Origin: Desulfurococcales archaeon
Lineage (GTDB): Archaea > Thermoproteota > Thermoprotei_A > Sulfolobales > Desulfurococcaceae
Assembly (NCBI GenBank): GCA_027022365.1
Contig: JALVYU010000031.1
Span: forward strand, 124,001-188,000
Length of the DNA stretch: 64,000 nucleotides
Reading direction: 5' to 3'
Shown here: in pieces, positions 1 to 64,000 of the stretch
Numbering within the stretch: position 1 is the first letter of the stretch
Layout: each line of letters opens with the position of its first letter
Made by a program: the position numbers and the translations under genes
The notes under the pieces: generated by a model
The model's input: the letters and a program-made list of their open reading frames with translations, nothing else
Database searches by the model: none
What the model was told of the DNA's origin: nothing

Positions 1-2291
1 TCAGCGGCTATGACCTGTCCGAAAGCTATACCTCCATCTCCTAGCGGTGTCTTCCTGGGCAGGAATACCCTGTCGGCCGCGCTGCGTATGCCCCTAACGA
101 TCAACGAGTTTACTCCCGCACCTCCAGACACGACTATTCCGTCACACCCATACTTCTCACAAATAATCATGGCTGCTTCGCCGAGCGCGTGTCCGAGAAC
201 ATACTGTACCGTGTATGCTATTCTCCCGCGGCTATAGCTATGATTATACAGGAGATCAATAGCGGACTCTATGATTGGATCTGTGTCAATTATGATCTTA
301 CCATTATCAGAGATGATCTCCGCACTTACGTCTTTAATTGGAGGGGGCTTGGAATTATTCTCGAGCATGATCGCTGGTTCTCCCTCATATGTCCTTTCCC
401 AGCATATTCTAAGCAATGAGCTTACAGCGTCCAGAAACCTACCAGTACTCGTTGTAAAGATACTGTGCCCCATCTCGATGAGTCGAGAGACTGCCTTATA
501 TTCTTTCAGCCCCCCTGATACAAGGTCTTCTAGGCCAAGCCTCTTAACTATTGTATTTGCCTCTACACCGTATATGTCGAGAAGAATGCTGTAGAGGTAT
601 CTCGCCGGATACACCACGTCTCTTTCGCCAGTGATCCTGTGTGGTTTTAGATGTCCCGCTCTCTCATACCATGGGCTACGCGTGTCGAACACTATGATCT
701 CCCCTCCCCATATGCCCCCATCATCACCATAGCCTGTCCCATCAATAGCTATCCCAACAATAATTCCCTCTAACCCGACATCATAAGCCGCACCAAGAAC
801 ATGTGCGTAGTGGTGCTGGACAGGGATAGCATCTAGATCTTCCTCCTCAGCATAGCGCTTGGCTAGCCCACTGCTAAGGTAGCCGGGATGCTTATCATAC
901 GCTATAACGGGTCTCTCTACCCTATAGGCTCTCCTTAGAAAACCTATCTCGTACAGGAGATCCTCCTGCGCCCTTGGATGATCCATGTCCCCGATATAGG
1001 GTGTTAGAACTATTTTGTCCTCGAAACCAATCGCTGCAGCATTGGACTGGTCTGCACCGAAGCCAATTATCTCGCGTGAAAGACTCCTTTTAATCCTTAT
1101 CCAGAGGGGTGCATAGCCCCTGCTCCTCCTGATAAATACTGGTTCCCCATCAGTGAATCTCATCACACTATCATCGACACGATGAACTATCTCTCTGTCA
1201 TGGACGAGAAAATAATCGGCTATTCCTGAGAGCTTTTCCTTCACGCATTCTTCGTCTCTGCACATGGGTTCTCCATGGATGTTACCGCTCGTCATTATAG
1301 CGAACCGGTCCCGGGTTTCCATGAGGAATAGATAATGGAGACCAGTATAGGCGCGGAATACTCCCTCGTATGCCATCCCTGGGCTTACGAGCTTGCTTAC
1401 GGGCGTATCTTTTCTCTTAGGAAGCAATAGTATTGGGGCCTGAGGTGATTCTAGAAGCCTCCGGGCCTTCTCGTCTAGATAAACGAGTTTCTCAGCTATA
1501 ACAGTATCAAGCACCATTACGGCGAATGGTTTGTGAGGCCTCTTTTTCCTCTCACGAAGCCTCCTAACTATGTCGTCATCACTTGCTAGTGCAGCTAGGT
1601 GATAGCCTCCAAGCCCCTTGATCGCGACAATGTATCCGTCGTCTAGGATTTTTGCTGCTTCTCTTATCGGATCCTGTGCCCTTACTTCGTCCCAATTACT
1701 ATCGTAGAGTTTGAGTCTGGGGCCGTCCACTGGACAGCTGATTCCCTGGGCATGATATCTTCGAGTGTTTCCTAGATCACTGTATTCTTTCAAGCACTCA
1801 GGGCAGAGCCTGTATTTCTTCATGCTCGTGTTTACGCGATCATACGGTATATCATACATCATCGAGTATCTTGGGCCGCACCAAGCACAGCTGTTGAAAG
1901 CGTATCTATACCTCCTGTTGCCCGGGTCGAGTATTTCTCTTAGACAATCGCTACATATTGCAAAGTCTGGTGGAATGTTGCTTCTTCTGATGAGCTTCCT
2001 CCTGCTCGGCATTATGTTGAAGCTGGTATAGCCTGCTGGCTCATGTATTTCGACGCGTTTCTCCTCAATAATCGCTGGCGGGGGCTTCTCCTCTTCTAGA
2101 AGCTCGATGAACTTTGAGACCTTCTTATCTGGGCCTTCAACCCATATCTCGACCTCACTGCCCCCGGTATTTACAACGTATCCCCTCAAGCCGAGCCTAG
2201 AGGCTAGTCTATGGACGAATGGCCTAAACCCTACGCCCTGTACGAGGCCGACAACGATTATCCTAGCTGCTATCGTGCCCACATAATCCAC
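1..2291 (-). CDS. hypF: Carbamoyltransferase HypF (C-terminus beyond left edge)
   Basis: Makes the thiocarbamoyl group on HypE from carbamoyl phosphate and ATP, the precursor of the CN ligands of NiFe hydrogenases; cytoplasmic. Translating the minus strand gives one open frame with all HypF parts in order: an N-terminal acylphosphatase domain (GLVQGVGFRPF), two zinc-finger-like segments with paired CxxC motifs, a YrdC-like domain, and a C-terminal Kae1-like domain with an HHYAH metal motif. The frame is still open at base 1 just after a GQVIAA segment that lies near the normal end of the family, so only a few residues should be missing. An in-frame stop lies at 2312-2310; TTG 2309, GTG 2291 and GTG 2282 are possible starts and none has a clear ribosome site. 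It is divergent from the kor operon and belongs functionally with hypC and hypE downstream. Confidence 0.95.
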   Translation of the reverse strand, partial: MDYVGTIAARIIVVGLVQGVGFRPFVHRLASRLGLRGYVVNTGGSEVEIWVEGPDKKVSKFIELLEEEKPPPAIIEEKRVEIHEPAGYTSFNIMPSRRKLIRRSNIPPDFAICSDCLREILDPGNRRYRYAFNSCAWCGPRYSMMYDIPYDRVNTSMKKYRLCPECLKEYSDLGNTRRYHAQGISCPVDGPRLKLYDSNWDEVRAQDPIREAAKILDDGYIVAIKGLGGYHLAALASDDDIVRRLRERKKRPHKPFAVMVLDTVIAEKLVYLDEKARRLLESPQAPILLLPKRKDTPVSKLVSPGMAYEGVFRAYTGLHYLFLMETRDRFAIMTSGNIHGEPMCRDEECVKEKLSGIADYFLVHDREIVHRVDDSVMRFTDGEPVFIRRSRGYAPLWIRIKRSLSREIIGFGADQSNAAAIGFEDKIVLTPYIGDMDHPRAQEDLLYEIGFLRRAYRVERPVIAYDKHPGYLSSGLAKRYAEEEDLDAIPVQHHYAHVLGAAYDVGLEGIIVGIAIDGTGYGDDGGIWGGEIIVFDTRSPWYERAGHLKPHRITGERDVVYPARYLYSILLDIYGVEANTIVKRLGLEDLVSGGLKEYKAVSRLIEMGHSIFTTSTGRFLDAVSSLLRICWERTYEGEPAIMLENNSKPPPIKDVSAEIISDNGKIIIDTDPIIESAIDLLYNHSYSRGRIAYTVQYVLGHALGEAAMIICEKYGCDGIVVSGGAGVNSLIVRGIRSAADRVFLPRKTPLGDGGIAFGQVIAA

Positions 2292-2362
2292 CCAGTTGTT
2301 CTGACCCAATTAGGTTCCATGGATTAACGGGGTATTAACGATATGCTGGGTGCTACGCCGTC

Positions 2363-2401
2363 TTTTTATTCAATTATCAATAATAACAAGTATCGTGGGG
2401 A
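2363..2401 (+). promoter_or_regulatory. Probable promoter and ribosome site of the korDABG operon
   Basis: A T-rich TATA-like element (2363-2370) sits about 40 bases before a TTG codon at 2409, and a GGGGA ribosome site lies at 2397-2401. This places transcription start near 2390-2395 and argues against the longer reading from 2343, whose first codons would lie upstream of the transcript. Inferred from spacing only. Confidence 0.45.
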
Positions 2402-2408
2402 CCCTGTA

Positions 2409-2618
2409 TTGGTTCGCTACAAGGTGTTTATCAACAAGAAGCTCTGTAAGGGATGCGGTATCTGTATAGAGATCTGTCCTAGGAACGCCCTGAGGTTCAA
2501 CGGGATAAATCCCGAGACAGGTTATAGGAATCCGGAACAGGCCGGCGAGTGTATAGGCTGTAGACAATGTATGTGGTACTGTCCAGACCAAGCAATAGTG
2601 GTGGTGGGTGAGCGGTGA
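2409..2618 (+). CDS. korD: 2-oxoacid:ferredoxin oxidoreductase delta subunit (2x[4Fe-4S] ferredoxin)
   Basis: A 69-residue ferredoxin with two CxxCxxCxxxC clusters (KGCGICIEICP and IGCRQCMWYCP), which carries electrons from the thiamine diphosphate site to soluble ferredoxin. The TTG start at 2409 is chosen because it follows GGGGA and lies downstream of the probable TATA box; an upstream ATG (2343) would add 22 residues of non-ferredoxin sequence. The stop overlaps the GTG of the alpha subunit by four bases, so it is translationally coupled as the first gene of a delta-alpha-beta-gamma operon. Without substrate data the enzyme could be a 2-oxoglutarate or another 2-oxoacid oxidoreductase; the four-subunit layout resembles archaeal KorDABG. 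Confidence 0.85.
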   Translation: MVRYKVFINKKLCKGCGICIEICPRNALRFNGINPETGYRNPEQAGECIGCRQCMWYCPDQAIVVVGER

Positions 2619-3718
2619 CTGAGAGATTATTTCTGAGCGGCAACGAGGCGGTCGTGTACGGGGCGCTAGATGCGGGCTGTAGATTCTATGCTGGTTACCC
2701 GATAACGCCTAGCAGTGAGATAATGCATCTAATGGCGAAGGAACTACCGCGTGTGGGAGGAGTGTTTATACAGGCTGAGGATGAGCTGGCAGCGATCAAT
2801 ATGATCATAGGCGCCTCATGGGCGGGGCTAAAATCAATGACAGCCACCAGTGGGCCTGGATTCAGCCTAATGCAAGAGGGCATAGGATACGCTGTAATGA
2901 CCGAGACACCGCTAGTCATCGTGGATGTGATGAGAGCTGGGCCGGCCACAGGACAAGCAACAAAATCTGCTCAGGGCGACCTCATGCAGGCCAGGTGGGG
3001 TAGGCACGGAGACCAGTACCTGGTCGTGATCGCTCCTATGACGCTCCAGGAGGCATATGATCTAGTCATAGAGGCCTTCAATATAGCTGAGGCCTACAGA
3101 GTACCCGTTGTATTCCTAATGGATGAATTCATCGGTCATGGAAGAGAGATAGTTGTGAGGAGGGATGCTGATAAACTAGTTGAGCGGAGGAGGCCGAGCG
3201 ATCACGAGCCGCCTTTCGGCAGCAAGGATCCAAGGATACCGCCTCCCATGCCGAGGCTCGGTGAAGGCTACTACGTGCTGGTGACAGGCTCGACCCATAA
3301 TGAATGGGGATATAGGGATGTACACGGGTTCGAGACGCACTACAAGCTTGTCACGAGGCTTAAGGAGAAGATCTGGGGCAATATAGACAAGATATTCAAA
3401 TACAAGGTGTATGGGGACCCTGATGCACGGAGAACAATAGTTTGTTTCGGATCAACTTGTAGGCCAGCAATAGATGCTGCCAAGAGAGTAGGGGGGACAA
3501 AGGTTCTCCGACTAATAACGCTGTGGCCGCTAGATTACGGCAAACTAGCCGAGGAGCTCAGCGATGCCGAGAAGGTTGTAGTGCCGGAGCTAAACCTAGG
3601 ACAACTGGTATACGATGTAGCCCAAGTATACCCGCGGAACAAGATACGCGTTGTCAATAAGGTGGGAGGAGGCATACCGATCTATCCATCCGAGATAATA
3701 AAAGCCCTGGAGGCGTGA
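2615..3718 (+). CDS. korA: 2-oxoacid:ferredoxin oxidoreductase alpha subunit
   Basis: A 367-residue alpha subunit containing the pyrimidine-binding and transketolase-C-like domains of the OFOR family. The N-terminal part has the family signature GYPITPSSEIMH (about residues 28-39), then an AEDELAA segment and a TSGPG segment; the C-terminal third has the alternating fold expected of domain II (WPLDYGKLAEEL). It pairs with the beta subunit to bind thiamine diphosphate and decarboxylate a 2-oxoacid to an acyl-CoA. Of the KorA group rather than PorA by overall pattern and by the absence of a fused gamma domain. GTG start overlaps korD; korB follows after four bases. Confidence 0.9.
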   Translation: MTERLFLSGNEAVVYGALDAGCRFYAGYPITPSSEIMHLMAKELPRVGGVFIQAEDELAAINMIIGASWAGLKSMTATSGPGFSLMQEGIGYAVMTETPLVIVDVMRAGPATGQATKSAQGDLMQARWGRHGDQYLVVIAPMTLQEAYDLVIEAFNIAEAYRVPVVFLMDEFIGHGREIVVRRDADKLVERRRPSDHEPPFGSKDPRIPPPMPRLGEGYYVLVTGSTHNEWGYRDVHGFETHYKLVTRLKEKIWGNIDKIFKYKVYGDPDARRTIVCFGSTCRPAIDAAKRVGGTKVLRLITLWPLDYGKLAEELSDAEKVVVPELNLGQLVYDVAQVYPRNKIRVVNKVGGGIPIYPSEIIKALEA

Positions 3719-3722
3719 CATA

Positions 3723-4553
3723 ATGGCTGAGCACTTCGGCCTCAAATACCTCAGGAGAGAAGTCCTACCAACAGCTTTCTGCCCAGGATGCTATAACGGG
3801 ATACTCATGAATGCATTATTCCAAGCATTCATGGAACTAGGCATAGAGGATCTAAAGAGATTCGTGTTTGTCAGCGGGATAGGGTGTTCTTCATGGATAC
3901 CCAGCCCGTTCATAAAAGCCGATAGCCTCCACACACTGCATGGAAGAGCAATACCAGTAGCTACTGGCGTCAAGCTCGCAAATCCCGAGCTCAACGTTAT
4001 CGTGATAGGTGGAGACGGAGACCTCGCAAGTATTGGTGGAAACCACTTGCTCCACGCCGCGAGGAGAAACATGGATCTACTGGTTATAATGATAAATAAC
4101 CAGGTGTACGGGATGACCCGCGGACAAGCAGCCCCAACAACACCCCATGGAATGATAACGCCGACAACGCCCTACGGCAATCCAGAGAGACCAATGGATG
4201 TAGCCTCCATTATTGCTGGTACGAACGCCAACTACGTGGCAAGATGGTGTATCTCACAGTATATCCCTCTGAAAAACAGTATCAAGGATGCACTATCCCG
4301 GTATAGCAGGGGTTTCAGGTTCCTAGAAGTATACGCCCCATGCGTAACCTATGTTGTCAGGAGAGAGGGTAAGACACCAGGGGAGAAACTGAAGGAGCTC
4401 ATGAAGAAATGCGTCAGAATAAAGACGTGGAGAGAGATGAGTCCCGAAGAGCGAGAAAAACACGTCGCGACAGGAGTCTTCAAGGCCGAGGATAAGCCCG
4501 GCTTCATCGAGACATACAAGAAATACATAGCCCAAGCCCTAGGTGAGAAGTGA
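3723..4553 (+). CDS. korB: 2-oxoacid:ferredoxin oxidoreductase beta subunit
   Basis: A 276-residue thiamine-diphosphate-binding beta subunit. Visible motifs are FCPGCYNG near the N-terminus, SGIGCSSW, a HGRAIPVATG segment and the GGDGD...NN cofactor-binding motif around residues 98-125, followed by YGMTRGQ. The length suits a KorB-type beta subunit without an extra cluster domain. It sits between korA and korG; its TGA overlaps the ATG of the gamma gene by one base (TGATG), so translation is coupled. Substrate is not determined by the sequence. Confidence 0.9.
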   Translation: MAEHFGLKYLRREVLPTAFCPGCYNGILMNALFQAFMELGIEDLKRFVFVSGIGCSSWIPSPFIKADSLHTLHGRAIPVATGVKLANPELNVIVIGGDGDLASIGGNHLLHAARRNMDLLVIMINNQVYGMTRGQAAPTTPHGMITPTTPYGNPERPMDVASIIAGTNANYVARWCISQYIPLKNSIKDALSRYSRGFRFLEVYAPCVTYVVRREGKTPGEKLKELMKKCVRIKTWREMSPEEREKHVATGVFKAEDKPGFIETYKKYIAQALGEK

Positions 4554-5068
4554 TGCGTTCGGCAGGATTTCTCGGGATAGGCGGTCAGGGAATAGTATTT
4601 GCAACTACTGTTCTGGGTGGAGCACTTTACAGACTGGGCTACTATGTCGCTCAGCTACAAAACTACGGGGCATCTGTTAGGGGAGGAGCTGTCTATGGAT
4701 ATGTGGTCTTCGATGAGGACGAGATAGTTAATCCCTTCATAGAGGAGCTAGAAGTCCTCGTGATACTGCATGAGCAAGGACGCAGAAGATGGGAGAACAT
4801 AGTCAGGAAATCCAAGAAGATAATCTACGATAAAGATCTCGTTAAGCCGGTGGAGAACGGGATACCCATGTCGATAGCAGAGGAGGCGGATAAGCATGGT
4901 GTCTACAGAGCCCTAAACATGGTTGCCCTCGGCATAGCGTCAAGGATCCTCGGGGTGAAGGGCATTGATGAAGCGGTGGACGAGGTTCTGAGAAGCAGGA
5001 AGAACTATGAGCTAAACATTAAGGCCTATGAGATCGGCTTAGAACTAGCGGGGAGAGCTAGGATTTAG
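4553..5068 (+). CDS. korG: 2-oxoacid:ferredoxin oxidoreductase gamma subunit
   Basis: A 171-residue gamma subunit with the N-terminal GIGGQGIVFA loop and the AQLQNYGASVRGG segment that are diagnostic for the CoA/interface-forming gamma chain. ATG 4553 is preferred over GTG 4550 because AGGTGA lies just upstream. Last gene of the korDABG operon. Its stop codon overlaps the stop of hypC on the other strand by four bases (5065-5068), so the two operons converge with no spacer. Confidence 0.88.
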   Translation: MRSAGFLGIGGQGIVFATTVLGGALYRLGYYVAQLQNYGASVRGGAVYGYVVFDEDEIVNPFIEELEVLVILHEQGRRRWENIVRKSKKIIYDKDLVKPVENGIPMSIAEEADKHGVYRALNMVALGIASRILGVKGIDEAVDEVLRSRKNYELNIKAYEIGLELAGRARI

Positions 5069-5298
5069 AGGAGCCCTATCTCTTTGAATAGTTTAAGCGT
5101 TTCTTCAAGCTCCTCTTCATCTATCTTGCTGATCGCGACTCCTGCGTGCACCATTACATAATCTCCTGGCTTAACCGTCTCATCCTCGGCAAGACCCAGT
5201 ATGACCTCCTTACGTACTCCGCCCATCAGTACAGTCGCTACTTTTAGCATTCCCTCACGCCTTATACTGAGAACCTTAGCGGGCACGCCTAGACACAT
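5065..5298 (-). CDS. hypC: Hydrogenase maturation factor HypC
   Basis: A small HypC/HupF chaperone that carries the Fe(CN)2CO unit between HypD and the hydrogenase large subunit. The start at ATG 5298 yields the family N-terminus MCLGVPAKV, in which Cys2 (exposed after Met removal) is the essential ligand; upstream ATGs at 5322 and 5316 would bury this cysteine. A GGGGA ribosome site lies a few bases upstream. At 77 residues it matches the family size. It directly follows hypE, whose stop overlaps the leader region, so the two form a hypEC operon. HypA, HypB and HypD are not in the window. Confidence 0.92.
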   Translation of the reverse strand: MCLGVPAKVLSIRREGMLKVATVLMGGVRKEVILGLAEDETVKPGDYVMVHAGVAISKIDEEELEETLKLFKEIGLL

Positions 5299-5315
5299 GT
5301 TCTCGTCCCCATTCA

Positions 5316-6347
5316 TTAACATATTCGAGGGAGATTTAGTGGGTTAGGCCTAACGATTACCCTGCCGCCGACTTCGGTCACAGCTACAACCCTACCCCTA
5401 AGAATATTGTTCGGTGGCTCTACCACCTCGCCTATTATGGTTGGCTTCTCGCCCATAGCCTTCAGTTCCTTTATAATATCTTCTGCTTTCTCCGGCCTGA
5501 CGCTGAGAACTCCTACTCCTTCGGACGCAACGTTCAATGGATCAACGCCGAGCGCGTCGAGGAACTCTCTCACTTCTTCCCTGACAGGGATACTCGCCCG
5601 ATCTATAATGATCGTCGTGCCCGTCTGGGTGCTCCACTCGTTCAGAATTGCTGCGAGCCCGCCTCGCGTAGGGTCTCGCGCACCCGTAATGTATTCCCTA
5701 TACTTCTTGATTACAGGTAAGACTGTTTTAACGAGGGGCCGGGAGTCACTGCGGAGACCGGTGTTCTCGTCTAGCATTCCCAGTCTGGCGGCTAGTACGG
5801 CGGCGCCGTGCTCGGCTAAGGGGCCGGTCACGACTATCTTGTCCCCGGGCCGCGGCCTGTCGATCAAGGGGTTTTCGGACAAGCCGATCCCTGTGCAGGA
5901 TATTATTATTTTATCTATCTTCCCCTTCGGCATGACCTTGAAGTCCCCACCTATTAGGGCAACGTTGTTCTCTCGTAGAACATTGATCATGCTCTCCACT
6001 ATTTTTTCCAGTGTGTTCTTCTCTAATCCTTCCTCGACTATGATCATGTCCATGAATGCTACCGGGTCAGCAGCCATCATGACTAGATCGTTCAGAACAC
6101 CGGATGCAGCGAGATGCCCTATGTCTCCTCCGGGAAAGAAGAGAGGATCGATTGTGAAGCTATCGCTTGCAAATACTATTGATTTATCACCAATCTTAAT
6201 TGTCGAGCCATCATCTAGAACATCTAGTCCGTAGCCACTAAGCGCTGATCTGAGTCTCGGCGGGGTCTTAGCTACAATTATCTTTTCTATTATTTCAGCC
6301 ATTTCCCTGCCGCCGGCACCGTGTATTATCGTTATTTTATCATCCAT
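5316..6347 (-). CDS. hypE: Carbamoyl dehydratase HypE
   Basis: Accepts a carbamoyl group from HypF on its C-terminal cysteine and dehydrates it with ATP to the thiocyanate that supplies the cyanide ligands of NiFe hydrogenases. The protein shows the PurM/AIR-synthase-like layout: an N-terminal IIHGAGGREM, ATP-site segments with GDIGHLAASGVLNDL and GGDFKVMP, a GARDPTRGGLA segment, and the invariant PRIC terminus whose last cysteine carries the group. ATG 6347 gives the standard start; the frame remains open further upstream to 6419. hypC follows immediately. Confidence 0.95.
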   Translation of the reverse strand: MDDKITIIHGAGGREMAEIIEKIIVAKTPPRLRSALSGYGLDVLDDGSTIKIGDKSIVFASDSFTIDPLFFPGGDIGHLAASGVLNDLVMMAADPVAFMDMIIVEEGLEKNTLEKIVESMINVLRENNVALIGGDFKVMPKGKIDKIIISCTGIGLSENPLIDRPRPGDKIVVTGPLAEHGAAVLAARLGMLDENTGLRSDSRPLVKTVLPVIKKYREYITGARDPTRGGLAAILNEWSTQTGTTIIIDRASIPVREEVREFLDALGVDPLNVASEGVGVLSVRPEKAEDIIKELKAMGEKPTIIGEVVEPPNNILRGRVVAVTEVGGRVIVRPNPLNLPRIC

Positions 6348-6428
6348 GCCGCCTTCGCCCCCTATTCTTAACGGGTTTAGCCCTCTAAATAGATGTATTT
6401 CCGGAAAGCCGAATTGCAAGCATTATTG

Positions 6429-7556
6429 TTACTGTGTCTTCTTCCTGTGGACGTGAGTCATTATAGCCATTATAGCGGCGAGGGCTACTATTATGGCTAT
6501 TATTCCGCCGAAAACCTCTTCCTCGGTGAAGGGCATCCTACTTGCTGAGGGGCATATTGCAGAGTATTTTAGCGTTAGATTTTCATTATTATTGATTATT
6601 ATGTGTATGTTGTAGTATCCTGATAATATGTTATTGAAAACCACGTGGAGGTAAATGTTCTTTGTTTCATTAGGGCTCGCTATACCATAGCCGTAGAAAT
6701 AGAACGATATATAGAGATCCTTACCCACACGCCAATGCTTCAGGTCGGATATGTCGTATTTGCAGTAATGTGTTGTTAATTGTAATGTAATCCCGAGCCT
6801 CTTAGCTAAGCAATCATACTTAATGCTGGGCACAAGAGATGACGGATAGACTTCATATAGTGTCTCCGTACTAATACGTTTTGTAACTGTTATGACGAGG
6901 TCTCCGGCGAGATAAGGCTCTACGGGAATGAACAGTGTGATCACTTTTTCAGGCGATGTAATGATGTCTGTGATCGTGTATCCAAGCTGTTGTCCCTTTG
7001 GATTACTAAGCGATATTGTGATACGGTGGTTTGTTAGATTTACAAATGCTATCCTCACCATAGCACTGTAATTGGCTGGGTACGATTGGCCGTTGATCCT
7101 ATGAATAGATACTGGGAACATAACCGTGGCTTTCTCTGCAGTATAGTTGGCTGTGTAGTGGTAGGTGATACGAAGAATATTTTCTCCTATGTGGAGACCG
7201 GACAACACTATTTTATATACAGGTAATATGCCTTGGCCAGCTATATACGTTCTAGTAGTTTGTAACGGAATTATCGTCCTGTTATTGAGTTCGACGATCA
7301 TCATTGATGCTGTAGGCACTTGTGCGGGGAGTAGTATTGTCTGGGCTTCCGTTGTCCGAGAATATATGCCGTACATTATATCCGTATATACTTGCAGAAT
7401 ATTGCCTCTTCCCACTAATGTCACTGATGCCTTCTCATATAAGATCTTAATAGGCGGTGGAGTTTCCAGGGTATTAATGGAAAAGACCATGGGCGATAAT
7501 AATATACTAATGATAAATAGTAGTGCAAATATATTCGTGTAGCGCCAGGTATGCAT
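6429..7556 (-). CDS. Membrane-anchored extracellular protein, unknown function
   Basis: A 375-residue protein that I do not recognise. It begins with a hydrophobic signal segment (about residues 9-26, FALLFIISILLSPMVFS) and ends with a transmembrane helix (about 350-368) followed by a short basic tail (HRKKTQ), so the bulk should face outside. The middle is beta-rich with many NxS/T sequons, consistent with a glycosylated surface protein. It lies between hypE and a hydrogenase maturation endopeptidase gene on the same strand, but spacing to both is only moderate and a functional link is not established. Confidence 0.7.
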   Translation of the reverse strand: MHTWRYTNIFALLFIISILLSPMVFSINTLETPPPIKILYEKASVTLVGRGNILQVYTDIMYGIYSRTTEAQTILLPAQVPTASMMIVELNNRTIIPLQTTRTYIAGQGILPVYKIVLSGLHIGENILRITYHYTANYTAEKATVMFPVSIHRINGQSYPANYSAMVRIAFVNLTNHRITISLSNPKGQQLGYTITDIITSPEKVITLFIPVEPYLAGDLVITVTKRISTETLYEVYPSSLVPSIKYDCLAKRLGITLQLTTHYCKYDISDLKHWRVGKDLYISFYFYGYGIASPNETKNIYLHVVFNNILSGYYNIHIIINNNENLTLKYSAICPSASRMPFTEEEVFGGIIAIIVALAAIMAIMTHVHRKKTQ

Positions 7557-7640
7557 TTCGGACTTCCACCAATACGTGTATAGGGGTCTATTGATATTCT
7601 GTAGCTATACGTATTTTTATACTATTATCGCAGAGCAACC

Positions 7641-8180
7641 CTAGTCATTGATTCTTCTCGACATACTCTTGTCTAGAGCGATCTGGATAGCTGTGACAAG
7701 TTCCATGACTGCTTTCTTGACACTATCCGATAGCTCCATTCCAATATCGAGTTTTTCGGCTATAATTGCCACTACGTAGAAGTCCTTGGCAGGAGTTTCT
7801 TTTTCCAGTAGTTTGAGTAGTAGCCTTATCGGGACGTTATGTGTGGTCGCGAGGGCGAAGGGCTCCTTTATGTTCCGGATACTCGACAGTATTATGGTTC
7901 CAGGCGGGACGCCCTCAGCATATCCCGCATCGATCATTATTATGCCTCTAGGTTTTGAACCGATTATTCTATCGAGGCAGGTCTCCAGCCCATACTCGCA
8001 CTCGATAAGACGGCTATCTCTAACACCTTTTTTCGCTAGCTGATCACATACCTCGAGGCCAGCCCTGTCATCTGATCGTAGAGGCGAGCCTACACAGGCT
8101 ATTATGTATTTGTTGCTCAGTTTTTCCACAAGGAACTTGAGAAGTTCTTCACTGCTCGGTCTAATTATCGGTTCTGACAT
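7641..8180 (-). CDS. Hydrogenase maturation endopeptidase (HycI/HyaD, peptidase M52)
   Basis: A 179-residue relative of the proteases that clip the C-terminus of NiFe hydrogenase large subunits after nickel insertion. Family landmarks are CVGSPLRSDDRAG (the GNxLxxDDxxG-type motif with the metal-binding acidic residue), DAGYAEG in the middle, and TTHNVPI supplying the metal-binding histidine. A distal helix-rich tail follows. No hydrogenase structural genes lie in the window, so its target is elsewhere. It is near hypE, hypC and hypF, supporting a dispersed hydrogenase-maturation cluster. Confidence 0.85.
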   Translation of the reverse strand: MSEPIIRPSSEELLKFLVEKLSNKYIIACVGSPLRSDDRAGLEVCDQLAKKGVRDSRLIECEYGLETCLDRIIGSKPRGIIMIDAGYAEGVPPGTIILSSIRNIKEPFALATTHNVPIRLLLKLLEKETPAKDFYVVAIIAEKLDIGMELSDSVKKAVMELVTAIQIALDKSMSRRIND

Positions 8181-8237
8181 GTCTCTTCAACTGGGCATGT
8201 GTTCTCCTAATAATCTAGTTTTTCATCTAGAAGCAAG

Positions 8238-8270
8238 AAAAAAGGGTTTAACAGGGTGTTGTGGAAAAAA
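8238..8270 (-). terminator. Poly-T terminator region after porGDAB
   Basis: Reading the minus strand just after the porB stop, two runs of six T (complement of A-runs 8265-8270 and 8238-8243) are separated by a mixed segment. Oligo-T tracts are the usual archaeal termination signal. Confidence 0.5.
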
Positions 8271-8274
8271 GGAT

Positions 8275-9333
8275 TTACTTTGGAGCGTTAGCCGCGCGCT
8301 TGAGCAGGTCTTCCCAGACGAGATCCACGTATTCCTGGAACTTCTTGAGGAGCTCCCTGTTCTCAGGCTTAAGTAGGTGTTTGAACCTGCCTTGTACCTC
8401 TACGAATTTCTCTATCGGCTGTTTTAGGCTTGGATTCCTAGCAATTGCTAGGCTTCTATCGGTCAGCATGTATCCTGTCTCTGGAGTCCACTCCCATAGC
8501 GGGAAGTAGCATGTGTCAACGGCTCTTCTCGCTATCTCTATGGCGAGTTCTGTGCCGTGCCTCCATCCACGATCACATGGGCTTAGGGCGTGGATGAATG
8601 CCGGGCCATCGACCTCTATTCCCTTTCTAACCTTTTTCATGAGGTCTAGCCAATGGGCTGGCGTGGCTGTTGCCACGTATGGTATGCGGTGTGCAACCAT
8701 TATGTCGGCTATTGGTTTCTTGGCCTGCTGCTTGCCGGGTATGACTTTGCCTACCGGGCTGGTCGTGGTCCATGCGAATGGCGGTGTTCCACCGCTCCTC
8801 TGTATACCCGTGTTCATGTATGCCTCGTTGTCGTATAGGATGTACAGGAAGTCGTGGCCACGCTCCGCCGCTCCGCTGAGGGCCTGGAACCCGATGTCGA
8901 AGGTGCCTCCGTCTCCTCCGAAGATCACTACGTCGACGTGCTCGTAGGGTAATCTACCAGTCTTCTTGAGCGCTTTGATAGCGGCTTCAACACCGCTACC
9001 CGTCGAGGCGGCGTTCTCGAAAGCGTTGTGTATCCATGGTACTGCCCAGCTGGTGTAGGGGAAGATGGTCGTCGCTACTTCAAGGCATCCGGTGGCGTTG
9101 ACGACTATTGTTGGGCCTCTGAACGCGAAGCTGGCCAGCTTGACTATTATGGGGGCTGCACAGCCTGCACATAGCCTGTGGCCGGGTAGTAGCGCTGGCC
9201 TCTTCTGCTCTGCGAGCTGTCTCGGATTCAGTATTAGCGGTAACTCGCCTTTCCAGCCGGGCTCGAATATCCATAGCTTATACGCGGGCTCGCCCTTCTT
9301 GATCGGGACCTGGGGTAGGGTCTGCTTGGGCAT
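8275..9333 (-). CDS. porB: Pyruvate/2-oxoacid:ferredoxin oxidoreductase beta subunit
   Basis: A thiamine-diphosphate-binding beta chain of the PorB type. It shows CAGCAAP near residue 54, NATGCLE, a GGDGGTFDIG motif with the downstream NEAYMNTG segment that together bind the Mg-pyrophosphate group, and an ALSPCDRGW segment near the C-terminal third. About 352 residues. ATG 9333 is preferred because GGGGGTG lies nine bases upstream; GTG 9345 would place the ribosome site inside the gene. It is the last gene of porGDAB, and two oligo-T tracts follow it. Confidence 0.92.
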   Translation of the reverse strand: MPKQTLPQVPIKKGEPAYKLWIFEPGWKGELPLILNPRQLAEQKRPALLPGHRLCAGCAAPIIVKLASFAFRGPTIVVNATGCLEVATTIFPYTSWAVPWIHNAFENAASTGSGVEAAIKALKKTGRLPYEHVDVVIFGGDGGTFDIGFQALSGAAERGHDFLYILYDNEAYMNTGIQRSGGTPPFAWTTTSPVGKVIPGKQQAKKPIADIMVAHRIPYVATATPAHWLDLMKKVRKGIEVDGPAFIHALSPCDRGWRHGTELAIEIARRAVDTCYFPLWEWTPETGYMLTDRSLAIARNPSLKQPIEKFVEVQGRFKHLLKPENRELLKKFQEYVDLVWEDLLKRAANAPK

Positions 9334-9352
9334 GTCTCGATACACCCCCTTC

Positions 9353-10615
9353 TTACTCTCTTACACCTAGGAATCTGAGCTTCTCCTTCACCTCTCCGGT
9401 CTTGGCTATCTCGAGGAGCTCCATGAACATCTTCTCGATCATCTCTGGCTGCGCGTCTCTGCCTCCGAGGCCGTAGACATAGTTTACTAGTAGTGGTCTC
9501 TCCTTTAGATCGTATAGTGCTGTGCTTATGTCGAGGAAGCTTGGACCATAGCTTCCGAAGCTTATTCCGCGGTCCATGACACCCACTACTTTGACGCCTT
9601 TCAATAGTTCTGCCAGCTCTTTGTGCGGGAATGGCCTGAACAGCCTTATCCTGATAGTGCCTACCTTGTAGCCCCTGCTCCTCAGCTTCTTCACGATGTG
9701 CCTCACGGTTCCGCCTGTGCTTCCCAGCACGGTCACTACTACGTCGGCATCTTCTACGCCGTAGGGTACTAGTACGCCGTCACCGTACTTTCTCCCGGTT
9801 AGCTCGTACCATTTCTCATTAACTTCTCTGACCACTTCTGGGACGCGCTTCATCGCCTCGATCTGGTGCATCTTGTGCTCGTAGTAGTAGTCGTACAGGT
9901 CTAGTGGCCCGAAGCTCAGCGGTCTGGCTGGGTTTAGGATTAATGGTACTTCCTCGTCGAAGTAGTCTACCTTTACCTTGGGGTAGGTCTTCCTGTAGCC
10001 GCCTAGGAACTTGTGTACTTCCTCGTCGGGCAGCATCCTGATGTTCTCGAGGGTGTGGCTTAGGAAGAACCCGTCCAGATTGACGGCTACAGGTAGGAGT
10101 ACTCTCTCATCCTCTGCTATCTTGAATGCCTGTATTGTTGTGTCGTAGGCTTCCTGCACGTTCTCAACAAAGATCTGTATCCATCCGCTGTCCCTCATAC
10201 CGTACGCATCGCTGTGATCGTTGTGTATGTTGATGGGTGCGGATAGTGCACGGTTGGCTACCGCCAACACTATCGGGAGCCTTAGGCTTGCAGCGATGTA
10301 GAGTATCTCCCACATCAGTGCAAGGCCGTTAGCAGCTGTGGCTGTGAATGCTCGTGCACCCGCAGCGGCTGCACCGACACATGCGCTCATAGCGCTGTGC
10401 TCGCTCTCTACAGGGACGAATTCTGTGTGTACTTCGCCGTTGGCCACGAACTCCGAGAACTTCTCAACAATGATTGTCTGGGGTGTGATCGGGTATGCGG
10501 CCACTACGTCTACAAGGCTCTGCTTGGCTGCATAGGCTACTGCTTCGTCACCGTTAACGGTCATAAGGATCTGTTTCTCAGGGGGGATCTTGGGGGTTTT
10601 GACTGCTTCAGTCAT
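9353..10615 (-). CDS. porA: Pyruvate/2-oxoacid:ferredoxin oxidoreductase alpha subunit
   Basis: A 420-residue alpha chain. The N-terminal portion carries AAYPITPQTIIVE (substrate/pyrimidine domain), EFVPVESEHSA and a TATAANGLALM segment; the C-terminal domain has VTVLGSTGGTVRH and RLFRPFPHKEL, typical of PorA. With porB it forms the catalytic core that oxidises pyruvate or a branched 2-oxoacid to the acyl-CoA with reduction of ferredoxin. A strong GGAGGTG precedes its ATG. It is third in a gamma-delta-alpha-beta operon, the classic archaeal POR/VOR order. Confidence 0.93.
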   Translation of the reverse strand: MTEAVKTPKIPPEKQILMTVNGDEAVAYAAKQSLVDVVAAYPITPQTIIVEKFSEFVANGEVHTEFVPVESEHSAMSACVGAAAAGARAFTATAANGLALMWEILYIAASLRLPIVLAVANRALSAPINIHNDHSDAYGMRDSGWIQIFVENVQEAYDTTIQAFKIAEDERVLLPVAVNLDGFFLSHTLENIRMLPDEEVHKFLGGYRKTYPKVKVDYFDEEVPLILNPARPLSFGPLDLYDYYYEHKMHQIEAMKRVPEVVREVNEKWYELTGRKYGDGVLVPYGVEDADVVVTVLGSTGGTVRHIVKKLRSRGYKVGTIRIRLFRPFPHKELAELLKGVKVVGVMDRGISFGSYGPSFLDISTALYDLKERPLLVNYVYGLGGRDAQPEMIEKMFMELLEIAKTGEVKEKLRFLGVRE

Positions 10616-10638
10616 ACATGTACACCTCCAGGGGGATC

Positions 10639-10917
10639 TTACTCTGTGGGTTCGGGCTCCATTGTTATTGCTTTAACCGGGCACTCATGGGCACAGAGGC
10701 CACAGCCCTTACAGTAGTCGTAATTAATGATTATTTTCTCCCCGTCCCAGATCACGGCCATGTCTGGACAGTATATCCAGCACAGCATGCACTTGACGCA
10801 CTTGCTGTGATCCACAACGGGTCTCAGCGCTCTCCAGTCACCTGTCTTGTAGTCGGTTGATAGTCTGAAGGGTACGGCTCCAATGGGGAGTTCTTTATAG
10901 CCACGTAGCTCGGCCAT
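10639..10917 (-). CDS. porD: Pyruvate/2-oxoacid:ferredoxin oxidoreductase delta subunit
   Basis: A 92-residue two-cluster ferredoxin: CVKCMLCWIYCP and CKGCGLCAHECP each bind a [4Fe-4S] centre. The start is placed at ATG 10917 because GGAGGTG is positioned eight bases upstream; the longer reading to 10944 would overlap the gamma gene. An N-terminal extension of about 40 residues before the first cluster is usual for archaeal PorD. It lies between porG and porA with short spacers. Confidence 0.9.
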   Translation of the reverse strand: MAELRGYKELPIGAVPFRLSTDYKTGDWRALRPVVDHSKCVKCMLCWIYCPDMAVIWDGEKIIINYDYCKGCGLCAHECPVKAITMEPEPTE

Positions 10918-10921
10918 TGGG

Positions 10922-11485
10922 TCACACCTCCCGGGCCAACTCATACGCTTTCTTTACGAGCTCGATGTTCTTCTCGGCCAGCGGGCCTGGGAATCTCTTC
11001 TTAATTGCCTCCTCAAGGCTCCCCCAGCTGGTGAGTTTTGACGCCTTGAGGAGGGCACCGATCATGGCGGTGTTGGTGATCGGTCTCTTAAGGATCTCGA
11101 GTGCTAGCTTGGTCGCCGGGGTTATATAGACCTTGTACTCGCCCTTGCTAATACCTATATTATTATAAAGTTTCTCGGCATCACCCTCATAGTTGACAAC
11201 AATTATCCCGCCCTTCTTGAGTCCCTGTGTAACATTGACGTTCTTTAACAGTGTAGGATCTAGTACAACAACTATGTCGGGCTCGTAGACCATACTATGG
11301 ATTTCGATAGGCTCCTCGCTTATCCTAGTAAACGCTAGGACTGGCGCGCCACTTCTCTCAGGACCAAACGCTGGGAAGCTCTGGACATGCTTGCCATCAA
11401 TAGCTGCGGCCATCGCGAGGATATTCGACGCGGTCCAGGCGCCCTGGCCTCCTCGGCCATGCCAACGAACTTCGATTAACGCCAT
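10922..11485 (-). CDS. porG: Pyruvate/2-oxoacid:ferredoxin oxidoreductase gamma subunit
   Basis: A 187-residue gamma chain beginning MALIEVRWHGRGGQGAW, the conserved GRGGQG loop, followed by FPAFGPERSGAPV and a DPTLL segment. First gene of the porGDAB operon. The intergenic region upstream is very AT-rich and holds the promoter; a divergent sugar-transport operon starts on its other side. Confidence 0.92.
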   Translation of the reverse strand: MALIEVRWHGRGGQGAWTASNILAMAAAIDGKHVQSFPAFGPERSGAPVLAFTRISEEPIEIHSMVYEPDIVVVLDPTLLKNVNVTQGLKKGGIIVVNYEGDAEKLYNNIGISKGEYKVYITPATKLALEILKRPITNTAMIGALLKASKLTSWGSLEEAIKKRFPGPLAEKNIELVKKAYELAREV

Positions 11486-11869
11486 ATCTGATCATCTCCA
11501 TTAAGCCGTCTAAAGGATTAAGATATACTATTGTCTTACTCAATCCGAGATTATGAATACTATTGAATAAAAGTGTTCTTTCGGGAATACAATGGAGTCC
11601 TTATTTATTTATCCATTGATCCTTATTGTTTTACAGGCTAGATTGTATTAATAACGTGTTATAATGTGATTTAACGGTTTTATAATTTTAAATAACGACA
11701 CCAAATACAATTCTTATAAAGAATTACATTTTCTGTATTAACGAAGATTTTTTCATACAGATTATTTTTTATTTTTTAAAATAAATGATTTAAAATTATT
11801 GAACTAACAAAATATTTAACTTACATAATTAATTAATAAATTAATTGAACCCACTTAGGGGGGAGTGAT
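11486..11869. promoter_or_regulatory. AT-rich divergent promoter region between porG and the sugar ABC operon
   Basis: About 380 bases without a gene, far richer in A and T than the flanks. A TATA-like ATATTTAA at 11811-11818 fits the rightward operon. It is followed by a near-palindromic run of TTAATTAAT units (about 11827-11846) around the expected start of transcription, where a repressor could bind. A strong GGGGGGAGTGAT ribosome site precedes ATG 11870. No RNA gene was recognised. Confidence 0.5.
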
Positions 11870-13216
11870 ATGAGATTGAGTAGAGCCGTATCAAAGGTCG
11901 CAGCTTATATAGTTATTGCTGTAATTATAACGGCTATTGTTACAGGATCGGCTGTATACTTGGCTATGCGGGAACATATGCCCACACATACCGTGACTAC
12001 TACAATATACAAAACAACAACTCAGACTCAAACACAGACACAGACTACTGCATCGCCGACTGGTCCGACCGTAACATTAATGGTTTACGGTCCATGGGCA
12101 GGCGATGAGGCGAAATACTTCCAAGCCGTCATTAATGCGTATGAGAAACTACATCCCAACGTCAAGATCAAATATGTAACGATGAGAGCCGAAGATTTAG
12201 CGGCAGCAATGCCTATTCAGTTCGCGGCCCATACGTCGCCCGCCGACGTTATCTTCACGCCATGGGCGTGGTGGATAGTCAAGATGGCGCAGAAGGGCTA
12301 CGTCGAAGACTTATCCAATGTCATCAATGCCAATGAATACATACCAAGTATAGTCAAGAAGGTTGAGTGGGATGGCAAACTCTGGGCGGCACCGTTCACA
12401 ATGTGGCTAAAGCCGGGATTCTGGTATAGGAAATCATTCTTCGAGAAATACGGGCTACAGCCGCCGAAGACTTGGCAGGACTTCCTTAATCTGCTTGACA
12501 AGCTCAAAAAGATACCCGGCATAAAGAACCCGATAGTATCAGGCGACAGCACGGGCTGGCCTCTCAGCGACATTGTCGAGCACTTCATAATAACATTCGG
12601 TGGTCCACAGCTACAGCTCGACCTCATATCGGGCAAGGTGAAGTTTAACGATCCCAAGGTAAAGGAGATATTCGAGAAATACCTTATACCGCTCATAAAG
12701 AATGGAGACTTCAGCCCACCGATAGAATGGACTACCGCGGTACAATTATGGTGGGATGAGAAGTACGGCCTATACTTTATGGGTACATGGATCACGGGAA
12801 TGGTTAAAGACCCGAACGACCTAGCGTTCTTCACACTACCTGGCTGTAAAGGCATAGTTGGAGGAGCAGACTACGCCTTCGTCCCGAAGTATGCTCCACA
12901 CCTACAGGAGGCACTGGACTTCATAAAATTCGTCGCTACTAAGGGCCAGGAAATACACGCAGCACAGCCATCAGGCAAGATACCGACATGGCTGAAAGCG
13001 GATCCGAACAAAATATGGGGTCCAATGAAGCAAGTTTACATGACGGTTAAGGAGAAAGGCCTTGAGATACTGCCGGATCTCGATGACAGCGTGGGCGGTG
13101 ACTGGCAGAAGCTGTTCTGGGACCAGCTGAAGCTACTATGGGTTAACCCCGATAAGCTTGACCAAGTACTGAATACGCTAGCACAGCAATTCCCGTATAA
13201 GCAAACCTCATCTTAA
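11870..13216 (+). CDS. Sugar ABC transporter substrate-binding protein (family 1)
   Basis: A 448-residue extracellular binding protein for a carbohydrate importer. Residues about 12-31 form a hydrophobic signal/anchor, then a Thr/Gln-rich linker with TQTQTQTQT (about 43-65) that is probably glycosylated, as in many crenarchaeal binding proteins. The mature domain begins VTLMVYGPWAGDEAKYF and resembles MalE/UgpB-type proteins, including a W-rich ligand cleft (TPWAWWIVKMAQKG, WAAPFTMWL). The sugar is not predictable. It is the first gene of a four-gene operon with two permeases and an ATPase; an oligo-T tract after it suggests partial termination that would favour binding-protein expression. 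Confidence 0.9.
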   Translation: MRLSRAVSKVAAYIVIAVIITAIVTGSAVYLAMREHMPTHTVTTTIYKTTTQTQTQTQTTASPTGPTVTLMVYGPWAGDEAKYFQAVINAYEKLHPNVKIKYVTMRAEDLAAAMPIQFAAHTSPADVIFTPWAWWIVKMAQKGYVEDLSNVINANEYIPSIVKKVEWDGKLWAAPFTMWLKPGFWYRKSFFEKYGLQPPKTWQDFLNLLDKLKKIPGIKNPIVSGDSTGWPLSDIVEHFIITFGGPQLQLDLISGKVKFNDPKVKEIFEKYLIPLIKNGDFSPPIEWTTAVQLWWDEKYGLYFMGTWITGMVKDPNDLAFFTLPGCKGIVGGADYAFVPKYAPHLQEALDFIKFVATKGQEIHAAQPSGKIPTWLKADPNKIWGPMKQVYMTVKEKGLEILPDLDDSVGGDWQKLFWDQLKLLWVNPDKLDQVLNTLAQQFPYKQTSS

Positions 13217-13226
13217 CACTAGTCCC

Positions 13227-13233
13227 TTTTTTT
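13227..13233 (+). terminator. Oligo-T tract after binding-protein gene
   Basis: Seven consecutive T in an 85-base spacer between the binding-protein gene and the first permease. It is likely a leaky terminator that lowers downstream transcription; a fresh GGAGGG ribosome site then precedes the permease start. Confidence 0.4.
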
Positions 13234-13301
13234 ACCTTATACGTTGTCGTGCTTTCGAATCTTTGACCCTGTGTGTAACGTGGATAGTGGAGGGTTGATG
13301 A

Positions 13302-14201
13302 ATGAGTAAGAAAATAAATATAAAGAAGCGGTACCTAGCGCTCTTTCTTATACCCGGGTTTACACTGGTGGCGATATTTGTCATCAGTCCCATTATTGGT
13401 ACATTTATAATTAGCTTTGAGACTCCTAGTGGTTTTGGCCTGTCGAACTATTACTCGGTAATAACCCAGACATCTCCTACTAAGGCATTGGTTCTTCTAA
13501 ACGATATGCCTAGGCCGCCGCCATGGGGAGCGCTAATACATAACCTGGTGTGGACGGCAATACATTTACCGACAACAACGTTTCTAGGATTGGTACTAGC
13601 CTATCTGCTAAGAAGGGTTTATGGTAGATCTATTGTCAAATCCATAATGTTTATTGGAATGGTCATCCCGATGGTTGTTGGAGGACTCATTATCAGGTTC
13701 ATGTTCGATAAATTCATAGGTATTGTCCCAAACTTGTGCGGGCTCATAGGCTTAACCTGGCTGGACAAGTCTTGGACTTCTTATCCTGACACAGCCCTTC
13801 TAGCATTGATTATAGGATCTGTATGGCTCTGGACAGGGTTTAGCTTAACAATACATGCGGCCGCAATAGATTCTCTCCCTAAAACATATATCGAGGCGGC
13901 GAAAATCGATGGAGCGAGCGATTGGCAGATCTTCTGGAAGATAATAGTTCCCTCAGTCAGAGCCGCGACGCTCACTGTAATAGTGATGACGATGCTGTGG
14001 GATCTCAAGATATTCGACATAGTATACGCTGCGACGAAGGGAGGCCCGGGAGGAGCTTCTACAGTGCTCGCGTTCGTGATGTGGCTGTATTTCGCACTTG
14101 ATCTCGACTATGGCAAGGCTGCGGCTGTGGCAGTGATACTGACCCTGCTGACCCTGATCCCCGCCGCAATATATATCAGGCAGGTGATGAAGCGTGGCTA
14201 G
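13302..14201 (+). CDS. Sugar ABC transporter permease (MalF/UgpA type)
   Basis: A 299-residue integral membrane protein with about six hydrophobic helices. The cytoplasmic EAA loop, which contacts the ATPase, is visible as EAAKIDGASDWQIFWKIIVP near residues 198-217. The first hydrophobic segment begins YLALFLIPGFTLVAIF. It pairs with the next permease to form the channel for the upstream sugar-binding protein. Its stop overlaps the GTG start of the next gene by eight bases. Confidence 0.92.
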   Translation: MSKKINIKKRYLALFLIPGFTLVAIFVISPIIGTFIISFETPSGFGLSNYYSVITQTSPTKALVLLNDMPRPPPWGALIHNLVWTAIHLPTTTFLGLVLAYLLRRVYGRSIVKSIMFIGMVIPMVVGGLIIRFMFDKFIGIVPNLCGLIGLTWLDKSWTSYPDTALLALIIGSVWLWTGFSLTIHAAAIDSLPKTYIEAAKIDGASDWQIFWKIIVPSVRAATLTVIVMTMLWDLKIFDIVYAATKGGPGGASTVLAFVMWLYFALDLDYGKAAAVAVILTLLTLIPAAIYIRQVMKRG

Positions 14202-15057
14202 CCTCTATTATAGGGTCAGGAGGATAAAGCTCAGCACAGTGATTGTAAATATCATAGTATGGATAATAGCTATACTCTGGCTATTGCCGTTCATAGGGTT
14301 GTTCATGACCTCCGTCAGGCCGTACAGCGAGGTAGTATTGAAAGGCTGGTGGACTATCCTCGGAGGCCACTACACATTAAACAACTATATCCAAGTACTA
14401 ACTAATCCCATGTATGATCTCTTGAGGGGATATATGAACTCGCTGACAATAGCTATACCGAGCACGTTTATACCATTAATACTAGCTGCAATGATAGCCT
14501 ACGGGTTCTCGAGATTTAGCTTCACGGCTAAGAACTTGTTGTTCATACTGATACTACTCATAATGGCAGTTCCCCAGCAGACAATGGTTATACCAATGTT
14601 CTTCATGCTGAAAACCATGGGTTTGCTGAATAAACTAATAGGACTGATACTCGTCCACAGCTCATGGGGTATAGCTTGGATAGCGTTCTTCATGAGAAAC
14701 TATTTCAACATGATGCCGAGAGAGGTAGAGGAAGCAGCCCGAGTGGATGGGGCGGGATGGGCCACGATATTCTTCAGAATAGTGCTACCAGTCAGCCTCC
14801 CAGCCCTCGCCAGTGCAGCCGCCATACAGTTCACATGGGTTTGGAGCGACTTCTTCTTCGCACTAATGTTCATATACAGCCCCGAGAAAATGGTGATCAC
14901 ACAGAAGATCGTATCGATCAAGGGCCAGTTCTATGTTGATTGGGGGCTGTTAAGCGCGGGATCGATACTCACGATGCTCGTACCCCTACTCGTATATGCA
15001 GCCCTCCAGAAGTACTACCTTAGAGGCATGGTAGGATGGGCTTCAGGAAAAGGATAA
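14194..15057 (+). CDS. Sugar ABC transporter permease (MalG/UgpE type)
   Basis: A 287-residue second permease. It has the EAA-loop sequence EEAARVDGAGWATIFFRIVLP (split here by residue positions about 182-202) and about six membrane helices, ending with a short cytoplasmic tail. The GTG start lies inside the end of the previous permease gene, so the two are translationally coupled and should be made in equal amounts. Confidence 0.92.
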   Translation: MASLYYRVRRIKLSTVIVNIIVWIIAILWLLPFIGLFMTSVRPYSEVVLKGWWTILGGHYTLNNYIQVLTNPMYDLLRGYMNSLTIAIPSTFIPLILAAMIAYGFSRFSFTAKNLLFILILLIMAVPQQTMVIPMFFMLKTMGLLNKLIGLILVHSSWGIAWIAFFMRNYFNMMPREVEEAARVDGAGWATIFFRIVLPVSLPALASAAAIQFTWVWSDFFFALMFIYSPEKMVITQKIVSIKGQFYVDWGLLSAGSILTMLVPLLVYAALQKYYLRGMVGWASGKG

Positions 15058-15091
15058 TTTTTAACTGATTAATCTATTCGGGGTGTATCCC

Positions 15092-16204
15092 ATGGCTAGT
15101 GTTAGGCTCGAATCAGTCGTCAAGAGGTTCGGAAAGGTAGTCGCAGTCAATAATGTGAGCCTTGAAATAAGAGATAAAGAGTTCTTCATACTCCTAGGCC
15201 CCTCCGGATGCGGTAAGACAACCACGTTAAGGCTAATAGCTGGCCTAGAATATCCTGATAGCGGGAGGATCTATATTGATGACAGGGATGTTACCTTCCT
15301 AGAACCTAAAGATAGAGATATAGCAATGGTTTTCCAGAACTACGCCCTCTACCCACACATGACGGTATTCCAGAACATAGCTTTCCCATTACTATTGAGG
15401 AGGAAGAAGCTAGGTCTAACTAAAGATGATATTAAGAAGAGGGTACTCGAAGTTGCGAGACTACTAAGAATAGAGGAACTACTGCATAGAAAACCAGGGC
15501 AGCTCAGCGGTGGACAACAACAGAGAGTCGCGCTTGCAAGAGCCCTCATACGCAGGCCAAAAGTATGGCTAATGGACGAGCCACTGAGCAACCTAGACGC
15601 CTTACTGAGACTAGTGATGAGAGCGGAGCTCAAGAGACTACAGAAAGAACTAGGGATAACAACGATCTATGTCACCCACGACCAGGCAGAAGCCCTCTCG
15701 ATGGCAGACAGGATAGCGGTTATGAATAAAGGACGCGTAATACAGGTGGGTACACCTGACGAGGTCTACTTGAAGCCTAAACATGTTTTTGTAGGCACAT
15801 TCATAGGAGCGCCGCCAATGAACGTGGTAAAATGCAAAATAGAAGACCATGACGGAAGACTCATATTGTCCTGCCCAGGATTCGAGAGGGAGTTCCCGCC
15901 AGGAATAACACCCAAGAAACTGCCGAGGACAAAAGAAGTTGTTCTCGGTATAAGGCCCGAGTTTATCGAGGTAACAGACAAGCCAGAGCCGGGGACTATA
16001 AAAGGTAAGATATTAGTAGTAGAGCCTCTCGGCTCGGAGACCATACTAAACATAAACATTAACCCAGAAGGAGAAGAAACTATAATCAAGGCGAAGCTTC
16101 CGAAACTGACTAAGAAATACAGCGCCGGTGAGACGATCTACCTGAAGATAGATTGGAGCAAAGTAGCGGTGTTCGACGCGGAAACGGGTTTTGCGCTGAC
16201 ATAG
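15092..16204 (+). CDS. Sugar ABC transporter ATPase (MalK/UgpC type)
   Basis: A 370-residue ATP-binding subunit that energises the sugar permeases. Walker A is GPSGCGKTT (about residues 36-44), the Q-loop sits in MVFQNYALYPH, the signature is LSGGQQQR, and Walker B is WLMDEPLSNLD, followed by the H-loop in YVTHDQAEA. The C-terminal third is a TOBE-type domain, as in MalK-class ATPases. ATG 15092 follows GGGGTG; the GTG at 15083 lies too near that site. Last gene of the operon. Confidence 0.95.
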   Translation: MASVRLESVVKRFGKVVAVNNVSLEIRDKEFFILLGPSGCGKTTTLRLIAGLEYPDSGRIYIDDRDVTFLEPKDRDIAMVFQNYALYPHMTVFQNIAFPLLLRRKKLGLTKDDIKKRVLEVARLLRIEELLHRKPGQLSGGQQQRVALARALIRRPKVWLMDEPLSNLDALLRLVMRAELKRLQKELGITTIYVTHDQAEALSMADRIAVMNKGRVIQVGTPDEVYLKPKHVFVGTFIGAPPMNVVKCKIEDHDGRLILSCPGFEREFPPGITPKKLPRTKEVVLGIRPEFIEVTDKPEPGTIKGKILVVEPLGSETILNININPEGEETIIKAKLPKLTKKYSAGETIYLKIDWSKVAVFDAETGFALT

Positions 16205-16297
16205 AATAGCATATCTACGTCTAAAATCGTGTTTTCATTAAAAATACATAGTTTTCAGAGCGGCTCTTATTGATATACTCAATAAGGAGATATAACT

Positions 16298-16465
16298 ATG
16301 CTCCAAACATTAACAATCATTGCTCTAGCTATGTGGTTTACAGAGTATTTGTTTAGAACGCCAGTGTATTTCTTGTTGGCTCTACCGGAACAACTACATG
16401 CCGCGAGAGAATTTGTTGAAGACAATGAAACATTATTCTCGGCTAATAGTATATCGAGAGCTTAA
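16298..16465 (+). CDS. Possible 55-residue small protein
   Basis: A short open frame not overlapping other genes. An AAGGAGA ribosome site (16284-16290) ends seven bases before ATG 16298, and a TTAAAAATACA element at 16238-16248 could be its TATA box. The product begins MLQTLTIIALAMWF with one hydrophobic stretch of about 15 residues, then a polar C-terminal half. I do not recognise it. The ribosome site and promoter are better than chance would often give, but short length leaves it uncertain. Confidence 0.4.
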   Translation: MLQTLTIIALAMWFTEYLFRTPVYFLLALPEQLHAAREFVEDNETLFSANSISRA

Positions 16466-16662
16466 AATGAGTTAGAGAACCGCGGATCCTGTAGATAGAG
16501 ATTAACAAGGGCTACCCGGTAATAGATGCTGTTTTTAATGTTTTATTCGTAATCGTAATATCTAATCGATCCTCATTAGTTATTAAATGAAGAATAGTGC
16601 TATTATCGACGGGAAGAACCATTCATGCTTAAGGAAAACAGGAGCATGACTCTGAAGAAAAA
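16466..16662. other. Intergenic stretch with no recognised feature
   Basis: Roughly 200 bases between the small open frame and the convergent epimerase gene. I see no tRNA fold, repeat or coding signal. T-rich patches near 16532-16548 could serve as terminators. Confidence 0.4.
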
Positions 16663-17619
16663 TCAATGAGTGAATAGTTCCCTGACGAGGCTTTCCGCTG
16701 TTAATCGTACTGCTTCGCGGCTAGAGTATTTTGGTCTCCATCCCTTCTTCTTGATCTTATCTATGCTCAGCCTCATGAACTTCACATCTCCGGGCCATCC
16801 ACGCCCATCCCTTGTCCCGCCAGTGAATACGTATTCGGGTCTAACACCCATTGCCCGGGCTACGATGTCTGCGATCTCCTTCACGGTTATCCAGTCATCG
16901 TTCCCTATGTTGTATACGTCGTACCATCCCTCAATATGTTGTGCAGCGAACAGTGTTGCGTCGAGCGTATCCGTTATGTATAGGTAGCTCTTCCTCTGTG
17001 TTCCGTCTCCGAGTATCTCTAGTTTCTTCGGGTTTTTCCTAAGCTTTACTATGAAGTCGTAGATCACGCCATGCCTTAGCCTTGGCCCCACGATATTCGC
17101 GTATCTCAGTGATACTGCTTTGAAGCCGTAGAGGTGAGCGTATGAGCAGATTAGTGCCTCGCAGCCTGCTTTGCTTGCCCCATAAACGCTGATAGGTCTT
17201 ATCTCATGCGTCTCGGGGGTAGGTATGATCTTTGCATCACCGTACACTGTGCTCGAACTCGCGAAGACAAAGAGCTCCACGCCTCCTTCCCGCCTCATTG
17301 CCTCGAGGAGGTTAAAGGTAGCGTATATGTTCTCCCTGAAATGTATCTCTGGCTCGGTAACGCTGAGCCTTACCTCCGGGTTAGCCGCGAAGTGGAACAC
17401 CGTATCGATATCCTTTATGGCCCTAGATACATCCTCGGGGCTCTTAAGATCGCCCCTTACGAACTCGAAGTTCGGCTTGCCGATGTGATGAGAGATATAT
17501 GATAGATCACCGCTGCTCAGATTATCGATTACCCTGACATTGTAGCCTTCCATGACGAGCCTATCCACAAGGTGGCTCCCAATAAAACCGGCTCCACCCG
17601 TAACAAGTATTCTCTCCAA
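16663..17619 (-). CDS. NAD-dependent nucleotide-sugar epimerase/dehydratase (GalE-like)
   Basis: A 318-residue extended short-chain dehydrogenase/reductase. The N-terminus carries the Rossmann motif TGGAGFIGSHL, and the catalytic YxxxK appears as YGASK near residue 147, with the preceding serine in FASSSTVYG. NPEVRLS and RYANIVGPR are typical of archaeal UDP-glucose/UDP-N-acetylglucosamine 4-epimerases. It probably makes sugar nucleotides for surface glycans. The TTG start follows GGTGATG. It is divergent from the glycosyltransferase gene, which fits a role in glycan synthesis, but its exact substrate is open. Confidence 0.88.
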   Translation of the reverse strand: MERILVTGGAGFIGSHLVDRLVMEGYNVRVIDNLSSGDLSYISHHIGKPNFEFVRGDLKSPEDVSRAIKDIDTVFHFAANPEVRLSVTEPEIHFRENIYATFNLLEAMRREGGVELFVFASSSTVYGDAKIIPTPETHEIRPISVYGASKAGCEALICSYAHLYGFKAVSLRYANIVGPRLRHGVIYDFIVKLRKNPKKLEILGDGTQRKSYLYITDTLDATLFAAQHIEGWYDVYNIGNDDWITVKEIADIVARAMGVRPEYVFTGGTRDGRGWPGDVKFMRLSIDKIKKKGWRPKYSSREAVRLTAESLVRELFTH

Positions 17620-17780
17620 GAAGCATCACCGAATGACTCCGACGTACAACTATTATCCACTATTGTTGTATTACTCATAAATCGTTATGACACTATATTT
17701 AGTATTCCCACACAATGGATAAGACACGACTGTTTATCATAATAGAGCGTGGATAAAGTTAATTCATTAGGTAGAACATA

Positions 17781-17811
17781 ATGGTCAACCACCTAGGAGG
17801 GGTGCTGTAGG
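17781..17811 (+). promoter_or_regulatory. Unusual 5' end of the glycosyltransferase gene: short frame ending at TAG, no in-frame start
   Basis: ATG 17781 opens a nine-codon frame that ends at TAG 17808-17810, immediately before the glycosyltransferase frame, which is shifted by +1. A GGAGG ribosome site lies at 17796-17800 and GTG CTG TAG follows it. Between the in-frame TAG upstream (17793-17795) and codon 17890 the glycosyltransferase frame has no ATG, GTG or TTG although conserved residues begin by about 17821. See the findings. Confidence 0.5.
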
Positions 17812-18564
17812 ATTTTATATTACATCGTCATACCGACATATAATGAGATAGAGAATATAGAGGAGCTCATAGCCAGACTCACAAGAACATTGGATCCGCT
17901 GAATATAAAGTACAAGATCCTCGTTGTAGACGATAATAGTCCCGATGGTACATGGAAGAAGGTTCAGGAGATTATGGAAAACAATAATCACGTAGAGCTG
18001 ATCATACGGGAGAAGAAGGAGGGAATAGGTGCGGCAATAAAACATGGAATAAAGCATGTTCTTGAGAATACAGATGCAGAGTATATAGCGACGATGGACG
18101 CGGACCTGAGCCATAGGCCGGAAGATCTGGCAGAAATGATCAGGCATAGCCGGGAGGCTGACCTGGTACAGGCTAGTAGATACATTGAGGGAGGAAAAAT
18201 CATTGGCTGGGGCCCCCATAGGAAGCTGATAAGCTGGGGGGCAAACACGCTTGTCAGGCTATTATATAGGACAGGGCTCCGCGAACATACCACAAATTAT
18301 AGAATATATAGGAGATGGCTGGCCGAGAAAATAGTCGAGTACACTAGGTCAAAAAGCTATGAATGGGTAATAGAGGCCCTCCTTGTATCAATAGCTTGTG
18401 GCGCCAAGATAGTGGAGGTCCCAACAACTTTCATCAATAGGGTTAAAGGCAAGAGCAAGCTAGGAATAACTGATATCCTTGGCTGGTTCAAATACATTGT
18501 AACATTCAGAGGCAGGTTCAAAGAGATAAGAAGTATTTGTAGAGAGAGTGCGTCCAAGTCTTGA
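17812..18564 (+). CDS. Family 2 glycosyltransferase (dolichol-phosphate mannosyltransferase-like)
   Basis: Transfers a sugar from a nucleotide donor, probably to a polyprenyl phosphate at the membrane. The sequence reads YIVIPTYNE at the N-terminus (codons about 17821-17847), then VVDDNSPDGT, a DADLSHRPED catalytic segment and a TTNYRIYRRW segment near the C-terminus, all typical of the DPM1 class. No C-terminal membrane domain is present. A TTG at 17890 would start the protein after the essential YIVIPTYNE strand, so the functional start must lie further upstream, at the non-canonical ATT 17812 or via a frameshift from the short frame at 17781. The stop overlaps the next gene (TTGA). Confidence 0.82.
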   Translation: MLYYIVIPTYNEIENIEELIARLTRTLDPLNIKYKILVVDDNSPDGTWKKVQEIMENNNHVELIIREKKEGIGAAIKHGIKHVLENTDAEYIATMDADLSHRPEDLAEMIRHSREADLVQASRYIEGGKIIGWGPHRKLISWGANTLVRLLYRTGLREHTTNYRIYRRWLAEKIVEYTRSKSYEWVIEALLVSIACGAKIVEVPTTFINRVKGKSKLGITDILGWFKYIVTFRGRFKEIRSICRESASKS

Positions 18565-20450
18565 GACGAATAAGCCCTACACATACGAAGAAATTATTTG
18601 CAGAGCTCCTTCCCCTCATATACTGGTCCGTAGACCTGGGAACGCCAGTCTTTGTGAAAGACACAAAGAAGTATGGTAGGCTCAAAAAGATTAAGCTCGT
18701 CCCACCTGGAGACGTAAGGCCTGCTTTTACGAGAGACGTAGAAAATCTCTACATCATGATAAAAGAGCAGTACTCGAAACCATATGCTGAGAGACTCTTC
18801 TCCAAAAACCCTCTCGTTCTCTTAAACCGTGTTCAAGCCATTGATATGGCCGACGAAGTAGTCGTATCAGGCTATAGTATCGGGATAAGAGAATACGACA
18901 TAGTCGGGAGAAAATGGCTCTTCAAACCAATGTACTATGGAGTGAGGCTGTATATCGAAGAAGAACTGGGCCCTTATATAAAGGCCCAGAAAACAATCAA
19001 GCCCAACGAGTACCTCTATCCCGGAGACTATCGAGGGAGGCCTCCGGTTAACTCGAGATGGGTACCTATTAAAGGGAAAAACAAATGGGTGTACGGTCTG
19101 GGCAAGAAGGCCGGGCGGAGAATACTGGTTGTTAAACAATGGAGAATAAGTGGAAAACTAGGGTTCAATCCGAAGAAAGCAACACTTCAAGACGCCGCTA
19201 GGCATAACAGAGAATACCTAGAGGAAAAAGCATGCGAAGCTACGGTGTTCCTAGAGGAAACAATCGGGCTAGGACTAGGTTATCCTATAGTAAGCTTGAG
19301 CGGCGGGAAAGATAGTGGTGTAACAGCCTATCTAGCGGGAAAAGCTGGGGTCACAGAAGCCGTATTTGTGGATACGGGACTAGAATTGCCGGAAACAATA
19401 GAAACAGCCATTAAAACCGCTGAGAAAGCCGGCCTCCAATTAACAATATTGAGGGCACACGATAGGTTCTGGAGAGCCCTCAGAATATATGGACCACCCG
19501 CAAGGGACTATAGATGGTGCTGTAAAGTAGTCAAGCTCTCATTGCTTGGCAAACACTACAGGGAGAAGTATGGGAGAGTACTAGCTATTGTGGGTCAGCG
19601 TAGATACGAGAGCCCCCAGAGAGCACTCGCAGATAGACTATCTCCCAGCGGGACGGTGGGTGAGGGATACGTAGCAGCACCCATACATGAGTGGATAAGC
19701 CTAGAAGTCTTCCTATACAGTATACTCGAGAAGATACCTCTCAACCCTCTATATATGAAGGGATACGACAGAATAGGATGCTATCTCTGCCCAACATCAA
19801 GAATGGCCGAACTAGAACTAATAAAGGAAACCCATCCCGAACACATGATTAAATGGATGAGATACCTAGAAAACTATGCCGAGGAACATGGGCTGCCGAG
19901 ACAATGGATAGACCTAGGGCTGTGGAGATGGAGGTTCCGGCTACCCGGAGAGATTAAGATGCTATCGAAAAGGCAGGGAATCGACATTGATGCTATGAAC
20001 AGAGGCATTTCTGAGGATTATGTCGAGAAGATCGTTGTGGATAGAGATGAAGACCTTGTAGAGATACATTTCAAGAGACAAATACCTCTTCAAAGAATAT
20101 ACTCGATGATCAAAATCATAGGGTTAAATGCCACCATAAAAAACAACGGCGACTTAAGGATACATAGAAAGGGGCGCGAAGTAGCCGAGATAAAAGACAA
20201 TTATCTCAGAACAAGATTATCGTGGATAAACGATAAGCATACTAGAGAGCTACTCATGCTAGTATACATGAAGCTCTACTGTGTCGGTTGCGGTATGTGC
20301 AGCATAGCGTGCCCCAGAGACACTATCGGCCCGGACTTCTTCGAGCCAAGCAGATGTAGTGGATGTAGAAAATGCCTCTACTCTTGTCCATCGGCAAACA
20401 ACCTAGTAGCACATGTCTTCACACTACTAGGCAGTAACTATGACCGCTAA
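18561..20450 (+). CDS. PAPS reductase-like PP-loop protein fused to a two-cluster ferredoxin domain
   Basis: A 629-residue multidomain protein. Residues about 1-240 are an archaeal N-terminal region of unclear function; the PP-loop SLSGGKDSG lies at about 245-253 and marks a PAPS-reductase/adenine-nucleotide alpha hydrolase domain. Cysteines in RWCCK (about 320-321) and GCYLCP (about 407-410) may hold a cluster or metal. A C-terminal ferredoxin has CVGCGMCSIACP and CSGCRKCLYSCP. It may activate sulfate- or sulfur-containing substrates, or be a sulfur-transfer enzyme; canonical sulfate reduction is not shown. The TTG start overlaps the glycosyltransferase stop. Confidence 0.8.
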   Translation: MRRISPTHTKKLFAELLPLIYWSVDLGTPVFVKDTKKYGRLKKIKLVPPGDVRPAFTRDVENLYIMIKEQYSKPYAERLFSKNPLVLLNRVQAIDMADEVVVSGYSIGIREYDIVGRKWLFKPMYYGVRLYIEEELGPYIKAQKTIKPNEYLYPGDYRGRPPVNSRWVPIKGKNKWVYGLGKKAGRRILVVKQWRISGKLGFNPKKATLQDAARHNREYLEEKACEATVFLEETIGLGLGYPIVSLSGGKDSGVTAYLAGKAGVTEAVFVDTGLELPETIETAIKTAEKAGLQLTILRAHDRFWRALRIYGPPARDYRWCCKVVKLSLLGKHYREKYGRVLAIVGQRRYESPQRALADRLSPSGTVGEGYVAAPIHEWISLEVFLYSILEKIPLNPLYMKGYDRIGCYLCPTSRMAELELIKETHPEHMIKWMRYLENYAEEHGLPRQWIDLGLWRWRFRLPGEIKMLSKRQGIDIDAMNRGISEDYVEKIVVDRDEDLVEIHFKRQIPLQRIYSMIKIIGLNATIKNNGDLRIHRKGREVAEIKDNYLRTRLSWINDKHTRELLMLVYMKLYCVGCGMCSIACPRDTIGPDFFEPSRCSGCRKCLYSCPSANNLVAHVFTLLGSNYDR

Positions 20451-20497
20451 GCATGTATTTCTTCCTTGGAAAACTATGTTTCAACAGCACTCATGAA

Positions 20498-21808
20498 CTA
20501 GTACATCATATACTCTACGAACTCCGCCGGGCTAGGAACAGACTGAAGCCGCAGGCACTCTTCGCGTTTAACATCAATATAGGACTCTATTAGTTCTCTT
20601 GGAAACACCGGGCGAAGGTACCCGTAGTCCGATTCAAGCTCGTCGATGGCCTCCCAAAGGCTCCTCGGTAGCCGCTGAAGGCCGAGCTCTCTTACCTCGC
20701 TCTCAGACAACTTGTAAGCATTCTTCAGCAGGGGCGGAGGAGGCTCGATCTTCTTCTTTACCCCGTCAAGACCCGCAAGAACAATAGCCGCGTAGGCAAG
20801 GTACGGGTTTACCAGGGGATCTGGAGGCCTGTACTCTATCCTGAACGAGCCGCTATTCCTTGTCATAGGAACACGTATGGCCGTGCTCCTGTTGCCTGGA
20901 CCCCAGGCGAGAAGAGTTGGTGCCTCGTATCCCGGCACTAATCTGCGATAACTGTTCACAGTCGGCGAAACAATCGCAGATAAGCTTCTCCCATGCTCTA
21001 ATAAGCCCCCAATAAAATATCTCGCGGTTTTGCCCAGCCCGTACTCCTCGCTAGGATCATAGAATATGTTCTCACCACCCCTCCATAGACTAACATGTAC
21101 GTGCATGCCCGAGCCATTATCTCCATAGAAGGGTTTAGGTAGAAACAATGCCTTGAAGCCACTGAGCTCTGCTACAGTGCGAGCGATTATTTTGAATAAT
21201 ACAGTGTAGTCCCCGAGCAGAACAGGATCTAGTGCCGGACTAGTTACCTCAACCTGCCCGGTAGTCGCGACCTCGTGATGGGACTTTACAGGTCTATAGC
21301 CCAGTAGTTCCATGTAGTGGATGAAGTCGAGCCTTATTCCTCCTACGCTGTCGAGAGGCTCTACGAGGAAGTACCCCTTCTTAACAGGTATCGCTCCACC
21401 TGTCTCTGGCGTCTCGACAACTCCTATTTTCACAGTCTGCTCTGATAGACCTATCGAAGCCCTGACCTCCTTGACCAGGAAGAACTCTATTTCGACACCT
21501 ATACGTGCTTTCATCCCATCTCTGCTTAGCATTTCCCTGAGCTTCTCGGCAACAGCCCTAGGATCTTTTACATACCTATCGTCTTGAGGTGTAAAAATAC
21601 TGGCAATACAGTACTTAACACCTGATCTAAAAGGGAAAGAGTATAGGTTATCTATGCATCTCAGCATGAGATCGCTGTTCTCGATCTTCTCAAAACCTTT
21701 CACGCTGCTGGCGTCGAAGAAAGCCTTATCTCTAAATGGATCCCTTACTGTTTTCTCGACACCTCTTATTATCCCGGCAAGATCGGTGAAAAGGTACTTT
21801 ACGATCAT
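20498..21808 (-). CDS. glnA: Glutamine synthetase family protein (type I)
   Basis: Catalyses ATP-dependent amidation of glutamate or acts on a related amine. Landmarks are EIEFF (metal and glutamate site, about residues 106-110), a KSHHEVATTGQVE segment, GSGMHVHVS, NSYRRLVPGYEAP and RIEYRPPDP, which is the C-terminal arginine and metal motif of the family. At about 436 residues it is of GSI size. ATG 21808 follows GTGGGA. I did not see a clear adenylylation tyrosine motif. It is divergent from an Lrp-type regulator gene, a common arrangement for nitrogen and amino-acid control. A glutamylpolyamine-type role cannot be excluded. Confidence 0.85.
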   Translation of the reverse strand: MIVKYLFTDLAGIIRGVEKTVRDPFRDKAFFDASSVKGFEKIENSDLMLRCIDNLYSFPFRSGVKYCIASIFTPQDDRYVKDPRAVAEKLREMLSRDGMKARIGVEIEFFLVKEVRASIGLSEQTVKIGVVETPETGGAIPVKKGYFLVEPLDSVGGIRLDFIHYMELLGYRPVKSHHEVATTGQVEVTSPALDPVLLGDYTVLFKIIARTVAELSGFKALFLPKPFYGDNGSGMHVHVSLWRGGENIFYDPSEEYGLGKTARYFIGGLLEHGRSLSAIVSPTVNSYRRLVPGYEAPTLLAWGPGNRSTAIRVPMTRNSGSFRIEYRPPDPLVNPYLAYAAIVLAGLDGVKKKIEPPPPLLKNAYKLSESEVRELGLQRLPRSLWEAIDELESDYGYLRPVFPRELIESYIDVKREECLRLQSVPSPAEFVEYMMY

Positions 21809-21909
21809 GTTTCCCACTTAGAGAGACTAAACCCTGTGCGGAGGTTTTATAAATATTTACCATAATAATACTGAACAAAAAACAGGATATGACTGGGTGA
21901 TAACGTTAT

Positions 21910-22365
21910 ATGTACGGAGAAGCTATTGATGAGTTAGACAAACGTATACTAGAACTACTATTGCAGGATTCCAGGAGGAGCACAAGATCAATAGCCAAAG
22001 CACTAAACAAGCCTGTCTCAACCGTGCATGATAGGATCAAGAGGCTCGAGAAAAAGGGAGTTATCAAGGGATATACCGTTGTCCTTGATGAGAAGGCCCT
22101 CGGCTACCAGATCAAGGCTTTAATACTCATCAATGTAGTTGGCCGGCACATAGAAGAGGTAGAAAACGATCTTTCCAGGTATGAGAACGTCCTAACGGTT
22201 CTCGATATAACCGGGGAGTTTGATGTAGCAGTTATAGCTGTATTTCACAGTATGGACGAGCTAGACAGATTTGTAAAGACCCTCCTGAAACACCCATATA
22301 TCAGACAGACTAGGACAAGTATTGCTTTCCGAACAGTAAAATCAGAGGTGAACCCGCCGCTTTAA
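21910..22365 (+). CDS. Lrp/AsnC family transcriptional regulator
   Basis: A 151-residue regulator with an N-terminal winged helix-turn-helix (about 1-60, LDKRILELLLQDSRRS...KPVSTVHDRIKRLE) and a C-terminal RAM-type ligand/oligomerisation domain (from about residue 65, containing VLDITGEFDVAVIA). It is divergent from glutamine synthetase with about 100 bases between the genes, so it may respond to an amino acid and control that gene and itself. The stop overlaps the sufC stop by four bases. Confidence 0.92.
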   Translation: MYGEAIDELDKRILELLLQDSRRSTRSIAKALNKPVSTVHDRIKRLEKKGVIKGYTVVLDEKALGYQIKALILINVVGRHIEEVENDLSRYENVLTVLDITGEFDVAVIAVFHSMDELDRFVKTLLKHPYIRQTRTSIAFRTVKSEVNPPL

Positions 22366-23111
22366 TCCCTTTTTTCCTCTTCTTTCTCCTCAATCCATTT
22401 GAATCCCTCCCTATTGATCCGTTCCACGATATCCATTCCCCCATCAGCCACTATCCTACCCCTATACAGTACGTAGACGTGGTTCGGCTCAACGTATTCG
22501 AGGACCCTCGGGTAATGTGTTATCAACAACACTGATCGCCCGGTCGAGATTAGCTCCTTAATGACATCGGCCACTATTCTTATCCCGTCAACATCGAGAC
22601 CGCTGTCGGGCTCGTCCATGATAACGTATTTTGGCCTGAGAATCTTTGCCTGTAGGATCTCGCTTCGCTTCTTCTCGCCGCCGCTGAACCCGACGTTAAC
22701 CCCTCGTTCCAGATGTTCTTCGGAAAGACCGATCAGTCTCGCCTCCGACGCTATGCGCTCCTTTATGTCGGGGCATTCTCTCCCGCCCAGTCTCTTCTTA
22801 ATGCTTAGCTTCAGTACTTCTTCTAGTTTGACACCGGGTATCTCGACCGGGTTCTGGAAGACGAGGAAGAGGCCTCGTAGAGCCCGTTCATTAGGCGGTA
22901 AGTGGGTTATATCTTCGCCGTCGAGTATTATTTTCCCCCTCGTAATCCTGTAGGAGGGATGACCCATGAGTGCTAGTGCTAGGCTTGTTTTTCCACTGCC
23001 ATTGGGCCCCATAATCACTCTTAGTTCGCCTGGATGGGCCTCAATATTTATTCCGTGCAGGATCTCTTTATCTCCGACACTAACGTGTAGGTCTATTGTT
23101 TTTAGCGACAC
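22362..23111 (-). CDS. sufC: Fe-S cluster assembly ATPase SufC
   Basis: A 249-residue ABC ATPase of the SufC class, which drives the SufBCD scaffold for iron-sulfur cluster assembly. Walker A is GPNGSGKTS, the signature FSGGEKKRSEI is the SufC-type variant, and Walker B reads YVIMDEPDSGLDVDG. The length matches the family. No SufB or SufD gene flanks it on the same strand in this window, unlike the usual sufCBD operon. Confidence 0.92.
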   Translation of the reverse strand: MSLKTIDLHVSVGDKEILHGINIEAHPGELRVIMGPNGSGKTSLALALMGHPSYRITRGKIILDGEDITHLPPNERALRGLFLVFQNPVEIPGVKLEEVLKLSIKKRLGGRECPDIKERIASEARLIGLSEEHLERGVNVGFSGGEKKRSEILQAKILRPKYVIMDEPDSGLDVDGIRIVADVIKELISTGRSVLLITHYPRVLEYVEPNHVYVLYRGRIVADGGMDIVERINREGFKWIEEKEEEKRD

Positions 23112-23255
23112 ATCTCATCCCTAGTTGGTCTTTATCATTACATAGAGGTTTATGAATGATGTCTGAAAAATTTTTGACAAATTATTAATATCTAATGCCC
23201 GTGTAAAGTATTCAATTAGTATCTTAACTAGAGACGATATGGGTGAAAAAGCCTC

Positions 23256-23549
23256 TTGGCCTCAGAACATAAGCTCCTCAAATGTGCTCTCGAGAAATAC
23301 ATTGATGAGATGGGCGGCCAGATACACGAGGAGGCCGGTAAGCTGGAGATAGTGTTGCCGATCGCAATAGAGGAGGTTCCCGGCGGCGTTCAGTTCACGT
23401 TGAAGGGGAGGGTTGAGGGAGAATATGTTGTTATCGAAGAGGTGACCGTATCATATCACGATGAGCACGCGAGTATTAAACCAATAGATCTCGAGTCCTG
23501 GGTACATTATGTTAATGAGCGTTTCTCTCCTCTTTGTAAGAAGGATTAG
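23256..23549 (+). CDS. Small conserved-looking acidic protein, unknown function
   Basis: A 97-residue protein, rich in Glu and Ile/Val, that I do not recognise. It starts at TTG 23256 after a GGTGA ribosome site about ten bases upstream and shows an alpha-helix then beta-strand pattern (LLKCALEKYIDEMGG, then LEIVLPIAIEEVPGG and VVIEEVTVSYHDEH). It ends 24 bases before the fused oxidoreductase subunit and could be cotranscribed with it; function is unknown. Confidence 0.6.
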   Translation: MASEHKLLKCALEKYIDEMGGQIHEEAGKLEIVLPIAIEEVPGGVQFTLKGRVEGEYVVIEEVTVSYHDEHASIKPIDLESWVHYVNERFSPLCKKD

Positions 23550-23573
23550 CCTCTTGCTTCCCCGGGTGGTATC

Positions 23574-25343
23574 GTGACGAATAATCGATCCTCTGTTCAA
23601 ATCCTAGTCGGAGGCCCCGCCGGAAGCGGTAATATTACGAGCGGAATTGTTTTAGCTCGAGCATTCATGTACATGGGCTACTACGCGGTCGGTGTATCCG
23701 AGTACCCTAGCCTAATAAGGGGAGGACATACCGCATACTGGGTCAGGGCCGGCACGGAGAAGATCTACGAGCTCGAAGACCATACAGACATAGTGGTGGC
23801 ATTTGATGAAGCGACGTTTCAGCGACATGGATGGGAGATCCATGAGGACAGCATCGCCGTATACGACCCCCAAGTAGTCAAGAACGTGCCGGAAAACATT
23901 AAGAAAACACCGATACCTTTCAGGAAGCTCTTAAGAGAGAACGGCTTGAAACCAATAACGATGAACATGATGGCTGTCGGCGCCGTCTCAGCTCTCCTCG
24001 GCCTACCACTGGATACAGTGTTGAAGAGCGTTGAGTACCAGTTCCGGGGCAGGGAGCGCGTTATCGAGGAGAACAAGAAGAGCTGTATGATAGGCTACGA
24101 GTATATGTCCTCGCAGCCCCTAAGCATCGAGCCTCCGAGGCTGGATGAGCCGAGGCCATGGGGCAAGAGAATAATGATCACGGGCAATGAGGCCATCGCC
24201 GTGGGCTTTGTTAAGGGAGACCTGAGGATGTATGTTGCCTACCCGATGACCCCCGCATCCCCCCTGCTACACTTCATGGTTAGGATGATCAAGGAGAAAG
24301 ACATCGTGACTATACAGGCTGAGAGCGAAATAGCCGCCGCCCAGATGGCCTTAGCCGCCTGCTGGACAGGGATCAGGGCTGCTACGGGCACGAGTGGAGG
24401 AGGATTCGCGCTCATGAACGAGACCCTTAGCGAGGCCGGGATGTTCGAAGCCCCCCTAATCATTGTTGTTGCGATGAGGCCCGGGCCGAGCACAGGCATG
24501 GCGACCCATAGTGCTCAGGAAGACCTGCTCTACAGTATATTCGCTGGCCACGGAGAGTTCCCAAGGATAGTTGTCGCTCCAGCCGACCAGGAGGATGCAT
24601 ACTATAGGGCTGTAGAGCTCCTCAACTTAGCATGGAAATGGCGTGTCCCAGGAATAATTCTTGAGGATAAGCACTTGGCCGAAAGCATTAGGACTGTTCC
24701 AGCATTCCGAGAAGACCTTGTTCTAGAGAAGGGTGCTCTCCTCTATAAGGAGGAGGCAGAAGAGAAGATCAGGAATGGCTGGAAATATCTCCCCTACCAG
24801 GTAACAGAGAATGGAGTGTCGCCATGGGTTCCGACGGGGACTGAGGGTGCACTGAACAAGAGCGATAGTAGCGAGCACGATGAACGAGGTATAGTGAGTG
24901 AAAGACCCCACATAGCTAATATGATGTACAAGAAAAGGATGAGGAAAGAGAAATACATTCTCGAAGACCTCGAAAAGAACTACGAGGTCATCAGGACATA
25001 CGGGTACCCAGTAGAAGAAGCAGACATAGTCGTATTGACGTGGGGATCAGCTACTTGGGCATCCTTAGAGGCAAAGAAGCATCTCGACAAGGAGGGCTTG
25101 AAGCTAGGCATAGTACAGGTTATCTATCTCTGGCCATTCCCGAAGAACAAGTTCAACGAAATAATGGGGAGGGCTTCCGGCAAACCAGTGTTCACGGTGG
25201 AGTATAACCTCAGAGGACAGCTCGGCCTCTTAGCGAAAATGGTGACGGGCTTCACAGTAACAGATCATATCGGAAAAATAGATGGTAGACCATTCAGGGG
25301 GAAGCAGCTCGCACAAGAAATAATCTCCCGTCTCAAGAGGTGA
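23574..25343 (+). CDS. 2-oxoacid:ferredoxin oxidoreductase fused gamma-alpha subunit
   Basis: A 589-residue chain that joins gamma and alpha functions in one protein. The N-terminal ~180 residues contain GGPAGSGNITSGIVLA and SEYPSLIRGGH, the gamma-like domain; from about residue 195 an alpha-like domain shows VAYPMTPASPLL, QAESEIAAAQMA and TSGGGFALM, and the end has LTWGSATWASLEA and a YLWPFPKNKF segment. GTG 23574 is the start. It pairs with the following beta subunit in a two-subunit enzyme, as in the archaeal/crenarchaeal 2-oxoacid oxidoreductases of broad specificity. The actual substrate cannot be read from sequence. Confidence 0.93.
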   Translation: MTNNRSSVQILVGGPAGSGNITSGIVLARAFMYMGYYAVGVSEYPSLIRGGHTAYWVRAGTEKIYELEDHTDIVVAFDEATFQRHGWEIHEDSIAVYDPQVVKNVPENIKKTPIPFRKLLRENGLKPITMNMMAVGAVSALLGLPLDTVLKSVEYQFRGRERVIEENKKSCMIGYEYMSSQPLSIEPPRLDEPRPWGKRIMITGNEAIAVGFVKGDLRMYVAYPMTPASPLLHFMVRMIKEKDIVTIQAESEIAAAQMALAACWTGIRAATGTSGGGFALMNETLSEAGMFEAPLIIVVAMRPGPSTGMATHSAQEDLLYSIFAGHGEFPRIVVAPADQEDAYYRAVELLNLAWKWRVPGIILEDKHLAESIRTVPAFREDLVLEKGALLYKEEAEEKIRNGWKYLPYQVTENGVSPWVPTGTEGALNKSDSSEHDERGIVSERPHIANMMYKKRMRKEKYILEDLEKNYEVIRTYGYPVEEADIVVLTWGSATWASLEAKKHLDKEGLKLGIVQVIYLWPFPKNKFNEIMGRASGKPVFTVEYNLRGQLGLLAKMVTGFTVTDHIGKIDGRPFRGKQLAQEIISRLKR

Positions 25344-25349
25344 TCCCGC

Positions 25350-26228
25350 ATGTCTGTCTTCAGGCAACCCGTATCCGATACAGGAGCAGTTATCACTTGG
25401 TGTCCAGGCTGCGGCAACTTCGGTATACTTAGAGCCTTCAAGAAGGCAATAAACGATCTAGGGATCCCGCCCTGGAAAGTAGTGGTGGTCACAGGTATAG
25501 GGTGTCACGGCAAATTCCACAACTACGTTAATGTCAACACGATCCATACAATACACGGCCGAGTAGCACCGATGATAACCGCGATCAAGGCCGCCAACAA
25601 AGAATTAACAGTTATAGGCCTAGCAGGAGACGGTGACCAATACGCAATAGGTGTCGGCCACCTACCCCATATTATCAGGAGAAACCCAGACGTAACACTG
25701 ATAGTGCATAACAATAGCGTATTCGGCTTAACGACGGGACAGGCAAGCCCAACCTCGGAGAAAGGACAGATAACGAGGACCACGCCCTGGGGTCAGTGGG
25801 AAGAACGGTTCAACCCCATAGCGTTCGTGCTCAGCCAGGGAGCCAGCTTCGTGGCGAGAGGATTCGCGGGAGACGTTGACCACTTGACATGGCTGATAAA
25901 AGAAGCGATCAAACACAAGGGCTTCAGCTTCATAGACGTCCTACAGCCCTGTGTAACATTCGATAGAATACACACATATACATGGTACCGTGAGAGAATA
26001 TACAAGCTGGAAGAAACAGGCCATGATCCCAGTAACTGGCACGCAGCAATGAGCAAAGCATACGAGTGGGGAGACAAGATACCCATAGGAATATTCTACA
26101 GAGTAGAGAAACCTACGATGGAGGATCTACTGGATCCGATCAAGAAGAACCCGCCACTAGCATATCTACATCTGAAACCCAAGAAGATCACGGATCTGCT
26201 CGAAAAATACTTCTCACTAACAGAATAA
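25350..26228 (+). CDS. 2-oxoacid:ferredoxin oxidoreductase beta subunit
   Basis: A 292-residue thiamine-diphosphate-binding subunit that partners the fused gamma-alpha chain. WCPGCGNFG (about residues 17-25) is the N-terminal cysteine motif, VTGIGCHGKF follows, and AGDGDQYAIG with the HNNSVFGLTTGQ segment binds the cofactor. It starts six bases after the upstream stop. The two-gene layout differs from both other oxidoreductases in the window. Confidence 0.92.
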   Translation: MSVFRQPVSDTGAVITWCPGCGNFGILRAFKKAINDLGIPPWKVVVVTGIGCHGKFHNYVNVNTIHTIHGRVAPMITAIKAANKELTVIGLAGDGDQYAIGVGHLPHIIRRNPDVTLIVHNNSVFGLTTGQASPTSEKGQITRTTPWGQWEERFNPIAFVLSQGASFVARGFAGDVDHLTWLIKEAIKHKGFSFIDVLQPCVTFDRIHTYTWYRERIYKLEETGHDPSNWHAAMSKAYEWGDKIPIGIFYRVEKPTMEDLLDPIKKNPPLAYLHLKPKKITDLLEKYFSLTE

Positions 26229-26488
26229 GATAACCCGGAGAAAATGATTTTTCAAAAACTTGATAGACCTATTGAGACCATACTTCATCAGTTTCTCCAT
26301 GCTCTAACAACATCTGAATTACCATAATAAGTGTAGAGTTAATCCAGCCCTATTTCAGGAGTAATACTAATAATAACAGGTACTGTTCCCGCTAGCAACA
26401 AGGCTTTATTTAGACAAGATTTTATCAAGCCTTCTACACATATATTGTTATTAGATTAAGTAGGCTGTGATTCTATGATGGCTGAACG
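26229..26488. other. Intergenic region upstream of the deacetylase gene
   Basis: About 260 bases, AT-rich, without a recognised gene or RNA. A TTTATTTA element near 26404-26411 may be a promoter for the downstream gene. Confidence 0.35.
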
Positions 26489-27316
26489 GTGTCGGCCTTG
26501 TCTCTGATAAGACCCCCTGAAGGATACAGGTATATCTTGTTTATTAGCTTCGATCTAGATGCTGAGTCTGCAGAAATATATAGGGGAGCCGATCCAAACA
26601 CTCTCAGCCGTGGAAGATTCTCTGTCTACCGTGGAGTATACAAGATCCTAGATCTCCTCAAAAAGTATGGCGTCCACGTAACCTTTTTCGCTCCATCATG
26701 GGTTGTTGAGAGATATCCCGCGGTGATCGAGGCCATTTTATCGGGGGAACATGAGATCGCTGCTCATGGCTACCTGCATGAGAGGCTTGACCAGCTGAGC
26801 CTCGAGGATGAGGAAGAGATCTTTAGGAGAACTGATGAGATATTCAGAGACGTCGTTGGCGAGAGACCGCAAGGGTTCAGAAGCCCGTACTGGAGGTGGA
26901 GCAGGAACACTATAGAAGTCCTCTTGAGACACAGATATAGGTACGACAGCAGTTTGATGGACGACGAGATACCCTACCTCTTAAGGCATGGAGAAGGCTC
27001 TCTATACGAGTACCCAGTGGATTGGAGGCTTGACGATTGGCCGTACCTCGAGTACTATAGGAGCCTAACTCCACGACAATTGCTGGAGCAATGGCTTGAA
27101 GAAATCAGGTACGCCGAGAACGTTACTGGCTATGTATCAATAACAATGCACCCCCAATGCATAGGAAGGGGTGCTAGGATAAAGGTTCTCGAGAAACTAT
27201 TGGATCACGCCACGAGGACAGGTGCATGGATACCCCGCGGCAAAGACTTAGCGGAACACCTCGAAAGACTTCACGGGAACAGAGAGGTCGTAGTGCACGA
27301 GTACGTTGAGTACTAG
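26489..27316 (+). CDS. Polysaccharide deacetylase family protein
   Basis: A 275-residue NodB-type carbohydrate esterase that removes an acetyl or similar group from a sugar or related substrate. ISFDLDAES supplies the catalytic/metal Asp pair, HGYLHERLD supplies the metal histidines, and GFRSPYWRWS is the third motif. No signal peptide is seen, so it probably acts in the cytoplasm. GTG 26489 is the likely start. A GC-rich non-coding stretch follows it. Confidence 0.85.
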   Translation: MSALSLIRPPEGYRYILFISFDLDAESAEIYRGADPNTLSRGRFSVYRGVYKILDLLKKYGVHVTFFAPSWVVERYPAVIEAILSGEHEIAAHGYLHERLDQLSLEDEEEIFRRTDEIFRDVVGERPQGFRSPYWRWSRNTIEVLLRHRYRYDSSLMDDEIPYLLRHGEGSLYEYPVDWRLDDWPYLEYYRSLTPRQLLEQWLEEIRYAENVTGYVSITMHPQCIGRGARIKVLEKLLDHATRTGAWIPRGKDLAEHLERLHGNREVVVHEYVEY

Positions 27317-27420
27317 GTAGGGAACAGGCGGTCAGGGCGCGACCTCCCCCCTCATAGCCGCTCGTAGGGGGCTCGGGCCAGGGCAGAGCTCCTCATCCCA
27401 CATGCCAGTATATTACTATG
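27317..27420. other. GC-rich non-coding segment, possible structured RNA
   Basis: This segment is much richer in G and C than nearby intergenic DNA. It has several short self-complementary stretches, including CCCCC/GGGGG flanking a loop (about 27345-27370). In AT-rich hyperthermophiles stable RNAs often stand out this way. I do not see a tRNA, SRP or box C/D pattern and cannot assign an RNA class or strand. Confidence 0.3.
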
Positions 27421-27437
27421 CCACCAAACATGTTTTT

Positions 27438-27456
27438 CTGGCCACAGACTGGCCAG
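27438..27456. repeat. Perfect 7-bp inverted repeat upstream of a three-gene operon
   Basis: CTGGCCA (27438-27444), a five-base spacer, then TGGCCAG (27450-27456). It lies just before an A-rich TATA-like element (about 27463-27471) and about 60 bases before ATG 27515, a location suited to a regulator-binding site. Confidence 0.5.
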
Positions 27457-27514
27457 ACCCGATTAAAAAAATAGTTATCCATGAACAACATACGTAAAGT
27501 AATGGTGATAAAAC

Positions 27515-27940
27515 ATGTGCCCGGAAGAAAAACGTGTTGAGCCCGGAAACAAGGGCTCAGAAGCCAAAGAACTAAGAGAGATCTTCGACGCGATAGCAGG
27601 CTTCATAAAACAGATCAAGACTGAGCTCAAAGAACTATTCATGGTGAGCTTCGAGGCGCTCAACGGAGAGAAGCTCGGGGAAGAAGTAGCCAAGTTCTAT
27701 AACTCTCTCGTAGAGAAAGGTGTACCAAAAGAGCTAGCAGAGAAAATGACTATGGAGTTCTTCCATAAAAGGCTTGAAGCAGTACCCGATCTTGGAAAGC
27801 TATTATCAAGCCTCAAAGTATTCAGCGGTAAGAAGGGAGGGACACCAATGCAGGGCGGATTAAAGCCCGATATTGTTCTTAAAATTGGTAAGGAGAGAAA
27901 GGAGGAAAGAGAAGAGGAGGAACATAGGAAAGAAGACTAG
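27515..27940 (+). CDS. Helical charged protein of unknown function
   Basis: A 141-residue protein that I do not recognise. The N-terminus is acidic and polar, the middle (about 20-105) is predominantly amphipathic helix (ELREIFDAIAGFIKQIKTEL; then EVAKFYNSLVEKGVPKELAEKMT), and the C-terminus is a very charged Lys/Glu/Arg tail. No enzymatic motif or signal peptide is visible. It is the first gene of a three-gene operon with a winged-helix protein and a membrane-associated protein. It could be a bridging or assembly factor, but this is conjecture. Confidence 0.6.
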   Translation: MCPEEKRVEPGNKGSEAKELREIFDAIAGFIKQIKTELKELFMVSFEALNGEKLGEEVAKFYNSLVEKGVPKELAEKMTMEFFHKRLEAVPDLGKLLSSLKVFSGKKGGTPMQGGLKPDIVLKIGKERKEEREEEEHRKED

Positions 27941-27981
27941 CGATTAAAGCTCTTTTTAATGCTGGTTGGCAGGGAACGTGG

Positions 27982-28413
27982 GTGGCATTGACCAATAGAG
28001 AAGACAGGCTTGAACGGCTTGAAAAACTCGTAGAAACAATACTTTATAAGTTAGAACAAATAGAGTCTATGTTAAGATCAACTGGAGACCCGGAATTAAT
28101 GATAGCAGCAGAACTAGTATCTGCTTTTTCCCTGCCGGCCACAAAATCTCTTGAAGCAGCCTCTATAGTCATGGATATTATGAAAAAGATCAGGCTACCG
28201 GATCCCATCAGTAGAGCAATCGTTGAGGTCATGTCGACATGCGAGCCCCTAACCATATCCGAGATAACCAGGAGAGTACGAGAACTGAGAGGAAAGGCGT
28301 CCCGAAGGATAATCAGGGAACGCCTGAAGAGGCTCGAAGAAAAACAAATAGTAGTACAAACCGGGGAGAAAAGAAGGCACTACATTCTAAGAAAATGCCT
28401 GGAAAAACGGTGA
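27982..28413 (+). CDS. Winged-helix DNA-binding protein with N-terminal coiled coil
   Basis: A 143-residue protein. Residues about 5-35 form a Leu-rich coiled coil (EDRLERLEKLVETILYKLEQ), and the C-terminal half (about 78-143) shows a winged helix with PLTISEITRRVRELRGKASRRIIRERLKRLEEK as a recognition-helix region and a basic C-terminal wing (here identified by position, not full sequence). GTG start at 27982. It is probably a transcription regulator of its own operon, perhaps through the palindrome at 27438. Its end overlaps the next gene by 19 bases. Confidence 0.7.
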   Translation: MALTNREDRLERLEKLVETILYKLEQIESMLRSTGDPELMIAAELVSAFSLPATKSLEAASIVMDIMKKIRLPDPISRAIVEVMSTCEPLTISEITRRVRELRGKASRRIIRERLKRLEEKQIVVQTGEKRRHYILRKCLEKR

Positions 28414-28679
28414 TATCAGCGGCAGGAATACTTCTCAGACTAATATGGCAGCTCGCCACACTACTATTAGAGCTCAAAGCGACCCTCTGGATTAAGAAGA
28501 TGATCTATAAGCGGAGATTCAAAGAAAAAATCAAAAACCTGCCTCCATCTCTACAGGAGGAACTAGTAAAATACTATGAAGAAAGAATAGACAAATACAC
28601 AATAAACCTAAAAGAAGTAACAAGGATGATGAGCTCGGGAAAACAGAGGCTAATCGATGAAGAAGGTCTTGAGTACTGA
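28395..28679 (+). CDS. Small membrane-associated protein, unknown function
   Basis: A 94-residue protein. ATG 28395 is preferred because it overlaps the end of the winged-helix gene; the longer frame back to 28239 is only its out-of-frame shadow. Residues about 5-32 are hydrophobic (ISAAGILLRLIWQLATLLLE), suggesting one membrane helix, and the rest is a charged helical domain (SLQEELVKYYEERIDKY). I do not recognise it. Last gene of the three-gene operon. Confidence 0.6.
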   Translation: MPGKTVISAAGILLRLIWQLATLLLELKATLWIKKMIYKRRFKEKIKNLPPSLQEELVKYYEERIDKYTINLKEVTRMMSSGKQRLIDEEGLEY

Positions 28680-29087
28680 ACATATTATATAAAATTATTT
28701 TGAATAAAGGTTTATTTGATTGTTCTAAAAAACGACTGGCTTCAACTTGTTTTTAATTTTACTCTTTCATTTCCTTGTAGAAGCTATAGTGAAACATTCC
28801 CCACAAATGCAGAATACAATGGTCTCTAATATGGAGAAATCGTACCTCATGTTTAATAGTTAGTTTACAACAGGTAAAGTATTGGCGGCCAGAAATAAGT
28901 CGTGTAACAACGGCTTACGGAGCTCTTAGAGTTCATGGGCTTAACAGCTCAATATCTCTAAGGGTCACCGGACGCTATCTCTGTACCATGAGGTTAGTCC
29001 CTTATGGGATAGAGATCCTCTGTATGAGTAGTTCATCTGGTTGTGATGAAAAATATTATTACCACGTTATGAATAATTTATAATTTG
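28680..29087. other. About 400 bases without a gene; two inverted repeats near its right end
   Basis: The left part is AT-rich and contains T-runs that may end the upstream operon. Further right, CTTAGAG (28925-28931) pairs with CTCTAAG (28956-28962), and ATCTCT (28977-28982) pairs with AGAGAT (29011-29016) around an inner CCAT/ATGG pairing, giving a long hairpin. No tRNA or known RNA motif was recognised. A promoter for the gene at 29088 probably lies in 29050-29062. Confidence 0.4.
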
Positions 29088-29603
29088 ATGGCAGGCTTGA
29101 ATATCAGATTAGTTCTGCTCACGATCTTTTTGCTCTTCGTTATCACGGGCTCGCTCATAGTTCTCGAAATTAATAGAAATGTTGTGATAAACCCCTACAA
29201 GAAGTATGTTGTTGTAAAGAAATATGATGATTGGGAGGTAATCTCTTGGCTGGAGCCTGAGAACATATTCCCTAATCAGAACTTTGTGATCGGTACAACG
29301 ATAAAGTATCTTGGTACCAAGACTTATAGGGCGTACGTGGTTTTCCCGATAGCGCACGAGATCACTGTTAGGAACGCCGAGAACGGCAGTATAGTTTATT
29401 CTTTTGTGGCTCCGACTATTACTCGTTTAGAGACCATTAAGCCGGGCACCACGTATAATTTCTCCATAGCGATAGGCCCCGGCCCTCATGCAATTAATCA
29501 TGTCTTTGCGCCGGGAAAATATATTGTCGAGTTAAAAGTAATAGTTCCCGCCACTAATTCTTCGGGCGTGGTCGATATTAATCTAAGGCTTAATGTGAGG
29601 TAG
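29088..29603 (+). CDS. Secreted or membrane-anchored beta-rich protein, unknown function
   Basis: A 171-residue protein starting at ATG 29088, probably from a short or leaderless transcript. Residues about 6-26 are a hydrophobic signal/anchor (LVLLTIFLLFVITGSLIVL); the remainder is beta-strand-like with NxS/T sites and resembles an Ig-like or adhesion module. No enzymatic motif. I do not recognise the family. Confidence 0.65.
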   Translation: MAGLNIRLVLLTIFLLFVITGSLIVLEINRNVVINPYKKYVVVKKYDDWEVISWLEPENIFPNQNFVIGTTIKYLGTKTYRAYVVFPIAHEITVRNAENGSIVYSFVAPTITRLETIKPGTTYNFSIAIGPGPHAINHVFAPGKYIVELKVIVPATNSSGVVDINLRLNVR

Positions 29604-29632
29604 TAGTACAACAATGGATCATATTTAAAACA

Positions 29633-31339
29633 TTATTTTTCACGGCTTTCCTCCATGAGCTCAACTATTCGGAGCAAGGTCTTCCCCGCATCAGTGAGGC
29701 TATAGCTTTTTCCTAGGAACTTTGCCTTTCTCGCTATGATGAGCGCTGTTTTAACAGTATCTATGTCCAGCTTGGTCTCGTTCACAAGTCTTGCTATATC
29801 GTCCGTTCCTATTTCCTGTATCTTCATCAGTACCTTGATTAGCGGCGGATATATGGGTGTGGCAATACCTTTCTCGACACCCATCAATACCTGTTTCAGC
29901 ATTTCGCCGATATCTGTAAGTATTATGTAGCCTATCGGGGTTGTCTTGACATAGCCTCTTGTCTCGAGCTTATCCAGTACTATGTTTATGTCCTCACCAT
30001 ATCTCTTGAAGGAATCTATGATTAGTTCTCTCGGTAGGCTTTTGCCTACAGGGAGCCTTCTTATAATCAATGCTTCGAGGCCTGTGAGGAACAAGTTCTT
30101 CTCAGCACTCCTCGATGCTCTCTGGAGAGCTAAGCCGTACTTTGTCGGGCCCCCCGATCCGAGAATTCCTTGATCCTTGGCTATACTGATCCATTTCTCT
30201 AGAGGTCCTCTACATGCGTCAGCCTCTATAAGGCTCCTTGAGGCCAGTACTGATACGGGCTTAGATTGACCAGCACGAATTATTTCGTCTGCGTATTTAG
30301 TGGTCTTGAATGTTTCCTTCTTATTGAATTCTATGCGTTCTACGAGACCCATGGATTCTAAGTGGTAGAGGGTTAGCGTTATGCTATAGTATTCGCCGCA
30401 CCACTTGTTCTCCAGAATCTCTTTGAGCTTTTTAAGGGTTGGCGCTTCTTCGGGATTGTATTCGGTTTTCTTCCACTGCTCAACAATCTTCTTCAGTAGA
30501 AGGAGCTCCTTGGAGGATATACTGTACGGCGGGGTCTCTTCAGGTCGGCTTAGTAGCTTCCAGGCCCTGATAACTTGTTTTGCAGCCCTTGTCAAGGATC
30601 CCGTTCCTGAGACATAGCCTATTTTGCCTATTATACTTCTGATCTCGCCAGGTATATCCTCGCCTTTCTCGAGCCTGAGCAAAGCTTCGTATATAGTCTT
30701 GTTCAGAAGAACAGGTACCGGGGCATCAATATTTAGCTCCCTAAAAGCAATTCGTAGGAGCCTAGCTGGCTTGGTTAGCGATAAGTAGTGCCCGTACGGC
30801 ACGCTCTTCGTGATAAGCCCCATCGCTTCCAGAGAGTCCAGGAAGCTAGCCATACTATAGAAGCTCTTCTTTGCAGGCCCCTCCGGTACAGAAAGGATCT
30901 CAGCCGCCATCACCTTCGTAATCACTAATCTCTTCTCCATCGAATCAAGTGCTTCAATAACTTCATAGGCTCCGAGGGCTGAACCCTTCTGGAATAAGAA
31001 TCCTCTTTCCTCTACGAGTTTCTGGAGCTCCTCGGGCACGTAGCCGCCTGCCTCGACGCTGGCTTTTAGTATAGTATATATTCTCGAGTCGATCCAAGGA
31101 TCAGTGCTTGGCTTTCCAAGAGAATCCCAGATCTCAAGTATTCTTCTCGCTTGATCAGTTGTCCTGAACTTATCAGTATCCATTAAATCCACTAGTCCCT
31201 GCACATACATATCAATGAGTATCTGGAAATGTTCCTTCTTTGTACCCCCAACTATCTCCTTAACATCCTCAAGCGTAAACCATCCTTTATCCATCTTATT
31301 CTCAAGCACTCGAAGCATCTTCTGGGTGATGTATACCAT
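29633..31339 (-). CDS. Archaeal protein with repeated winged-helix-like units (DUF505-like)
   Basis: A 568-residue protein starting at ATG 31339 after AGGTGA. It seems built from repeated helix-rich modules ending with short phrases such as LTDAGKTLLRI and LTDIGEMLKQV, which look like the ends of winged helices. From memory it resembles the archaeal DUF505 family, but I could not check this. No catalytic or membrane motif is seen. It may bind DNA or RNA through several winged helices; its role is unknown. Confidence 0.6.
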   Translation of the reverse strand: MVYITQKMLRVLENKMDKGWFTLEDVKEIVGGTKKEHFQILIDMYVQGLVDLMDTDKFRTTDQARRILEIWDSLGKPSTDPWIDSRIYTILKASVEAGGYVPEELQKLVEERGFLFQKGSALGAYEVIEALDSMEKRLVITKVMAAEILSVPEGPAKKSFYSMASFLDSLEAMGLITKSVPYGHYLSLTKPARLLRIAFRELNIDAPVPVLLNKTIYEALLRLEKGEDIPGEIRSIIGKIGYVSGTGSLTRAAKQVIRAWKLLSRPEETPPYSISSKELLLLKKIVEQWKKTEYNPEEAPTLKKLKEILENKWCGEYYSITLTLYHLESMGLVERIEFNKKETFKTTKYADEIIRAGQSKPVSVLASRSLIEADACRGPLEKWISIAKDQGILGSGGPTKYGLALQRASRSAEKNLFLTGLEALIIRRLPVGKSLPRELIIDSFKRYGEDINIVLDKLETRGYVKTTPIGYIILTDIGEMLKQVLMGVEKGIATPIYPPLIKVLMKIQEIGTDDIARLVNETKLDIDTVKTALIIARKAKFLGKSYSLTDAGKTLLRIVELMEESREK

Positions 31340-31456
31340 GTGCTTCACCTAGCAATTCCATATTTCGTTGTACTATTTATATAGTTTATCATGATATGAT
31401 ACAATTGATTTTGATAAAATAATATTATACAATTATTATTACAAAGAAAAATTATC

Positions 31457-32275
31457 CTATATAGAATTAGCAAGTCTAATAATAGATGATGCAACAACAT
31501 CGGGCTTCTCATAGAGGATCATGTGCCCAGCGTCTTCGAGGATAATCAGTTTGGAGCTGGGTATAAGCTCATTTATCTTCTCAGCGACCTCGGGAGATGT
31601 AACTACATCGTCTCTTCCAACAATAATTTCGGCCTTGACACGAGTCTCTCTTAGTTTTTCAGGAGCCCTCCAACCATCAAAAAATCTAGAGTACCTGAAC
31701 ACATGTGGCGGCAAACTCTCAATATACTTGGTGTTATCCCACATGAAATCCTTGAAGATCTTGTTCGGGGTTCTAGGGCTGAAAAATATTTTCCGGTAAA
31801 ACCTTCTCGTCAACGGGTTGTTACTGAAGAATAATGGCTTCCAAAACAGTGGCGGCATATGAACTATTATCTTATCAATAAAATCCATTTTCAACTCGTA
31901 GGGAGGCCCGACAAGAAGCGTTGCTGGTATATCATTGTACTTAGCAATATACTCCATGGCAACTACGCATCCGAAGCTGTGCCCCGCGACAAGAGTCATA
32001 GCCGGATCAAGATCCAGCGACTCCATAATACCCCTAAGATCCTCCACATAATCATCAATACTTACAACCTTGGGCTTCTCAGAGCTACCATAACCCCTCA
32101 TATCTGGAACAACAACCGTATAGTTCTTCGTCTCTAGAAACCCTAGCACATGCTTCCAGTTATTCATCTGGCCAGGCATTCCATGCAATAATATAATGTT
32201 AGGATTGCTCCCTCTTCTTAGTAAGATCTTGAGTCTTACCCCATTAATGGTTAGATATACTATTTTGGGCTTCAA
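31457..32275 (-). CDS. Alpha/beta hydrolase
   Basis: A 272-residue hydrolase of the lipase/esterase/proline-iminopeptidase fold. Oxyanion-side HGMPGQ, nucleophile elbow GHSFGC (about residues 97-102), catalytic Asp in GRDDVV (about 223-228) and His in EDAGH (about 247-251) are in the expected order. The substrate is unknown. TTG start at 32275; the transcription unit seems to be monocistronic. Confidence 0.85.
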   Translation of the reverse strand: MKPKIVYLTINGVRLKILLRRGSNPNIILLHGMPGQMNNWKHVLGFLETKNYTVVVPDMRGYGSSEKPKVVSIDDYVEDLRGIMESLDLDPAMTLVAGHSFGCVVAMEYIAKYNDIPATLLVGPPYELKMDFIDKIIVHMPPLFWKPLFFSNNPLTRRFYRKIFFSPRTPNKIFKDFMWDNTKYIESLPPHVFRYSRFFDGWRAPEKLRETRVKAEIIVGRDDVVTSPEVAEKINELIPSSKLIILEDAGHMILYEKPDVVASSIIRLANSI

Positions 32276-32491
32276 AACAACACCACATTATATTATTTAC
32301 GGTTTAATTATAAGGGTTTAATATTACTATGTTATCGATGATTTTTTATCTCGAACCACTACTATCTACGGAGCATCTTAATCTGGATAAGCTATTCGGA
32401 GTTATTAAAATAGTGATATGATGATTTGTGATACAAAGATGGTTCTCTTGTAATTAAACCCGAGCTAATAATAGATCTAATGAAGTAAAAC

Positions 32492-33157
32492 GTGGTGAGA
32501 GCCTTATTGTATGATAATGAGTATACTCAAGAGCTAGAGAAGGTCTTGTACAGGGTTTCAAAGACCCTTTTAAGATATTATTATGTCACGCTCGGAATAG
32601 TCTACATATGTTGGGCTATATGGGTATCCTTGATGCTTTTAGTTATGTTGATTGTGGCTTTCACCGGCGTCCCTTACTATGTTTATTACTCTATCATGAT
32701 ACCGTCCTGGCTCGTTATGCTTGTATTGAATTTCAAGAAAATTCCTGAAGTTATTAGAGGCACTGTCTCATTATCAGGGAGACCCATGGAGTTACAGATC
32801 CTCGCTAGGAGGATCCGTAGGCTCAGCTCTATATTCTGGATAGCTGGAGTTATAGTATATATCGTTATGATCGTTATAATACCATTGATTAATAAATCAT
32901 ACATAAATACTTCGTCGGCCTCGGGATTAATAGTATTGCTAGCAACAGGTAATCTAGGAATATTTTATTCTCTCAAGAAATATAGTGGCATGTGTATCAA
33001 AATACCAGTTATAATTGTCTTAGGAATGTATATTGCAGCCCTACTGCTTTTCGCTATAAGTGGAGCCGTCATTTTCATTTGGAGCTATGCCGTGAGTGTA
33101 TTAGTGGTTTCATATTTATCGTTTGCACTATATTGTCTCCTATTATCTATAAGGTGA
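32492..33157 (+). CDS. Polytopic membrane protein, unknown function
   Basis: A 221-residue membrane protein with about six predicted helices, for example around residues 28-60, 66-87, 115-135, 140-160, 167-188 and 190-220, and a short N-terminal cytosolic part. I do not recognise it. It precedes a winged-helix gene by 14 bases and is probably in the same transcript. GTG 32492 is the likely start. Confidence 0.65.
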   Translation: MVRALLYDNEYTQELEKVLYRVSKTLLRYYYVTLGIVYICWAIWVSLMLLVMLIVAFTGVPYYVYYSIMIPSWLVMLVLNFKKIPEVIRGTVSLSGRPMELQILARRIRRLSSIFWIAGVIVYIVMIVIIPLINKSYINTSSASGLIVLLATGNLGIFYSLKKYSGMCIKIPVIIVLGMYIAALLLFAISGAVIFIWSYAVSVLVVSYLSFALYCLLLSIR

Positions 33158-33171
33158 CCTGTTTTACAGCG

Positions 33172-33504
33172 ATGATGCGTATGAGAGACTCTACAAAGAA
33201 AATCATTGAACTACTCAGGAAAAGAGGATTTAGCTCTTCTATCAGATTGGGTATTATGATCTATCTCCTGGCTAAGAAAAAAGTGTTCTTCATGGATATG
33301 GTGAGCGATCTTAATATCACTCCTGGAAATCTATGGAGCCACTTGATCAAGCTTCAAGAGGAGGGATACGTAGAGATCAAGTATGTTTTATCAGGCCGTC
33401 CGAGAAGACTAGTAGTTCTAACAAATAAAGGAGCTGATGAAATACTGTGTCTTCTCAATGAGATAACAAAAATACTAAACCTACTAGGTGTCAATGAAAC
33501 TTAA
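33172..33504 (+). CDS. Winged-helix transcriptional regulator (PadR/MarR-like)
   Basis: A 110-residue DNA-binding protein with a classic winged helix: helix 3 in the ITPGNLWSHLIKLQEEGYV region and a basic wing with SGRPRRLVVLT. A C-terminal helix could dimerise. ATG 33172 is likely, with 33181 also possible. It follows the membrane protein gene with AAGGTGA overlapping the previous stop. It probably regulates this pair. Confidence 0.75.
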   Translation: MMRMRDSTKKIIELLRKRGFSSSIRLGIMIYLLAKKKVFFMDMVSDLNITPGNLWSHLIKLQEEGYVEIKYVLSGRPRRLVVLTNKGADEILCLLNEITKILNLLGVNET

Positions 33505-33596
33505 TTAGCAGTATGAGGGAACATAATTGAATTATTTACGTACCTCTAGAGAAGAAAATTAATGCTAGTATCAATCAGGCTCTAGGACGCCCTTAA

Positions 33597-33616
33597 AACC
33601 GGAATCGCGGCCGGTT
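33597..33616. repeat. Inverted repeat AACCGG/CCGGTT upstream of the SAMP gene
   Basis: AACCGG (33597-33602) and CCGGTT (33611-33616) are separated by eight bases and lie before a TATA-like AATATATT (about 33629-33636). It may be an operator or promoter-proximal control site. Confidence 0.35.
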
Positions 33617-33658
33617 CATTAATTACAGACAATATATTCAACATAAATGGGATGAGCA

Positions 33659-33868
33659 TTGGTCAGAGTCAGGGTAAAGATCATAGATACTGATCAAGAG
33701 TGGCTCGTCGAAGCAGAGAACGGAGCCAGGATTAGGGATGTGCTCGAGAAACTGGATCTCAATCCAGAGGAATATATTGTATCTAGGAACGGCGAGGTAG
33801 TGGCTGAGGACGAGGAAGTAGGTGAGGGCGACCTCATAATACTTTACCCGGTGGTCTCAGGTGGTTAG
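33659..33868 (+). CDS. Ubiquitin-like sulfur carrier (SAMP/TtuB/MoaD-ThiS family)
   Basis: A 69-residue beta-grasp protein with the terminal diglycine VVSGG, which is activated as a thiocarboxylate. It follows the archaeal SAMP/TtuB pattern rather than that of a metabolic enzyme. TTG 33659 starts the frame. The stop overlaps the GTG of the tRNA sulfurtransferase gene, so it is probably the sulfur donor for that enzyme; roles in molybdopterin synthesis or protein modification are also possible in archaea. Confidence 0.88.
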   Translation: MVRVRVKIIDTDQEWLVEAENGARIRDVLEKLDLNPEEYIVSRNGEVVAEDEEVGEGDLIILYPVVSGG

Positions 33869-34868
33869 CTGTAGTTTCTGTGGGCGAAAAGCGGTTTATG
33901 TCTCCAAGGCCTTGGGGAGAGCATACTGTAAGAAACACTTCCTAGAATACTTCGACAAGAAGGTCAGACGCACGATCAGGAAGCACAGGATGTTCAGCGA
34001 GAAAGAAACAATAATTGTAGCCGTTTCCGGTGGAAAAGACTCTCTCGCTCTCCTCCACTACTTAGTAAGGCTATCAAAACGCGTCCCTGGCTGGACTATT
34101 AAGGCATTACTCGTGGATGAGGGGATCAGGGGCTACCGCGAGATAACGATAAAGGACTTCCTACGGGTAGTGGATGAACTCGGCGTAGAGTACAGGATCG
34201 TGAGGTTCAAGGACGAGCTGGGATACACGCTTGACGAAATAATAGAGATAGGTAGACGGAAAAAACTGCCCTACCACCCATGCAGCTACTGCGGAGTATT
34301 CAGGAGATACCTGCTCAACAAGGCCGCGAGAGAGATGGGCGGAACAGTTATCGCTACAGCCCATAATCTTGACGACGTGATCCAGACTTACCTGATGAAC
34401 ATAATCAAGAATAGCTGGGAGAAAATAGTCAGGCTAGGCCCGGTGAGCGGTATAACTGGTCATCCTAGATTTGTGAGGAAAGTAAAGCCCTTCTACGAGA
34501 TACTCGAAAAAGAGAGCGCTCTCTACGCCGTCCTGAACAATCTCTACCCGAAATTCGTGGAGTGCCCATATGCCCAGCAGAGTATGCGCTGGTATCTACG
34601 AAAATACATTAATAACCTCGAGGAAATGTATCCTGGGACCAAATACTCTATGTTACGGAGTCTCCTCCGGATAATACAGCTCCTAGAGGACAAGACAAAC
34701 AAGATCATAGAGGGCGAGATCAGGAGCTGCCGAATATGCGGGGAACCAGCATCCCACGATCTATGCAGGGCATGTACATACAGGCTAGAACTGGGAATCA
34801 TGGACGAAAAAGGCAATATTATCAGGAACATAGATACAGGAGCTTCAGGGAACCAGCTACCTAGATAA
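33861..34868 (+). CDS. ttuA: tRNA 2-thiolation protein (TtuA/Ncs6/CTU1 family)
   Basis: A 335-residue tRNA thiolase that adds sulfur to a tRNA uridine. N-terminal zinc-binding residues are in CSFC and AYCKKH, the PP-loop is SGGKDS (about residues 56-61), CSYC (about 142-145) and VECPY supply cluster ligands, and the C-terminus has another zinc-binding pair (CRICG and CRACTY). This is the TtuA/Ncs6 arrangement; distinguishing U54 from U34 activity needs more data. It is coupled to a SAMP-like carrier gene by overlap. Confidence 0.88.
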   Translation: MVSCSFCGRKAVYVSKALGRAYCKKHFLEYFDKKVRRTIRKHRMFSEKETIIVAVSGGKDSLALLHYLVRLSKRVPGWTIKALLVDEGIRGYREITIKDFLRVVDELGVEYRIVRFKDELGYTLDEIIEIGRRKKLPYHPCSYCGVFRRYLLNKAAREMGGTVIATAHNLDDVIQTYLMNIIKNSWEKIVRLGPVSGITGHPRFVRKVKPFYEILEKESALYAVLNNLYPKFVECPYAQQSMRWYLRKYINNLEEMYPGTKYSMLRSLLRIIQLLEDKTNKIIEGEIRSCRICGEPASHDLCRACTYRLELGIMDEKGNIIRNIDTGASGNQLPR

Positions 34869-34928
34869 CAATTAAACATATCACTAAGTCACTGTTAATA
34901 ACCAGTTATAGCTCAGAAATAATACAAT

Positions 34929-34954
34929 TATTTCTTACATATATTTCTTACATA
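34929..34954. repeat. Perfect 13-bp tandem direct repeat upstream of the sulfhydrylase-like gene
   Basis: TATTTCTTACATA occurs twice in direct contact (34929-34941 and 34942-34954), 20 bases before ATG 34974 and ending shortly before the GAAGGGA ribosome site. It could be an operator or a slip-repeat. Confidence 0.5.
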
Positions 34955-34973
34955 AATAAGAAGGGATAAAACT

Positions 34974-35927
34974 ATGAAGCCAAACCCGAGACACCGTGTT
35001 TTCACGAGCGTCATAGAGCTCATACCAAATATATGGCCTACACCTTTAGTCAGATTATCCTCGCTCTCAACGGGAGAATATAATCTATGGGCTAAGCTCG
35101 AATTCTTCAACCCCTTTAGTCACAGCATAAAGGATAGACCTGTCTGGAACATGGTTGTCAGGGCACACAGGAAATGTATTGAGTGCGGAAAACTCTACGA
35201 GGCGACATACGGCAACGTAGGCATAGCACTGGCATCTATATCCAATATCCTCGGAATAAAGTTTAGAGCATATATCCCGAGACCGACCCCCAGAATAACA
35301 GAGGTGCTGCTCAAGATACTGGGAGCAGAGATTATACGAACAGATTACGACACAATATCTCCCGAAATGGTTAATATGGTGAAGAAAGAGGCTGAGAAAG
35401 ACGGTGCTATGAACCTCAACCAGTTCGAGAACGATGATAATCTAGAGGCTCATCTGAAATATACTGCACCAGAGCTCGACGAGCAGCTCTCAAGTATAGG
35501 GCGGAGCCCACCCCACGCCATAATAGCCGGCATAGGGACATCTGGACACATTAGCGCATTATCAATGTATTTCAAGAAGAAGTACGGTGATAGGGTCAAA
35601 GTAATCGGCGTTATACCTGCTAAGGGATCATCAATACCCGGGATAAAGAGGGTCGAAGCAGGACCAAAATGGCTTGCTGATGCGGATATAGATGAAATAG
35701 TCGAGGTGAGTAAAGATGAGGCTATAGAGGCCTCGATCCTAGTGGCCAGGAAAGAGGGATTACTCGTAGGCCTTAGCTCAGGTGCAGTGCTGAGCGCGTA
35801 TGGGAAGATCAAAGAGAAATATGGGCCGGGAGACTATGTCCTCATATTCCCGGATGACATATTCAAGTACATAGAATATTTCGATGATTACTTCTCGAGG
35901 AAAGGAGATAGGAAGCTTTTCTGCTAA
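34974..35927 (+). CDS. PLP-dependent O-phosphoserine sulfhydrylase/cysteine synthase-like enzyme
   Basis: A 317-residue enzyme of the cysteine synthase fold-II group. The catalytic lysine is in SHSIKDRP (about residue 52), the phosphate-binding loop reads EATYGNVG rather than the usual PTSGNTG, and GTSGH, SSIPGIKRVE and LSSGA are present. An NQFENDDNLEAH segment resembles the archaeal O-phosphoserine sulfhydrylase of Aeropyrum from memory. It probably makes cysteine from O-phosphoserine or O-acetylserine with sulfide. The altered loop suggests a changed specificity. SD GAAGGGA precedes its ATG. Confidence 0.8.
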   Translation: MKPNPRHRVFTSVIELIPNIWPTPLVRLSSLSTGEYNLWAKLEFFNPFSHSIKDRPVWNMVVRAHRKCIECGKLYEATYGNVGIALASISNILGIKFRAYIPRPTPRITEVLLKILGAEIIRTDYDTISPEMVNMVKKEAEKDGAMNLNQFENDDNLEAHLKYTAPELDEQLSSIGRSPPHAIIAGIGTSGHISALSMYFKKKYGDRVKVIGVIPAKGSSIPGIKRVEAGPKWLADADIDEIVEVSKDEAIEASILVARKEGLLVGLSSGAVLSAYGKIKEKYGPGDYVLIFPDDIFKYIEYFDDYFSRKGDRKLFC

Positions 35928-36000
35928 AAACGCTCATCATTCCTTCAAATAATCCTTGGTATGTGTTTTATTCTGTAGTATAATACATAATAATATTATT

Positions 36001-36050
36001 GGCAAGTGCCTAGCACGTATCGATTCGTAGTAAGTATATTGATACTTGCC
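36001..36050. promoter_or_regulatory. Two mutually exclusive hairpins around the clc start
   Basis: GGCAAGT (36001-36007) pairs with ACTTGCC (36044-36050), and AAGTAT (36032-36037) pairs with ATACTT (36042-36047). Both use the same 3' segment, which contains the likely TTG start, so only one can form at a time. A TATA-like AT-rich run precedes this leader (about 35976-35998). Confidence 0.35.
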
Positions 36051-37827
36051 GGGAGAGGCTGGGGGAGTGCTGGGCCCGTATATTGAGAAAAAGATCGTCT
36101 TCGGCATCCTAATAGGGATACTATCTGGTCTCGCGGGCGTCGGATTTTACTATATGGTGTCCCTAGTGGCACGTATTGTCGGCTATGCCATGGTGTCTAG
36201 CTATGAGGGCTGGACACCTGATCTCTCCATATACGCCCTCAATGCCAGTAACAGGGTCATAATACTGATCGTATTACCTGTTGCCGCCCTCATCAGCGGA
36301 CTAATAGTCTATAGATTCGCGCCCGAGGCCGAGGGCCCAGGAGTGGATCCTACCATAGAGGCATATCATCATATGAGAAAACTACACCTACACTTACCAG
36401 TAGTCAAGGCCGTAGCATCCTCGATAATGATAGGTTCAGGTGGGAGCGGCGGTCTTCAAGGCCCTGGTCTCCAGATAGGGGGCGGGATAGGCCATTCCAT
36501 TGCAACGATCCTGAAATTGGGACTACGGTACAAGAGGATACTAATGGTCGCGGGCATGGCTGGAACGCTCTCAGCAGTATTTCATAGCCCTATAGGAGCG
36601 GCACTATTCGCTGTCGAGGTACTATACAGGAGGGATATCGAGGTAGAAGGAATAGTTTCATCACTAATATCATCTATAACTGCTTATGCCGTATCAACGC
36701 ATATTATGGGCTATACGTGGTTATTGCCCCGCCTAGTATATAATTTGGTTGAGCTTTTCGCCCCAGCCATGATCATGAATTACATCGCTCTGGCGTTCTT
36801 GTCAGCCGTTTTCGCATGGTTATATATCCAGTCCTTCCATACCGTGAAAAAACTCGTCTCTAAAGCAGGGATATCTGGTATAAAAAGAGCAGCCATTCCG
36901 GCAGCCATGGTCATACCCGTAGCCATTATAGGCTACTATGTACCGTACATCCTTGGGAGCGGAACCGGGATGTTGTCTCAAATACTGGTAATGACGCGTA
37001 ACAACAATCTAGACATAAACATGTTGGGCCTAGGAACAGCGGCTAGCCTGCTCCTCCTCGTACTTCTCAAAATACTAGCAACAAGCCTCAGCATGGGAAG
37101 CGGTGGAAGCGGCGGCTTATTCGCACCCGCAGTATTCATCGGTGGAACACTAGGTCTTTTCTACGGTATAATAATGGGATCACCAACCACAGGGATACCA
37201 CCATACTTCTTCGCATACATTGGGATAGCATCGTTCTTCGGGGCAGCAACAAATACTCCGTTCGCGACATCATTCATGGTCGCCGAGATGAGCAGGGATT
37301 ACTATGTCTTACTACCTGCCCTCATATCATCCCTTATATCAAACGAGATCATAAGATACGATACACTGTATAGGTCACAACCCGTAAGGAGACCCCCAAC
37401 AATACTAGTCACGCCAAAAGAACTGCTAAGCCTGATCGATAAGAACGTGCTCAGCAACATAAAAGTATGGGAACTAACAATTAGGGATAAGATAGTGCTG
37501 GATAAGAACGCCGATCTAGGAAAGATTAGGGAAGAAATTATCCGCAAATATGGTGAGACAATTATTCCTATAATTGTGGGCGATGAATTCTATGGAGTGA
37601 TAGATCTGAGGAGACAGGCGATCAAGCAAGATATGCCACGTATAGATTACCAAGCATGCATTATTGATGCTCTAGAATTAATGAGCAGAGAACGAATAGA
37701 TTATCTCGTAGTGACCAAGGGAAGCAAGGTAATAGGTGTTCTTACACTTTGTGAAATAATAAGACTTCTCTCATCACTAATATACGAGTATCAGTTACGC
37801 GGGTTTAGTAGATCAAGAAATGCCTGA
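36046..37827 (+). CDS. ClC-family chloride channel/transporter with C-terminal CBS domains
   Basis: A 593-residue membrane protein. The ClC domain has EGPGVDPTIEA (equivalent to the GSGIP anion loop), GGSGGLQGPGLQIGG (equivalent to GREGP) and GSGGSGGLFAPAVFIGG (equivalent to GIFAP), with many hydrophobic helices to about residue 430. The gating glutamate of the GREGP loop appears as Gln, which would favour channel-like over proton-coupled behaviour. Residues about 455-585 hold two CBS-like regions that may bind a nucleotide. TTG 36046 or GTG 36067 is the start; the former lies in a hairpin. Confidence 0.88.
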   Translation: MPGEAGGVLGPYIEKKIVFGILIGILSGLAGVGFYYMVSLVARIVGYAMVSSYEGWTPDLSIYALNASNRVIILIVLPVAALISGLIVYRFAPEAEGPGVDPTIEAYHHMRKLHLHLPVVKAVASSIMIGSGGSGGLQGPGLQIGGGIGHSIATILKLGLRYKRILMVAGMAGTLSAVFHSPIGAALFAVEVLYRRDIEVEGIVSSLISSITAYAVSTHIMGYTWLLPRLVYNLVELFAPAMIMNYIALAFLSAVFAWLYIQSFHTVKKLVSKAGISGIKRAAIPAAMVIPVAIIGYYVPYILGSGTGMLSQILVMTRNNNLDINMLGLGTAASLLLLVLLKILATSLSMGSGGSGGLFAPAVFIGGTLGLFYGIIMGSPTTGIPPYFFAYIGIASFFGAATNTPFATSFMVAEMSRDYYVLLPALISSLISNEIIRYDTLYRSQPVRRPPTILVTPKELLSLIDKNVLSNIKVWELTIRDKIVLDKNADLGKIREEIIRKYGETIIPIIVGDEFYGVIDLRRQAIKQDMPRIDYQACIIDALELMSRERIDYLVVTKGSKVIGVLTLCEIIRLLSSLIYEYQLRGFSRSRNA

Positions 37828-38225
37828 ATATCGGTTTTTATCGAGGAAAACTTTCTAATAAGAACATGGACGTCATCATCCGGATTTTCTAATACATTTG
37901 CTATCTCTTTATTTATCCGGTCAAGCAGTTGTTTTCCTCTCGAATAGTAGATTGATACCTTATTCTTCGACATCCAATTACCTATGCCCTCGATATCCTT
38001 CCTGATCTTCTCCAGATCTTTTAGTGCGGATTCAATGTACATTATCGCCATCCCCCTAGAGCTTATGGGCATGCCGGCAAAGGCGGTCATGAGTAGGACG
38101 TTGTCTTGTTTTTCTCTCTTTAATTTCTCGAGAACATTTCTTGCTATCAATAACTTCCCAATTGCTATATCGAGTCTATCAGTGATTTTCGACATCTTCT
38201 TTACCGGGTTTTTCTTAAATAGCAA
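37791..38225 (-). CDS. Helical protein, possibly distant ESCRT-III/CdvB-like
   Basis: A 144-residue, nearly all helical protein with a heptad-like pattern (LDIAIGKLLIARNVLEKLKR, ESALKDLEKIRKDIEG). A TTG start at 38225 is supported by GGAGGAGA within the end of the malQ reading just upstream, so the two would be coupled. The first half is only weakly reminiscent of the Snf7/CdvB core; I am not confident of that. Its 3' end overlaps the clc gene by 37 bases on the other strand. Confidence 0.55.
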   Translation of the reverse strand: MLFKKNPVKKMSKITDRLDIAIGKLLIARNVLEKLKREKQDNVLLMTAFAGMPISSRGMAIMYIESALKDLEKIRKDIEGIGNWMSKNKVSIYYSRGKQLLDRINKEIANVLENPDDDVHVLIRKFSSIKTDIQAFLDLLNPRN

Positions 38226-38228
38226 CCA

Positions 38229-39736
38229 TTATCTCCTCCCATACAGTTCTGCTAGTTCACCAAGCTCATGAAACTTAGGGCTTTCGAGCTCGGGTAACAA
38301 TATTCTCCACTCCCAGTTCCCCTTGATTGTTCCTGGCTTGTTCATACGAGCCTCCGAACCTAGACCTAGAACGTCTTGGGCAGGTATTATTGCGAGCCTC
38401 GAGACACTCATCAATGCAAGCCTAACAAATATCTGTGATACATTCTGGGAGTTTATCTCGAGACCAGTATATGATGCTAGGCATTCCTTCTGTTTCTCGC
38501 TAGCTTCCTCGATATACCATCCCTTAACCGTGTTTGTATCGTGTGTTGATGTGTATACGATGTAGTTTTCCTCATGATTATGGGGAGGTAGGGATTCCCT
38601 GGATCGCTCCAGGCAAACACCAGCACCTTCATGCCGGGCAATCCATAATTCCTCATTACTTCTCTAACATCTGGTGTTATGACACCGAGATCTTCTGCGA
38701 CGAAGGGAAGTGTTGGGAAGAACTTCGTAAGGGTTTTGAAGAAGTCTTCGTAGGGTACTTCTACCCATTTGCCATTGACGGCTGTTTTTGCGTCACCTGG
38801 TACTTCCCAATATGCTATAAGCCCTCTAAAGTGATCAATCCTTATCAGATCATATAGGTTATTCATTCTCCTAAGCCTTTCGATCCACCACTTGGACCCG
38901 GTACTTCTTAGTTTTTCCCAATCATAAACCGGTGTTCCCCATAACTGGCCGGTAGGGCTAAAATAGTCTGGCGGGACACCACTTACGTACGCTGGCCTCC
39001 CATCGCTTCTGAGCTTAAATATTTCTTGGTTGCTCCATACATCGGCGCTGTCTAAGCTGACATAGATCGGGATATCGCCCAGTATATTAATACCTTTCTT
39101 GTTTGCGTAGTCTTTCAGATGCTTCCACTGCCGCTCAAAGACATATTGTTCGAAATAATAGTATTCGATCAGCGTTCTATGTCTTTCTATCGCCTCGGAT
39201 AGAGCCTCCGTATCGCGTCTCCGGAGCCTGTCTGGCCATTCATACCATGGTTTTCCCAGAATTTTCTTCAATGACATGAACAAGGCGTAGTCGTCGAGCC
39301 AGTATTTATTCTCTTCGACGAAGTCTTCGTAGCCTGGCAGCTTAGAAAGGCCTTCTTTCACAGCTTCTCTATACGCCATATTCAGGAAGTATTCTTTCTC
39401 TCGGTACGCCTCCTTATAACACACTTTTCTCTTACACTTATCGGCCTTAGAAGTAACTGGGATATCTTTAAGGAGTCTCTCTTCTGCAAGCATGTCAGGG
39501 CTTATCAAGAGAGGATTTCCGGCGAAAGCCGATACACTACTGTAGGGCGAATTAGCTGTTTCAAGGCTAGTAGGGTTCAGTGGGAGTACCTGCCAATAAG
39601 ATGCACCGATCTCTGCTAGGAGATCAATGAACCTGTAAGCCGTCTCTCCAAGATCTCCAACAGAGTATTTCCCGGGAAGACTTGTTACGTGAAGTAGTAT
39701 CCCGAAACCCCTGCCGTAATCACCCTTTAACCCCAA
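38229..39736 (-). pseudogene. malQ: 4-alpha-glucanotransferase (GH77) with a frameshift
   Basis: Amylomaltase-type transferase that rearranges alpha-1,4-glucans in maltodextrin or glycogen metabolism. The first reading frame (39736 to 38477) carries most of the enzyme, including RIDHFRG and AEDLG with the catalytic Asp and Glu. At a run of four C on the minus strand (G-run 38582-38585) the homology leaves that frame. Adding one base restores HNHEENYIVYTSTHDTN, which contains the third catalytic Asp (THDT), and reading continues through LGLGSEARMNKPGT to a stop at 38229. The uncorrected product is catalytically incomplete. It is either a natural disruption or a homopolymer base-call error. TTG 39736 start. 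Confidence 0.82.
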
Positions 39737-39826
39737 TAGCAGTGTTGAGGCCCATACAGAATATAATTATACATTGAGACAATATTATCTGTAGAATACG
39801 ATAATCTAAAAGATGGGTGTAGTGAC

Positions 39827-39926
39827 TTGAATGTCCCCTCTAGAGCCACAGTTTATGTTTTAGCCGATGATTTAGCTGGCCTCAATAATCCATTTATAGC
39901 ACAACATGGGGCAGAAACGCTTAAAT
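39827..39926 (+). pseudogene. N-terminal fragment of a split metallo-beta-lactamase-fold gene
   Basis: TTG 39827, preceded by GGGTG, opens a frame reading VYVLADDLAGLNNPFIAQHG, the N-terminus of the COG1237-type metallo-hydrolases. After QHGAETL the sequence stops resembling the family and the frame ends at TGA 39965-39967. The C-terminal part resumes after the IS element at about 41902; the middle, with the metal-binding HxHxDH motif, is absent. The 3' limit given is approximate. Confidence 0.6.
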
Positions 39927-39963
39927 ATATCAAAGTGTATCATAGTATATCGGAGAATGGCAG

Positions 39964-40602
39964 TTGACGGAGAGGCTACTGCCACCTAGGGAAGCATGCA
40001 AAAGGTTTGGAATAAGCTTCATTACTTTGAAGAGGTGGATTTACTCTGGCAAGATTAGGGCGGTCAGGACACCTACCGGCAGGTGGATGATACCAGAGAG
40101 CGAGATAGAGAGGATTATTAGTGGAAAAGTCGAAGTGGAAGAGGTTAGAGCAGTTATCTATGCTCGTGTGAGTTCTAGCGACCAGAGGGGCGACCTTGAA
40201 AGACAGATACAGTACCTCACACAGTACTGCTTTGCCAAAGGATATAGGGTTGTGGATGTTCTAAGCGACATAGCTAGTGGATTAAAAACCAACCGTAGAG
40301 GCTTAATGAAGCTCTTCAATTATGTGGTTAATAGACGAGTAGATGTTGTAGTTATCACCTACAAGGATAGATTAACTCGCTTCGGCTTCGAATATCTTGA
40401 GTACTTCTTCAAACAGTTTGGTGTAAAGATAGAAGCTGTTTATGGTGAAGAGCCGAGGGACGCTTACCAAGAGTTGGTTGAAGACCTATTAGCGATAGTA
40501 ACATCGTTTGCTGGTAAACTTTATGGCATGAGGAGTCATAAGAAGAAACGCTTGGTTCAGGGTTTCAAGAGTCTCCTAGAAGAGGTAGAGAAGAATGGCT
40601 AG
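39964..40602 (+). CDS. tnpA: IS607-family serine recombinase (TnpA) with MerR-like N-terminal HTH
   Basis: A 212-residue recombinase that catalyses transposition. The N-terminal ~60 residues form a MerR-type helix-turn-helix (PREACKRFGISFITLKRW), and the catalytic domain begins with YARVSSSDQ, containing the nucleophilic serine, followed by a RQIQYLTQYC helix and the KDRLTRFGFE segment. This N-HTH/C-catalytic order is characteristic of IS607 rather than other serine recombinases. TTG 39964 is the start. It overlaps tnpB by eight bases. Confidence 0.88.
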   Translation: MTERLLPPREACKRFGISFITLKRWIYSGKIRAVRTPTGRWMIPESEIERIISGKVEVEEVRAVIYARVSSSDQRGDLERQIQYLTQYCFAKGYRVVDVLSDIASGLKTNRRGLMKLFNYVVNRRVDVVVITYKDRLTRFGFEYLEYFFKQFGVKIEAVYGEEPRDAYQELVEDLLAIVTSFAGKLYGMRSHKKKRLVQGFKSLLEEVEKNG

Positions 40603-41896
40603 AGTAACTAGGACTGTCATAGTGGGGAGTACTAAGCTTCCTAGGAAAGTGTTCAGACTCCTCGTTGAGCTTGAGGGTATGTACCGCAACATAGTCGAGC
40701 AACTAGTAATGTATGCTATCAGGAATAGTGTTAAGAGTTTTATTAGGCTCAAGGCATTGAAGTACCATGAGATAAGAAACCTCTATCCACAACTACCTTC
40801 ACATTACATTTATACTGCATGTCAGGACGCTAGTACTAGGGCTAAAAGCTTTCTAAGGCTAAAGAAACTGGGCATAGCTAAGAGGGAGTACCCAGAGGTT
40901 AAGAAGGTTAGTATATGGCTTGACGACCACCTATGGAAGCCTGTTGGGTATACATTCGTTAGAATAGCTACTCACAAGGGATGGGTAACAATAGAGCTCG
41001 AGCCTCATAAACAGTATTGGAGATACATCAATAGAGGTTGGGAACTAGCTTCTGAGACCAAAATCAAGCTTGATAAGAGGAATAGACAACTCATAATTTA
41101 CTTAACCTTCGTTAAAGAGGTTGAAGAGTACAGCTCTAGGGGATACCTATCAGTTGATGTTAATGAAAATAACGTTACTATACTAGTCGACGGTGTGGCT
41201 TACTTATTCGAGACCAATATTGGGAGGCTTGTCCTAGGCTACTACTATCGTAGGAAGAGAGTACAGGAAAAATATGATAGACCCTATGGTAGGAAGTCAA
41301 GGATTAAAAAGAAGATTATGAGAAGGCTTAAGGAGAGGAGGAAGAAGATGGATATTAGGTGGAAGCTCGCTAGCATCATAGTTAGAGTTGCCTATGATAA
41401 GCGGTATGCTATTGTTCTTGAGAAACTGGGTAAGAGAGTAGCAAATAACATGATTGCTAGGATTAAGAATAAACAGCTACGTCACAGAATATTCCAAGCA
41501 TCCTTCAAAGGAATTCAGAGGGCGATAGAAGGGAAAGCTAGAGAGTATGGTGTACCAGTAATCTATGTGAACCCGAAGAACACCTCAAAACTATGCCCAG
41601 TACACAATGCACTAATAATCTATAATAATGGTTCTAGAATTGGGAGATGTAGTATTGGTGAAGAACTATGGCATCGCGACGTAGTTGCTTGTTGGAACCT
41701 CCTCCTTAAAGCCCTGCGGGGTGATGGGAGCAGTGCCCCAAGCCCCGTAGGGCTTATCCCCGTAGATGTGAGGCTAGTTCCGTTAGCCTCGAATGCCACC
41801 CATGACCCCACAACCCTGCCAAAAGGGTTATGGGCGAGGCGGAAGCCCCTACCGCTGATACAGAACGCTACAATCATAAACAAAATGAAGCGGTAG
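40595..41896 (+). CDS. tnpB: TnpB RNA-guided nuclease-family protein of the IS element
   Basis: A 433-residue TnpB with a RuvC-like nuclease fold. The three acidic residues appear in SVDVNEN (first Asp), VLEKLG (Glu) and WHRDVVACWN (last Asp). The zinc-ribbon segment is incomplete: CPVH then CSIG, lacking the usual four cysteines, which seems common in crenarchaeal relatives. TnpB proteins of other elements use an RNA from the element's right end to cut DNA; activity here is not shown. Its C-terminal codons overlap a 12-bp inverted repeat. Confidence 0.85.
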   Translation: MARVTRTVIVGSTKLPRKVFRLLVELEGMYRNIVEQLVMYAIRNSVKSFIRLKALKYHEIRNLYPQLPSHYIYTACQDASTRAKSFLRLKKLGIAKREYPEVKKVSIWLDDHLWKPVGYTFVRIATHKGWVTIELEPHKQYWRYINRGWELASETKIKLDKRNRQLIIYLTFVKEVEEYSSRGYLSVDVNENNVTILVDGVAYLFETNIGRLVLGYYYRRKRVQEKYDRPYGRKSRIKKKIMRRLKERRKKMDIRWKLASIIVRVAYDKRYAIVLEKLGKRVANNMIARIKNKQLRHRIFQASFKGIQRAIEGKAREYGVPVIYVNPKNTSKLCPVHNALIIYNNGSRIGRCSIGEELWHRDVVACWNLLLKALRGDGSSAPSPVGLIPVDVRLVPLASNATHDPTTLPKGLWARRKPLPLIQNATIINKMKR

Positions 41897-41900
41897 GGGC
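41845..41900. repeat. 12-bp perfect inverted repeat at the IS right end (possible guide-RNA hairpin)
   Basis: GCCCCTACCGCT (41845-41856) and AGCGGTAGGGGC (41889-41900) are perfectly complementary with a 32-base loop and include the tnpB stop. This is the position from which TnpB guide (omega) RNAs are normally processed. The host sequence beginning at 41901 would be the guide. Confidence 0.6.
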
Positions 41901-41901
41901 A

Positions 41902-42301
41902 AACGGTCTTTGATCAGTGTAGCGATAACAACGAGGTATTCTTCGTGGATAATGGGAGACTGGTACCTGACACACTTTGCGATGAAATAGCCTTAGCGAT
42001 TGATCTAGGTAGACATGGGCTTGTAGTAACAGGTTGTGCTCACCCTGGAATCGATAGAATAGTCGAGAAGGCTTCAACGATCATAGGTAAAAGGATCAAG
42101 TATGTGCTTGGAGGCCTCCATATGGTGGGCCTGGAAGAAAGTAGGGTTAGAGAGATCGCCGAGAAGCTCATGAGCCACGGCGTAGAAAGGGTTTACCCCG
42201 GACATTGCACTGGCCTTGAGGCAGAGTATATTCTCGAGAAAATCTATGGTGAGAACTGCCGGGTACTTAGGGCTGGATTGAAGATAGAATTCCATAGCTA
42301 G
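41902..42301 (+). pseudogene. C-terminal fragment of the split metallo-beta-lactamase-fold gene
   Basis: From 41902 one frame reads TVFDQCSDNNEVFFVDNG and continues through VVTGCAHPGIDRIVEKA, GGLHMVGLE and YPGHCTG to a stop at 42301, matching the C-terminal half of the same COG1237-like metallo-hydrolase whose N-terminus lies at 39827. If simply rejoined, the two pieces would be out of frame and lack a middle domain. An ATG at 41945 could produce a shortened protein lacking the main metal-binding motif. Confidence 0.6.
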
Positions 42302-42327
42302 GTCTGACTTGTCTGAGTAGCTTGATT

Positions 42328-43110
42328 CTAAATAATGGGCACCAGGATATATCTGTTATTATATTTAATGATATCGAAATCTACTCCGTAGACCTGGCTC
42401 AACCTTTCTGGGTTGAGGGCTTCGCGGGGACTACCATATGTTTCGACTCTGCCCTTATTCAGTAATAATATCTTGTCGCAGTAAAGGGAAGCCATTAGTG
42501 GATCATGGAGGGTGACCATCGCACCAAGTATTCTTTCTTCCTCTACTAATTTTCTAATAAGGCTCATTGTTTTCACTGCATTAGATATATCTAGATGAGA
42601 TACCGGTTCATCCATTAATAATATCCTTGCCTCCTGGACGAGGGTTCTAGCGATCAGTACGAGCTGGAACTGGCCCCCACTGATCTCGGTTATGGCTTTA
42701 TCGGCGAGACTGCCTAGGCCTAAATCGTCGAGTACACGATATGCTTTGTCATAGTCTTTTCTCGAAGGCAAGGAGAACATCCCGTGGTGCGGGGCTCTGC
42801 CCATGAGGACGTAATCTATTACCTTATAGGGGAACACGATGTGGTGTTCCTGGGGAACGTAGCCGATGATCTTTGCGAGCCTCTTCGGGGGAATAGATGA
42901 TATATCCGTTCCCAGTACCTTGACCGTGCCTGTACCTCTAAGTATTCCTAGAAGTATCTTTAGCAGGGTTGTCTTGCCAGCCCCATTAGGGCCGAGGACG
43001 CCGAGTATCTCCCCCTTGTGTAGCTCGAAGGATACATTATCGAGGACTTTCTCGCCACCATTATATGAGAAGCTTAGGCCCTCTACCTCGATAATGGGAT
43101 TTACCTCCAT
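42328..43110 (-). CDS. btuD: FecCD-type ABC transporter ATPase (BtuD-like)
   Basis: A 260-residue ATPase of the importers for siderophores, vitamin B12, heme or metals. Walker A GPNGAGKTT, signature SGGQFQLVLIA and Walker B ILLMDEPVSHLD are clear. It follows the permease gene with a ten-base overlap. Substrate class is inferred from the neighbouring binding protein and permease. Confidence 0.9.
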   Translation of the reverse strand: MEVNPIIEVEGLSFSYNGGEKVLDNVSFELHKGEILGVLGPNGAGKTTLLKILLGILRGTGTVKVLGTDISSIPPKRLAKIIGYVPQEHHIVFPYKVIDYVLMGRAPHHGMFSLPSRKDYDKAYRVLDDLGLGSLADKAITEISGGQFQLVLIARTLVQEARILLMDEPVSHLDISNAVKTMSLIRKLVEEERILGAMVTLHDPLMASLYCDKILLLNKGRVETYGSPREALNPERLSQVYGVDFDIIKYNNRYILVPII

Positions 43111-44102
43111 GCTTTCCCAGCCCTCCTTAGCAGTATTATAAGTATGGGGGCACCCATGATCGTCGTCAATATACCTAAAGGGATAATCTGGCTCGTCATA
43201 GCTCTCGAGAGATCATCTGCTAGGACGAGGTATGTCCCTCCCAGGAAGAAGCTATAAGTGATGACCTGCCTTGAATCACTTCCTACCATGAGCCGTACAA
43301 TATGTGGTACCAATAGGCCGACCCAACCAATGATCCCTGCATAGGAGACGGCTGAGGCGGTGATTAATGCAGCTACACTAGCAAAGAATAATCTTTCGAG
43401 TACCGGGTTAGCACCAAGTGATCTCGCCTCATCGTCGCCGAGCGATAATATGTTTAGCCTCCACCTAGCCATTACGAGGACGATGCTACACGGGATAATG
43501 ATAAGCGTCATCCTGATTATATCCGGCCATTGGCCCGCCTGACCCACATCACCCATGAGCCAGAACACGATGGCTGCCACTTTATCCGGGGTTGGCGCGA
43601 AGTACTCCGCCAGGGAGAGCCCTGCAGAGAATAGTGCGTTCACAACTACTCCCGAGAGGACGAGCGATATTATTGATCCTCTGCCCCACCCCCACGCGAT
43701 CGCCACCACGATCAGATATGCTACTATAGCAGTAATCATCGCGACTAGCTCTACAGGGATGAATAAGGGCAGAAAAGCTAGGGCGATGGCTGCTCCAAGC
43801 GCCGCACCACTGGTTATACCTAGAATATAGGGGCTAACGAGCGGATTCCGCATCATGCATTGAAGGCTCGCGCCAGAAATGCTTAAGGCTATACCTATAA
43901 GCGCCGCCGCTAGCACCCGCGGTAATCTATAGTAGAGGACTATCCTGGCGGCCGCAGAGCCTAGTTGTGGGTTGAGGGTAAGAGCATTGAATAGTATTTG
44001 GAGAACCTTGGCTGGGGGGATTGGATACGGGCCTATGAAGAGCGATAATACTATGGCTGCGGGTAGGGAAAAAACGATCAGAATCTTATAGATGTTTTCC
44101 AT
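43101..44102 (-). CDS. btuC: FecCD-type ABC transporter permease (BtuC-like)
   Basis: A 333-residue membrane protein of the FecCD family with about nine or ten hydrophobic helices. Diagnostic phrases are RLPRVLAAALIG near residues 55-66, GASLQCMMRNPLVSPYILG following it, and LVPHIVRLMVG near the C-terminal third. It forms the channel of the importer with the downstream ATPase and upstream binding protein. Confidence 0.92.
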   Translation of the reverse strand: MENIYKILIVFSLPAAIVLSLFIGPYPIPPAKVLQILFNALTLNPQLGSAAARIVLYYRLPRVLAAALIGIALSISGASLQCMMRNPLVSPYILGITSGAALGAAIALAFLPLFIPVELVAMITAIVAYLIVVAIAWGWGRGSIISLVLSGVVVNALFSAGLSLAEYFAPTPDKVAAIVFWLMGDVGQAGQWPDIIRMTLIIIPCSIVLVMARWRLNILSLGDDEARSLGANPVLERLFFASVAALITASAVSYAGIIGWVGLLVPHIVRLMVGSDSRQVITYSFFLGGTYLVLADDLSRAMTSQIIPLGILTTIMGAPILIILLRRAGKAWR

Positions 44103-44106
44103 TGCG

Positions 44107-46206
44107 TCATCCCGTCGTAGCGGTTACGCTAGTGTAAGGGACACCGTACCATTCCTGATAATAACTGTTCGCTATCTCTGTAAAGTTAGTATTCGACCAA
44201 AGGCTCGGATAGAGCTTGATTGAGAGCCACAGTATAAATATTGATGCGCTGACACCCCAGTGCTCATAGTACGGCTCCTTGTATACTCTGCCATTCTTTA
44301 CCGCGTCAATACTCTTCAACGCCGGATTGTCTAGGATGTCTTTGGGGTCGTATCTGGCGTAATACCATATTATTATGACCTGGGGATTCCAGCCAATGAT
44401 CTTCTCTAGATCTACCGATACATAGTCTTTATTAGGGTAGTCCTTAGCGGCAACGTTTATCCCGCCAGCCAGGACTATGAAATCATTAACTGTTCCGCGG
44501 CCTCCCTGCACCATTGTTTCTTTGCTCCACAGATAAAGCACTCTAACCCTCTTATCACTAGGTATATCTGAAACTCTCGACTCCACCAATGCGATGATCT
44601 TGTCCATATCGTTTACTAATTGATAAGCCCTGCTCCTCTCATTGAATACTACTCCGAAGAGCCATATAAGCCTCTTAATATCGTTGAAACTATAGCACTG
44701 GACCTTGATAACCGGTATACCCTGGGCCTCTATTTCTTTCACAACTTTTTCGTTGTATGGCCACGTTATTACCACTTGTGGCTTGAGGGCCAGTAAGTCC
44801 TCTACATTGACCGAGAAGCTGCTTCCAGGTGATGGTGTCTTGGTTATGTTCGGGTATGCCTTCAGCATTAGGGGATTATATTTAGCGTATTTGGAGATAC
44901 CGACTACTTTGTCCATTGCGTGCAGGGCGAGAACTAGGGTATACGATATAAAGTCGACGGCCCTGGTGATCTTTGGCGGGAGCTCCACAGTTTCCCCTGT
45001 CATGTCCACTATTTTCATCCATTTAATGCTGTAGGAGGCGAATGCCTGCGCGGGTATGAATTCATGGTAGAAATGGGTGAACAGGTATTCTGCATCGTCT
45101 CTCCAGCTAATATCTTTAAATACGTCGGGATATAGTAGGGAGGCGATGTACTCTATACCAATTATACTTCTCGGCCCCCAGTCGAGAACTCCCCCTATTT
45201 CAGACCAGCATGGAACAATGTAGATACGGCCGCTTTTATAGGCGCTAAGGGCCTGCCATTTAGGATCACTCCTTATCTTCTCGATCACACTATTTATCGA
45301 GGATACAGATGATGTGACAAGTATGACGTCGGGGTTCCACGATGCCAGCGTCTCGAAGTCTATCTTAGGCCATTTCTCGTTCGGGAAATTCTTGAGCGCC
45401 AGGTTCACAGCACCGGCCTCTTCCACTGCGTGGCCCCAACTTGTGTTGGAGTAGAGGAGTATACTTCCTTTTATTAATGAGTATCCGTCGAGCAATACCG
45501 CCGATACCTTGTCCTTAACGCTACTGGCGAGGCTCTTGATTTTGTGATAGTGGGATGACAGGTATTCTGATAGCTCGTTTGCCTGGCTAGTATGTCCAGT
45601 TATTTCGCCGAGTATCTTGATCGCTTTTAGCTCGTCGTCGAAGCCATGCATGAATAAGCCAACAACTTTTATCCCCATCTGCTCTATCTTAGAAGCTATT
45701 TCCCCGGCTTTACCGTAGCCTACGTCCATGATTACAACGTCGGGCTTTAGAGCAGCGATCTCTTCTATGTTGACCCCGGTGAAAACACTTCCTATGGATG
45801 GTTTACTCCTAATATTCTCTGGAAGGTATTGGTCGTACTTGACGTACTTTCCTATCCCGACAATAAGGTTCCCAGCTCCTATTGCGAGGAGTGTTTCAGC
45901 CCAGTATGATTCTAGGACTACTATTCTTTCGACGGGCTTGTTGAAAACGATCTTTTTGCCCCTGAAATCCGTGACTATTATCGGTTTTATTTTTGATGTT
46001 TTGGTGGTTGTAGTGATGGTGTGTGGGGCTGTTGTGGTCGTTGTTGATGTGCTTGTCTGTCTCACAGTATTTATTGATGTTTGGGGAGCTGTTTTTGCGG
46101 GCTTGTTTATATACGTGTAGTATAGTGTTATACTGCTTCCTATACCGACTATTATTATTAGTATTATAAGCGCTGCAGCGGCCTTGGTGATCCCCTTGTA
46201 TTTCAA
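44107..46206 (-). CDS. Tandem-domain periplasmic binding protein of a BtuF/FecB-type importer
   Basis: A 699-residue extracellular protein. The start is TTG 46206, preceded by GAGGTG; the frame extends back to 46332 but that part is not a secretion signal. Residues about 8-34 are a hydrophobic anchor, then a Thr-rich linker to about 72. Two full FecB/BtuF-type domains follow: about 75-390 (FRGKKIVFNKPVERIVVL, GSVFTGVNIEEIAALKPDVV) and about 395-690 (TGETVELPPKITRAVDF, GSSFSVNVEDLLALKPQVV). Such duplication in one chain is unusual. It is first gene of the btuFCD-like operon and divergent from cobN. Confidence 0.88.
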   Translation of the reverse strand: MKYKGITKAAAALIILIIIVGIGSSITLYYTYINKPAKTAPQTSINTVRQTSTSTTTTTAPHTITTTTKTSKIKPIIVTDFRGKKIVFNKPVERIVVLESYWAETLLAIGAGNLIVGIGKYVKYDQYLPENIRSKPSIGSVFTGVNIEEIAALKPDVVIMDVGYGKAGEIASKIEQMGIKVVGLFMHGFDDELKAIKILGEITGHTSQANELSEYLSSHYHKIKSLASSVKDKVSAVLLDGYSLIKGSILLYSNTSWGHAVEEAGAVNLALKNFPNEKWPKIDFETLASWNPDVILVTSSVSSINSVIEKIRSDPKWQALSAYKSGRIYIVPCWSEIGGVLDWGPRSIIGIEYIASLLYPDVFKDISWRDDAEYLFTHFYHEFIPAQAFASYSIKWMKIVDMTGETVELPPKITRAVDFISYTLVLALHAMDKVVGISKYAKYNPLMLKAYPNITKTPSPGSSFSVNVEDLLALKPQVVITWPYNEKVVKEIEAQGIPVIKVQCYSFNDIKRLIWLFGVVFNERSRAYQLVNDMDKIIALVESRVSDIPSDKRVRVLYLWSKETMVQGGRGTVNDFIVLAGGINVAAKDYPNKDYVSVDLEKIIGWNPQVIIIWYYARYDPKDILDNPALKSIDAVKNGRVYKEPYYEHWGVSASIFILWLSIKLYPSLWSNTNFTEIANSYYQEWYGVPYTSVTATTG

Positions 46207-46312
46207 GGTAGTGCACCTCGCATACTGAGGGGGTACATCTCTTTTAGAAATAAATACCCTGGCTCGGGGATATAAAATTGGTGCAGTACATCTCGATAAA
46301 TGGTGCACTAAA
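46207..46312. promoter_or_regulatory. Divergent promoter region with shared leader motifs (binding protein / cobN)
   Basis: A 106-base spacer. TAGTGCACC (46209-46217) and GGTGCACTA (46302-46310) form a perfect inverted pair, each placed just before one of the TTG starts and including the ribosome site. GTACATCTC occurs twice (46233-46241, 46286-46294). TATA-like boxes are seen near 46270-46277 for cobN and near 46245-46253 for the importer. This suggests joint control of the two operons. Confidence 0.45.
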
Positions 46313-49300
46313 TTGACGAGGATATCCTTCATAATAGGCTATAGCGCATCAATGGCGGCAATGCTCGCGGAAATAGTACAAAAGCTATCTAGGAGATTCG
46401 GCTTCGAATACAAGATAATAACACCCTATGGTCTGGGGAGAGGAGATAAGGAATTCATAAAAGGATCGGATTTCATACTCATTTATTCCTCGAGGCTTCC
46501 AGACGAGTATGAGGATATTCTGGAGGAGATCAAGGACGAAAAGATGATTGCAGGGCTAGAGGATACACATTCTTATCTTACTAATATCGGAGCTGAGCAC
46601 TATACTCGCCTCGTCAAATACCTAAAGATAGGTGGACGTGAAAACCTAGAGTCGCTGGTCTATTACATACTCAAATTATTAGGCTACAATGTAGATGCTC
46701 CTCAGCCCAAGCCCGTTCCATGGCATGGAGTATATCACCCAGCCCTAGGCGTGTATAGGACAACCCAAGAGTATCTTCAAGCCTATAAGTTCTCTGATAG
46801 GCCCCTAGTAGGTATACTATTCTATAGGAATGACTGGCTCTATGGAAGAACCCGTCTCGTAGACGAGCTCGTCAAAGCAATAGAGGCCGAGGGCCTCGGC
46901 GTTCTCCCTGTTTTCACGTACGGTTTCAAAGACAAATACCTGGGAACACCATCATCCGAGGACACTATAAGGGAGTATTTCATACAGGACAACAAATCGA
47001 TAATAGACGTACTAATCAATCTCACGAGTTTCTTCATACTAGACCATGGCAGGAGCAGGGAGTGGAGCGTTAAAGGCTATGAACTTGCCAGTGGACTGCG
47101 TCTACTAAAGAAAATAAACGCACCAGTGCTCGAATACCTGACCATGTATGATAGGAGCCCCGAGCAGTGGAGGGATGATCCAAAGGGATGCGGGTACATG
47201 ACACTAGTATATAGGATAAGCATGTCCGAAGTCGATGGAGCGATAGAACCAATACCGGTTGCCGCAACCAGGCTGAATGAGTACGGGGGCAAAGACATAG
47301 TGCCTCTGCGAGACCAAATAAGGATTGTTGCTAGAAGGATCAAGAAATGGGTTAGACTAAGACATAAACCACCGAGTGAGAGAAGGATAGCGATCATACT
47401 GATAAATCCGCCGTGCAAGGGCCTGGAAGCGAATGTTGCGGTGGGCTTCGGCCTGGATGTCCCCGAGAGCGTTGTCAAGTTCCTCAAGAAGCTGAAGGAG
47501 GCAGGCTACGATGTCGGTTATGAAATCCCGGAAACGGGAGAGGAACTGATAAAGATGATCATGGAGAAAAAGGCGTTAAGCGAGTTCCGATGGACATCTG
47601 TCGAGGACATAGTCACGAATGGCGGAGCGCTGGACATCCTCCCCCTCATCAAGTACCTCGAATACTATCGAGAACTGCCTGAGAAGGCCAGGAGGGAGAT
47701 AGAATCCTCGTGGGGCGACCCCGTTAGAGTGGTTAGGGAGAAGCCGCCGGGGCTGGCGGGCATGATCCATGACGGCGGCTTCGTGATCCCCGGCCTCAGG
47801 TTCGGCAATGTGGTCATTATACCGCAGCCTAAAAGAGGGTGTGCTGGCCCTAGGTGTGATGGAACAGTATGTAAGATACTTCACGATCCAAATGTCCCGC
47901 CGCCCCATCAATGGCTTGCCGTCTACTGGTGGATAACTAGGGTATTTGACGCGGATATTATGATTCACTTCGGGACGCACGGTTACCTCGAGTTCCTGCC
48001 CGGAAAGAACGCTTGTCTATCGAGTTCTTGTTGGCCACTGATAAGCATCGATGACACGCCCCACCTATACGTCTACGTGGTATCAAACCCTATGGAGGGC
48101 TCGATCGCTAAGCGCCGCGGGATGGCGGCACTAGTAGATCATCTCTATCCGCCCATGGCTGCTGCCGACACAATGAGTGAGCTCGACGACCTTGTCAACC
48201 AGTATCTTAAAGCCAAGAATATGGGGGACGAGACGCGCAGGAAAGAGCTACTGGAGATGATAAAGGAGCTGGCGGTGAAGCACGATATAAAGCTACGAAA
48301 AGGTATGGGTGCGGACGAGATCATAGAGGCTGTGCACAAGAAGCTCCACATAATAGGAGAAACAGACATAAATCTCGGACTACACGTCCTAGGCAGGCCG
48401 CCGACCCCTGTATCGAAACTGGCTAAATACGTGGTAACAATAGATACAAGACTCCCCCCAGAACAATCGCTCGTGAAAAATATTTCTCGCATCATAGGAG
48501 TAAAGTACGGGGAACTCGACGATAACCCCATGAAAATCCATGAAAAACTAGGGATACCGTATAGAGAACTGAAAAAGAAGATCAGGAAGGCCGCCGAAAA
48601 AATACTGGAGAAAACCCTTGAGTCGAAGGAACAAGCAGATCATCTACGGATACTCGAGGAAATTATTATGGAGTATTTTCCAGGAGCAAGGATTAGATCC
48701 TTAAATGACTGTATATATGCCCTTAAAAACGCTCTACGAATAGCTGAGCTGCTAACGGATACGGACAAAGAGATGGCCTCCCTTCTAGACGGAGTAGCAG
48801 GAGGATACATTGAACCAGGCCCTTCCGGCAACCTATACAGGGGTAAGATCAACGTACTCCCAACTGGGAGGAACTTCTACCTCCTAGACCCACGGACACT
48901 CCCAACAAGAGCAGCCTGGATGATAGGCACAAAGTCAGCTGATCTTCTCATTAAGTACTATGTTGAGAAGCATGGGAGAATGCCTGAGACCATAGGACAA
49001 GTACTATGGAGTATTGACGCCTTTAAGGCTGATGGGGAGCAGCTGGCCCAGATACTATACCTGCTAGGCGTCGAGCCTGTATGGGATGACGGAGGAAATG
49101 TCGTGGATCTGAAGCCAATACCGCTGGAGGAGCTGGGCAGGCCGAGAATAGATGTCCTGGTGAGAATAAGTGGTATAGTTAGAGATCTCCTACCAAACTA
49201 TATAGAGCTGATCGATAGGGCTGTCTCCATCGTGATCAGTCTGGATGAGCCCCCCGAAATGAACTTTCCGAGGAAACACTATCTCGAAGACGTAGAGAAG

Positions 49301-50173
49301 CTAGTTAGCCTCGGCTACAGTAGGGGAGAGGCCGAAGAGATCGCGAGGCACCGTGTTTACGGTTCACCCCCAGGTAGTTATGGAGCAGGGGTAAATCTGG
49401 CCGTAGAGGCATCCGCGTGGAAGGACAGCGGTGATCTTGCCAAGATATGGGTGCAGTGGAGCGGGTACGCCTATACCCGAAGCAAATACGGTGTCGAGTC
49501 CCACGAGCACCTCGTCCTCAGCCTCAGGCGCGTGGACATGGTTAACAGGAACCATGTAAGCGACGAACACGACATACTGGGCTGTTGCTGTTACTTCTCA
49601 TACCATGGAGGATTCTACAATGCTGCTAAGACGCTGTCGGGCCGTGAGGTAGAAGCTGTGACTATAGACACCCGTAACGTGTACAGTTTAAGGATCAGGG
49701 GGATGGATGAGGAAATAGAGCGTGTGGTCCGGGCCAAACTACTAAATGATCAATGGATAGCTGAGATGAAGAAGCACGGCTACCGTGGTGCAAGCGAGTT
49801 TCAGCGTAAAATACTCCATTTCTATGGATGGGCCTCGGTGTCGGGGCTAGCCGAAGACTGGATGTTCGAGAAAATCGCCGAGAAATATGTTCTGGATGAG
49901 GAAATGAGGGAATGGTTCCTAGAGCACAACAAGTGGGCTCTAGAGGAGATCACTAGGAGGCTAATCGAGGCGGGACTTAGAGGGGTCTGGAAAGCACCTT
50001 CCGAGCTCCTAGATAAATTAAGACAGGTATATTCCGAGATAGAGGGTTATCTCGAAGAGGAACTCGGTGCTGGAGAAGTACAGGGAGGCGCCATAGACGT
50101 GGTGGGCTATGATGAAGTAGAGGAATGGAGGGAGAAGATGGAGAGAATCGATAAAATACTGGAAGAGATATAG
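46313..50173 (+). CDS. cobN: CobN/BchH-type metal chelatase large subunit
   Basis: A 1286-residue large subunit that inserts a metal (cobalt, magnesium or another) into a tetrapyrrole with the AAA+ subunit. Family features are GFGLDVPESVVKFLKKLK (middle), the HFGTHGYLEFLPGK active-site region (about residues 553-566), NPMEGSIAKRR, VRISGIVRDLLPNY and GSPPGSYGAGVN near the C-terminus. The AAA+/VWA partner follows. A CobN role is favoured by overall sequence, but the actual metal and tetrapyrrole are unknown; no cobalamin synthesis genes are seen in the window. Confidence 0.9.
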   Translation: MTRISFIIGYSASMAAMLAEIVQKLSRRFGFEYKIITPYGLGRGDKEFIKGSDFILIYSSRLPDEYEDILEEIKDEKMIAGLEDTHSYLTNIGAEHYTRLVKYLKIGGRENLESLVYYILKLLGYNVDAPQPKPVPWHGVYHPALGVYRTTQEYLQAYKFSDRPLVGILFYRNDWLYGRTRLVDELVKAIEAEGLGVLPVFTYGFKDKYLGTPSSEDTIREYFIQDNKSIIDVLINLTSFFILDHGRSREWSVKGYELASGLRLLKKINAPVLEYLTMYDRSPEQWRDDPKGCGYMTLVYRISMSEVDGAIEPIPVAATRLNEYGGKDIVPLRDQIRIVARRIKKWVRLRHKPPSERRIAIILINPPCKGLEANVAVGFGLDVPESVVKFLKKLKEAGYDVGYEIPETGEELIKMIMEKKALSEFRWTSVEDIVTNGGALDILPLIKYLEYYRELPEKARREIESSWGDPVRVVREKPPGLAGMIHDGGFVIPGLRFGNVVIIPQPKRGCAGPRCDGTVCKILHDPNVPPPHQWLAVYWWITRVFDADIMIHFGTHGYLEFLPGKNACLSSSCWPLISIDDTPHLYVYVVSNPMEGSIAKRRGMAALVDHLYPPMAAADTMSELDDLVNQYLKAKNMGDETRRKELLEMIKELAVKHDIKLRKGMGADEIIEAVHKKLHIIGETDINLGLHVLGRPPTPVSKLAKYVVTIDTRLPPEQSLVKNISRIIGVKYGELDDNPMKIHEKLGIPYRELKKKIRKAAEKILEKTLESKEQADHLRILEEIIMEYFPGARIRSLNDCIYALKNALRIAELLTDTDKEMASLLDGVAGGYIEPGPSGNLYRGKINVLPTGRNFYLLDPRTLPTRAAWMIGTKSADLLIKYYVEKHGRMPETIGQVLWSIDAFKADGEQLAQILYLLGVEPVWDDGGNVVDLKPIPLEELGRPRIDVLVRISGIVRDLLPNYIELIDRAVSIVISLDEPPEMNFPRKHYLEDVEKLVSLGYSRGEAEEIARHRVYGSPPGSYGAGVNLAVEASAWKDSGDLAKIWVQWSGYAYTRSKYGVESHEHLVLSLRRVDMVNRNHVSDEHDILGCCCYFSYHGGFYNAAKTLSGREVEAVTIDTRNVYSLRIRGMDEEIERVVRAKLLNDQWIAEMKKHGYRGASEFQRKILHFYGWASVSGLAEDWMFEKIAEKYVLDEEMREWFLEHNKWALEEITRRLIEAGLRGVWKAPSELLDKLRQVYSEIEGYLEEELGAGEVQGGAIDVVGYDEVEEWREKMERIDKILEEI

Positions 50174-50212
50174 CTTGATTGGTACACAGTCTAATGATAA
50201 TAGGTGCAGATA

Positions 50213-52117
50213 ATGGGTTATTCGACCAGAATAACTGTCTTCCCGTTTACGGCGATAGTGGGGCTAGATGATGCTAAGACAGCACTACTCGCCGTTGCCG
50301 TGAACCCCCTCATAGGAGGCGTACTTCTCAGGGGAGACAAGGGAACAGGTAAGACGACACTGGTAAGATCATTAGCGAACCTACTCCCGGAGATCAAGGT
50401 AGTCGCGGACTGCCCGTTCAACTGTGACCCGGAAAACCCCAGCATGATGTGCGATAATTGTTACAGGCGGTGGAGACGGGGAGAAAAACTACCCGTAACC
50501 ACACGAAAGATGCGCGTAGTCGATCTCCCCTTAAGTGTTACTCCGGACAGATTGATAGGGACGATAGATGTAGAGAAGTTCCTCAGAGAAGGAGTAAAAG
50601 CAGTCAGCCCTGGACTATTGGCCGAGGCAAACAGAAATATACTCTACATAGATGAAGTAAACCTTCTCGACGACTACATAGCTGATCTAATACTAGATGC
50701 CGCGGCATACGGCTGGAACATCATTGAAAGAGAACATGTTTCCTTCAAACACCCCTCAAGATTCATACTAGTTGGGAGTATGAACCCCGAGGAAGGCGAG
50801 CTCAGGCCCCAGCTACTGGACAGGTTCGGCCTAGTGGTAGATGTCAATGCTCCAATGGATCCAGAATTGAGAGCAGAGATAGTTAGGCGTGTCGAGGAAT
50901 ACAGTATCGACCCCATAGCGTTCTACAAAAAATATGAGCCGCTCGAAAACGAACTCCGTGAAAAAATAGCACGAGCACGGAAAATACTGCGCGAAGTAAC
51001 CATAGACGATGAACTACTCAGAGCAGTCGCTGAGAAAATAGCAGAGATGAAGATAAGGACCTGCAGGGCGGAGATAACTGTTGTTAGGACGGCTAAGGCA
51101 CTAGCAGCGCTGGATGGCCGGAGAAAAGTTAGCGAGGACGATATAGAGAAAGCCATGAAACTAGCCCTACCCCATAGGATAAAGCTGAACCCCTTCGAAG
51201 AAGCGGGAAAAAGAGAACGCCCTTTCGAGCAAAAATCTTCCGGGCAGACTAAACCACATAGTCATAACCATCATTACTCCAAGGACTATAATCTGGCTCA
51301 ACAAGGAGGAGGGGGAAATAGTCCAGGTAGCGGGAAAGAGCTGAGGCTAGGCTCGCTAAGACCTAGTACCTCGCTACATATCATTCCTATAAGGAGGGCT
51401 AGTAGCAGAAAATGGATGGATTATGGAAGGAGAAGCAGGAAAACGTTTAGGACTAGAATAGGGGGTTTCGTCGGAGCTCCTATAGGTTATATCTACCCTG
51501 CCCCGAGACCAAGAGACATAGACCTCGTAGGCACTCTCATCGCATCAACGATCATGGGAGATCGTGGTAAGTGTCTCGCCGAGAAAATAAGGCGTTGCCC
51601 CGTACCTGTCCTGACTATGATCTGTCTGGATGCTAGCGGGAGCATGAATTACCGGAAAAGAATAATGATCGCGAAGGCGATCGCATATATGATCACTAGG
51701 AGAAGCTATACGCTAAAAACATGGTTGTCGCTCCTTGCCTTTAGAGGTGAAGGCGTTAAGGAGTATATTCCGCCTACTAGGAACTACAGAAAAATAATGG
51801 ATTTGATCGAGAAGATCCCATCAGGTAGAAAAACACCATTATCCGCGTGCCTATATCGAGTGCTTGAGGAAGTATCTATCTTTCGTAAAAAATACAGGAA
51901 TTCTGAGGCAGAGGTCTTCCTCATCACCGACGGCAAAGCCAACGTCTCAATTACTGGTAAGAATATTAAGAGTGAACTAGTGGGCCTAGCCAGGGAGATT
52001 AGGAGGAGGAGAATAAGACTCTATATTATTGATCCGAGAGGGAGAACAGTAGATCCCGGCATTGACTATATAAAATTGATAGCTTACCATTCGGGTGGAA
52101 AGGTGATCAGGATCTAA
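50213..52117 (+). CDS. Chelatase AAA+/VWA subunit (ChlI-ChlD/BchI-BchD fusion-like)
   Basis: A 634-residue ATPase partner of CobN. Walker A is GDKGTGKTT (about 41-49), a four-cysteine group (C67, C71, C80, C83) may bind zinc or a cluster, and Walker B is ILYIDEVNLL (about 143-152). A His/Gly-rich linker (around 340-375) precedes a C-terminal von Willebrand A domain with the MIDAS motif CLDASGSMN (about 470-478). Thus the I and D functions are in one protein. ATG 50213 follows AGGTGCA. It is 40 bases after cobN. Confidence 0.9.
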   Translation: MGYSTRITVFPFTAIVGLDDAKTALLAVAVNPLIGGVLLRGDKGTGKTTLVRSLANLLPEIKVVADCPFNCDPENPSMMCDNCYRRWRRGEKLPVTTRKMRVVDLPLSVTPDRLIGTIDVEKFLREGVKAVSPGLLAEANRNILYIDEVNLLDDYIADLILDAAAYGWNIIEREHVSFKHPSRFILVGSMNPEEGELRPQLLDRFGLVVDVNAPMDPELRAEIVRRVEEYSIDPIAFYKKYEPLENELREKIARARKILREVTIDDELLRAVAEKIAEMKIRTCRAEITVVRTAKALAALDGRRKVSEDDIEKAMKLALPHRIKLNPFEEAGKRERPFEQKSSGQTKPHSHNHHYSKDYNLAQQGGGGNSPGSGKELRLGSLRPSTSLHIIPIRRASSRKWMDYGRRSRKTFRTRIGGFVGAPIGYIYPAPRPRDIDLVGTLIASTIMGDRGKCLAEKIRRCPVPVLTMICLDASGSMNYRKRIMIAKAIAYMITRRSYTLKTWLSLLAFRGEGVKEYIPPTRNYRKIMDLIEKIPSGRKTPLSACLYRVLEEVSIFRKKYRNSEAEVFLITDGKANVSITGKNIKSELVGLAREIRRRRIRLYIIDPRGRTVDPGIDYIKLIAYHSGGKVIRI

Positions 52118-52331
52118 TATAGCCCGGTTGACAATTATTGTTCGATCTAAGTCATCGCTGATGGGTTTCAATAAAATTTTGGTACGAAATACTTTATTCC
52201 TTCTCTTGGAATTATTATGGTTTAACGTATGAAGATTATAATGAAATGAGAAAATTCATGGAACAAACTAATAAAAAGAATGCCTGTTCACACTAGAAGT
52301 GGTCTGAGAATATATCAGGTGCAATTCAGAA
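52118..52331. other. Intergenic region upstream of the MobA/CobY-like gene
   Basis: AT-rich, about 210 bases. No RNA gene recognised. AGGTGCA at 52318-52324 is the ribosome site of the following TTG start. Confidence 0.35.
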
Positions 52332-53003
52332 TTGCGGGCCGCGATTTTGCTCAATATTTCATCCGATTATAGTTACAGGAAAATTATATTTAGTGACATA
52401 GACGGGGTCTCGGTGATCGAAAAGGTTTATGAAAATGTGGAGAACGTTTTTGATGAAGCAAATATTGTTGGTGGAGGCGAACTGTACGATGAGGTGACAG
52501 AATTTCTCGGAGTAGAAGGTATTAGAGACGAGTATGAAGAGCCGTATTTCTTATCTAATCTTGCCATAGCCATCCGCAAGCTGGGCGATGTATTTGTTTT
52601 CTCACCGAATATGCCGTGTATAAACCGTAGATTCGTTGAAGTGCTTATACGGATATGGAGGCCTGGAGGATATCTTATTGTAGCTCCTTGTTGGCAAGAC
52701 AATAGTGTCGTATACGGCCAAGCAATATATTCTAAGCTGCTCATCAAAGATATTGAGCAACTAATTGAAGCGAAGAAAGATATTTCCGATCTCTACGATC
52801 TCCATCCGGACAAAACATATGTGCTCTACCTGGACAGATTACCTATAGCTTATACGTCTAGCACAGTAACTATAGATAATGAAGAGGACTTGAAAATGTT
52901 CAAAGAACTACTTGGCGTCAAGGACTCTTTAGAATATGCATGTAAGGAGATGTTCAAAGAACTATATCTTAGAAGAAGCCGCCGGTTCTTTTCGCCCTCT
53001 TAG
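52332..53003 (+). CDS. Degenerate MobA/CobY-like nucleotidyltransferase
   Basis: A 223-residue protein of probable GT-A/nucleotidyltransferase fold. It begins RAAILLNI (where MobA has AIILAGG), and has VFSPNMPCINRRFVEVLI where active relatives have an acidic metal-binding DMPF-type phrase. Loss of the glycine loop and the Asp suggests altered or lost catalysis. Beside a CobN chelatase, a cobinamide-phosphate guanylyltransferase-like role is conceivable, but this is speculative. TTG start after GGTGCA. The end overlaps the opposite-strand gene by 42 bases. Confidence 0.55.
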   Translation: MRAAILLNISSDYSYRKIIFSDIDGVSVIEKVYENVENVFDEANIVGGGELYDEVTEFLGVEGIRDEYEEPYFLSNLAIAIRKLGDVFVFSPNMPCINRRFVEVLIRIWRPGGYLIVAPCWQDNSVVYGQAIYSKLLIKDIEQLIEAKKDISDLYDLHPDKTYVLYLDRLPIAYTSSTVTIDNEEDLKMFKELLGVKDSLEYACKEMFKELYLRRSRRFFSPS

Positions 53004-53588
53004 AATCTTCTTAATCGTTCTCCGAAACATATCATCGTTTTTCATTAGCCAAGAATAGTTTTTCTTAATCATCTCCGTGGGTGCCCAAACTATTTCTGGT
53101 TCTTCCCTAGAGTAATTTATGACTATAGCGATCCGATCCAAACCTAGGACTGTTGGCAATGTATCCGAGCCATGAGTGAAAATAATGTTTTTAAGAATAT
53201 GTAGTGCTCCGTTAAGCTCCCATTCCTCAGGTATTTTCTCCCCCCTTATGTTTTCTTCAAGTCTTTTCGGTATTCGGAGAACTGGTATAAGGAGTGCTAT
53301 TCTGAACCTTCTGAAAGTCTTCCGGGCTAGTTCGAGTCTCATTTTTTCGGTCCATTCGAGGGCTTCTCGAAGTAGCTCTACGGCTTTCTCGGGCTCTGCC
53401 CTGCTTTTAATCACTATTTTTTTATCTACGGCTGGTAGATGCGGTCTTGCTTCTTCAAGCCTAAATATGAGAAGGGCTCTGCGGCACGGGAAATCCAGCC
53501 TATTGTCTATAAAGAAAGCGTCTAACAAGTACTCCTTATTCCCCGCTTTGATCTTGTATGCTGGTATAATGATAAGGGTTTTAGGCAA
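52962..53588 (-). CDS. Hypothetical protein
   Basis: A 208-residue cytoplasmic-looking protein that I do not recognise. It begins with a beta-strand (TLIIIPAYKIKAGN), has a helical region rich in Arg/Glu/Lys (about 65-140) and a C-terminal part with VINYSREEPEIVW. No catalytic motif or signal sequence is evident. It is convergent with the MobA-like gene, overlapping it by 42 bases, and starts 160 bases from the divergent peptide-binding-protein gene. Confidence 0.5.
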   Translation of the reverse strand: MPKTLIIIPAYKIKAGNKEYLLDAFFIDNRLDFPCRRALLIFRLEEARPHLPAVDKKIVIKSRAEPEKAVELLREALEWTEKMRLELARKTFRRFRIALLIPVLRIPKRLEENIRGEKIPEEWELNGALHILKNIIFTHGSDTLPTVLGLDRIAIVINYSREEPEIVWAPTEMIKKNYSWLMKNDDMFRRTIKKILRGRKEPAASSKI

Positions 53589-53687
53589 GGCTAATCCTCT
53601 CTCCTTTTAGGATTTTTCTACAATTCCCTTATTATTAGTAGAGCACGGCGGCAGACATGTTATTTCTGGGAAAAACGTGGGGTTAGA

Positions 53688-53745
53688 TTTTTATAATCCG
53701 ATTGCCTTTTTTCTTCAAGTAAATGAAAAACGTAAATGGGGAGAG
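53688..53745 (+). promoter_or_regulatory. Promoter and ribosome site of the permuted binding protein
   Basis: TTTTTATAA (53688-53696) is a good TATA-like element; GGGGAGA (53739-53745) precedes ATG 53751. The spacing fits a leader of about 30 bases. Confidence 0.5.
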
Positions 53746-53750
53746 TACTC

Positions 53751-55988
53751 ATGAGATCTAAATACACACGTGCCCTGTCAAAGGGGGCTGCCGCGGCTAT
53801 AGCTATAATTATAATTATAGGTATTATAGCTGGAGCATATTACTATATGCAGAGCCAGAAGCCCTCTGCAACCACTACCACTTCCCCGCCCAGTACTACC
53901 ACTCAGTCGCCCACCCAGACGGCTAGCCCGACCACTACCTCCACTGGTACCCAGACCACTACCTCGCCGCCCAGTCAGAAGCCGCCTATTCACAACACAG
54001 TCATATATCTTATACAGAACGATGCTACAACGAGAGTACTAACGATCAAGAAGGGAGTGGCGGATCTTGGTGTGGTGCCAGCCGACCAGCTGGACGCATT
54101 AGCTGGCACCACTTATGACGGGACGAACTTCAAGATCATAAAGCAGGAGATGGGGCTAAGCCTCACCATAGTCTATATTGTGCTCAACACTTACAAGCCG
54201 CCATTCAACAACCTGCTGGTAAGACAAGCACTAGCCTACGCTACCCCGTACAAGATGATCTGGGAGACCGTATACGCCGGCACCGTGACCAACCTAGTAG
54301 GAGTAATACCTAAGGGCATGCTGGGATGGACCGATTATAAGGTCATACAGTACAAGTTCGATCTAGCTAAGGCCAAGGAGCTGATACAGAAGAGCGGCAT
54401 CAACCCATCAAACTACGTCATAACCATCTATTACAACCAGGGCAACACCCAGAGAGCAAAGATCGCTAGCCTGCTATCGCAGTACTGGGGACAGTTAGGA
54501 TTCAAGGTCATGGTACAATCACTATCATGGCCACAGCTACTCGAGAAGACCTCTAAGCCCGAGTTCGATGTCTACATTATCGGATGGGCGCCCGACTACC
54601 TAGACCCCGACGACTATGCTGGACCACTAGTAGGCGGTGGAACAAAGTTCGACTCAGTAGAAGTATATCAGGTCAACTCGGCGGCTGATGTATCCAAGTA
54701 CCTGAGCAAGGCGACTGTTATCGACACAAAGGACGCCTACGTAGTAGTAGGCCCTGCGGGCACTGGCGCAAGCGTAAGCATCAGTGGCAAACCAATCGTT
54801 GTCGTCCAGTACAAGTTGTCAGCGAAGCAGATACCTATACCGAACTGCACTGCCTTCAGTAGTATTGACCCATCATTCTATAGGAACGTAACACTAGATG
54901 CTCTAATCCAGGCAGGCAGGTACGCCGTCGAGTACAAGGTCAGAGAAGCGATCTATCAGGCGGTCGAGAGGATATCGAACGAGCAACTACCATGCATATG
55001 GCTTGGCCAGTACATGGTTGTACGTGACTACTGGGACTGGATTCAGGGCAGATACTACAACCCGATCCTAGCCGAGAGATGGGATCTGATATGGGAGAAG
55101 CCCATACCTAACCCGCCTAGCATCGGTATAGGGAACTACGTCAATGACGCCCACACCCTGGTGATAGCCACCATTGGATGGCCGCAGAGCTTCGACCCAG
55201 CCAAGAGCTACGAGACCTTCGGATGGGAGATCTTCCACGAGATAGGCGACACCCTAGTAACCTACTGGAAGGCCGATACCACACACATAGTCCCGGACGC
55301 TGCAGTTGCATGGGCATACAGCAAGAACGGTACTGAGTGGTTCTTCGTAATAAGAGACGGGCTAAAGGCGTATGACCCCAACAGCGGCAAGGTATACCCG
55401 GTCAACGCGACTGACGTATTGTTCACTATATGGAGGATCGCGAGACTGGGTCTAGACCCATCATGGATGATAACCACATTCATAGACGTCAATGCTAGCA
55501 GAGTATACACCGAGAACGAATTTGATCAAATACTCGCTAAGGGAGGTATCTACGCTACCTATAATGGCAAGACCGAGGAGGTAAAGAGCCTATCACAGCT
55601 ACTACAGCTCTTCGGATATAGTGGCAAGACCGCAGGAGTAGTGATGCTCAAGCTATACAAGCCATACTCAGCCATACTCAACATCCTGGCCGACCCGTTC
55701 ACAATGATAATACCCGCCAAGTACCTCTTCGATAATGTACCGGAATTAAAGGGCAAGTACGAGGAGGCAATGAAGGCAGCACAGTGGGGTAAGAACCCAG
55801 AGGCCTGGATCAAGTACATAGGTACAGGCGACAAGGAGCCAACCCACCAGTTCCTACACACACACCCGATTGGAACCGGGCCATACTACGTGGCCAGCTT
55901 CAAGCAGGACTCATACATCATACTAAAGCTCAACCCGTACTACTGGAACGCAACACTCTGGTACCAGCTGTACGGCTATAAGCCCTAA
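53751..55988 (+). CDS. Oligopeptide-type ABC substrate-binding protein with permuted domain order
   Basis: A 745-residue extracellular binding protein of SBP family 5. ATG 53751 follows GGGGAGA. Residues about 12-30 are a signal/anchor, then a Thr/Ser/Pro-rich linker to about 80. The mature part begins IHNTVIYLIQNDATTRVLTI, LVRQALAYATPYKM and GWAPDYLDPDDYAGP, which normally occur in the second half of the family. From about residue 464 it has TLVIATIGWPQSFDPAK and GTEWFFVIRDGLKA, which normally form the first half, and it ends with HPIGTGPYYVASFKQ. Thus the order is C-half then N-half. It lies near, but not adjacent to, dppBCDF. Confidence 0.88.
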   Translation: MRSKYTRALSKGAAAAIAIIIIIGIIAGAYYYMQSQKPSATTTTSPPSTTTQSPTQTASPTTTSTGTQTTTSPPSQKPPIHNTVIYLIQNDATTRVLTIKKGVADLGVVPADQLDALAGTTYDGTNFKIIKQEMGLSLTIVYIVLNTYKPPFNNLLVRQALAYATPYKMIWETVYAGTVTNLVGVIPKGMLGWTDYKVIQYKFDLAKAKELIQKSGINPSNYVITIYYNQGNTQRAKIASLLSQYWGQLGFKVMVQSLSWPQLLEKTSKPEFDVYIIGWAPDYLDPDDYAGPLVGGGTKFDSVEVYQVNSAADVSKYLSKATVIDTKDAYVVVGPAGTGASVSISGKPIVVVQYKLSAKQIPIPNCTAFSSIDPSFYRNVTLDALIQAGRYAVEYKVREAIYQAVERISNEQLPCIWLGQYMVVRDYWDWIQGRYYNPILAERWDLIWEKPIPNPPSIGIGNYVNDAHTLVIATIGWPQSFDPAKSYETFGWEIFHEIGDTLVTYWKADTTHIVPDAAVAWAYSKNGTEWFFVIRDGLKAYDPNSGKVYPVNATDVLFTIWRIARLGLDPSWMITTFIDVNASRVYTENEFDQILAKGGIYATYNGKTEEVKSLSQLLQLFGYSGKTAGVVMLKLYKPYSAILNILADPFTMIIPAKYLFDNVPELKGKYEEAMKAAQWGKNPEAWIKYIGTGDKEPTHQFLHTHPIGTGPYYVASFKQDSYIILKLNPYYWNATLWYQLYGYKP

Positions 55989-56038
55989 AGAAAAGAAATG
56001 GTTTGATTAAAAACAATATTTTTTAGTATCCACAATCC

Positions 56039-58210
56039 CTACCCAAGCCTAATATTCCCTATTTCTTCATAGTTCTCAAGGCTAAGAACAAGTATTTCAC
56101 TCGGCGACACAAGGTACAGCTTGTCACCAATATAGAGCGAGCGTCCACCATTGTTTAGCTCAACTATCTTAACTAGTCCTAGCTCGTCGTTAGCATAACT
56201 CATTATCAAGAAGCCGAAGCATCTGTATCCCCATACGCCAGTGTTTGTTGTCGATCCCGAAGACCAAGCCCAGCCGTGGCTCAACGGAATTATGAATACT
56301 TTCTTCTCGGGAACCAAGGTAAAGGCGTGGTAGTCATAGAGTACAGGCGATGTTACTAGTTTTCCGATACTGGCCCTTGAAAGCTGGGATACATGTTTTG
56401 GATCGCTGATATTGTATAGTGATATAGTTAGATTACCGCTGTCAACACCGATTCCAAGCAATATGTCGTGTCCAAGGGGATGCAGGTAGACGTTATATCC
56501 CGGTATCTTGAGATAACCTATTATCTCCGGGTGATATGGGTCTGAAACGTTAATAGCGAATAATGGGTCTACTCTACGATAGGTTACGAGAATATAGATG
56601 TCGTTGATCAGTCTCCCCGTCTTAATTGTTTCTCCAACAGCTATATCGTCAAGTCTTGAAACCATTTTTAGATTTTCTAAGTCTACAATTGTTAGGGCAT
56701 TAGATCCCTTCTTGGTCTTTGTCCATATCCACACGTCTCTAATTATGCTAGGATAATTGGTGGAGTTGATCTCATGTGTGTAAGTCTGTTTTTCACCGTT
56801 AGGTAGAGTTATCGTAATTCCAATGTCCTTCTCTACATTTCCGATCTTATATGTGTAAATGTTTATAACTGGTGTATATTCCACGTAGTTGGTTGCAACT
56901 ATAAAGTATTTGCCCCTGTACTCTTCCATGCAGAACTGGTTCTGCAGATATCCCTTTACCTCGAAGCTCCCTCTATACTTGATTGACAAACCGTTTATAG
57001 CGAAAACATAGAATCTTGATTTTGCGGTGAAAGATTCTTGTTTAACTAGTTTATTAATTGTCAGGGCAAGATTACCGGCCTCACTCTGAGGTAATGATTT
57101 AACGTACTGCCTGAAGAGATTATAGGCAGTCATTACCGTGTAATACGTATTGTTTTTGAGTAGCTCTGATATTTTTTCGGCCAGGCTTGCTGGTAACATA
57201 TGTAGGGTTGCTTCGAGAACATGTTTGATAGATATTAAATAGATGTTTGAAGCCGGCGAGAATACAACGAGATGTTTATAGGACATATATATCTTTGAAG
57301 CTGCCCCCGTCATTATCGATAATACATTGTATTTTAGGCTTGTCAGGTTCGCAGCGAAGATATTGGTATAGTATTCTGGAGGATTATAAACTAGCAGTAT
57401 CCTGTCTATCGGGAATGGAATTCCATTAATAATTGGTATCTCCACAGGTTCAACGGGTTGACTAGTAACTACGTATAGGATTCTCCGGTAGAGACGAGCA
57501 CTGATCAGGCGGCCCGTGATATTATATGTCTGTAGGAGATATGGGTGCTCGGGCTCTGTTATGTTTATTAATTTAATAATAGTTTGCTCACTATTGAATC
57601 TTCCAACGGATATTAGTCTTGTTAGGGGCCTAATAACGCCGCGATTACTCATTATTACCGCTAGGATATCCTGATCTAGGAAGATACCTCTAATGGTATG
57701 GTTAAACCTGATTACTGATAACACCTTCTCATGTTTCGCATCGACGACATACGCTTTATCATTATTGACAACGACTATTATCTTTCCATTAGTCTTGACA
57801 ATATCTGGTTCATCAATACCTTTCACTTGCACATTTGTCGAGGAATATCCTTGCGCGGTCTCGCTATATCCCATCTTAATAGTGCCTTCGATCTGATATA
57901 ACAGAGGTAGTGTAGTGATTAGTGGTCTTATAGTAGTTGATGTGCCAGCACTGGATGTTCTCTCCACGTTTTCAATAGTTTTTAAGTATGATATTAGATC
58001 GGTATAGGATTTGAATTTCTGTAGCTGTGTAGCATTTATTGGCTGGGGGATCATACTAGCTGGACTAGTACTTTGGGGTGGAGATGGGGTTATGACTGGT
58101 GTTGTTACCCTAGTTCCGATTTGGCTTGGCGCCAGATAGAGCCCCATAATGGGTATGAGGATTCCTGCCATGAGTGCTATGGCGGCAGATAATATCAGAC
58201 GCTTATCCAT
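56039..58210 (-). CDS. Secreted beta-propeller protein (COG4880-like)
   Basis: A 723-residue extracellular protein. ATG 58210 follows AGGTGGGA. The first ~25 residues are a signal/anchor and residues ~25-90 a low-complexity linker, after which the chain reads as repeated beta-propeller blades with NVQVKGIDEPDIVKTNGKIIVV (here given up to the diagnostic DEPDIVKT), many hydrophobic strands and NxS/T sites. From memory this is the archaeal and bacterial 'distantly WD40-related beta-propeller' group. It may attach surface proteins or cleave/hold peptides; its role is unknown. It separates the binding-protein gene from dppBCDF. Confidence 0.75.
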   Translation of the reverse strand: MDKRLILSAAIALMAGILIPIMGLYLAPSQIGTRVTTPVITPSPPQSTSPASMIPQPINATQLQKFKSYTDLISYLKTIENVERTSSAGTSTTIRPLITTLPLLYQIEGTIKMGYSETAQGYSSTNVQVKGIDEPDIVKTNGKIIVVVNNDKAYVVDAKHEKVLSVIRFNHTIRGIFLDQDILAVIMSNRGVIRPLTRLISVGRFNSEQTIIKLINITEPEHPYLLQTYNITGRLISARLYRRILYVVTSQPVEPVEIPIINGIPFPIDRILLVYNPPEYYTNIFAANLTSLKYNVLSIMTGAASKIYMSYKHLVVFSPASNIYLISIKHVLEATLHMLPASLAEKISELLKNNTYYTVMTAYNLFRQYVKSLPQSEAGNLALTINKLVKQESFTAKSRFYVFAINGLSIKYRGSFEVKGYLQNQFCMEEYRGKYFIVATNYVEYTPVINIYTYKIGNVEKDIGITITLPNGEKQTYTHEINSTNYPSIIRDVWIWTKTKKGSNALTIVDLENLKMVSRLDDIAVGETIKTGRLINDIYILVTYRRVDPLFAINVSDPYHPEIIGYLKIPGYNVYLHPLGHDILLGIGVDSGNLTISLYNISDPKHVSQLSRASIGKLVTSPVLYDYHAFTLVPEKKVFIIPLSHGWAWSSGSTTNTGVWGYRCFGFLIMSYANDELGLVKIVELNNGGRSLYIGDKLYLVSPSEILVLSLENYEEIGNIRLG

Positions 58211-58289
58211 AAGTCCCACCTGAGGATGATTCTTGGTTTCATTAGATATATTATGAAGCCTTGGACAGACGTGTTCGAATACTGGACAC

Positions 58290-58709
58290 TTATTTGGGGC
58301 TGAATAGCTCTTTCTTGATCCTTAGCCCCTCGAGAAAGAAGATAGCTGAGGACGCCCAAGAGATCATAATAGCTGTCAGCCTATCAATGTTGAAACCCTC
58401 TATGATTGAAACAAGTGTTTCGCCTATAAATATTCCGAGGAAGAAGAACCCGTAGATCATTATTCGTGGCAGTATCTTCCTGCCTATGACGAGATATCCT
58501 TCGATGCCAATAATTCTTGCTGGTGTATAGCCCTCGGGAGTCCTCTTAACTAGTCCTGATTCAATCATTTTCTTGAGATGATAGTGTACACTGCTTGGTG
58601 CGAGACCGGTTGCTGTTGCTATCTCTCTGACGCTTGCAGGCTTGTTTCTCTCGATCAGATATACATAAATTTTCAATTGATTCTTATCTAGTCTGTTTTC
58701 GTCCGTCAA
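58290..58709 (-). CDS. Membrane-linked winged-helix regulator (ArsR/MarR-like)
   Basis: A 139-residue protein. The N-terminal ~65 residues are a winged helix (ASVREIATATGLAPSSVHYH region with recognition helix), followed by a linker and a C-terminal hydrophobic region (about 85-130) that forms two membrane helices. Such one-component membrane-tethered regulators could respond to surface conditions. It sits next to the beta-propeller gene on the same strand and may control it and the adjacent divergent dppBCDF operon. Confidence 0.75.
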   Translation of the reverse strand: MTDENRLDKNQLKIYVYLIERNKPASVREIATATGLAPSSVHYHLKKMIESGLVKRTPEGYTPARIIGIEGYLVIGRKILPRIMIYGFFFLGIFIGETLVSIIEGFNIDRLTAIMISWASSAIFFLEGLRIKKELFSPK

Positions 58710-58958
58710 CTCTAACTATACCAATGGTAATAGGTGCACTAGGCTCTTGATATTTTTTCTTATGTTCGGTTTCTGGACAGGCTTTTTATAACATTGTTAT
58801 TAGCGAACATGTTAATTGAAACTCTACAGCACAAGAGCCCGGTGATGTACCGAGAATTAGTTTTATTTAGGGATAATACTCGTTATAAATCGAAATTGTA
58901 TTACCCGTGGAACAAGTATGGGATACCCGTACGTGGGAGTACTTGATGGGTGAATTGA
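58710..58958. promoter_or_regulatory. Divergent promoter region of the membrane regulator and dppBCDF
   Basis: About 250 bases. It holds a GGTGCACTA (58733-58741) matching the motifs at the cobN region, a near-palindromic TACCAATGGTA (58719-58729), and for dppB a TTTTATTTA box (58860-58868) followed by a GGGTGA ribosome site. No RNA gene seen. Confidence 0.4.
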
Positions 58959-59957
58959 ATGGCGGATATCAAGCGGTTCCTGGCCCGTAGAGCACTGACC
59001 TTCATACCGACATTAATAGGAGTAACTTTCCTTGCATACATAATCGCTTTCGCAATTCCCGCCAACCCGGCGCAGGCGTGGGCTGGCGGTATTAAGGCTA
59101 ATCCAGAAGTTGTCGCACGTATTATCAAAGAGTACCATCTAAACGATCCTTGGTACGTTCAGTACTACTATTTCATGAAGGGAATACTCACGAACTCAAT
59201 TATAGATCCCCGCTGGGGATACCCTGTAATGACGTATATGTTGTCGAGATTTCCGATTACGTTCCAATTAACATTATTTGCGTTGTTCTTCCTCATAGTG
59301 CTCGGCATTCCCCTGGGGATAGTATCGGCGTTGAAGAAGGATTCGTGGATCGACGCCCTTGTTAGGACTTGGGCACTCGTAGGAGTATCTGTACCGATAT
59401 TCTGGCTGGGATACATATTCATATATGTATTCTTCTACCAGCTAGGATGGATCAATATAGCGGGCATACCATACCCCAAAGTCCACATTACCGGCGTGCC
59501 GATAATTGACGCTATGCTGAGTGGTGAGTGGAACATAGTTTGGGAGAACATAAAGAGATTTATACTGCCGGGCTTCACCCTCGGGTTCGCCGGCATCGGG
59601 GTGATCGCTAGGCTTGTCAGGAACAGCTTCTTAGAGGCGATAAACAGCGACTACATATATTTCGCCAGGATGCGTGGACTGAAGTATAGGAGGATAATGA
59701 CACACGCACTCAGAAACGCCCTGGTACCAGTTGTAACCGTGCTCGGGCTACAGTTTGGAGGACTCCTGGGTGGGGCACCGATCACAGAAACAGTCTTCAG
59801 TATACCTGGTATGGGCCGCGCAATGGTTGACGCTATCTTCTCGATGGACTTCCCACTGCTCATAGCGGGTACTTTCCTTGTGGCCATAATCTATGTTATA
59901 ACTAACCTGATCGTGGACATCTTATACGCAGTGATTGATCCGAGGGTGAGATTCTGA
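58959..59957 (+). CDS. dppB: Oligopeptide/dipeptide ABC transporter permease (DppB type)
   Basis: A 332-residue permease with about six membrane helices. The first begins FIPTLIGVTFLAYIIAF, and the EAA-type loop appears as YFARMRGLKYRRIMTHALRN near residues 237-256, typical of DppB/OppB. First gene of dppBCDF; its stop overlaps the dppC start. It is likely to serve a peptide-type binding protein, perhaps the permuted one 3 kb upstream. Confidence 0.92.
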   Translation: MADIKRFLARRALTFIPTLIGVTFLAYIIAFAIPANPAQAWAGGIKANPEVVARIIKEYHLNDPWYVQYYYFMKGILTNSIIDPRWGYPVMTYMLSRFPITFQLTLFALFFLIVLGIPLGIVSALKKDSWIDALVRTWALVGVSVPIFWLGYIFIYVFFYQLGWINIAGIPYPKVHITGVPIIDAMLSGEWNIVWENIKRFILPGFTLGFAGIGVIARLVRNSFLEAINSDYIYFARMRGLKYRRIMTHALRNALVPVVTVLGLQFGGLLGGAPITETVFSIPGMGRAMVDAIFSMDFPLLIAGTFLVAIIYVITNLIVDILYAVIDPRVRF

Positions 59958-61090
59958 TGTCCGCGGAAGAGGTATATGAGAAAAAGATCCTTGACAGGTT
60001 CAGTGATGCCCTCATAGCGTTCATAGTGAAGATAATAACGCTGTTTAAGAAGGACTGGGCAAAGAAGAACAAGAGCAGAATCGATGAATGGAGGCTCATG
60101 CTATACGCTCTCAACAGGAGCCCTATAGGGATAGCGGGCCTCGTACTCGGCCTAGGCTTTGTAATCATAGGCATCATAGGGCCCTGGATAGCCCCGCATA
60201 GCTATGACTTCTCATACATCATGGCGACTGGTAAGTTCAAAGAATACTATCTCGCACCGCCCGGCACAGGTGGAGCACTCCTCGGAACCGACGACCTCGG
60301 GAGAGATCTTCTCAGCCTACTACTATACGGTGCAAGAGTATCGTTGATGGCCACAGTGCTCGTGCTCCCGATAGGCATAACCATAGGTATAATAATAGGG
60401 CTCGTAGCAGGATACTATGGCGGTGCAGTGGACGAGATACTGATGAGGCTCACCGACGTATTCCTAGCATTCCCAGGACTAATTCTTGCCCTGGCTTTCA
60501 GCAGCGCATTAACCCAGAGAATAGCGCTCGCAATAGCTCATAGTCAGTTCTTGACCAGCCTCATATCATCATTATTCGGCGTAAAACCGGTAGACGCTCT
60601 CAACGTGGCACCTGTCCTCTCGATCATAGTGGCGTTATGGATTGTCTGGTGGCCCGGCTACGCTAGAATGACGAGAGGACTAACCCTGCAGGAGAAGAAC
60701 AATGTATATGTGGAGGCATCCAAGGCCCTAGGCCTCAGCTCGCCGGCGATCATGTTCCGCCACATACTACCCAATATCCTAGGCCCAATCATAGTTATGA
60801 TGACTCTTGACATAGGAGGAGTGATCCTCACAGAGGCGGGTCTAAGCTTCTTGATGGGAGCAATGGTGAAGATACCGGACTGGGGAGCAATAGTACAGGC
60901 CGGATCACAATATCTTGTCCAAGGCAAGTGGTGGCTGGTGATTTTCCCAGGACTAGCGATACTGATCTCGGTGCTGGGATGGAACCTTTTCGGCGATAGC
61001 CTAAGAGACATCCTGGACCCGAGAACCCGTAGAAGCATCGAGTTCAAGATCAAGAAGAAAAAGAAGATGGAGGAGGGTGAAGAGCAATGA
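59957..61090 (+). CDS. dppC: Oligopeptide/dipeptide ABC transporter permease (DppC type)
   Basis: A 377-residue second permease. A cytosolic N-terminal part of about 50 residues (unusual and charged) precedes a first helix (IGIAGLVLGLGFVIIGIIG). LGTDDLGRDLLSLLLYGARVSL is split here by position near 112-133 and is diagnostic of DppC/OppC; the EAA loop is EASKALGLSSPAIMFRHILP near 259-278. It overlaps dppB by one base and dppD by four, so the genes are coupled. Confidence 0.93.
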   Translation: MSAEEVYEKKILDRFSDALIAFIVKIITLFKKDWAKKNKSRIDEWRLMLYALNRSPIGIAGLVLGLGFVIIGIIGPWIAPHSYDFSYIMATGKFKEYYLAPPGTGGALLGTDDLGRDLLSLLLYGARVSLMATVLVLPIGITIGIIIGLVAGYYGGAVDEILMRLTDVFLAFPGLILALAFSSALTQRIALAIAHSQFLTSLISSLFGVKPVDALNVAPVLSIIVALWIVWWPGYARMTRGLTLQEKNNVYVEASKALGLSSPAIMFRHILPNILGPIIVMMTLDIGGVILTEAGLSFLMGAMVKIPDWGAIVQAGSQYLVQGKWWLVIFPGLAILISVLGWNLFGDSLRDILDPRTRRSIEFKIKKKKKMEEGEEQ

Positions 61091-62085
61091 GTAGCCCTCA
61101 GTTCCGTGAACCCCTCATAGAGGTCAAGGATCTATATGTTTACTTCTACACATATGCCGGCGTAGTAAAAGCCATCGAAGATATGACGTTCACGATCTAT
61201 AAGGGCGAGAAATTCTGCATGGTGGGTGAAACCGGCTGCGGGAAATCAGTGACCAGCAGGGCACTAGCAAACATAGTTCCCAGCCCCGGCAGAATAGTCA
61301 AGGGTAAAGTGATCTATTATAGGGACGGCAAGCCCATCAACATACTAGAACTCAGCGAGGAGCAACTCAGAGAGATACGTGGGAAGGAGATAGCCTATAT
61401 AGTCCAAGACCCCTCCAGCGCCTTGGATCCCCTCTACACGATAGGTTATCAGATCGTCGAGACAATGATAGACCACTACACGGTCAAGGACTGGAAGGAG
61501 GGCTACAAGAGAGCAGTAGAACTACTCAGAGAAGTACTAATGCCCGACCCGGAGCAGAGGATCAAGAACTACCCCCACGAGCTCAGCGGAGGACAGAGGC
61601 AGCGCGCGGTGATAAGTATAGGGCTGAGCAACATGCCGCGCCTACTCATAGCAGACGAGCCAACCAGTAGCCTAGACGTGACCGTACAGGCACAGTTACT
61701 GGAACTTCTCAGGAGGCTTGTTAGAGAACACGGCCTAACCCTCTTCCTGATCACGCACGACATGGGTGTCGTAGCAGAGATGTGCGACCGCGTAGCAGTA
61801 CTATATGCAGGAAACATCGTAGAACTAGCTCCAGTCGACGAGATATTCAAGAATCCAAAACACCCATACACGATGGGATTGCTACGCGCGGTCCCTAACC
61901 CGCAGGCAGATATAGAGAAGCTAGAACCAATACCGGGAACCATACCAAACCTGATATATCCACCGCCGGGATGCAGGTTCCATCCACGCTGCCCATTTGC
62001 TAGGGATGTGTGTAAGCGGGAGAAGCCTCCACTAGTAGAGGTTGGCCCAGGACACTATGTGAGGTGCTGGCTCCACGCGGAGTAA
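61087..62085 (+). CDS. dppD: Oligopeptide/dipeptide ABC transporter ATPase (DppD type)
   Basis: A 332-residue ATPase. Walker A GETGCGKSV (about residues 46-54), LSGGQRQRAVI signature and LLIADEPTSSLDV Walker B are clear; the C-terminal PPGCRFHPRCPFA segment with cysteines is diagnostic of the OppD/DppD class, where in some members a 4Fe-4S cluster or metal is bound. Overlaps dppC and lies 13 bases before dppF. Confidence 0.95.
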   Translation: MSSPQFREPLIEVKDLYVYFYTYAGVVKAIEDMTFTIYKGEKFCMVGETGCGKSVTSRALANIVPSPGRIVKGKVIYYRDGKPINILELSEEQLREIRGKEIAYIVQDPSSALDPLYTIGYQIVETMIDHYTVKDWKEGYKRAVELLREVLMPDPEQRIKNYPHELSGGQRQRAVISIGLSNMPRLLIADEPTSSLDVTVQAQLLELLRRLVREHGLTLFLITHDMGVVAEMCDRVAVLYAGNIVELAPVDEIFKNPKHPYTMGLLRAVPNPQADIEKLEPIPGTIPNLIYPPPGCRFHPRCPFARDVCKREKPPLVEVGPGHYVRCWLHAE

Positions 62086-62098
62086 GGAGGTGTGAACC

Positions 62099-63058
62099 AT
62101 GGTTGAACCCCTAGTCCATGTCGAGGGGCTCAAGAAATACTTCCCTGCAGGGGGATTCCTCAAGAAAGTATGGGTTAAAGCAGTTGATGGTATATCGTTC
62201 GATATACTTGAGGGTGAAACTCTAGGCCTAGTCGGAGAATCTGGCTGTGGAAAAACAACTACTGGGCGTCTAATACTTAGGCTTATCAAGCCCACTGCGG
62301 GCAAAGTATTGTTCGCCGGCAAAGATGTGACAAGGCTGAGGGGTAAAGAACTGAAGGCCTTCCGTAGAGAGGCAAACATTGTGTTCCAAGACCCGTACAC
62401 GAGCCTCGATCCAAGGCAGACGGTCTTTAACATAATAATGGAGCCTCTAAAGACGCACGGGATACAGGTAGATGATCCGGAGGGATTCGTGACTAAGCTA
62501 CTCTACGAGGTAGGGCTCAACGAGACCCACCTGTACAGATACCCCCACGAGTTCAGCGGGGGACAGAGACAACGCATTGCAATAGCTAGGATCCTGGCCC
62601 TCAGGCCGAAATTCATAGTCCTGGACGAGCCGACCTCAGCGCTCGACGTATCTGTTCAAGCACAAATACTCAACATGCTGAAAGAGCTCCAGAAAAAATA
62701 TGGTTTAACATACCTGTTCATAAGCCACAACCTAGGCGTTGTCAGATACATGAGCAACCGCATAGCCGTCATGTACTTAGGCAAGATAGTAGAGATAGCG
62801 CCCGCAAAGACACTGTTCGAGAACCCACTGCACCCTTACACAAAGGCACTACTAGCATCAATACCCGTACCAGACCCCGAGGCAGCTAGAGCAAAGCCAA
62901 AAATACAGATAACGGGCGAGCCACCGAGCCCGATAAACCCGCCGCCAGGATGCAGGTTCGCGCCGAGATGCCCATATGCAAAGGATCTATGCCGCCAGAA
63001 AGAGCCCAAGCTTAAGGAAGTAGAGCATAACCACTTCGTAGCGTGCTGGCTATATTAA
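62099..63058 (+). CDS. dppF: Oligopeptide/dipeptide ABC transporter ATPase (DppF type)
   Basis: A 319-residue ATPase. Walker A GESGCGKTT, FSGGQRQRIAIA signature, VLDEPTSALDV Walker B and a C-terminal PPGCRFAPRCPYA with cysteines mirror DppF/OppF. It completes the four-gene transporter operon. GGAGGTG precedes its ATG. The convergent nitroreductase gene follows after about 60 bases. Confidence 0.95.
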   Translation: MVEPLVHVEGLKKYFPAGGFLKKVWVKAVDGISFDILEGETLGLVGESGCGKTTTGRLILRLIKPTAGKVLFAGKDVTRLRGKELKAFRREANIVFQDPYTSLDPRQTVFNIIMEPLKTHGIQVDDPEGFVTKLLYEVGLNETHLYRYPHEFSGGQRQRIAIARILALRPKFIVLDEPTSALDVSVQAQILNMLKELQKKYGLTYLFISHNLGVVRYMSNRIAVMYLGKIVEIAPAKTLFENPLHPYTKALLASIPVPDPEAARAKPKIQITGEPPSPINPPPGCRFAPRCPYAKDLCRQKEPKLKEVEHNHFVACWLY

Positions 63059-63117
63059 AACAGTGCCTCGAAAACCATTTTTATCTCTGGCACCATAACA
63101 TGATGGGCCGGGGCTTC

Positions 63118-63639
63118 TCAATCGAGACAATACTTGTTCATGCACATGATCTTTTCCAGTGGTATCCTGGGCCTAGGCTTAGGTTCTTCGTCAGGATACC
63201 CGATCGCAAGTATTGACGCTGGGACGATATGCTCCGGCATACCGAGGATTTTTCTTATATCACCGATATTCCTCATGGTCTGTATCCAGACCGTTCCAAG
63301 GCCTAGGGCATGTGCCGCCAGCTGGATATAGATCGTTGCGTTAGCACAATCTAGTAGGTAAGAGTCGGGACTAGCCCTCTCATCACACGCGACAACTATT
63401 GCTTGTGGCGCATTCTTAAGGGGCTTTCCACCACCATGTATCCGTGATAGCTTGTCGAGGATATCTCTATCATCTATCACTATGAATCTCCATGGCTGAC
63501 TATTATGTGCGCTGGGAGCATAACGTGCTACATCAAGTATCTTCTCTATGATCTCCATAGGCACCTTTTCTTTCTTAAAACGTCTAATACTCCTCCTAGT
63601 CTTGAGGAATTCTATCAAGTCATCAGGGCTACACTTCAT
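63118..63639 (-). CDS. Nitroreductase family protein
   Basis: A 173-residue flavoenzyme of the NfsB/FMN-reductase fold. The RRSIRRF segment binds FMN near the N-terminus, followed by APSAHNSQPWRF, IQLAAHALGLGTVW and a CxxKxC-type C-terminus. Substrate (nitro compounds, quinones, flavin or a biosynthetic role) unknown. ATG 63639 is preferred to an upstream GTG-like start at 63678 because the RRSIRRF region then begins about 15 residues in, as usual. Confidence 0.88.
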   Translation of the reverse strand: MKCSPDDLIEFLKTRRSIRRFKKEKVPMEIIEKILDVARYAPSAHNSQPWRFIVIDDRDILDKLSRIHGGGKPLKNAPQAIVVACDERASPDSYLLDCANATIYIQLAAHALGLGTVWIQTMRNIGDIRKILGMPEHIVPASILAIGYPDEEPKPRPRIPLEKIMCMNKYCLD

Positions 63640-63707
63640 TTCAATCAACCCACTATTATAATAGTCGATTAGAACCACTAATATTTTGGAACAATCGGCG
63701 ACAGGGC

Positions 63708-64000
63708 ATGGCGAAGATACATATACTGGGAGCCGAGAGTCTAGGTGTCAGAGGTTTATCCTGCTACGTGGAGAACGGTGACCATAAAATATTGATCGAT
63801 CCGGGTGTGGCCCTAGGATACACTCGGTGGGGGCTACATCCTCATCCACTACAGGCAGTCGTAGGATATATTGTCCGCTCAAAAATAGCAAGGTTTTGGA
63901 GAGATGCTGACTATGTGGTCTTCACACATATGCATGGTGATCATATACCTCTCTATAACGCGAACCCCTTCCAGCTAGACCTATACATGCTAGACCAGCA
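63708..64000 (+). CDS. Metallo-beta-lactamase-fold hydrolase (C-terminus beyond right edge)
   Basis: ATG 63708 opens a frame that continues past the window end, 97 complete codons. It reads AKIHILGAESLGVRG, then KILIDPGVALG and the metal motif THMHGDHIPL, the HxHxDH signature of metallo-hydrolases. The ribosome site is poor, perhaps AGGG. Substrate unknown; no closer assignment possible from this part. Confidence 0.8.
   Translation, partial: MAKIHILGAESLGVRGLSCYVENGDHKILIDPGVALGYTRWGLHPHPLQAVVGYIVRSKIARFWRDADYVVFTHMHGDHIPLYNANPFQLDLYMLDQ

Follow-up and report, generated by a model that had tools for sequence, protein, structure and literature searches.

The locus at 42328-52117 of the window, the 64,000-nucleotide stretch of Desulfurococcales archaeon DNA analysed here, consists of FecCD-type importer genes on the minus strand (42328-46212; double binding protein, permease and ATPase) which diverge from a cobN and fused chlID block on the plus strand (46313-52117). 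The locus is best read as a system for the co-regulated uptake and cytoplasmic de-metalation of an imported metallo-tetrapyrrole or comparable chelate, a reading to which we assign a probability of roughly 0.45. Judging from its alignment, the CobN of the window is a member of a branch with six invariant cysteines across three active-site loops; this branch and its putative regulon appear to be undescribed so far. An earlier note on this DNA had proposed a chelatase coupled to uptake, and this part of it stands; it had overlooked the six cysteines at the active site, the operators common to the promoters and the corrinoid-dependent enzymes encoded elsewhere in the genome.

Layout of the locus and its predicted operators

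All five cassette genes are intact, and the divergent arrangement described in the earlier note was found as follows:

42328-43110 (-): importer ABC ATPase (PF00005); best NCBIfam matches are corrinoid and heme ABC ATPases at 212 and 201 bits, all under the family cut-offs
43101-44102 (-): FecCD-type permease (PF01032, 276 bits)
44107-46212 (-): membrane-anchored substrate-binding protein with two tandem Peripla_BP_2 domains (PF01497, two stretches)
46210-46239 (-): predicted tandem operator GATGTACC-N14-GGTGCACT of the importer promoter, 2 mismatches to GGTRYACC-N14-GGTRYACC
46249-46257 (-): TATA-like box of the importer operon (GTATTTATT), by inspection; kept in loci L002-L004
46271-46277 (+): TATA-like box of cobN (TATAAAA), by inspection; invariant in L002-L004
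46280-46309 (+): predicted tandem operator GGTGCAGT-N14-GGTGCACT of the cobN promoter, GGTGCA-N16-GGTGCA exact
46313-50173 (+): CobN-type large subunit of the cysteine type, 1286 aa, TTG start (PF02514, 1174 bits)
50181-50210 (+): predicted operator GGTACACA-N14-GGTGCAGA just before chlID; same site in L002-L004
50213-52117 (+): fused ChlI (AAA+)-ChlD (VWA) partner (TIGR02442, 575 bits, cut-off 779; AAA_lid_2; VWA_2)

The longest open reading frame of the binding protein spans 44107-46332 (-), but TTG 46212 is its likely start, since no more than this portion is retained in close relatives; for chlID (longest frame 50204-52117, +) ATG 50213 is the likelier start. With these start codons the spacer between the divergent genes comes to 100 bases, so that the shared divergent region of the earlier note is retained whilst its length of 106 bases is not. 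The gene arrangement is kept in three other Desulfurococcales genomes, with CobN identities of 76-95%, and recurs in distant phyla. A Pfam scan of 30 further open reading frames of the window and of the cassette neighbours found no tetrapyrrole-synthesis gene, in agreement with what had been noted for the window. Directly downstream of chlID lies a gene for a MobA-like nucleotidyltransferase, which was considered as CobY and rejected, as it matches MobA only and no cobalamin family. A hydrogenase maturation protease is also encoded in the window. Metal-regulator or metal-enzyme genes adjoining the cassettes were not found, with the exception of a rubrerythrin in locus L091.

Alignment of the divergent regions of relatives revealed the tandem operator, and the importer, cobN and chlID promoters are each predicted to carry one of approximately GGTRYACC-N14-GGTRYACC. 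At the importer it ends at the start codon. The cobN operator is conserved within the same genus and in genome G130, a similar operator precedes chlID in L091, and the operator type recurs in other genera; an operator of the cobN type with at most one mismatch is expected by chance 0.11 times per window. A consensus scan of the window allowing 3 mismatches gave 4 matches against 1.47 expected, which is not significant by count, and the case for a shared operator would instead rest on the exact spacing, the position before start codons and the recurrence across genera. The same operator type precedes non-cysteine cobN genes with the HmuS motif in genomes G007 and G056, and was absent from the second importer, the corrinoid methyltransferase operon and feoB, a distribution which, if the predicted sites are genuine, argues for de-metalation. 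The operator did not match any known archaeal regulator, and the one inverted repeat seen between the divergent genes was uninformative.

CobN, its cysteines and its relatives

The AF2 model of the window CobN (pLDDT 87.5, pTM 0.89, with one cysteine loop of low confidence) finds its best Foldseek matches in 7c6o CobN and 9d26 HmuS. Against NCBIfam the protein scores below both CobN cut-offs (NF004646, 1244 bits, equivalog cut-off 1468; TIGR02257, 802.5 bits, cut-off 822) and below that of the BchH/ChlH model TIGR02025 (777 bits, 829 required). A clear signal sequence was not seen in it; there is one N-terminal hydrophobic stretch, which may be a buried strand-helix. The catalytic His and Glu positions are retained in the alignment, His556 being the counterpart of HmuS His538, whose catalytic role was established elsewhere (PMC12583661). 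By inspection, ChlID has its Walker A and B motifs and the VWA DASGS motif. The residues that matter here lie as follows, the cysteine comparison being made between 24 cysteine-type CobN rows and 31 other rows of the alignment:

47414-47416 (+): Cys368 in the NPPC loop, invariant in 24/24 cysteine-type rows, Cys in 0/31 others
47840-47872 (+): Cys510, Cys515 and Cys520 in the GCAGPRCDGTVC loop, invariant in 24/24, in 0/31 others
47966-47983 (+): HFGTHG superfamily motif with catalytic His556, from alignment conservation
49583-49591 (+): Cys1091-1093 (CCCYFSYHGG), 1091 and 1092 invariant in 24/24, in 0/31 others

The branch is defined by Cys at 368, 510, 515, 520, 1091 and 1092 together with ChlID and a linked importer, all of which are present in the window cassette. 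The six cysteines are missing from cobalamin CobN, BchH and HmuS, and CCCYFSYHGG stands in place of the CobN DSDDY or the HmuS LDH. The branch extends over Thermoproteota, Baldrarchaeum, methanogens, Syntrophaceae, Bacteroidales and Poribacteria, its CobN nearly always accompanied by ChlID and a FecBCD or ECF importer and often by a FeoB-like Gate protein. Our count across archaea and bacteria found the link to such an importer at 24 of the 26 loci that could be judged; in some genomes an ECF importer with a CbiQ-like T component takes the place of FecBCD. Gram-negative cassettes carry an extra TonB receptor, which scores 227, 260 and 215 bits with the heme family against 199, 184 and 168 with B12, all under the cut-off, and the Bacteroidales gene order (receptor-Gate-CobN-SBP-permease-ATPase) parallels hmuRSTUV. 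Taken as indications from sequence, the linkage, the receptors and this gene order would favour de-metalation.

In the tree, the CobN proteins of bacterial and haloarchaeal cob operons form a clade separate from the window CobN, so that the place in an ordinary cobalamin clade which would have counted against the earlier note did not occur, and BchH forms a separate clade with 100% support. A single clade for the cysteine branch is not rejected (p-AU 0.437). Of the cob-operon proteins, only the cob-cluster CobN of one related family, f11, comes out beside or within the cysteine branch, the free tree placing it inside on a long branch; it is possible that the cysteines were lost there or had a second origin.

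The nearest functional precedents share the fold and differ in their surroundings. BtuS, a CobN-like “third type” proposed to salvage metalloporphyrins (Rodionov et al., 2003, as cited in PMC6460266), is likewise outside corrin synthesis and genomically tied to uptake genes; however, the BtuS/HmuS proteins that have been characterised reside in the periplasm or are anchored in the membrane, and have neither the six cysteines nor ChlID, both of which the window system has. HmuS of Bacteroidota (PMC12583661; PDB 9d26) has the same fold (TM 0.80) and the HFG(T/A)HG histidine, and its operon resembles the Gram-negative cassettes in its TonB receptor, SBP, FecCD and ABC components, whereas identity to the window CobN is only ~25%, the LSLDHxxEFMGG motif is missing and an AAA+/VWA partner is present. 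Compared with hmuYRSTUV, the window locus is without HmuY and HmuR, comprising SBP, permease and ATPase only, plus ChlID. Cobaltochelatases of the CobN-CobS/T or CobN-ChlID kind (PDB 7c6o, 9fpc) share fold and CobN-AAA/VWA composition, but the window system lacks the corrin pathway and DSDDY, lies in another clade and is importer-coupled. With ChlH/BchH, the large subunit of magnesium chelatase, the window CobN shares fold, HFGTHG and conserved Glu residues, although no chlorophyll genes were found.

Gene content, importer and alternative explanations

The host, a heat-loving archaeon unable to build heme or vitamin B12, has a 99.97% complete genome in which HemC (porphobilinogen deaminase), corrin and siroheme methylases, CobS and CbiC were not found, the one TP_methylase match being a DphB-like protein. 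The window CobN is therefore not a cobalamin cobaltochelatase, and a biosynthetic role in the host is excluded on gene content. This bears out the earlier preference for an uptake-coupled chelatase over full synthesis, and no complete cobalamin pathway with its own chelatase was found among the cbi, cob and hem genes searched for in the genome. Corrinoid users are nevertheless encoded: an MtbC/MtgC-like corrinoid protein, an RACo/AcsV-type activator and three B12-radical-SAM-type proteins. Seven of the 26 CobN-bearing genomes of the order, all of one family, have CbiC, HemC and a cob-cluster CobN; in the remaining 19, CbiC is found in none and HemC in three. Both this pattern and the missing pathway of the host support de-metalation.

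The importer, earlier described as BtuFCD-like, shares with BtuCDF its family of FecCD-type permease and ATPase. However, its binding protein has two domains and in sequence comes nearest to the CeuE/HI_1472 class: it reaches 72.6 bits against the BtuF model, where 234 are needed, and BtuF entries rank under that class in the PDB. Its nearest solved structures are 4ovk, 4ino/4ls3 (nickel/iron-binding SBP) and HI_1472, all well above BtuF, a resemblance that is a weak guide to the ligand. The genome holds only two FecCD permeases, that of the cassette included, and the other belongs to a BtuF/ShuT-like importer which is a candidate alternative route for cobalamin. A plain BtuFCD is thus weakened both by the similarity of the SBP and by this second importer.

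That an ordinary cobalamin cobaltochelatase should lie beside an unrelated importer is highly improbable: the NCBIfam name is CobN, yet under the equivalog cut-off, the protein falls outside the main cobalamin CobN clade in a host lacking the corrin pathway, the importer linkage recurs across phyla and the operators are shared. A salvage role, in which CobN-ChlID inserts or exchanges metal (e.g., cobalt) in an imported metal-free or wrongly metalated tetrapyrrole or corrinoid to give a usable cofactor, is conceivable though rather doubtful. It would suit the intact AAA+ and VWA motifs of ChlID, the catalytic residues kept in CobN, and a genome with a corrinoid methyltransferase operon and B12-radical-SAM-type proteins in which corrin synthesis is missing; against this, the genome has a second FecCD importer as a candidate for cobalamin, CobS for corrinoid remodelling is missing, the operator was found neither at that importer nor at the corrinoid operon, and cysteines replace the DSDDY site. 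The “metal insertion or exchange” of the earlier note is thus one option only, the comparative evidence leaning to removal.

It is also unlikely, on balance, that the importer takes up a small nickel or iron chelate whose metal is stripped by the cysteine-type complex. The binding protein, like that of the Syntrophaceae cassette, is nearest to nickel/iron-chelate and HI_1472-type proteins in the PDB, no CbiM/NikM importer was found in the genome despite the hydrogenase maturation protease, and the ECF importers with a CbiQ-like component would fit; yet every protein of this fold that has been characterised acts on a tetrapyrrole, heme receptors give the best scores for the TonB receptors of Gram-negative cassettes, and the SBPs of Baldrarchaeum and Bacteroidales belong less clearly to the nickel/iron-chelate class.

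A proposed de-chelatase and its significance

In the de-metalation reading, the permease and ATPase, served by the double-domain binding protein, would bring in a metal-bearing tetrapyrrole, whether heme-like or of another kind, or a comparable metal chelate, which the cysteine-type CobN would hold in its chelatase cleft in the cytoplasm via His556 and the conserved glutamates. The ATP-driven ChlID ring would power the cycle, and the thiolates of the three loops (Cys368; Cys510/515/520; Cys1091/1092) would take the metal or assist its removal by redox chemistry before its release to the cell. A repressor acting on the tandem GGTRYACC sites would switch on importer, cobN and chlID together when the metal in question is short. 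We infer the substrate, the metal, the direction of the reaction, the role of the cysteines and the nature of the repressor, and it is possible that metal is inserted instead of removed. To our knowledge, experiments have tied the AAA+/VWA partner to the insertion of metal (Mg, Co) only, and HmuS functions without such a partner, both of which count against de-metalation; so does the host's use of corrinoids, a corrinoid substrate being possible. By analogy, de-metalation would be favoured by the fold relationship to HmuS, a proven heme de-chelatase (PMC12583661), and we also count for it that in Methanosarcina barkeri the CobN-like “BtuS” proteins change according to the source of iron (PMC10846266). 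Tentatively, the branch may form a class of its own within the CobN/ChlH/HmuS superfamily, the fourth by function. Its members would be cytoplasmic de-chelatases, driven by ATP and fed by their own importer, with a thiolate site (perhaps Fe-S) in the cleft, by which anaerobic archaea and bacteria would mine metal from foreign tetrapyrroles.

The 2025 HmuS paper remarked that many archaeal “CobN” proteins are not tied to cob genes and have unclear functions. To this the present analysis adds a branch defined by six cysteines in sequence, a recurrent importer partner, a predicted regulon whose operator can be put to the test, and a host auxotrophic for tetrapyrroles; together these make the question of archaeal CobN function directly testable. 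CobN-like salvage of metalloporphyrins has already been proposed (BtuS), and what appears to be new is the cysteine-type branch with its regulon. If de-chelation is true, the annotation of the branch genes, currently named cobaltochelatase, would be affected, and anaerobes would own an ATP-driven means of extracting metal from heme, F430 or corrinoids, which would bear on how metals cycle in vents and sediments.

The importer-chelatase locus and its host

An earlier note had described a chelatase pair divergent from an importer, and both operons are present, separated by 100 bases if the likely start codons of the binding-protein gene (TTG 46212) and cobN (TTG 46313) are used; chlID probably starts at ATG 50213.

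42328-52117, divergent module: importer operon (minus strand) and cobN-chlID pair (plus strand)
Minus strand, importer operon: ABC ATPase, FecCD permease and a binding-protein ORF of 741 aa (two Peripla_BP_2 domains)
Plus strand, pair: CobN (1286 aa) and a ChlI-ChlD fusion (ChlID)

An IS607-type element (recombinase and TnpB-like protein; 39964-42301) has a 4-alpha-glucanotransferase gene (38477-39736) on one side and, on the other, a 118-aa ORF which resembles the end of a metallo-beta-lactamase-fold gene.

The host genome (1.74 Mb, 99.97% complete) has Desulfurococcales MAGs as its closest named relatives, with CobN identities of 91-95%. The view that the host does not carry out full tetrapyrrole synthesis was borne out by the genome-wide search for cob and hem genes which the note proposed: porphobilinogen deaminase, CobS and CbiC were not found in the host genome, control genomes gave the expected positives, and the only TP_methylase-family protein is DphB-like, hence the host is without a corrin or siroheme methylase. 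A role of the module in cobalamin synthesis was rejected, the corrin pathway genes searched for being absent from the genome. The host does, by its gene content, use corrinoids; one operon encodes an MtbC/MtgC-like corrinoid protein, a RACo/AcsV-type activator and a methionine-synthase-like methyltransferase, and three more B12-binding radical-SAM-type proteins are encoded as well. The second FecCD importer (contig 26; no third in the genome), with a BtuF/ShuT-type binding protein bearing an SLSPSITE motif, is the obvious candidate for taking up cobalamin.

CobN was found in 26 of the 197 genomes of the order. Seven, all from family f11 (probably Sulfolobaceae, by our own inference), have HemC and carry CbiC 9-12 kb from cobN, and their CobN belongs to cobalamin synthesis; among the remaining 19, CbiC was found in none and HemC in three.

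A six-cysteine branch of CobN

The structure model of the window CobN is of high confidence (pLDDT 87.5, pTM 0.89), its nearest solved folds being M. tuberculosis CobN (TM 0.80), the heme de-chelatase HmuS (0.80) and ChlH (0.75-0.77). Alignment shows the superfamily catalytic histidine (His556, in HFGTHG) together with Glu560 and Glu595, which by alignment position equal Glu625 and Glu660 of ChlH, both functionally important. Six cysteines are invariant in alignments of this protein with 23 others.

Cys368: INPPC loop
Cys510/515/520: motif QPK-x-GC-x-G-xx-CDG-xx-C
Cys1091/1092: motif CC-x-YF-xxHGG

All six positions are without cysteine in 31 other aligned superfamily members (HmuS-like proteins, BchH/ChlH, f11 CobN and cobalamin CobN from cob operons). 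The third motif replaces DSDDY of cobalamin CobN and LDHxxE of HmuS, in whose structure His1209, from the LDHxxE region, is opposite the catalytic His538 (PMC12583661). As the loops of Cys368 and Cys510/515/520 follow strands of the alpha/beta domain that also bears the catalytic histidine in the model, we infer that all six cysteines would be located at the active-site cleft.

In a 73-row tree all 28 cysteine-type rows fell in one group (100% support) whose sole other members were f11 CobN, and a single cysteine-type clade was not rejected (p-AU 0.437). Carriers include many Thermoproteota, Baldrarchaeum, Methanotrichaceae, Methanoculleus and Methanomassiliicoccales and, among bacteria, Syntrophaceae, another Deltaproteobacterium, Bacteroidales and Poribacteria. 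The protein is often encoded by two genes broken at one common place, around residues 780-797 of the window CobN in many archaeal cassettes and at least one bacterial cassette (e.g., locus L084:8434-12414).

Other CobN-like types were also seen. One, with HmuS/BchH-like DLDHYYEFLGG and NYPPG motifs, occurs widely among Thermoproteota, in some cases with no ChlID (L081:1951-5547, L083:1030-4797, L090:7151-10975, L144-L151). Another, with a DGDDW motif (L135-L143), is found beside ChlID and FecBCD importer genes in two families of the phylum (f14 and f32), groups near cobalamin CobN and is present twice in some genomes. On a Runella plasmid (L102:2506-10540) an HmuS-like cobN, a TonB receptor and a urease-accessory-like gene lie inside a hydrogenase hyp cluster, a setting which hints at nickel.

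An importer stands beside cysteine-type cobN in 24 of the 26 loci long enough to judge (manual count; exceptions L016 and L156), with ChlID usually adjacent. FecBCD is the majority type; five genomes (G007, G028, G205, G407 and G362) have instead an ECF importer whose T component is CbiQ-like. Since non-homologous importers accompany one enzyme, we argue that import belongs to the function of the module. Many cassettes include a Gate-domain membrane protein (nucleoside recognition; FeoB-core-like), and the three Gram-negative ones an extra TonB receptor scoring highest, below the cut-off, against the TonB-hemin family. Locus L027 has binding-protein genes only; in this Methanosarcinales MAG (L027:1-20022) at least eight related binding-protein ORFs, mostly in tandem, surround cobN. 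At L152 and L163 there is a single chlID, flanked on one side by a split cysteine-type cobN and on the other by a cobN without the cysteines; a separate double-domain binding protein accompanies each cobN, and one common motor may serve two substrates.

A predicted tandem operator

Directly 5' of the start codons of importer, cobN and chlID are two near-GGTRYACC palindromes, 22 bases apart start to start.

46210-46239: predicted tandem operator, importer promoter
46280-46309: predicted tandem operator, cobN promoter
50181-50210: predicted tandem operator, chlID

With at most one mismatch, GGTGCA-N16-GGTGCA occurs twice in the window (cobN and chlID), where 0.11 occurrences would be expected. 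In fetched loci totalling about 2.2 Mb there are 16 exact copies at this spacing, many being overlapping fetches of the same loci though several genera are represented, and no other tested spacing gave more than two; all 16 precede a cobN gene. The operator also precedes cobN in another genus (G130). The divergent promoters of G028 and G088 have related site pairs, and non-cysteine cobN genes with the DLDHYYEFLGG motif have the operator before them in G007 and G056 (another family). The operator was not found at the second importer, corrinoid operon or feoB of the host. This distribution argues that importer and chelatase are under one predicted control, common to two chelatase types and excluding the cobalamin genes. 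Upstream of the oligopeptide-importer permease genes, the divergent gap holds a lone GGTGCACTA half-site (58733-58741), perhaps by chance.

Function of the module

CobN-like "BtuS" proteins were proposed in 2003 for metalloporphyrin salvage (as cited in PMC6460266), and HmuS is a proven heme de-chelatase (PMC12583661). No description of an importer-linked, ChlID-partnered six-cysteine branch, or of its operator, was found in the open literature, subscription papers being outside our scope.

The substrate might be a non-tetrapyrrole metal chelate, as the closest matches of the binding protein are CeuE/HI_1472-class proteins and CbiM was not found in the host genome, but we consider this quite improbable. 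Metal insertion into a salvaged ring, as the earlier note had it, is favoured by the ChlID-type motor, known from insertion, and by the corrinoid enzymes of the host, and seems unlikely. The function we find most likely, at a probability of roughly 0.45, is cytoplasmic reclamation of metal from an imported metallo-tetrapyrrole or similar chelate, because of the HmuS precedent (PMC12583661), the response of the CobN-like BtuS of Methanosarcina barkeri to iron source (PMC10846266), the heme-type TonB receptors and the operator common to the cassette and HmuS-motif genes. The ChlID motor would then drive metal reclamation by CobN, and the cleft cysteines may assist it.

Follow-up and report, generated by a model that had tools for sequence, protein, structure and literature searches.

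A circularly permuted family-5 solute-binding protein in a Desulfurococcales archaeon, a probable importer receptor with homologues opened at other loops

Can a solute-binding protein (SBP) of family 5 be read with its parts in a rotated order and still be a genuine, working member of its class? This question is raised by one gene in the window, i.e. the whole stretch of 64,000 nucleotides analysed here. Its open reading frame starts with the ATG at 53736; a second ATG at 53751 is the start used in the original prediction. The Pfam profile PF00496 scored 196.3 bits on the product, compared to a gathering cut-off of 32.4, with the match split in two stretches: profile positions 145-365 correspond to residues 83-303, and positions 2-142 follow downstream in the same frame. 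We term the sections N, M (Middle) and C. A canonical SBP has the order N-M-C, the window protein has M-C-N, and this arrangement is designated P1. Segment profiles detected each section once, M at residues 85-318, C at 330-455 and N at 474-743. A phmmer comparison with DppA (5f1q, precursor numbering) yielded four pieces in rotated order: residues 472-567 matched 28-124 and residues 82-298 matched 236-447; the two weak pieces were 702-738 on 198-234 and 387-448 on 467-528. The C part was assigned by the family profile and by a model reaching DppA residue 507. The features are compiled in Table 1.

Table 1. Features of the permuted gene and of the transporter genes in the window (aa, residues of the window protein).
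Feature	Position	Strand	Basis
Permuted family-5 SBP gene, order Middle-C-N (P1), 750 aa	53736..55988	+	Pfam, phmmer, segment profiles, rotation test
Putative N-terminal signal/membrane-anchor segment, about aa 1-40	53736..53855	+	hydrophobic stretch by eye; without lipobox Cys
Thr/Ser/Pro-rich stalk, about aa 41-81	53856..53978	+	sequence, alignment
M segment, aa 82-318, corresponds to DppA residue 209 onwards; in canonical order follows the N half	53979..54689	+	
M-C insertion, aa 319-375, helix plus beta-hairpin, family-specific	54690..54860	+	limits by eye
C segment, aa 376-455, corresponds to the DppA C-terminus as far as residue 507	54861..55100	+	
Linker from old C-terminus to old N-terminus, aa 456-473	55101..55154	+	
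N segment, aa 474-743, corresponds to DppA 1 to about 207; NPYYW at end, then stop	55155..55964	+	sequence; P2 homologue model
Permease 1, presumably of a Dpp/Opp-type importer	58959..59957	+	sequence likeness by eye; syntenic in homologues
Permease 2	59957..61090	+	by eye
ATPase 1, DppD/OppD-like	61087..62085	+	by eye
ATPase 2, DppF/OppF-like	62099..63058	+	by eye

The order N-M-C is usual in family 5, although it is not part of the Pfam definition, and it was not found in the window protein. Because its segment order is rotated, we class the protein with the permuted homologues and keep it apart from the canonical members. The NF043070 profile (DppA dipeptide-binding equivalog) gave 100.1 bits, below its curated cut-off of 1005; the full score is out of reach for a permuted protein. 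In NCBIfam no cut-off that would supply a ligand name was reached by any of the five proteins tested.

Five or more opening sites occur among the homologues. Expressed in mature DppA residues, as read by eye from sequence and structure alignments, they lie at about 209 (P1), 423-441 (P2), 343 (P3), 274 (P4) and 252 (P5). P2 proteins have the order C-N-M and open between M and C with variable ends. A helix is located at the C-terminus in several Acidilobaceae and their kin and at the N-terminus in Thermococcus (L066-L069), and it is missing in Archaeoglobus (L070, L072); in a group termed P2b the cut lies between the two strands of the hairpin. P3 proteins open near positions 347/348 of the canonical profile. 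They comprise L058 from the main family, L087, L111, L281, L282-L284, the group L213, L216, L217 and L219, and the truncated L220. A canonical order of L111, as read from the segment profiles, was discarded since the canonical profile puts this protein in P3. P4 opens near profile positions 250/282 and is represented by L199 from Thermoproteota, which carries a CARDB domain, and by L285 from the Chloroflexota search, which adjoins a canonical paralogue. P5, the main-family protein L207, opens at 247/270. Nearly all complete permuted proteins examined retain a signal or anchor at the front. One homologue, L079, has a long C-terminal extension. Domain III of DppA we take to span residues 261-478. 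If these boundaries are right, the tether stays on domain I in P1 and P5 and is shifted to the other lobe in P2, P3 and P4.

P1 and P2 have a similar linker between the old termini; that of the P3 gene L058 is longer, and P2b has a shorter one. The helix-plus-hairpin insertion between M and C is not present in canonical SBPs; in P2 homologues its parts constitute the two chain ends. Because P1 holds these P2 end pieces as an internal insertion which canonical SBPs are without, the sequences suggest that P2-like ends came first.

The rotation was then undone in silico. The canonical profile used for this comparison had 509 positions and was built from 15 canonical proteins. The window protein matched it in three pieces, the best domain scoring 187 bits. 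After rotation it matched in one domain over profile positions 28-437 with 293 bits, while the C part, located behind the insertion, was still separate at 30 bits. The best-domain scores of six other permuted proteins increased likewise, from 497 to 704 bits (L087), 203 to 367 (L199), 234 to 327 (L213), 155 to 248 (L207), 160 to 235 (L022) and 292 to 322 (L242). L240 had only a partial gain (175 to 214 bits), and L058 and L111 did not gain in score against the canonical profile. Three canonical controls that had themselves gone into the profile dropped upon rotation by half from 760 to 410, 642 to 336 and 743 to 389 bits. Together with Pfam, phmmer and the segment profiles, the in-silico rotation bore out the original prediction of a family-5 binding protein with rotated segment order; its placement of the cut between NPYYW and the strand that usually follows agreed with the alignment.

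Structures were predicted by AlphaFold2 for the window protein from residue 76 on (18 sequences; pLDDT 77, pTM 0.72) and for the P2 protein L055 (17 sequences; pLDDT 78.8, pTM 0.75). The P1 model is of moderate confidence, and its residues 416-443, a part of the N segment, had a pLDDT under 50. VIA-align superposed residues 9-380 of the P1 model on 1dpe 209-507, i.e. to the end of the chain (Z 24.8, rmsd 4.5, 286 aligned), and residues 152-650 of the P2 model on 1dpe 1-423 (Z 16.6, rmsd 5.5, 395 aligned). The N part of the P1 model gave no alignment to DppA with sequential aligners; its placement is suggested by sequence and by the predicted P2 structure. Thus, the superposition on DppA anticipated in the original prediction was obtained for M and C of P1 and for N and M of P2, but not for the N part of P1. 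In the best 50 Foldseek matches listed, coverage was 342-391 columns for P1 and 502-628 for P2, a difference expected if P1 keeps M and C, and P2 keeps N and M, in the usual order. No betaine-binding protein was among the best 50 structure matches listed; all carried names of binding proteins for peptides, nickel, sugars or other solutes. According to the models, M and C of the window protein and N and M of the P2 protein match the corresponding parts of a cluster-C fold.

The same order was found in related genomes. Full-length, collinear P1 homologues with 43-97% identity are present in 15 of 60 other related genomes (L007-L013, L015-L022), and further ones were found among named records. 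With a profile of the C-to-N junction, matches at E<=1e-20 were obtained in 40 of 398 Thermoproteota genomes. All but one of the 41 matching rows span the junction; the remaining row, G036, covers only positions 66-141. Within 29 stretches examined 29 SBP ORFs were present and all were permuted: 12 main-family proteins with M-C-N, 16 with C-N-M, and L199 of another family. E-value limits varied between the phylum searches from 1e-14 to 1e-20. In the phylum of L087 (292 genomes) all seven junction-spanning rows were confirmed as permuted. The Thermococcus phylum had 60 full-length spanning rows in 60 of 115 genomes, and broken or partial copies in G750, G820 and G771; 20 loci examined there comprised 16 P2, three P1 and one unclassed. 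In the phylum of the Archaeoglobus record (246 genomes) 9 of 16 rows span the junction, and eight of these (G1129 left out) were classed as four P2 and four P3. The Chloroflexota phylum (251 genomes) had one spanning row out of 19. None of 35 rows in the Bacillota phylum (249 genomes) spanned the junction, a weak negative because the profile was made of archaeal rows. Partly spanning matches in G607, G689 (two), G441 and G678 proved to be canonical sequences.

P1 genes reside on the single-contig genomes G024, G221, G119, G084, G205 and G132, P2 genes on the single-contig genomes G018, G026, G271, G337 and G169, and a P3 gene in G1203 on one contig of 2,178,400 bases. G205 carries one P1 and one P2b paralogue. 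The window and many relatives do stem from metagenome bins or draft genomes, yet the single-contig genomes exclude misassembly as the source of the arrangement and, with the long P3 contig and the many independent assemblies that contain P1, leave an assembly or binning artefact a negligible likelihood. This confirmed, at the level of sequence, a circular permutation instead of an assembly error.

What does the rotated protein do? In the window a permease-permease-ATPase-ATPase set, which we take to be of the Dpp/Opp type, is located downstream of the SBP gene. In between are two genes on the opposite strand, a PF09826 beta-propeller gene and a small gene. The same two genes intervene in L036 and L037; both are also found in L038, where the small gene lies on the other strand. 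In a first locus survey permease and ATPase genes adjoined most permuted genes. Exceptions with sufficient flank and no permease match of their own beside the SBP were L057, L063, L076 and L087; at L041, L077, L078 and L081 the locus stops with the SBP gene. In two further sets every permuted locus (35 of 35 and 7 of 7) had one or more permease or ATPase matches next to the SBP. Because of these neighbors the permuted SBPs are most likely the receptors of importers. For L087 no permease set was detected downstream, so this protein may be an orphan SBP.

In DppA, R383 and D436 are described as bonding the dipeptide (PMC12136057). By alignment to 8z1y, D436 corresponds to D287 of the window protein, which is invariant in 14 of 14 P1 rows, and R383 to N234; of the residue pair of the DppA equivalog, then, the aspartate is matched and an asparagine replaces the arginine. 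Because the aspartate is kept and the arginine is not, our best guess is that the ligand is probably amine-bearing and peptide-like; sugars are possible ligands. The folded protein would be an ordinary two-lobe Venus flytrap in which a linker of about 18 residues joins the old N- and C-termini. Since the chain would open in the loop after NPYYW (DppA 208/209), the membrane stalk would enter at this point. The protein would bind its ligand, close and pass the ligand on to the permeases, and the main change would be the site where the tether meets the protein.

A departure from transport into another role, as a sensor, surface protein or enzyme, could be suspected from the two unrelated genes in front of the permeases in the window, from the C-terminal extension of L079 and the CARDB domain of L199, and from the absence of an own permease match at L087. 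Against this, most permuted genes with enough flank adjoin permease and ATPase genes and the ligand-anchoring aspartate is invariant in the P1 rows, which makes such a role change very unlikely. With high confidence we regard the window protein as a membrane-tethered, circularly permuted cluster-C (family-5) SBP of a Dpp/Opp-type ABC importer and as one of many rotations of a scaffold that was reopened repeatedly, at five or more loops.

Did these rotations arise repeatedly or just once? In an early tree, near copies and distant canonical rows were omitted, which left 49 of 67 rows; a later one had 96 of 169 order-counted rows. The order labels of the truncated L042, L046, L053, L121, L129 and L220 and of the partly matched L051 were wrong or unsure, and these rows were kept out of the later trees. 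Two trees of 53 and 55 rows used rows chosen by hand to hold each order and the nearest canonical rows. The numbers of order changes given here lump gains with losses. The careful 53-row tree (main family plus three canonical rows) had seven changes, and a starred clade of 12 rows (100/99) mixes P1, P2 and P5. The 55-row tree, which comprised all families, had 14 changes; six of them concern P3, and all six are forced by starred branches. On this tree L087, L111, L281, L282-L284 and the group L213/L216/L217/L219 fall beyond the main family and branch next to canonical rows or among them.

AU tests were carried out in which rows of like order were placed in one clade. The 53-row set rejected a single clade both for P1 (p 3.4e-6) and for P2 without P2b (p 3.5e-35); the 55-row set rejected it for P3 (p 1.25e-70) and likewise for the 32 permuted rows taken together (p 3.5e-6). 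An earlier test with fewer rows had rejected a single clade for P1 (p 0.003) and for all P2 (p 7.5e-5), and not for P2 without P2b (p 0.111); the change of this last value to 3.5e-35 followed the addition of rows, including Thermococcus relatives.

Alternatively, there may have been few true rotation events: one ancient permutation, after which paralogues recombined or mosaic genes were transferred. The C-to-N linker, similar in P1 and P2, indeed indicates that the main family probably descends from one permuted ancestor. Further, the P1 and P2b paralogues of G205 could recombine, several deep branches are poorly supported, and the placement of L281 is weak (91/74). Yet quick trees of single segments retained the pattern: N alone gave eight changes and M alone seven, and both recovered the mixed P1/P2/P5 clade (93 and 91). 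Also, the P3 proteins just listed fall outside the main family, and P3 as one clade was rejected. A single permutation of this kind is thus unlikely, and we return to repeated reopening of the scaffold.

By which route may a chain be rotated? Some permuted genes have close relatives in another order. The P1 gene L240 is 74-76% identical, block by block, to the P2 genes L242, L252 and L258, and 75 and 72% by block to the Archaeoglobus P2 gene L070. Its nearest P2 rows are L070/L072 on the 53-row tree and L242/L252 on the 55-row tree. These close P1/P2 relatives all stand beside perm1-perm2-atp1-atp2 (L268-L273 loci; L070). The P3 gene L087 from Thermoplasmatota is even 88% identical over both blocks to a canonical-order gene of G063, and 80-84% identical to the canonical genes of G064 and G065. 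In blastn, L087 1677-8945, i.e. flank and signal, was collinear with L082 1-7251; then, L087 9012-9473 matched L082 8404-8865 and L087 9496-10535 matched L082 7325-8364. Judged by its nucleotide sequence, L087 is permuted in place: two blocks were swapped behind an unchanged signal.

The original prediction had proposed a tandem duplication followed by losses. An intermediate of this route did not turn up among 278 SBP ORFs, of which one had more than 25 profile columns covered twice (28). The 1297-residue ORF L175 was dismissed as a tandem intermediate; its reading frame runs across an N gap from an unrelated gene upstream into an ordinary P1 SBP. A remnant of a lost second copy in the tail of L087 was not supported either: compared to the canonical continuation 375 of 500 shuffles were as good, and compared to its own start 25 of 500. 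These negative results, along with the clean swap in L087, where blastn showed no third block, would suit a fission of the gene and a re-fusion of separately encoded halves, which counts among the accepted routes to circular permutation (PMC3320104). On the other hand, an intact pair of separate halves was not noticed among the loci examined, and the gene copies in G771 and G820 that are split or carry stops resemble broken genes. Furthermore, the signal or anchor in front of nearly all complete permuted proteins is simply explained by duplication in place. Fission and re-fusion is a possible, though in our judgement less likely, route. The rotations would more probably have arisen by tandem duplication and trimming.

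Natural circular permutation is usually regarded as rare and as linking distant proteins. Here, orthologues of one conserved operon exist in several rotations. With the P1/P2 pairs at 72-76% identity and the permuted/canonical pair at 88%, both the route of permutation and its cost can be tested directly. There is also a practical aspect, in that profile or structure searches which assume one order mis-describe permuted SBPs: Pfam and NCBIfam match the window gene in pieces only, whereas the junction profile detected the family at full length in 60 of the 115 Thermococcus-phylum genomes. On balance, we favor the view that the family-5 scaffold is a natural rotation machine. Its opening would have moved many times and to at least five loops; among archaea the loop at about DppA 343 stands open at six distinct positions on the tree, and a single genome of the Chloroflexota sample has a different loop opened. 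Rotation may be driven by selection for the exit of the tether on the same or the other lobe, and the operons would amount to a natural circular-permutation scan of a working receptor.

The window protein shares with the canonical family-5 SBPs (E. coli DppA 1dpe/1dpp/8z1y, OppA, NikA; PF00496) the same segments, each present once, by model the same fold for the alignable parts, two permeases and two ATPases as partners, and a conserved equivalent of DppA D436. It differs by the order Middle-C-N instead of N-Middle-C, by the helix-plus-hairpin insertion between M and C, by the joined old ends and by a tether after NPYYW. The claim that no permuted binding protein has been described stood for family 5 as far as the open-licence papers searched show, but not for SBPs at large. 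Circular permutants are known among glycine-betaine-binding (ProX, OpuAC) and molybdate-binding SBPs (CPSARST 2008, PMC2395249). As here, permutation is natural and the binding pocket is kept, whereas those proteins are smaller, belong to a different SBP class and form pairs with under 24% identity; section 11 of that paper (PMC2395249) reports neither close pairs, such as those with 72-88% identity here, nor a series of rotations in one orthologous operon. DNA methyltransferases are likewise one family with several circular orders (Jeltsch 1999, Bujnicki 2002, via PMC3320104). They are cytosolic enzymes, in contrast to a tethered two-lobe receptor from one conserved operon. Saposin/swaposin (PMC3320104), a classic natural circular permutation, involves one swap in a small helical domain, compared to the many rotations seen here in a chain about 500 residues long. 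New, it seems, are the family concerned, how many rotations it shows and that these recur at the same loops, as well as close pairs set apart mainly by their rotation.

The SBP of the window is separated from its permeases by two genes, one for a PF09826 beta-propeller protein and one for a helix-turn-helix-like protein. When SBP loci were compared for their neighbours, this pair was also encountered in L036-L038; at the remaining loci of the comparison neither gene was present at that place. Chelatase-like genes directly precede the window SBP, and L037 likewise has a CobN/BchH-like and a ChlI/ChlD-like gene.

Coordinates of neighbouring genes and of permuted SBPs with particular features
Feature	Location	Position	Strand
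CobN/BchH-like (1286 aa) and ChlI/ChlD-like (637 aa) genes, named by eye	window	46313-52117	
PF09826 beta-propeller protein gene (346 bits)	window	56039-58709 region	minus
Helix-turn-helix-like protein gene (139 aa), by eye	window	56039-58709 region	minus
SBP with CARDB domain	L199 (G116)	3856-5952	minus
P2-order SBP, extended	L079	8869-11253	
P3 SBP with tail	L281 (G1274)	3233-4996	minus
Broken-looking copy	G771:C1	411114-411529	
Broken-looking copy	G820:C1	841296-841574	

Several permuted SBPs carry additional parts. In L199 a CARDB domain is located between the anchor and the rotated domain, and in L079 (order C-N-M) the M segment is followed by an unusually long C-terminal extension. The P3 SBP of L281, which opens at about DppA 343, ends in a PGF-CTERM-like tail; because of this tail the protein may be anchored through its C-terminus. 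The broken-looking copies of the permuted SBP, from the phylum of Thermococcus, are of two kinds: one is split into two overlapping pieces with short open frames, the other has an internal stop.

Upstream of the P1 SBP (order M-C-N) of L175 (G237) a family-3 glycoside hydrolase-like gene was recognized by eye, possibly a hint at a sugar ligand. The single-contig genome G205 contains both P1 and P2b paralogues (loci L186 and L187; P2b is the C-N-M subgroup cut between two hairpin strands), each adjoined by its own transporter genes.
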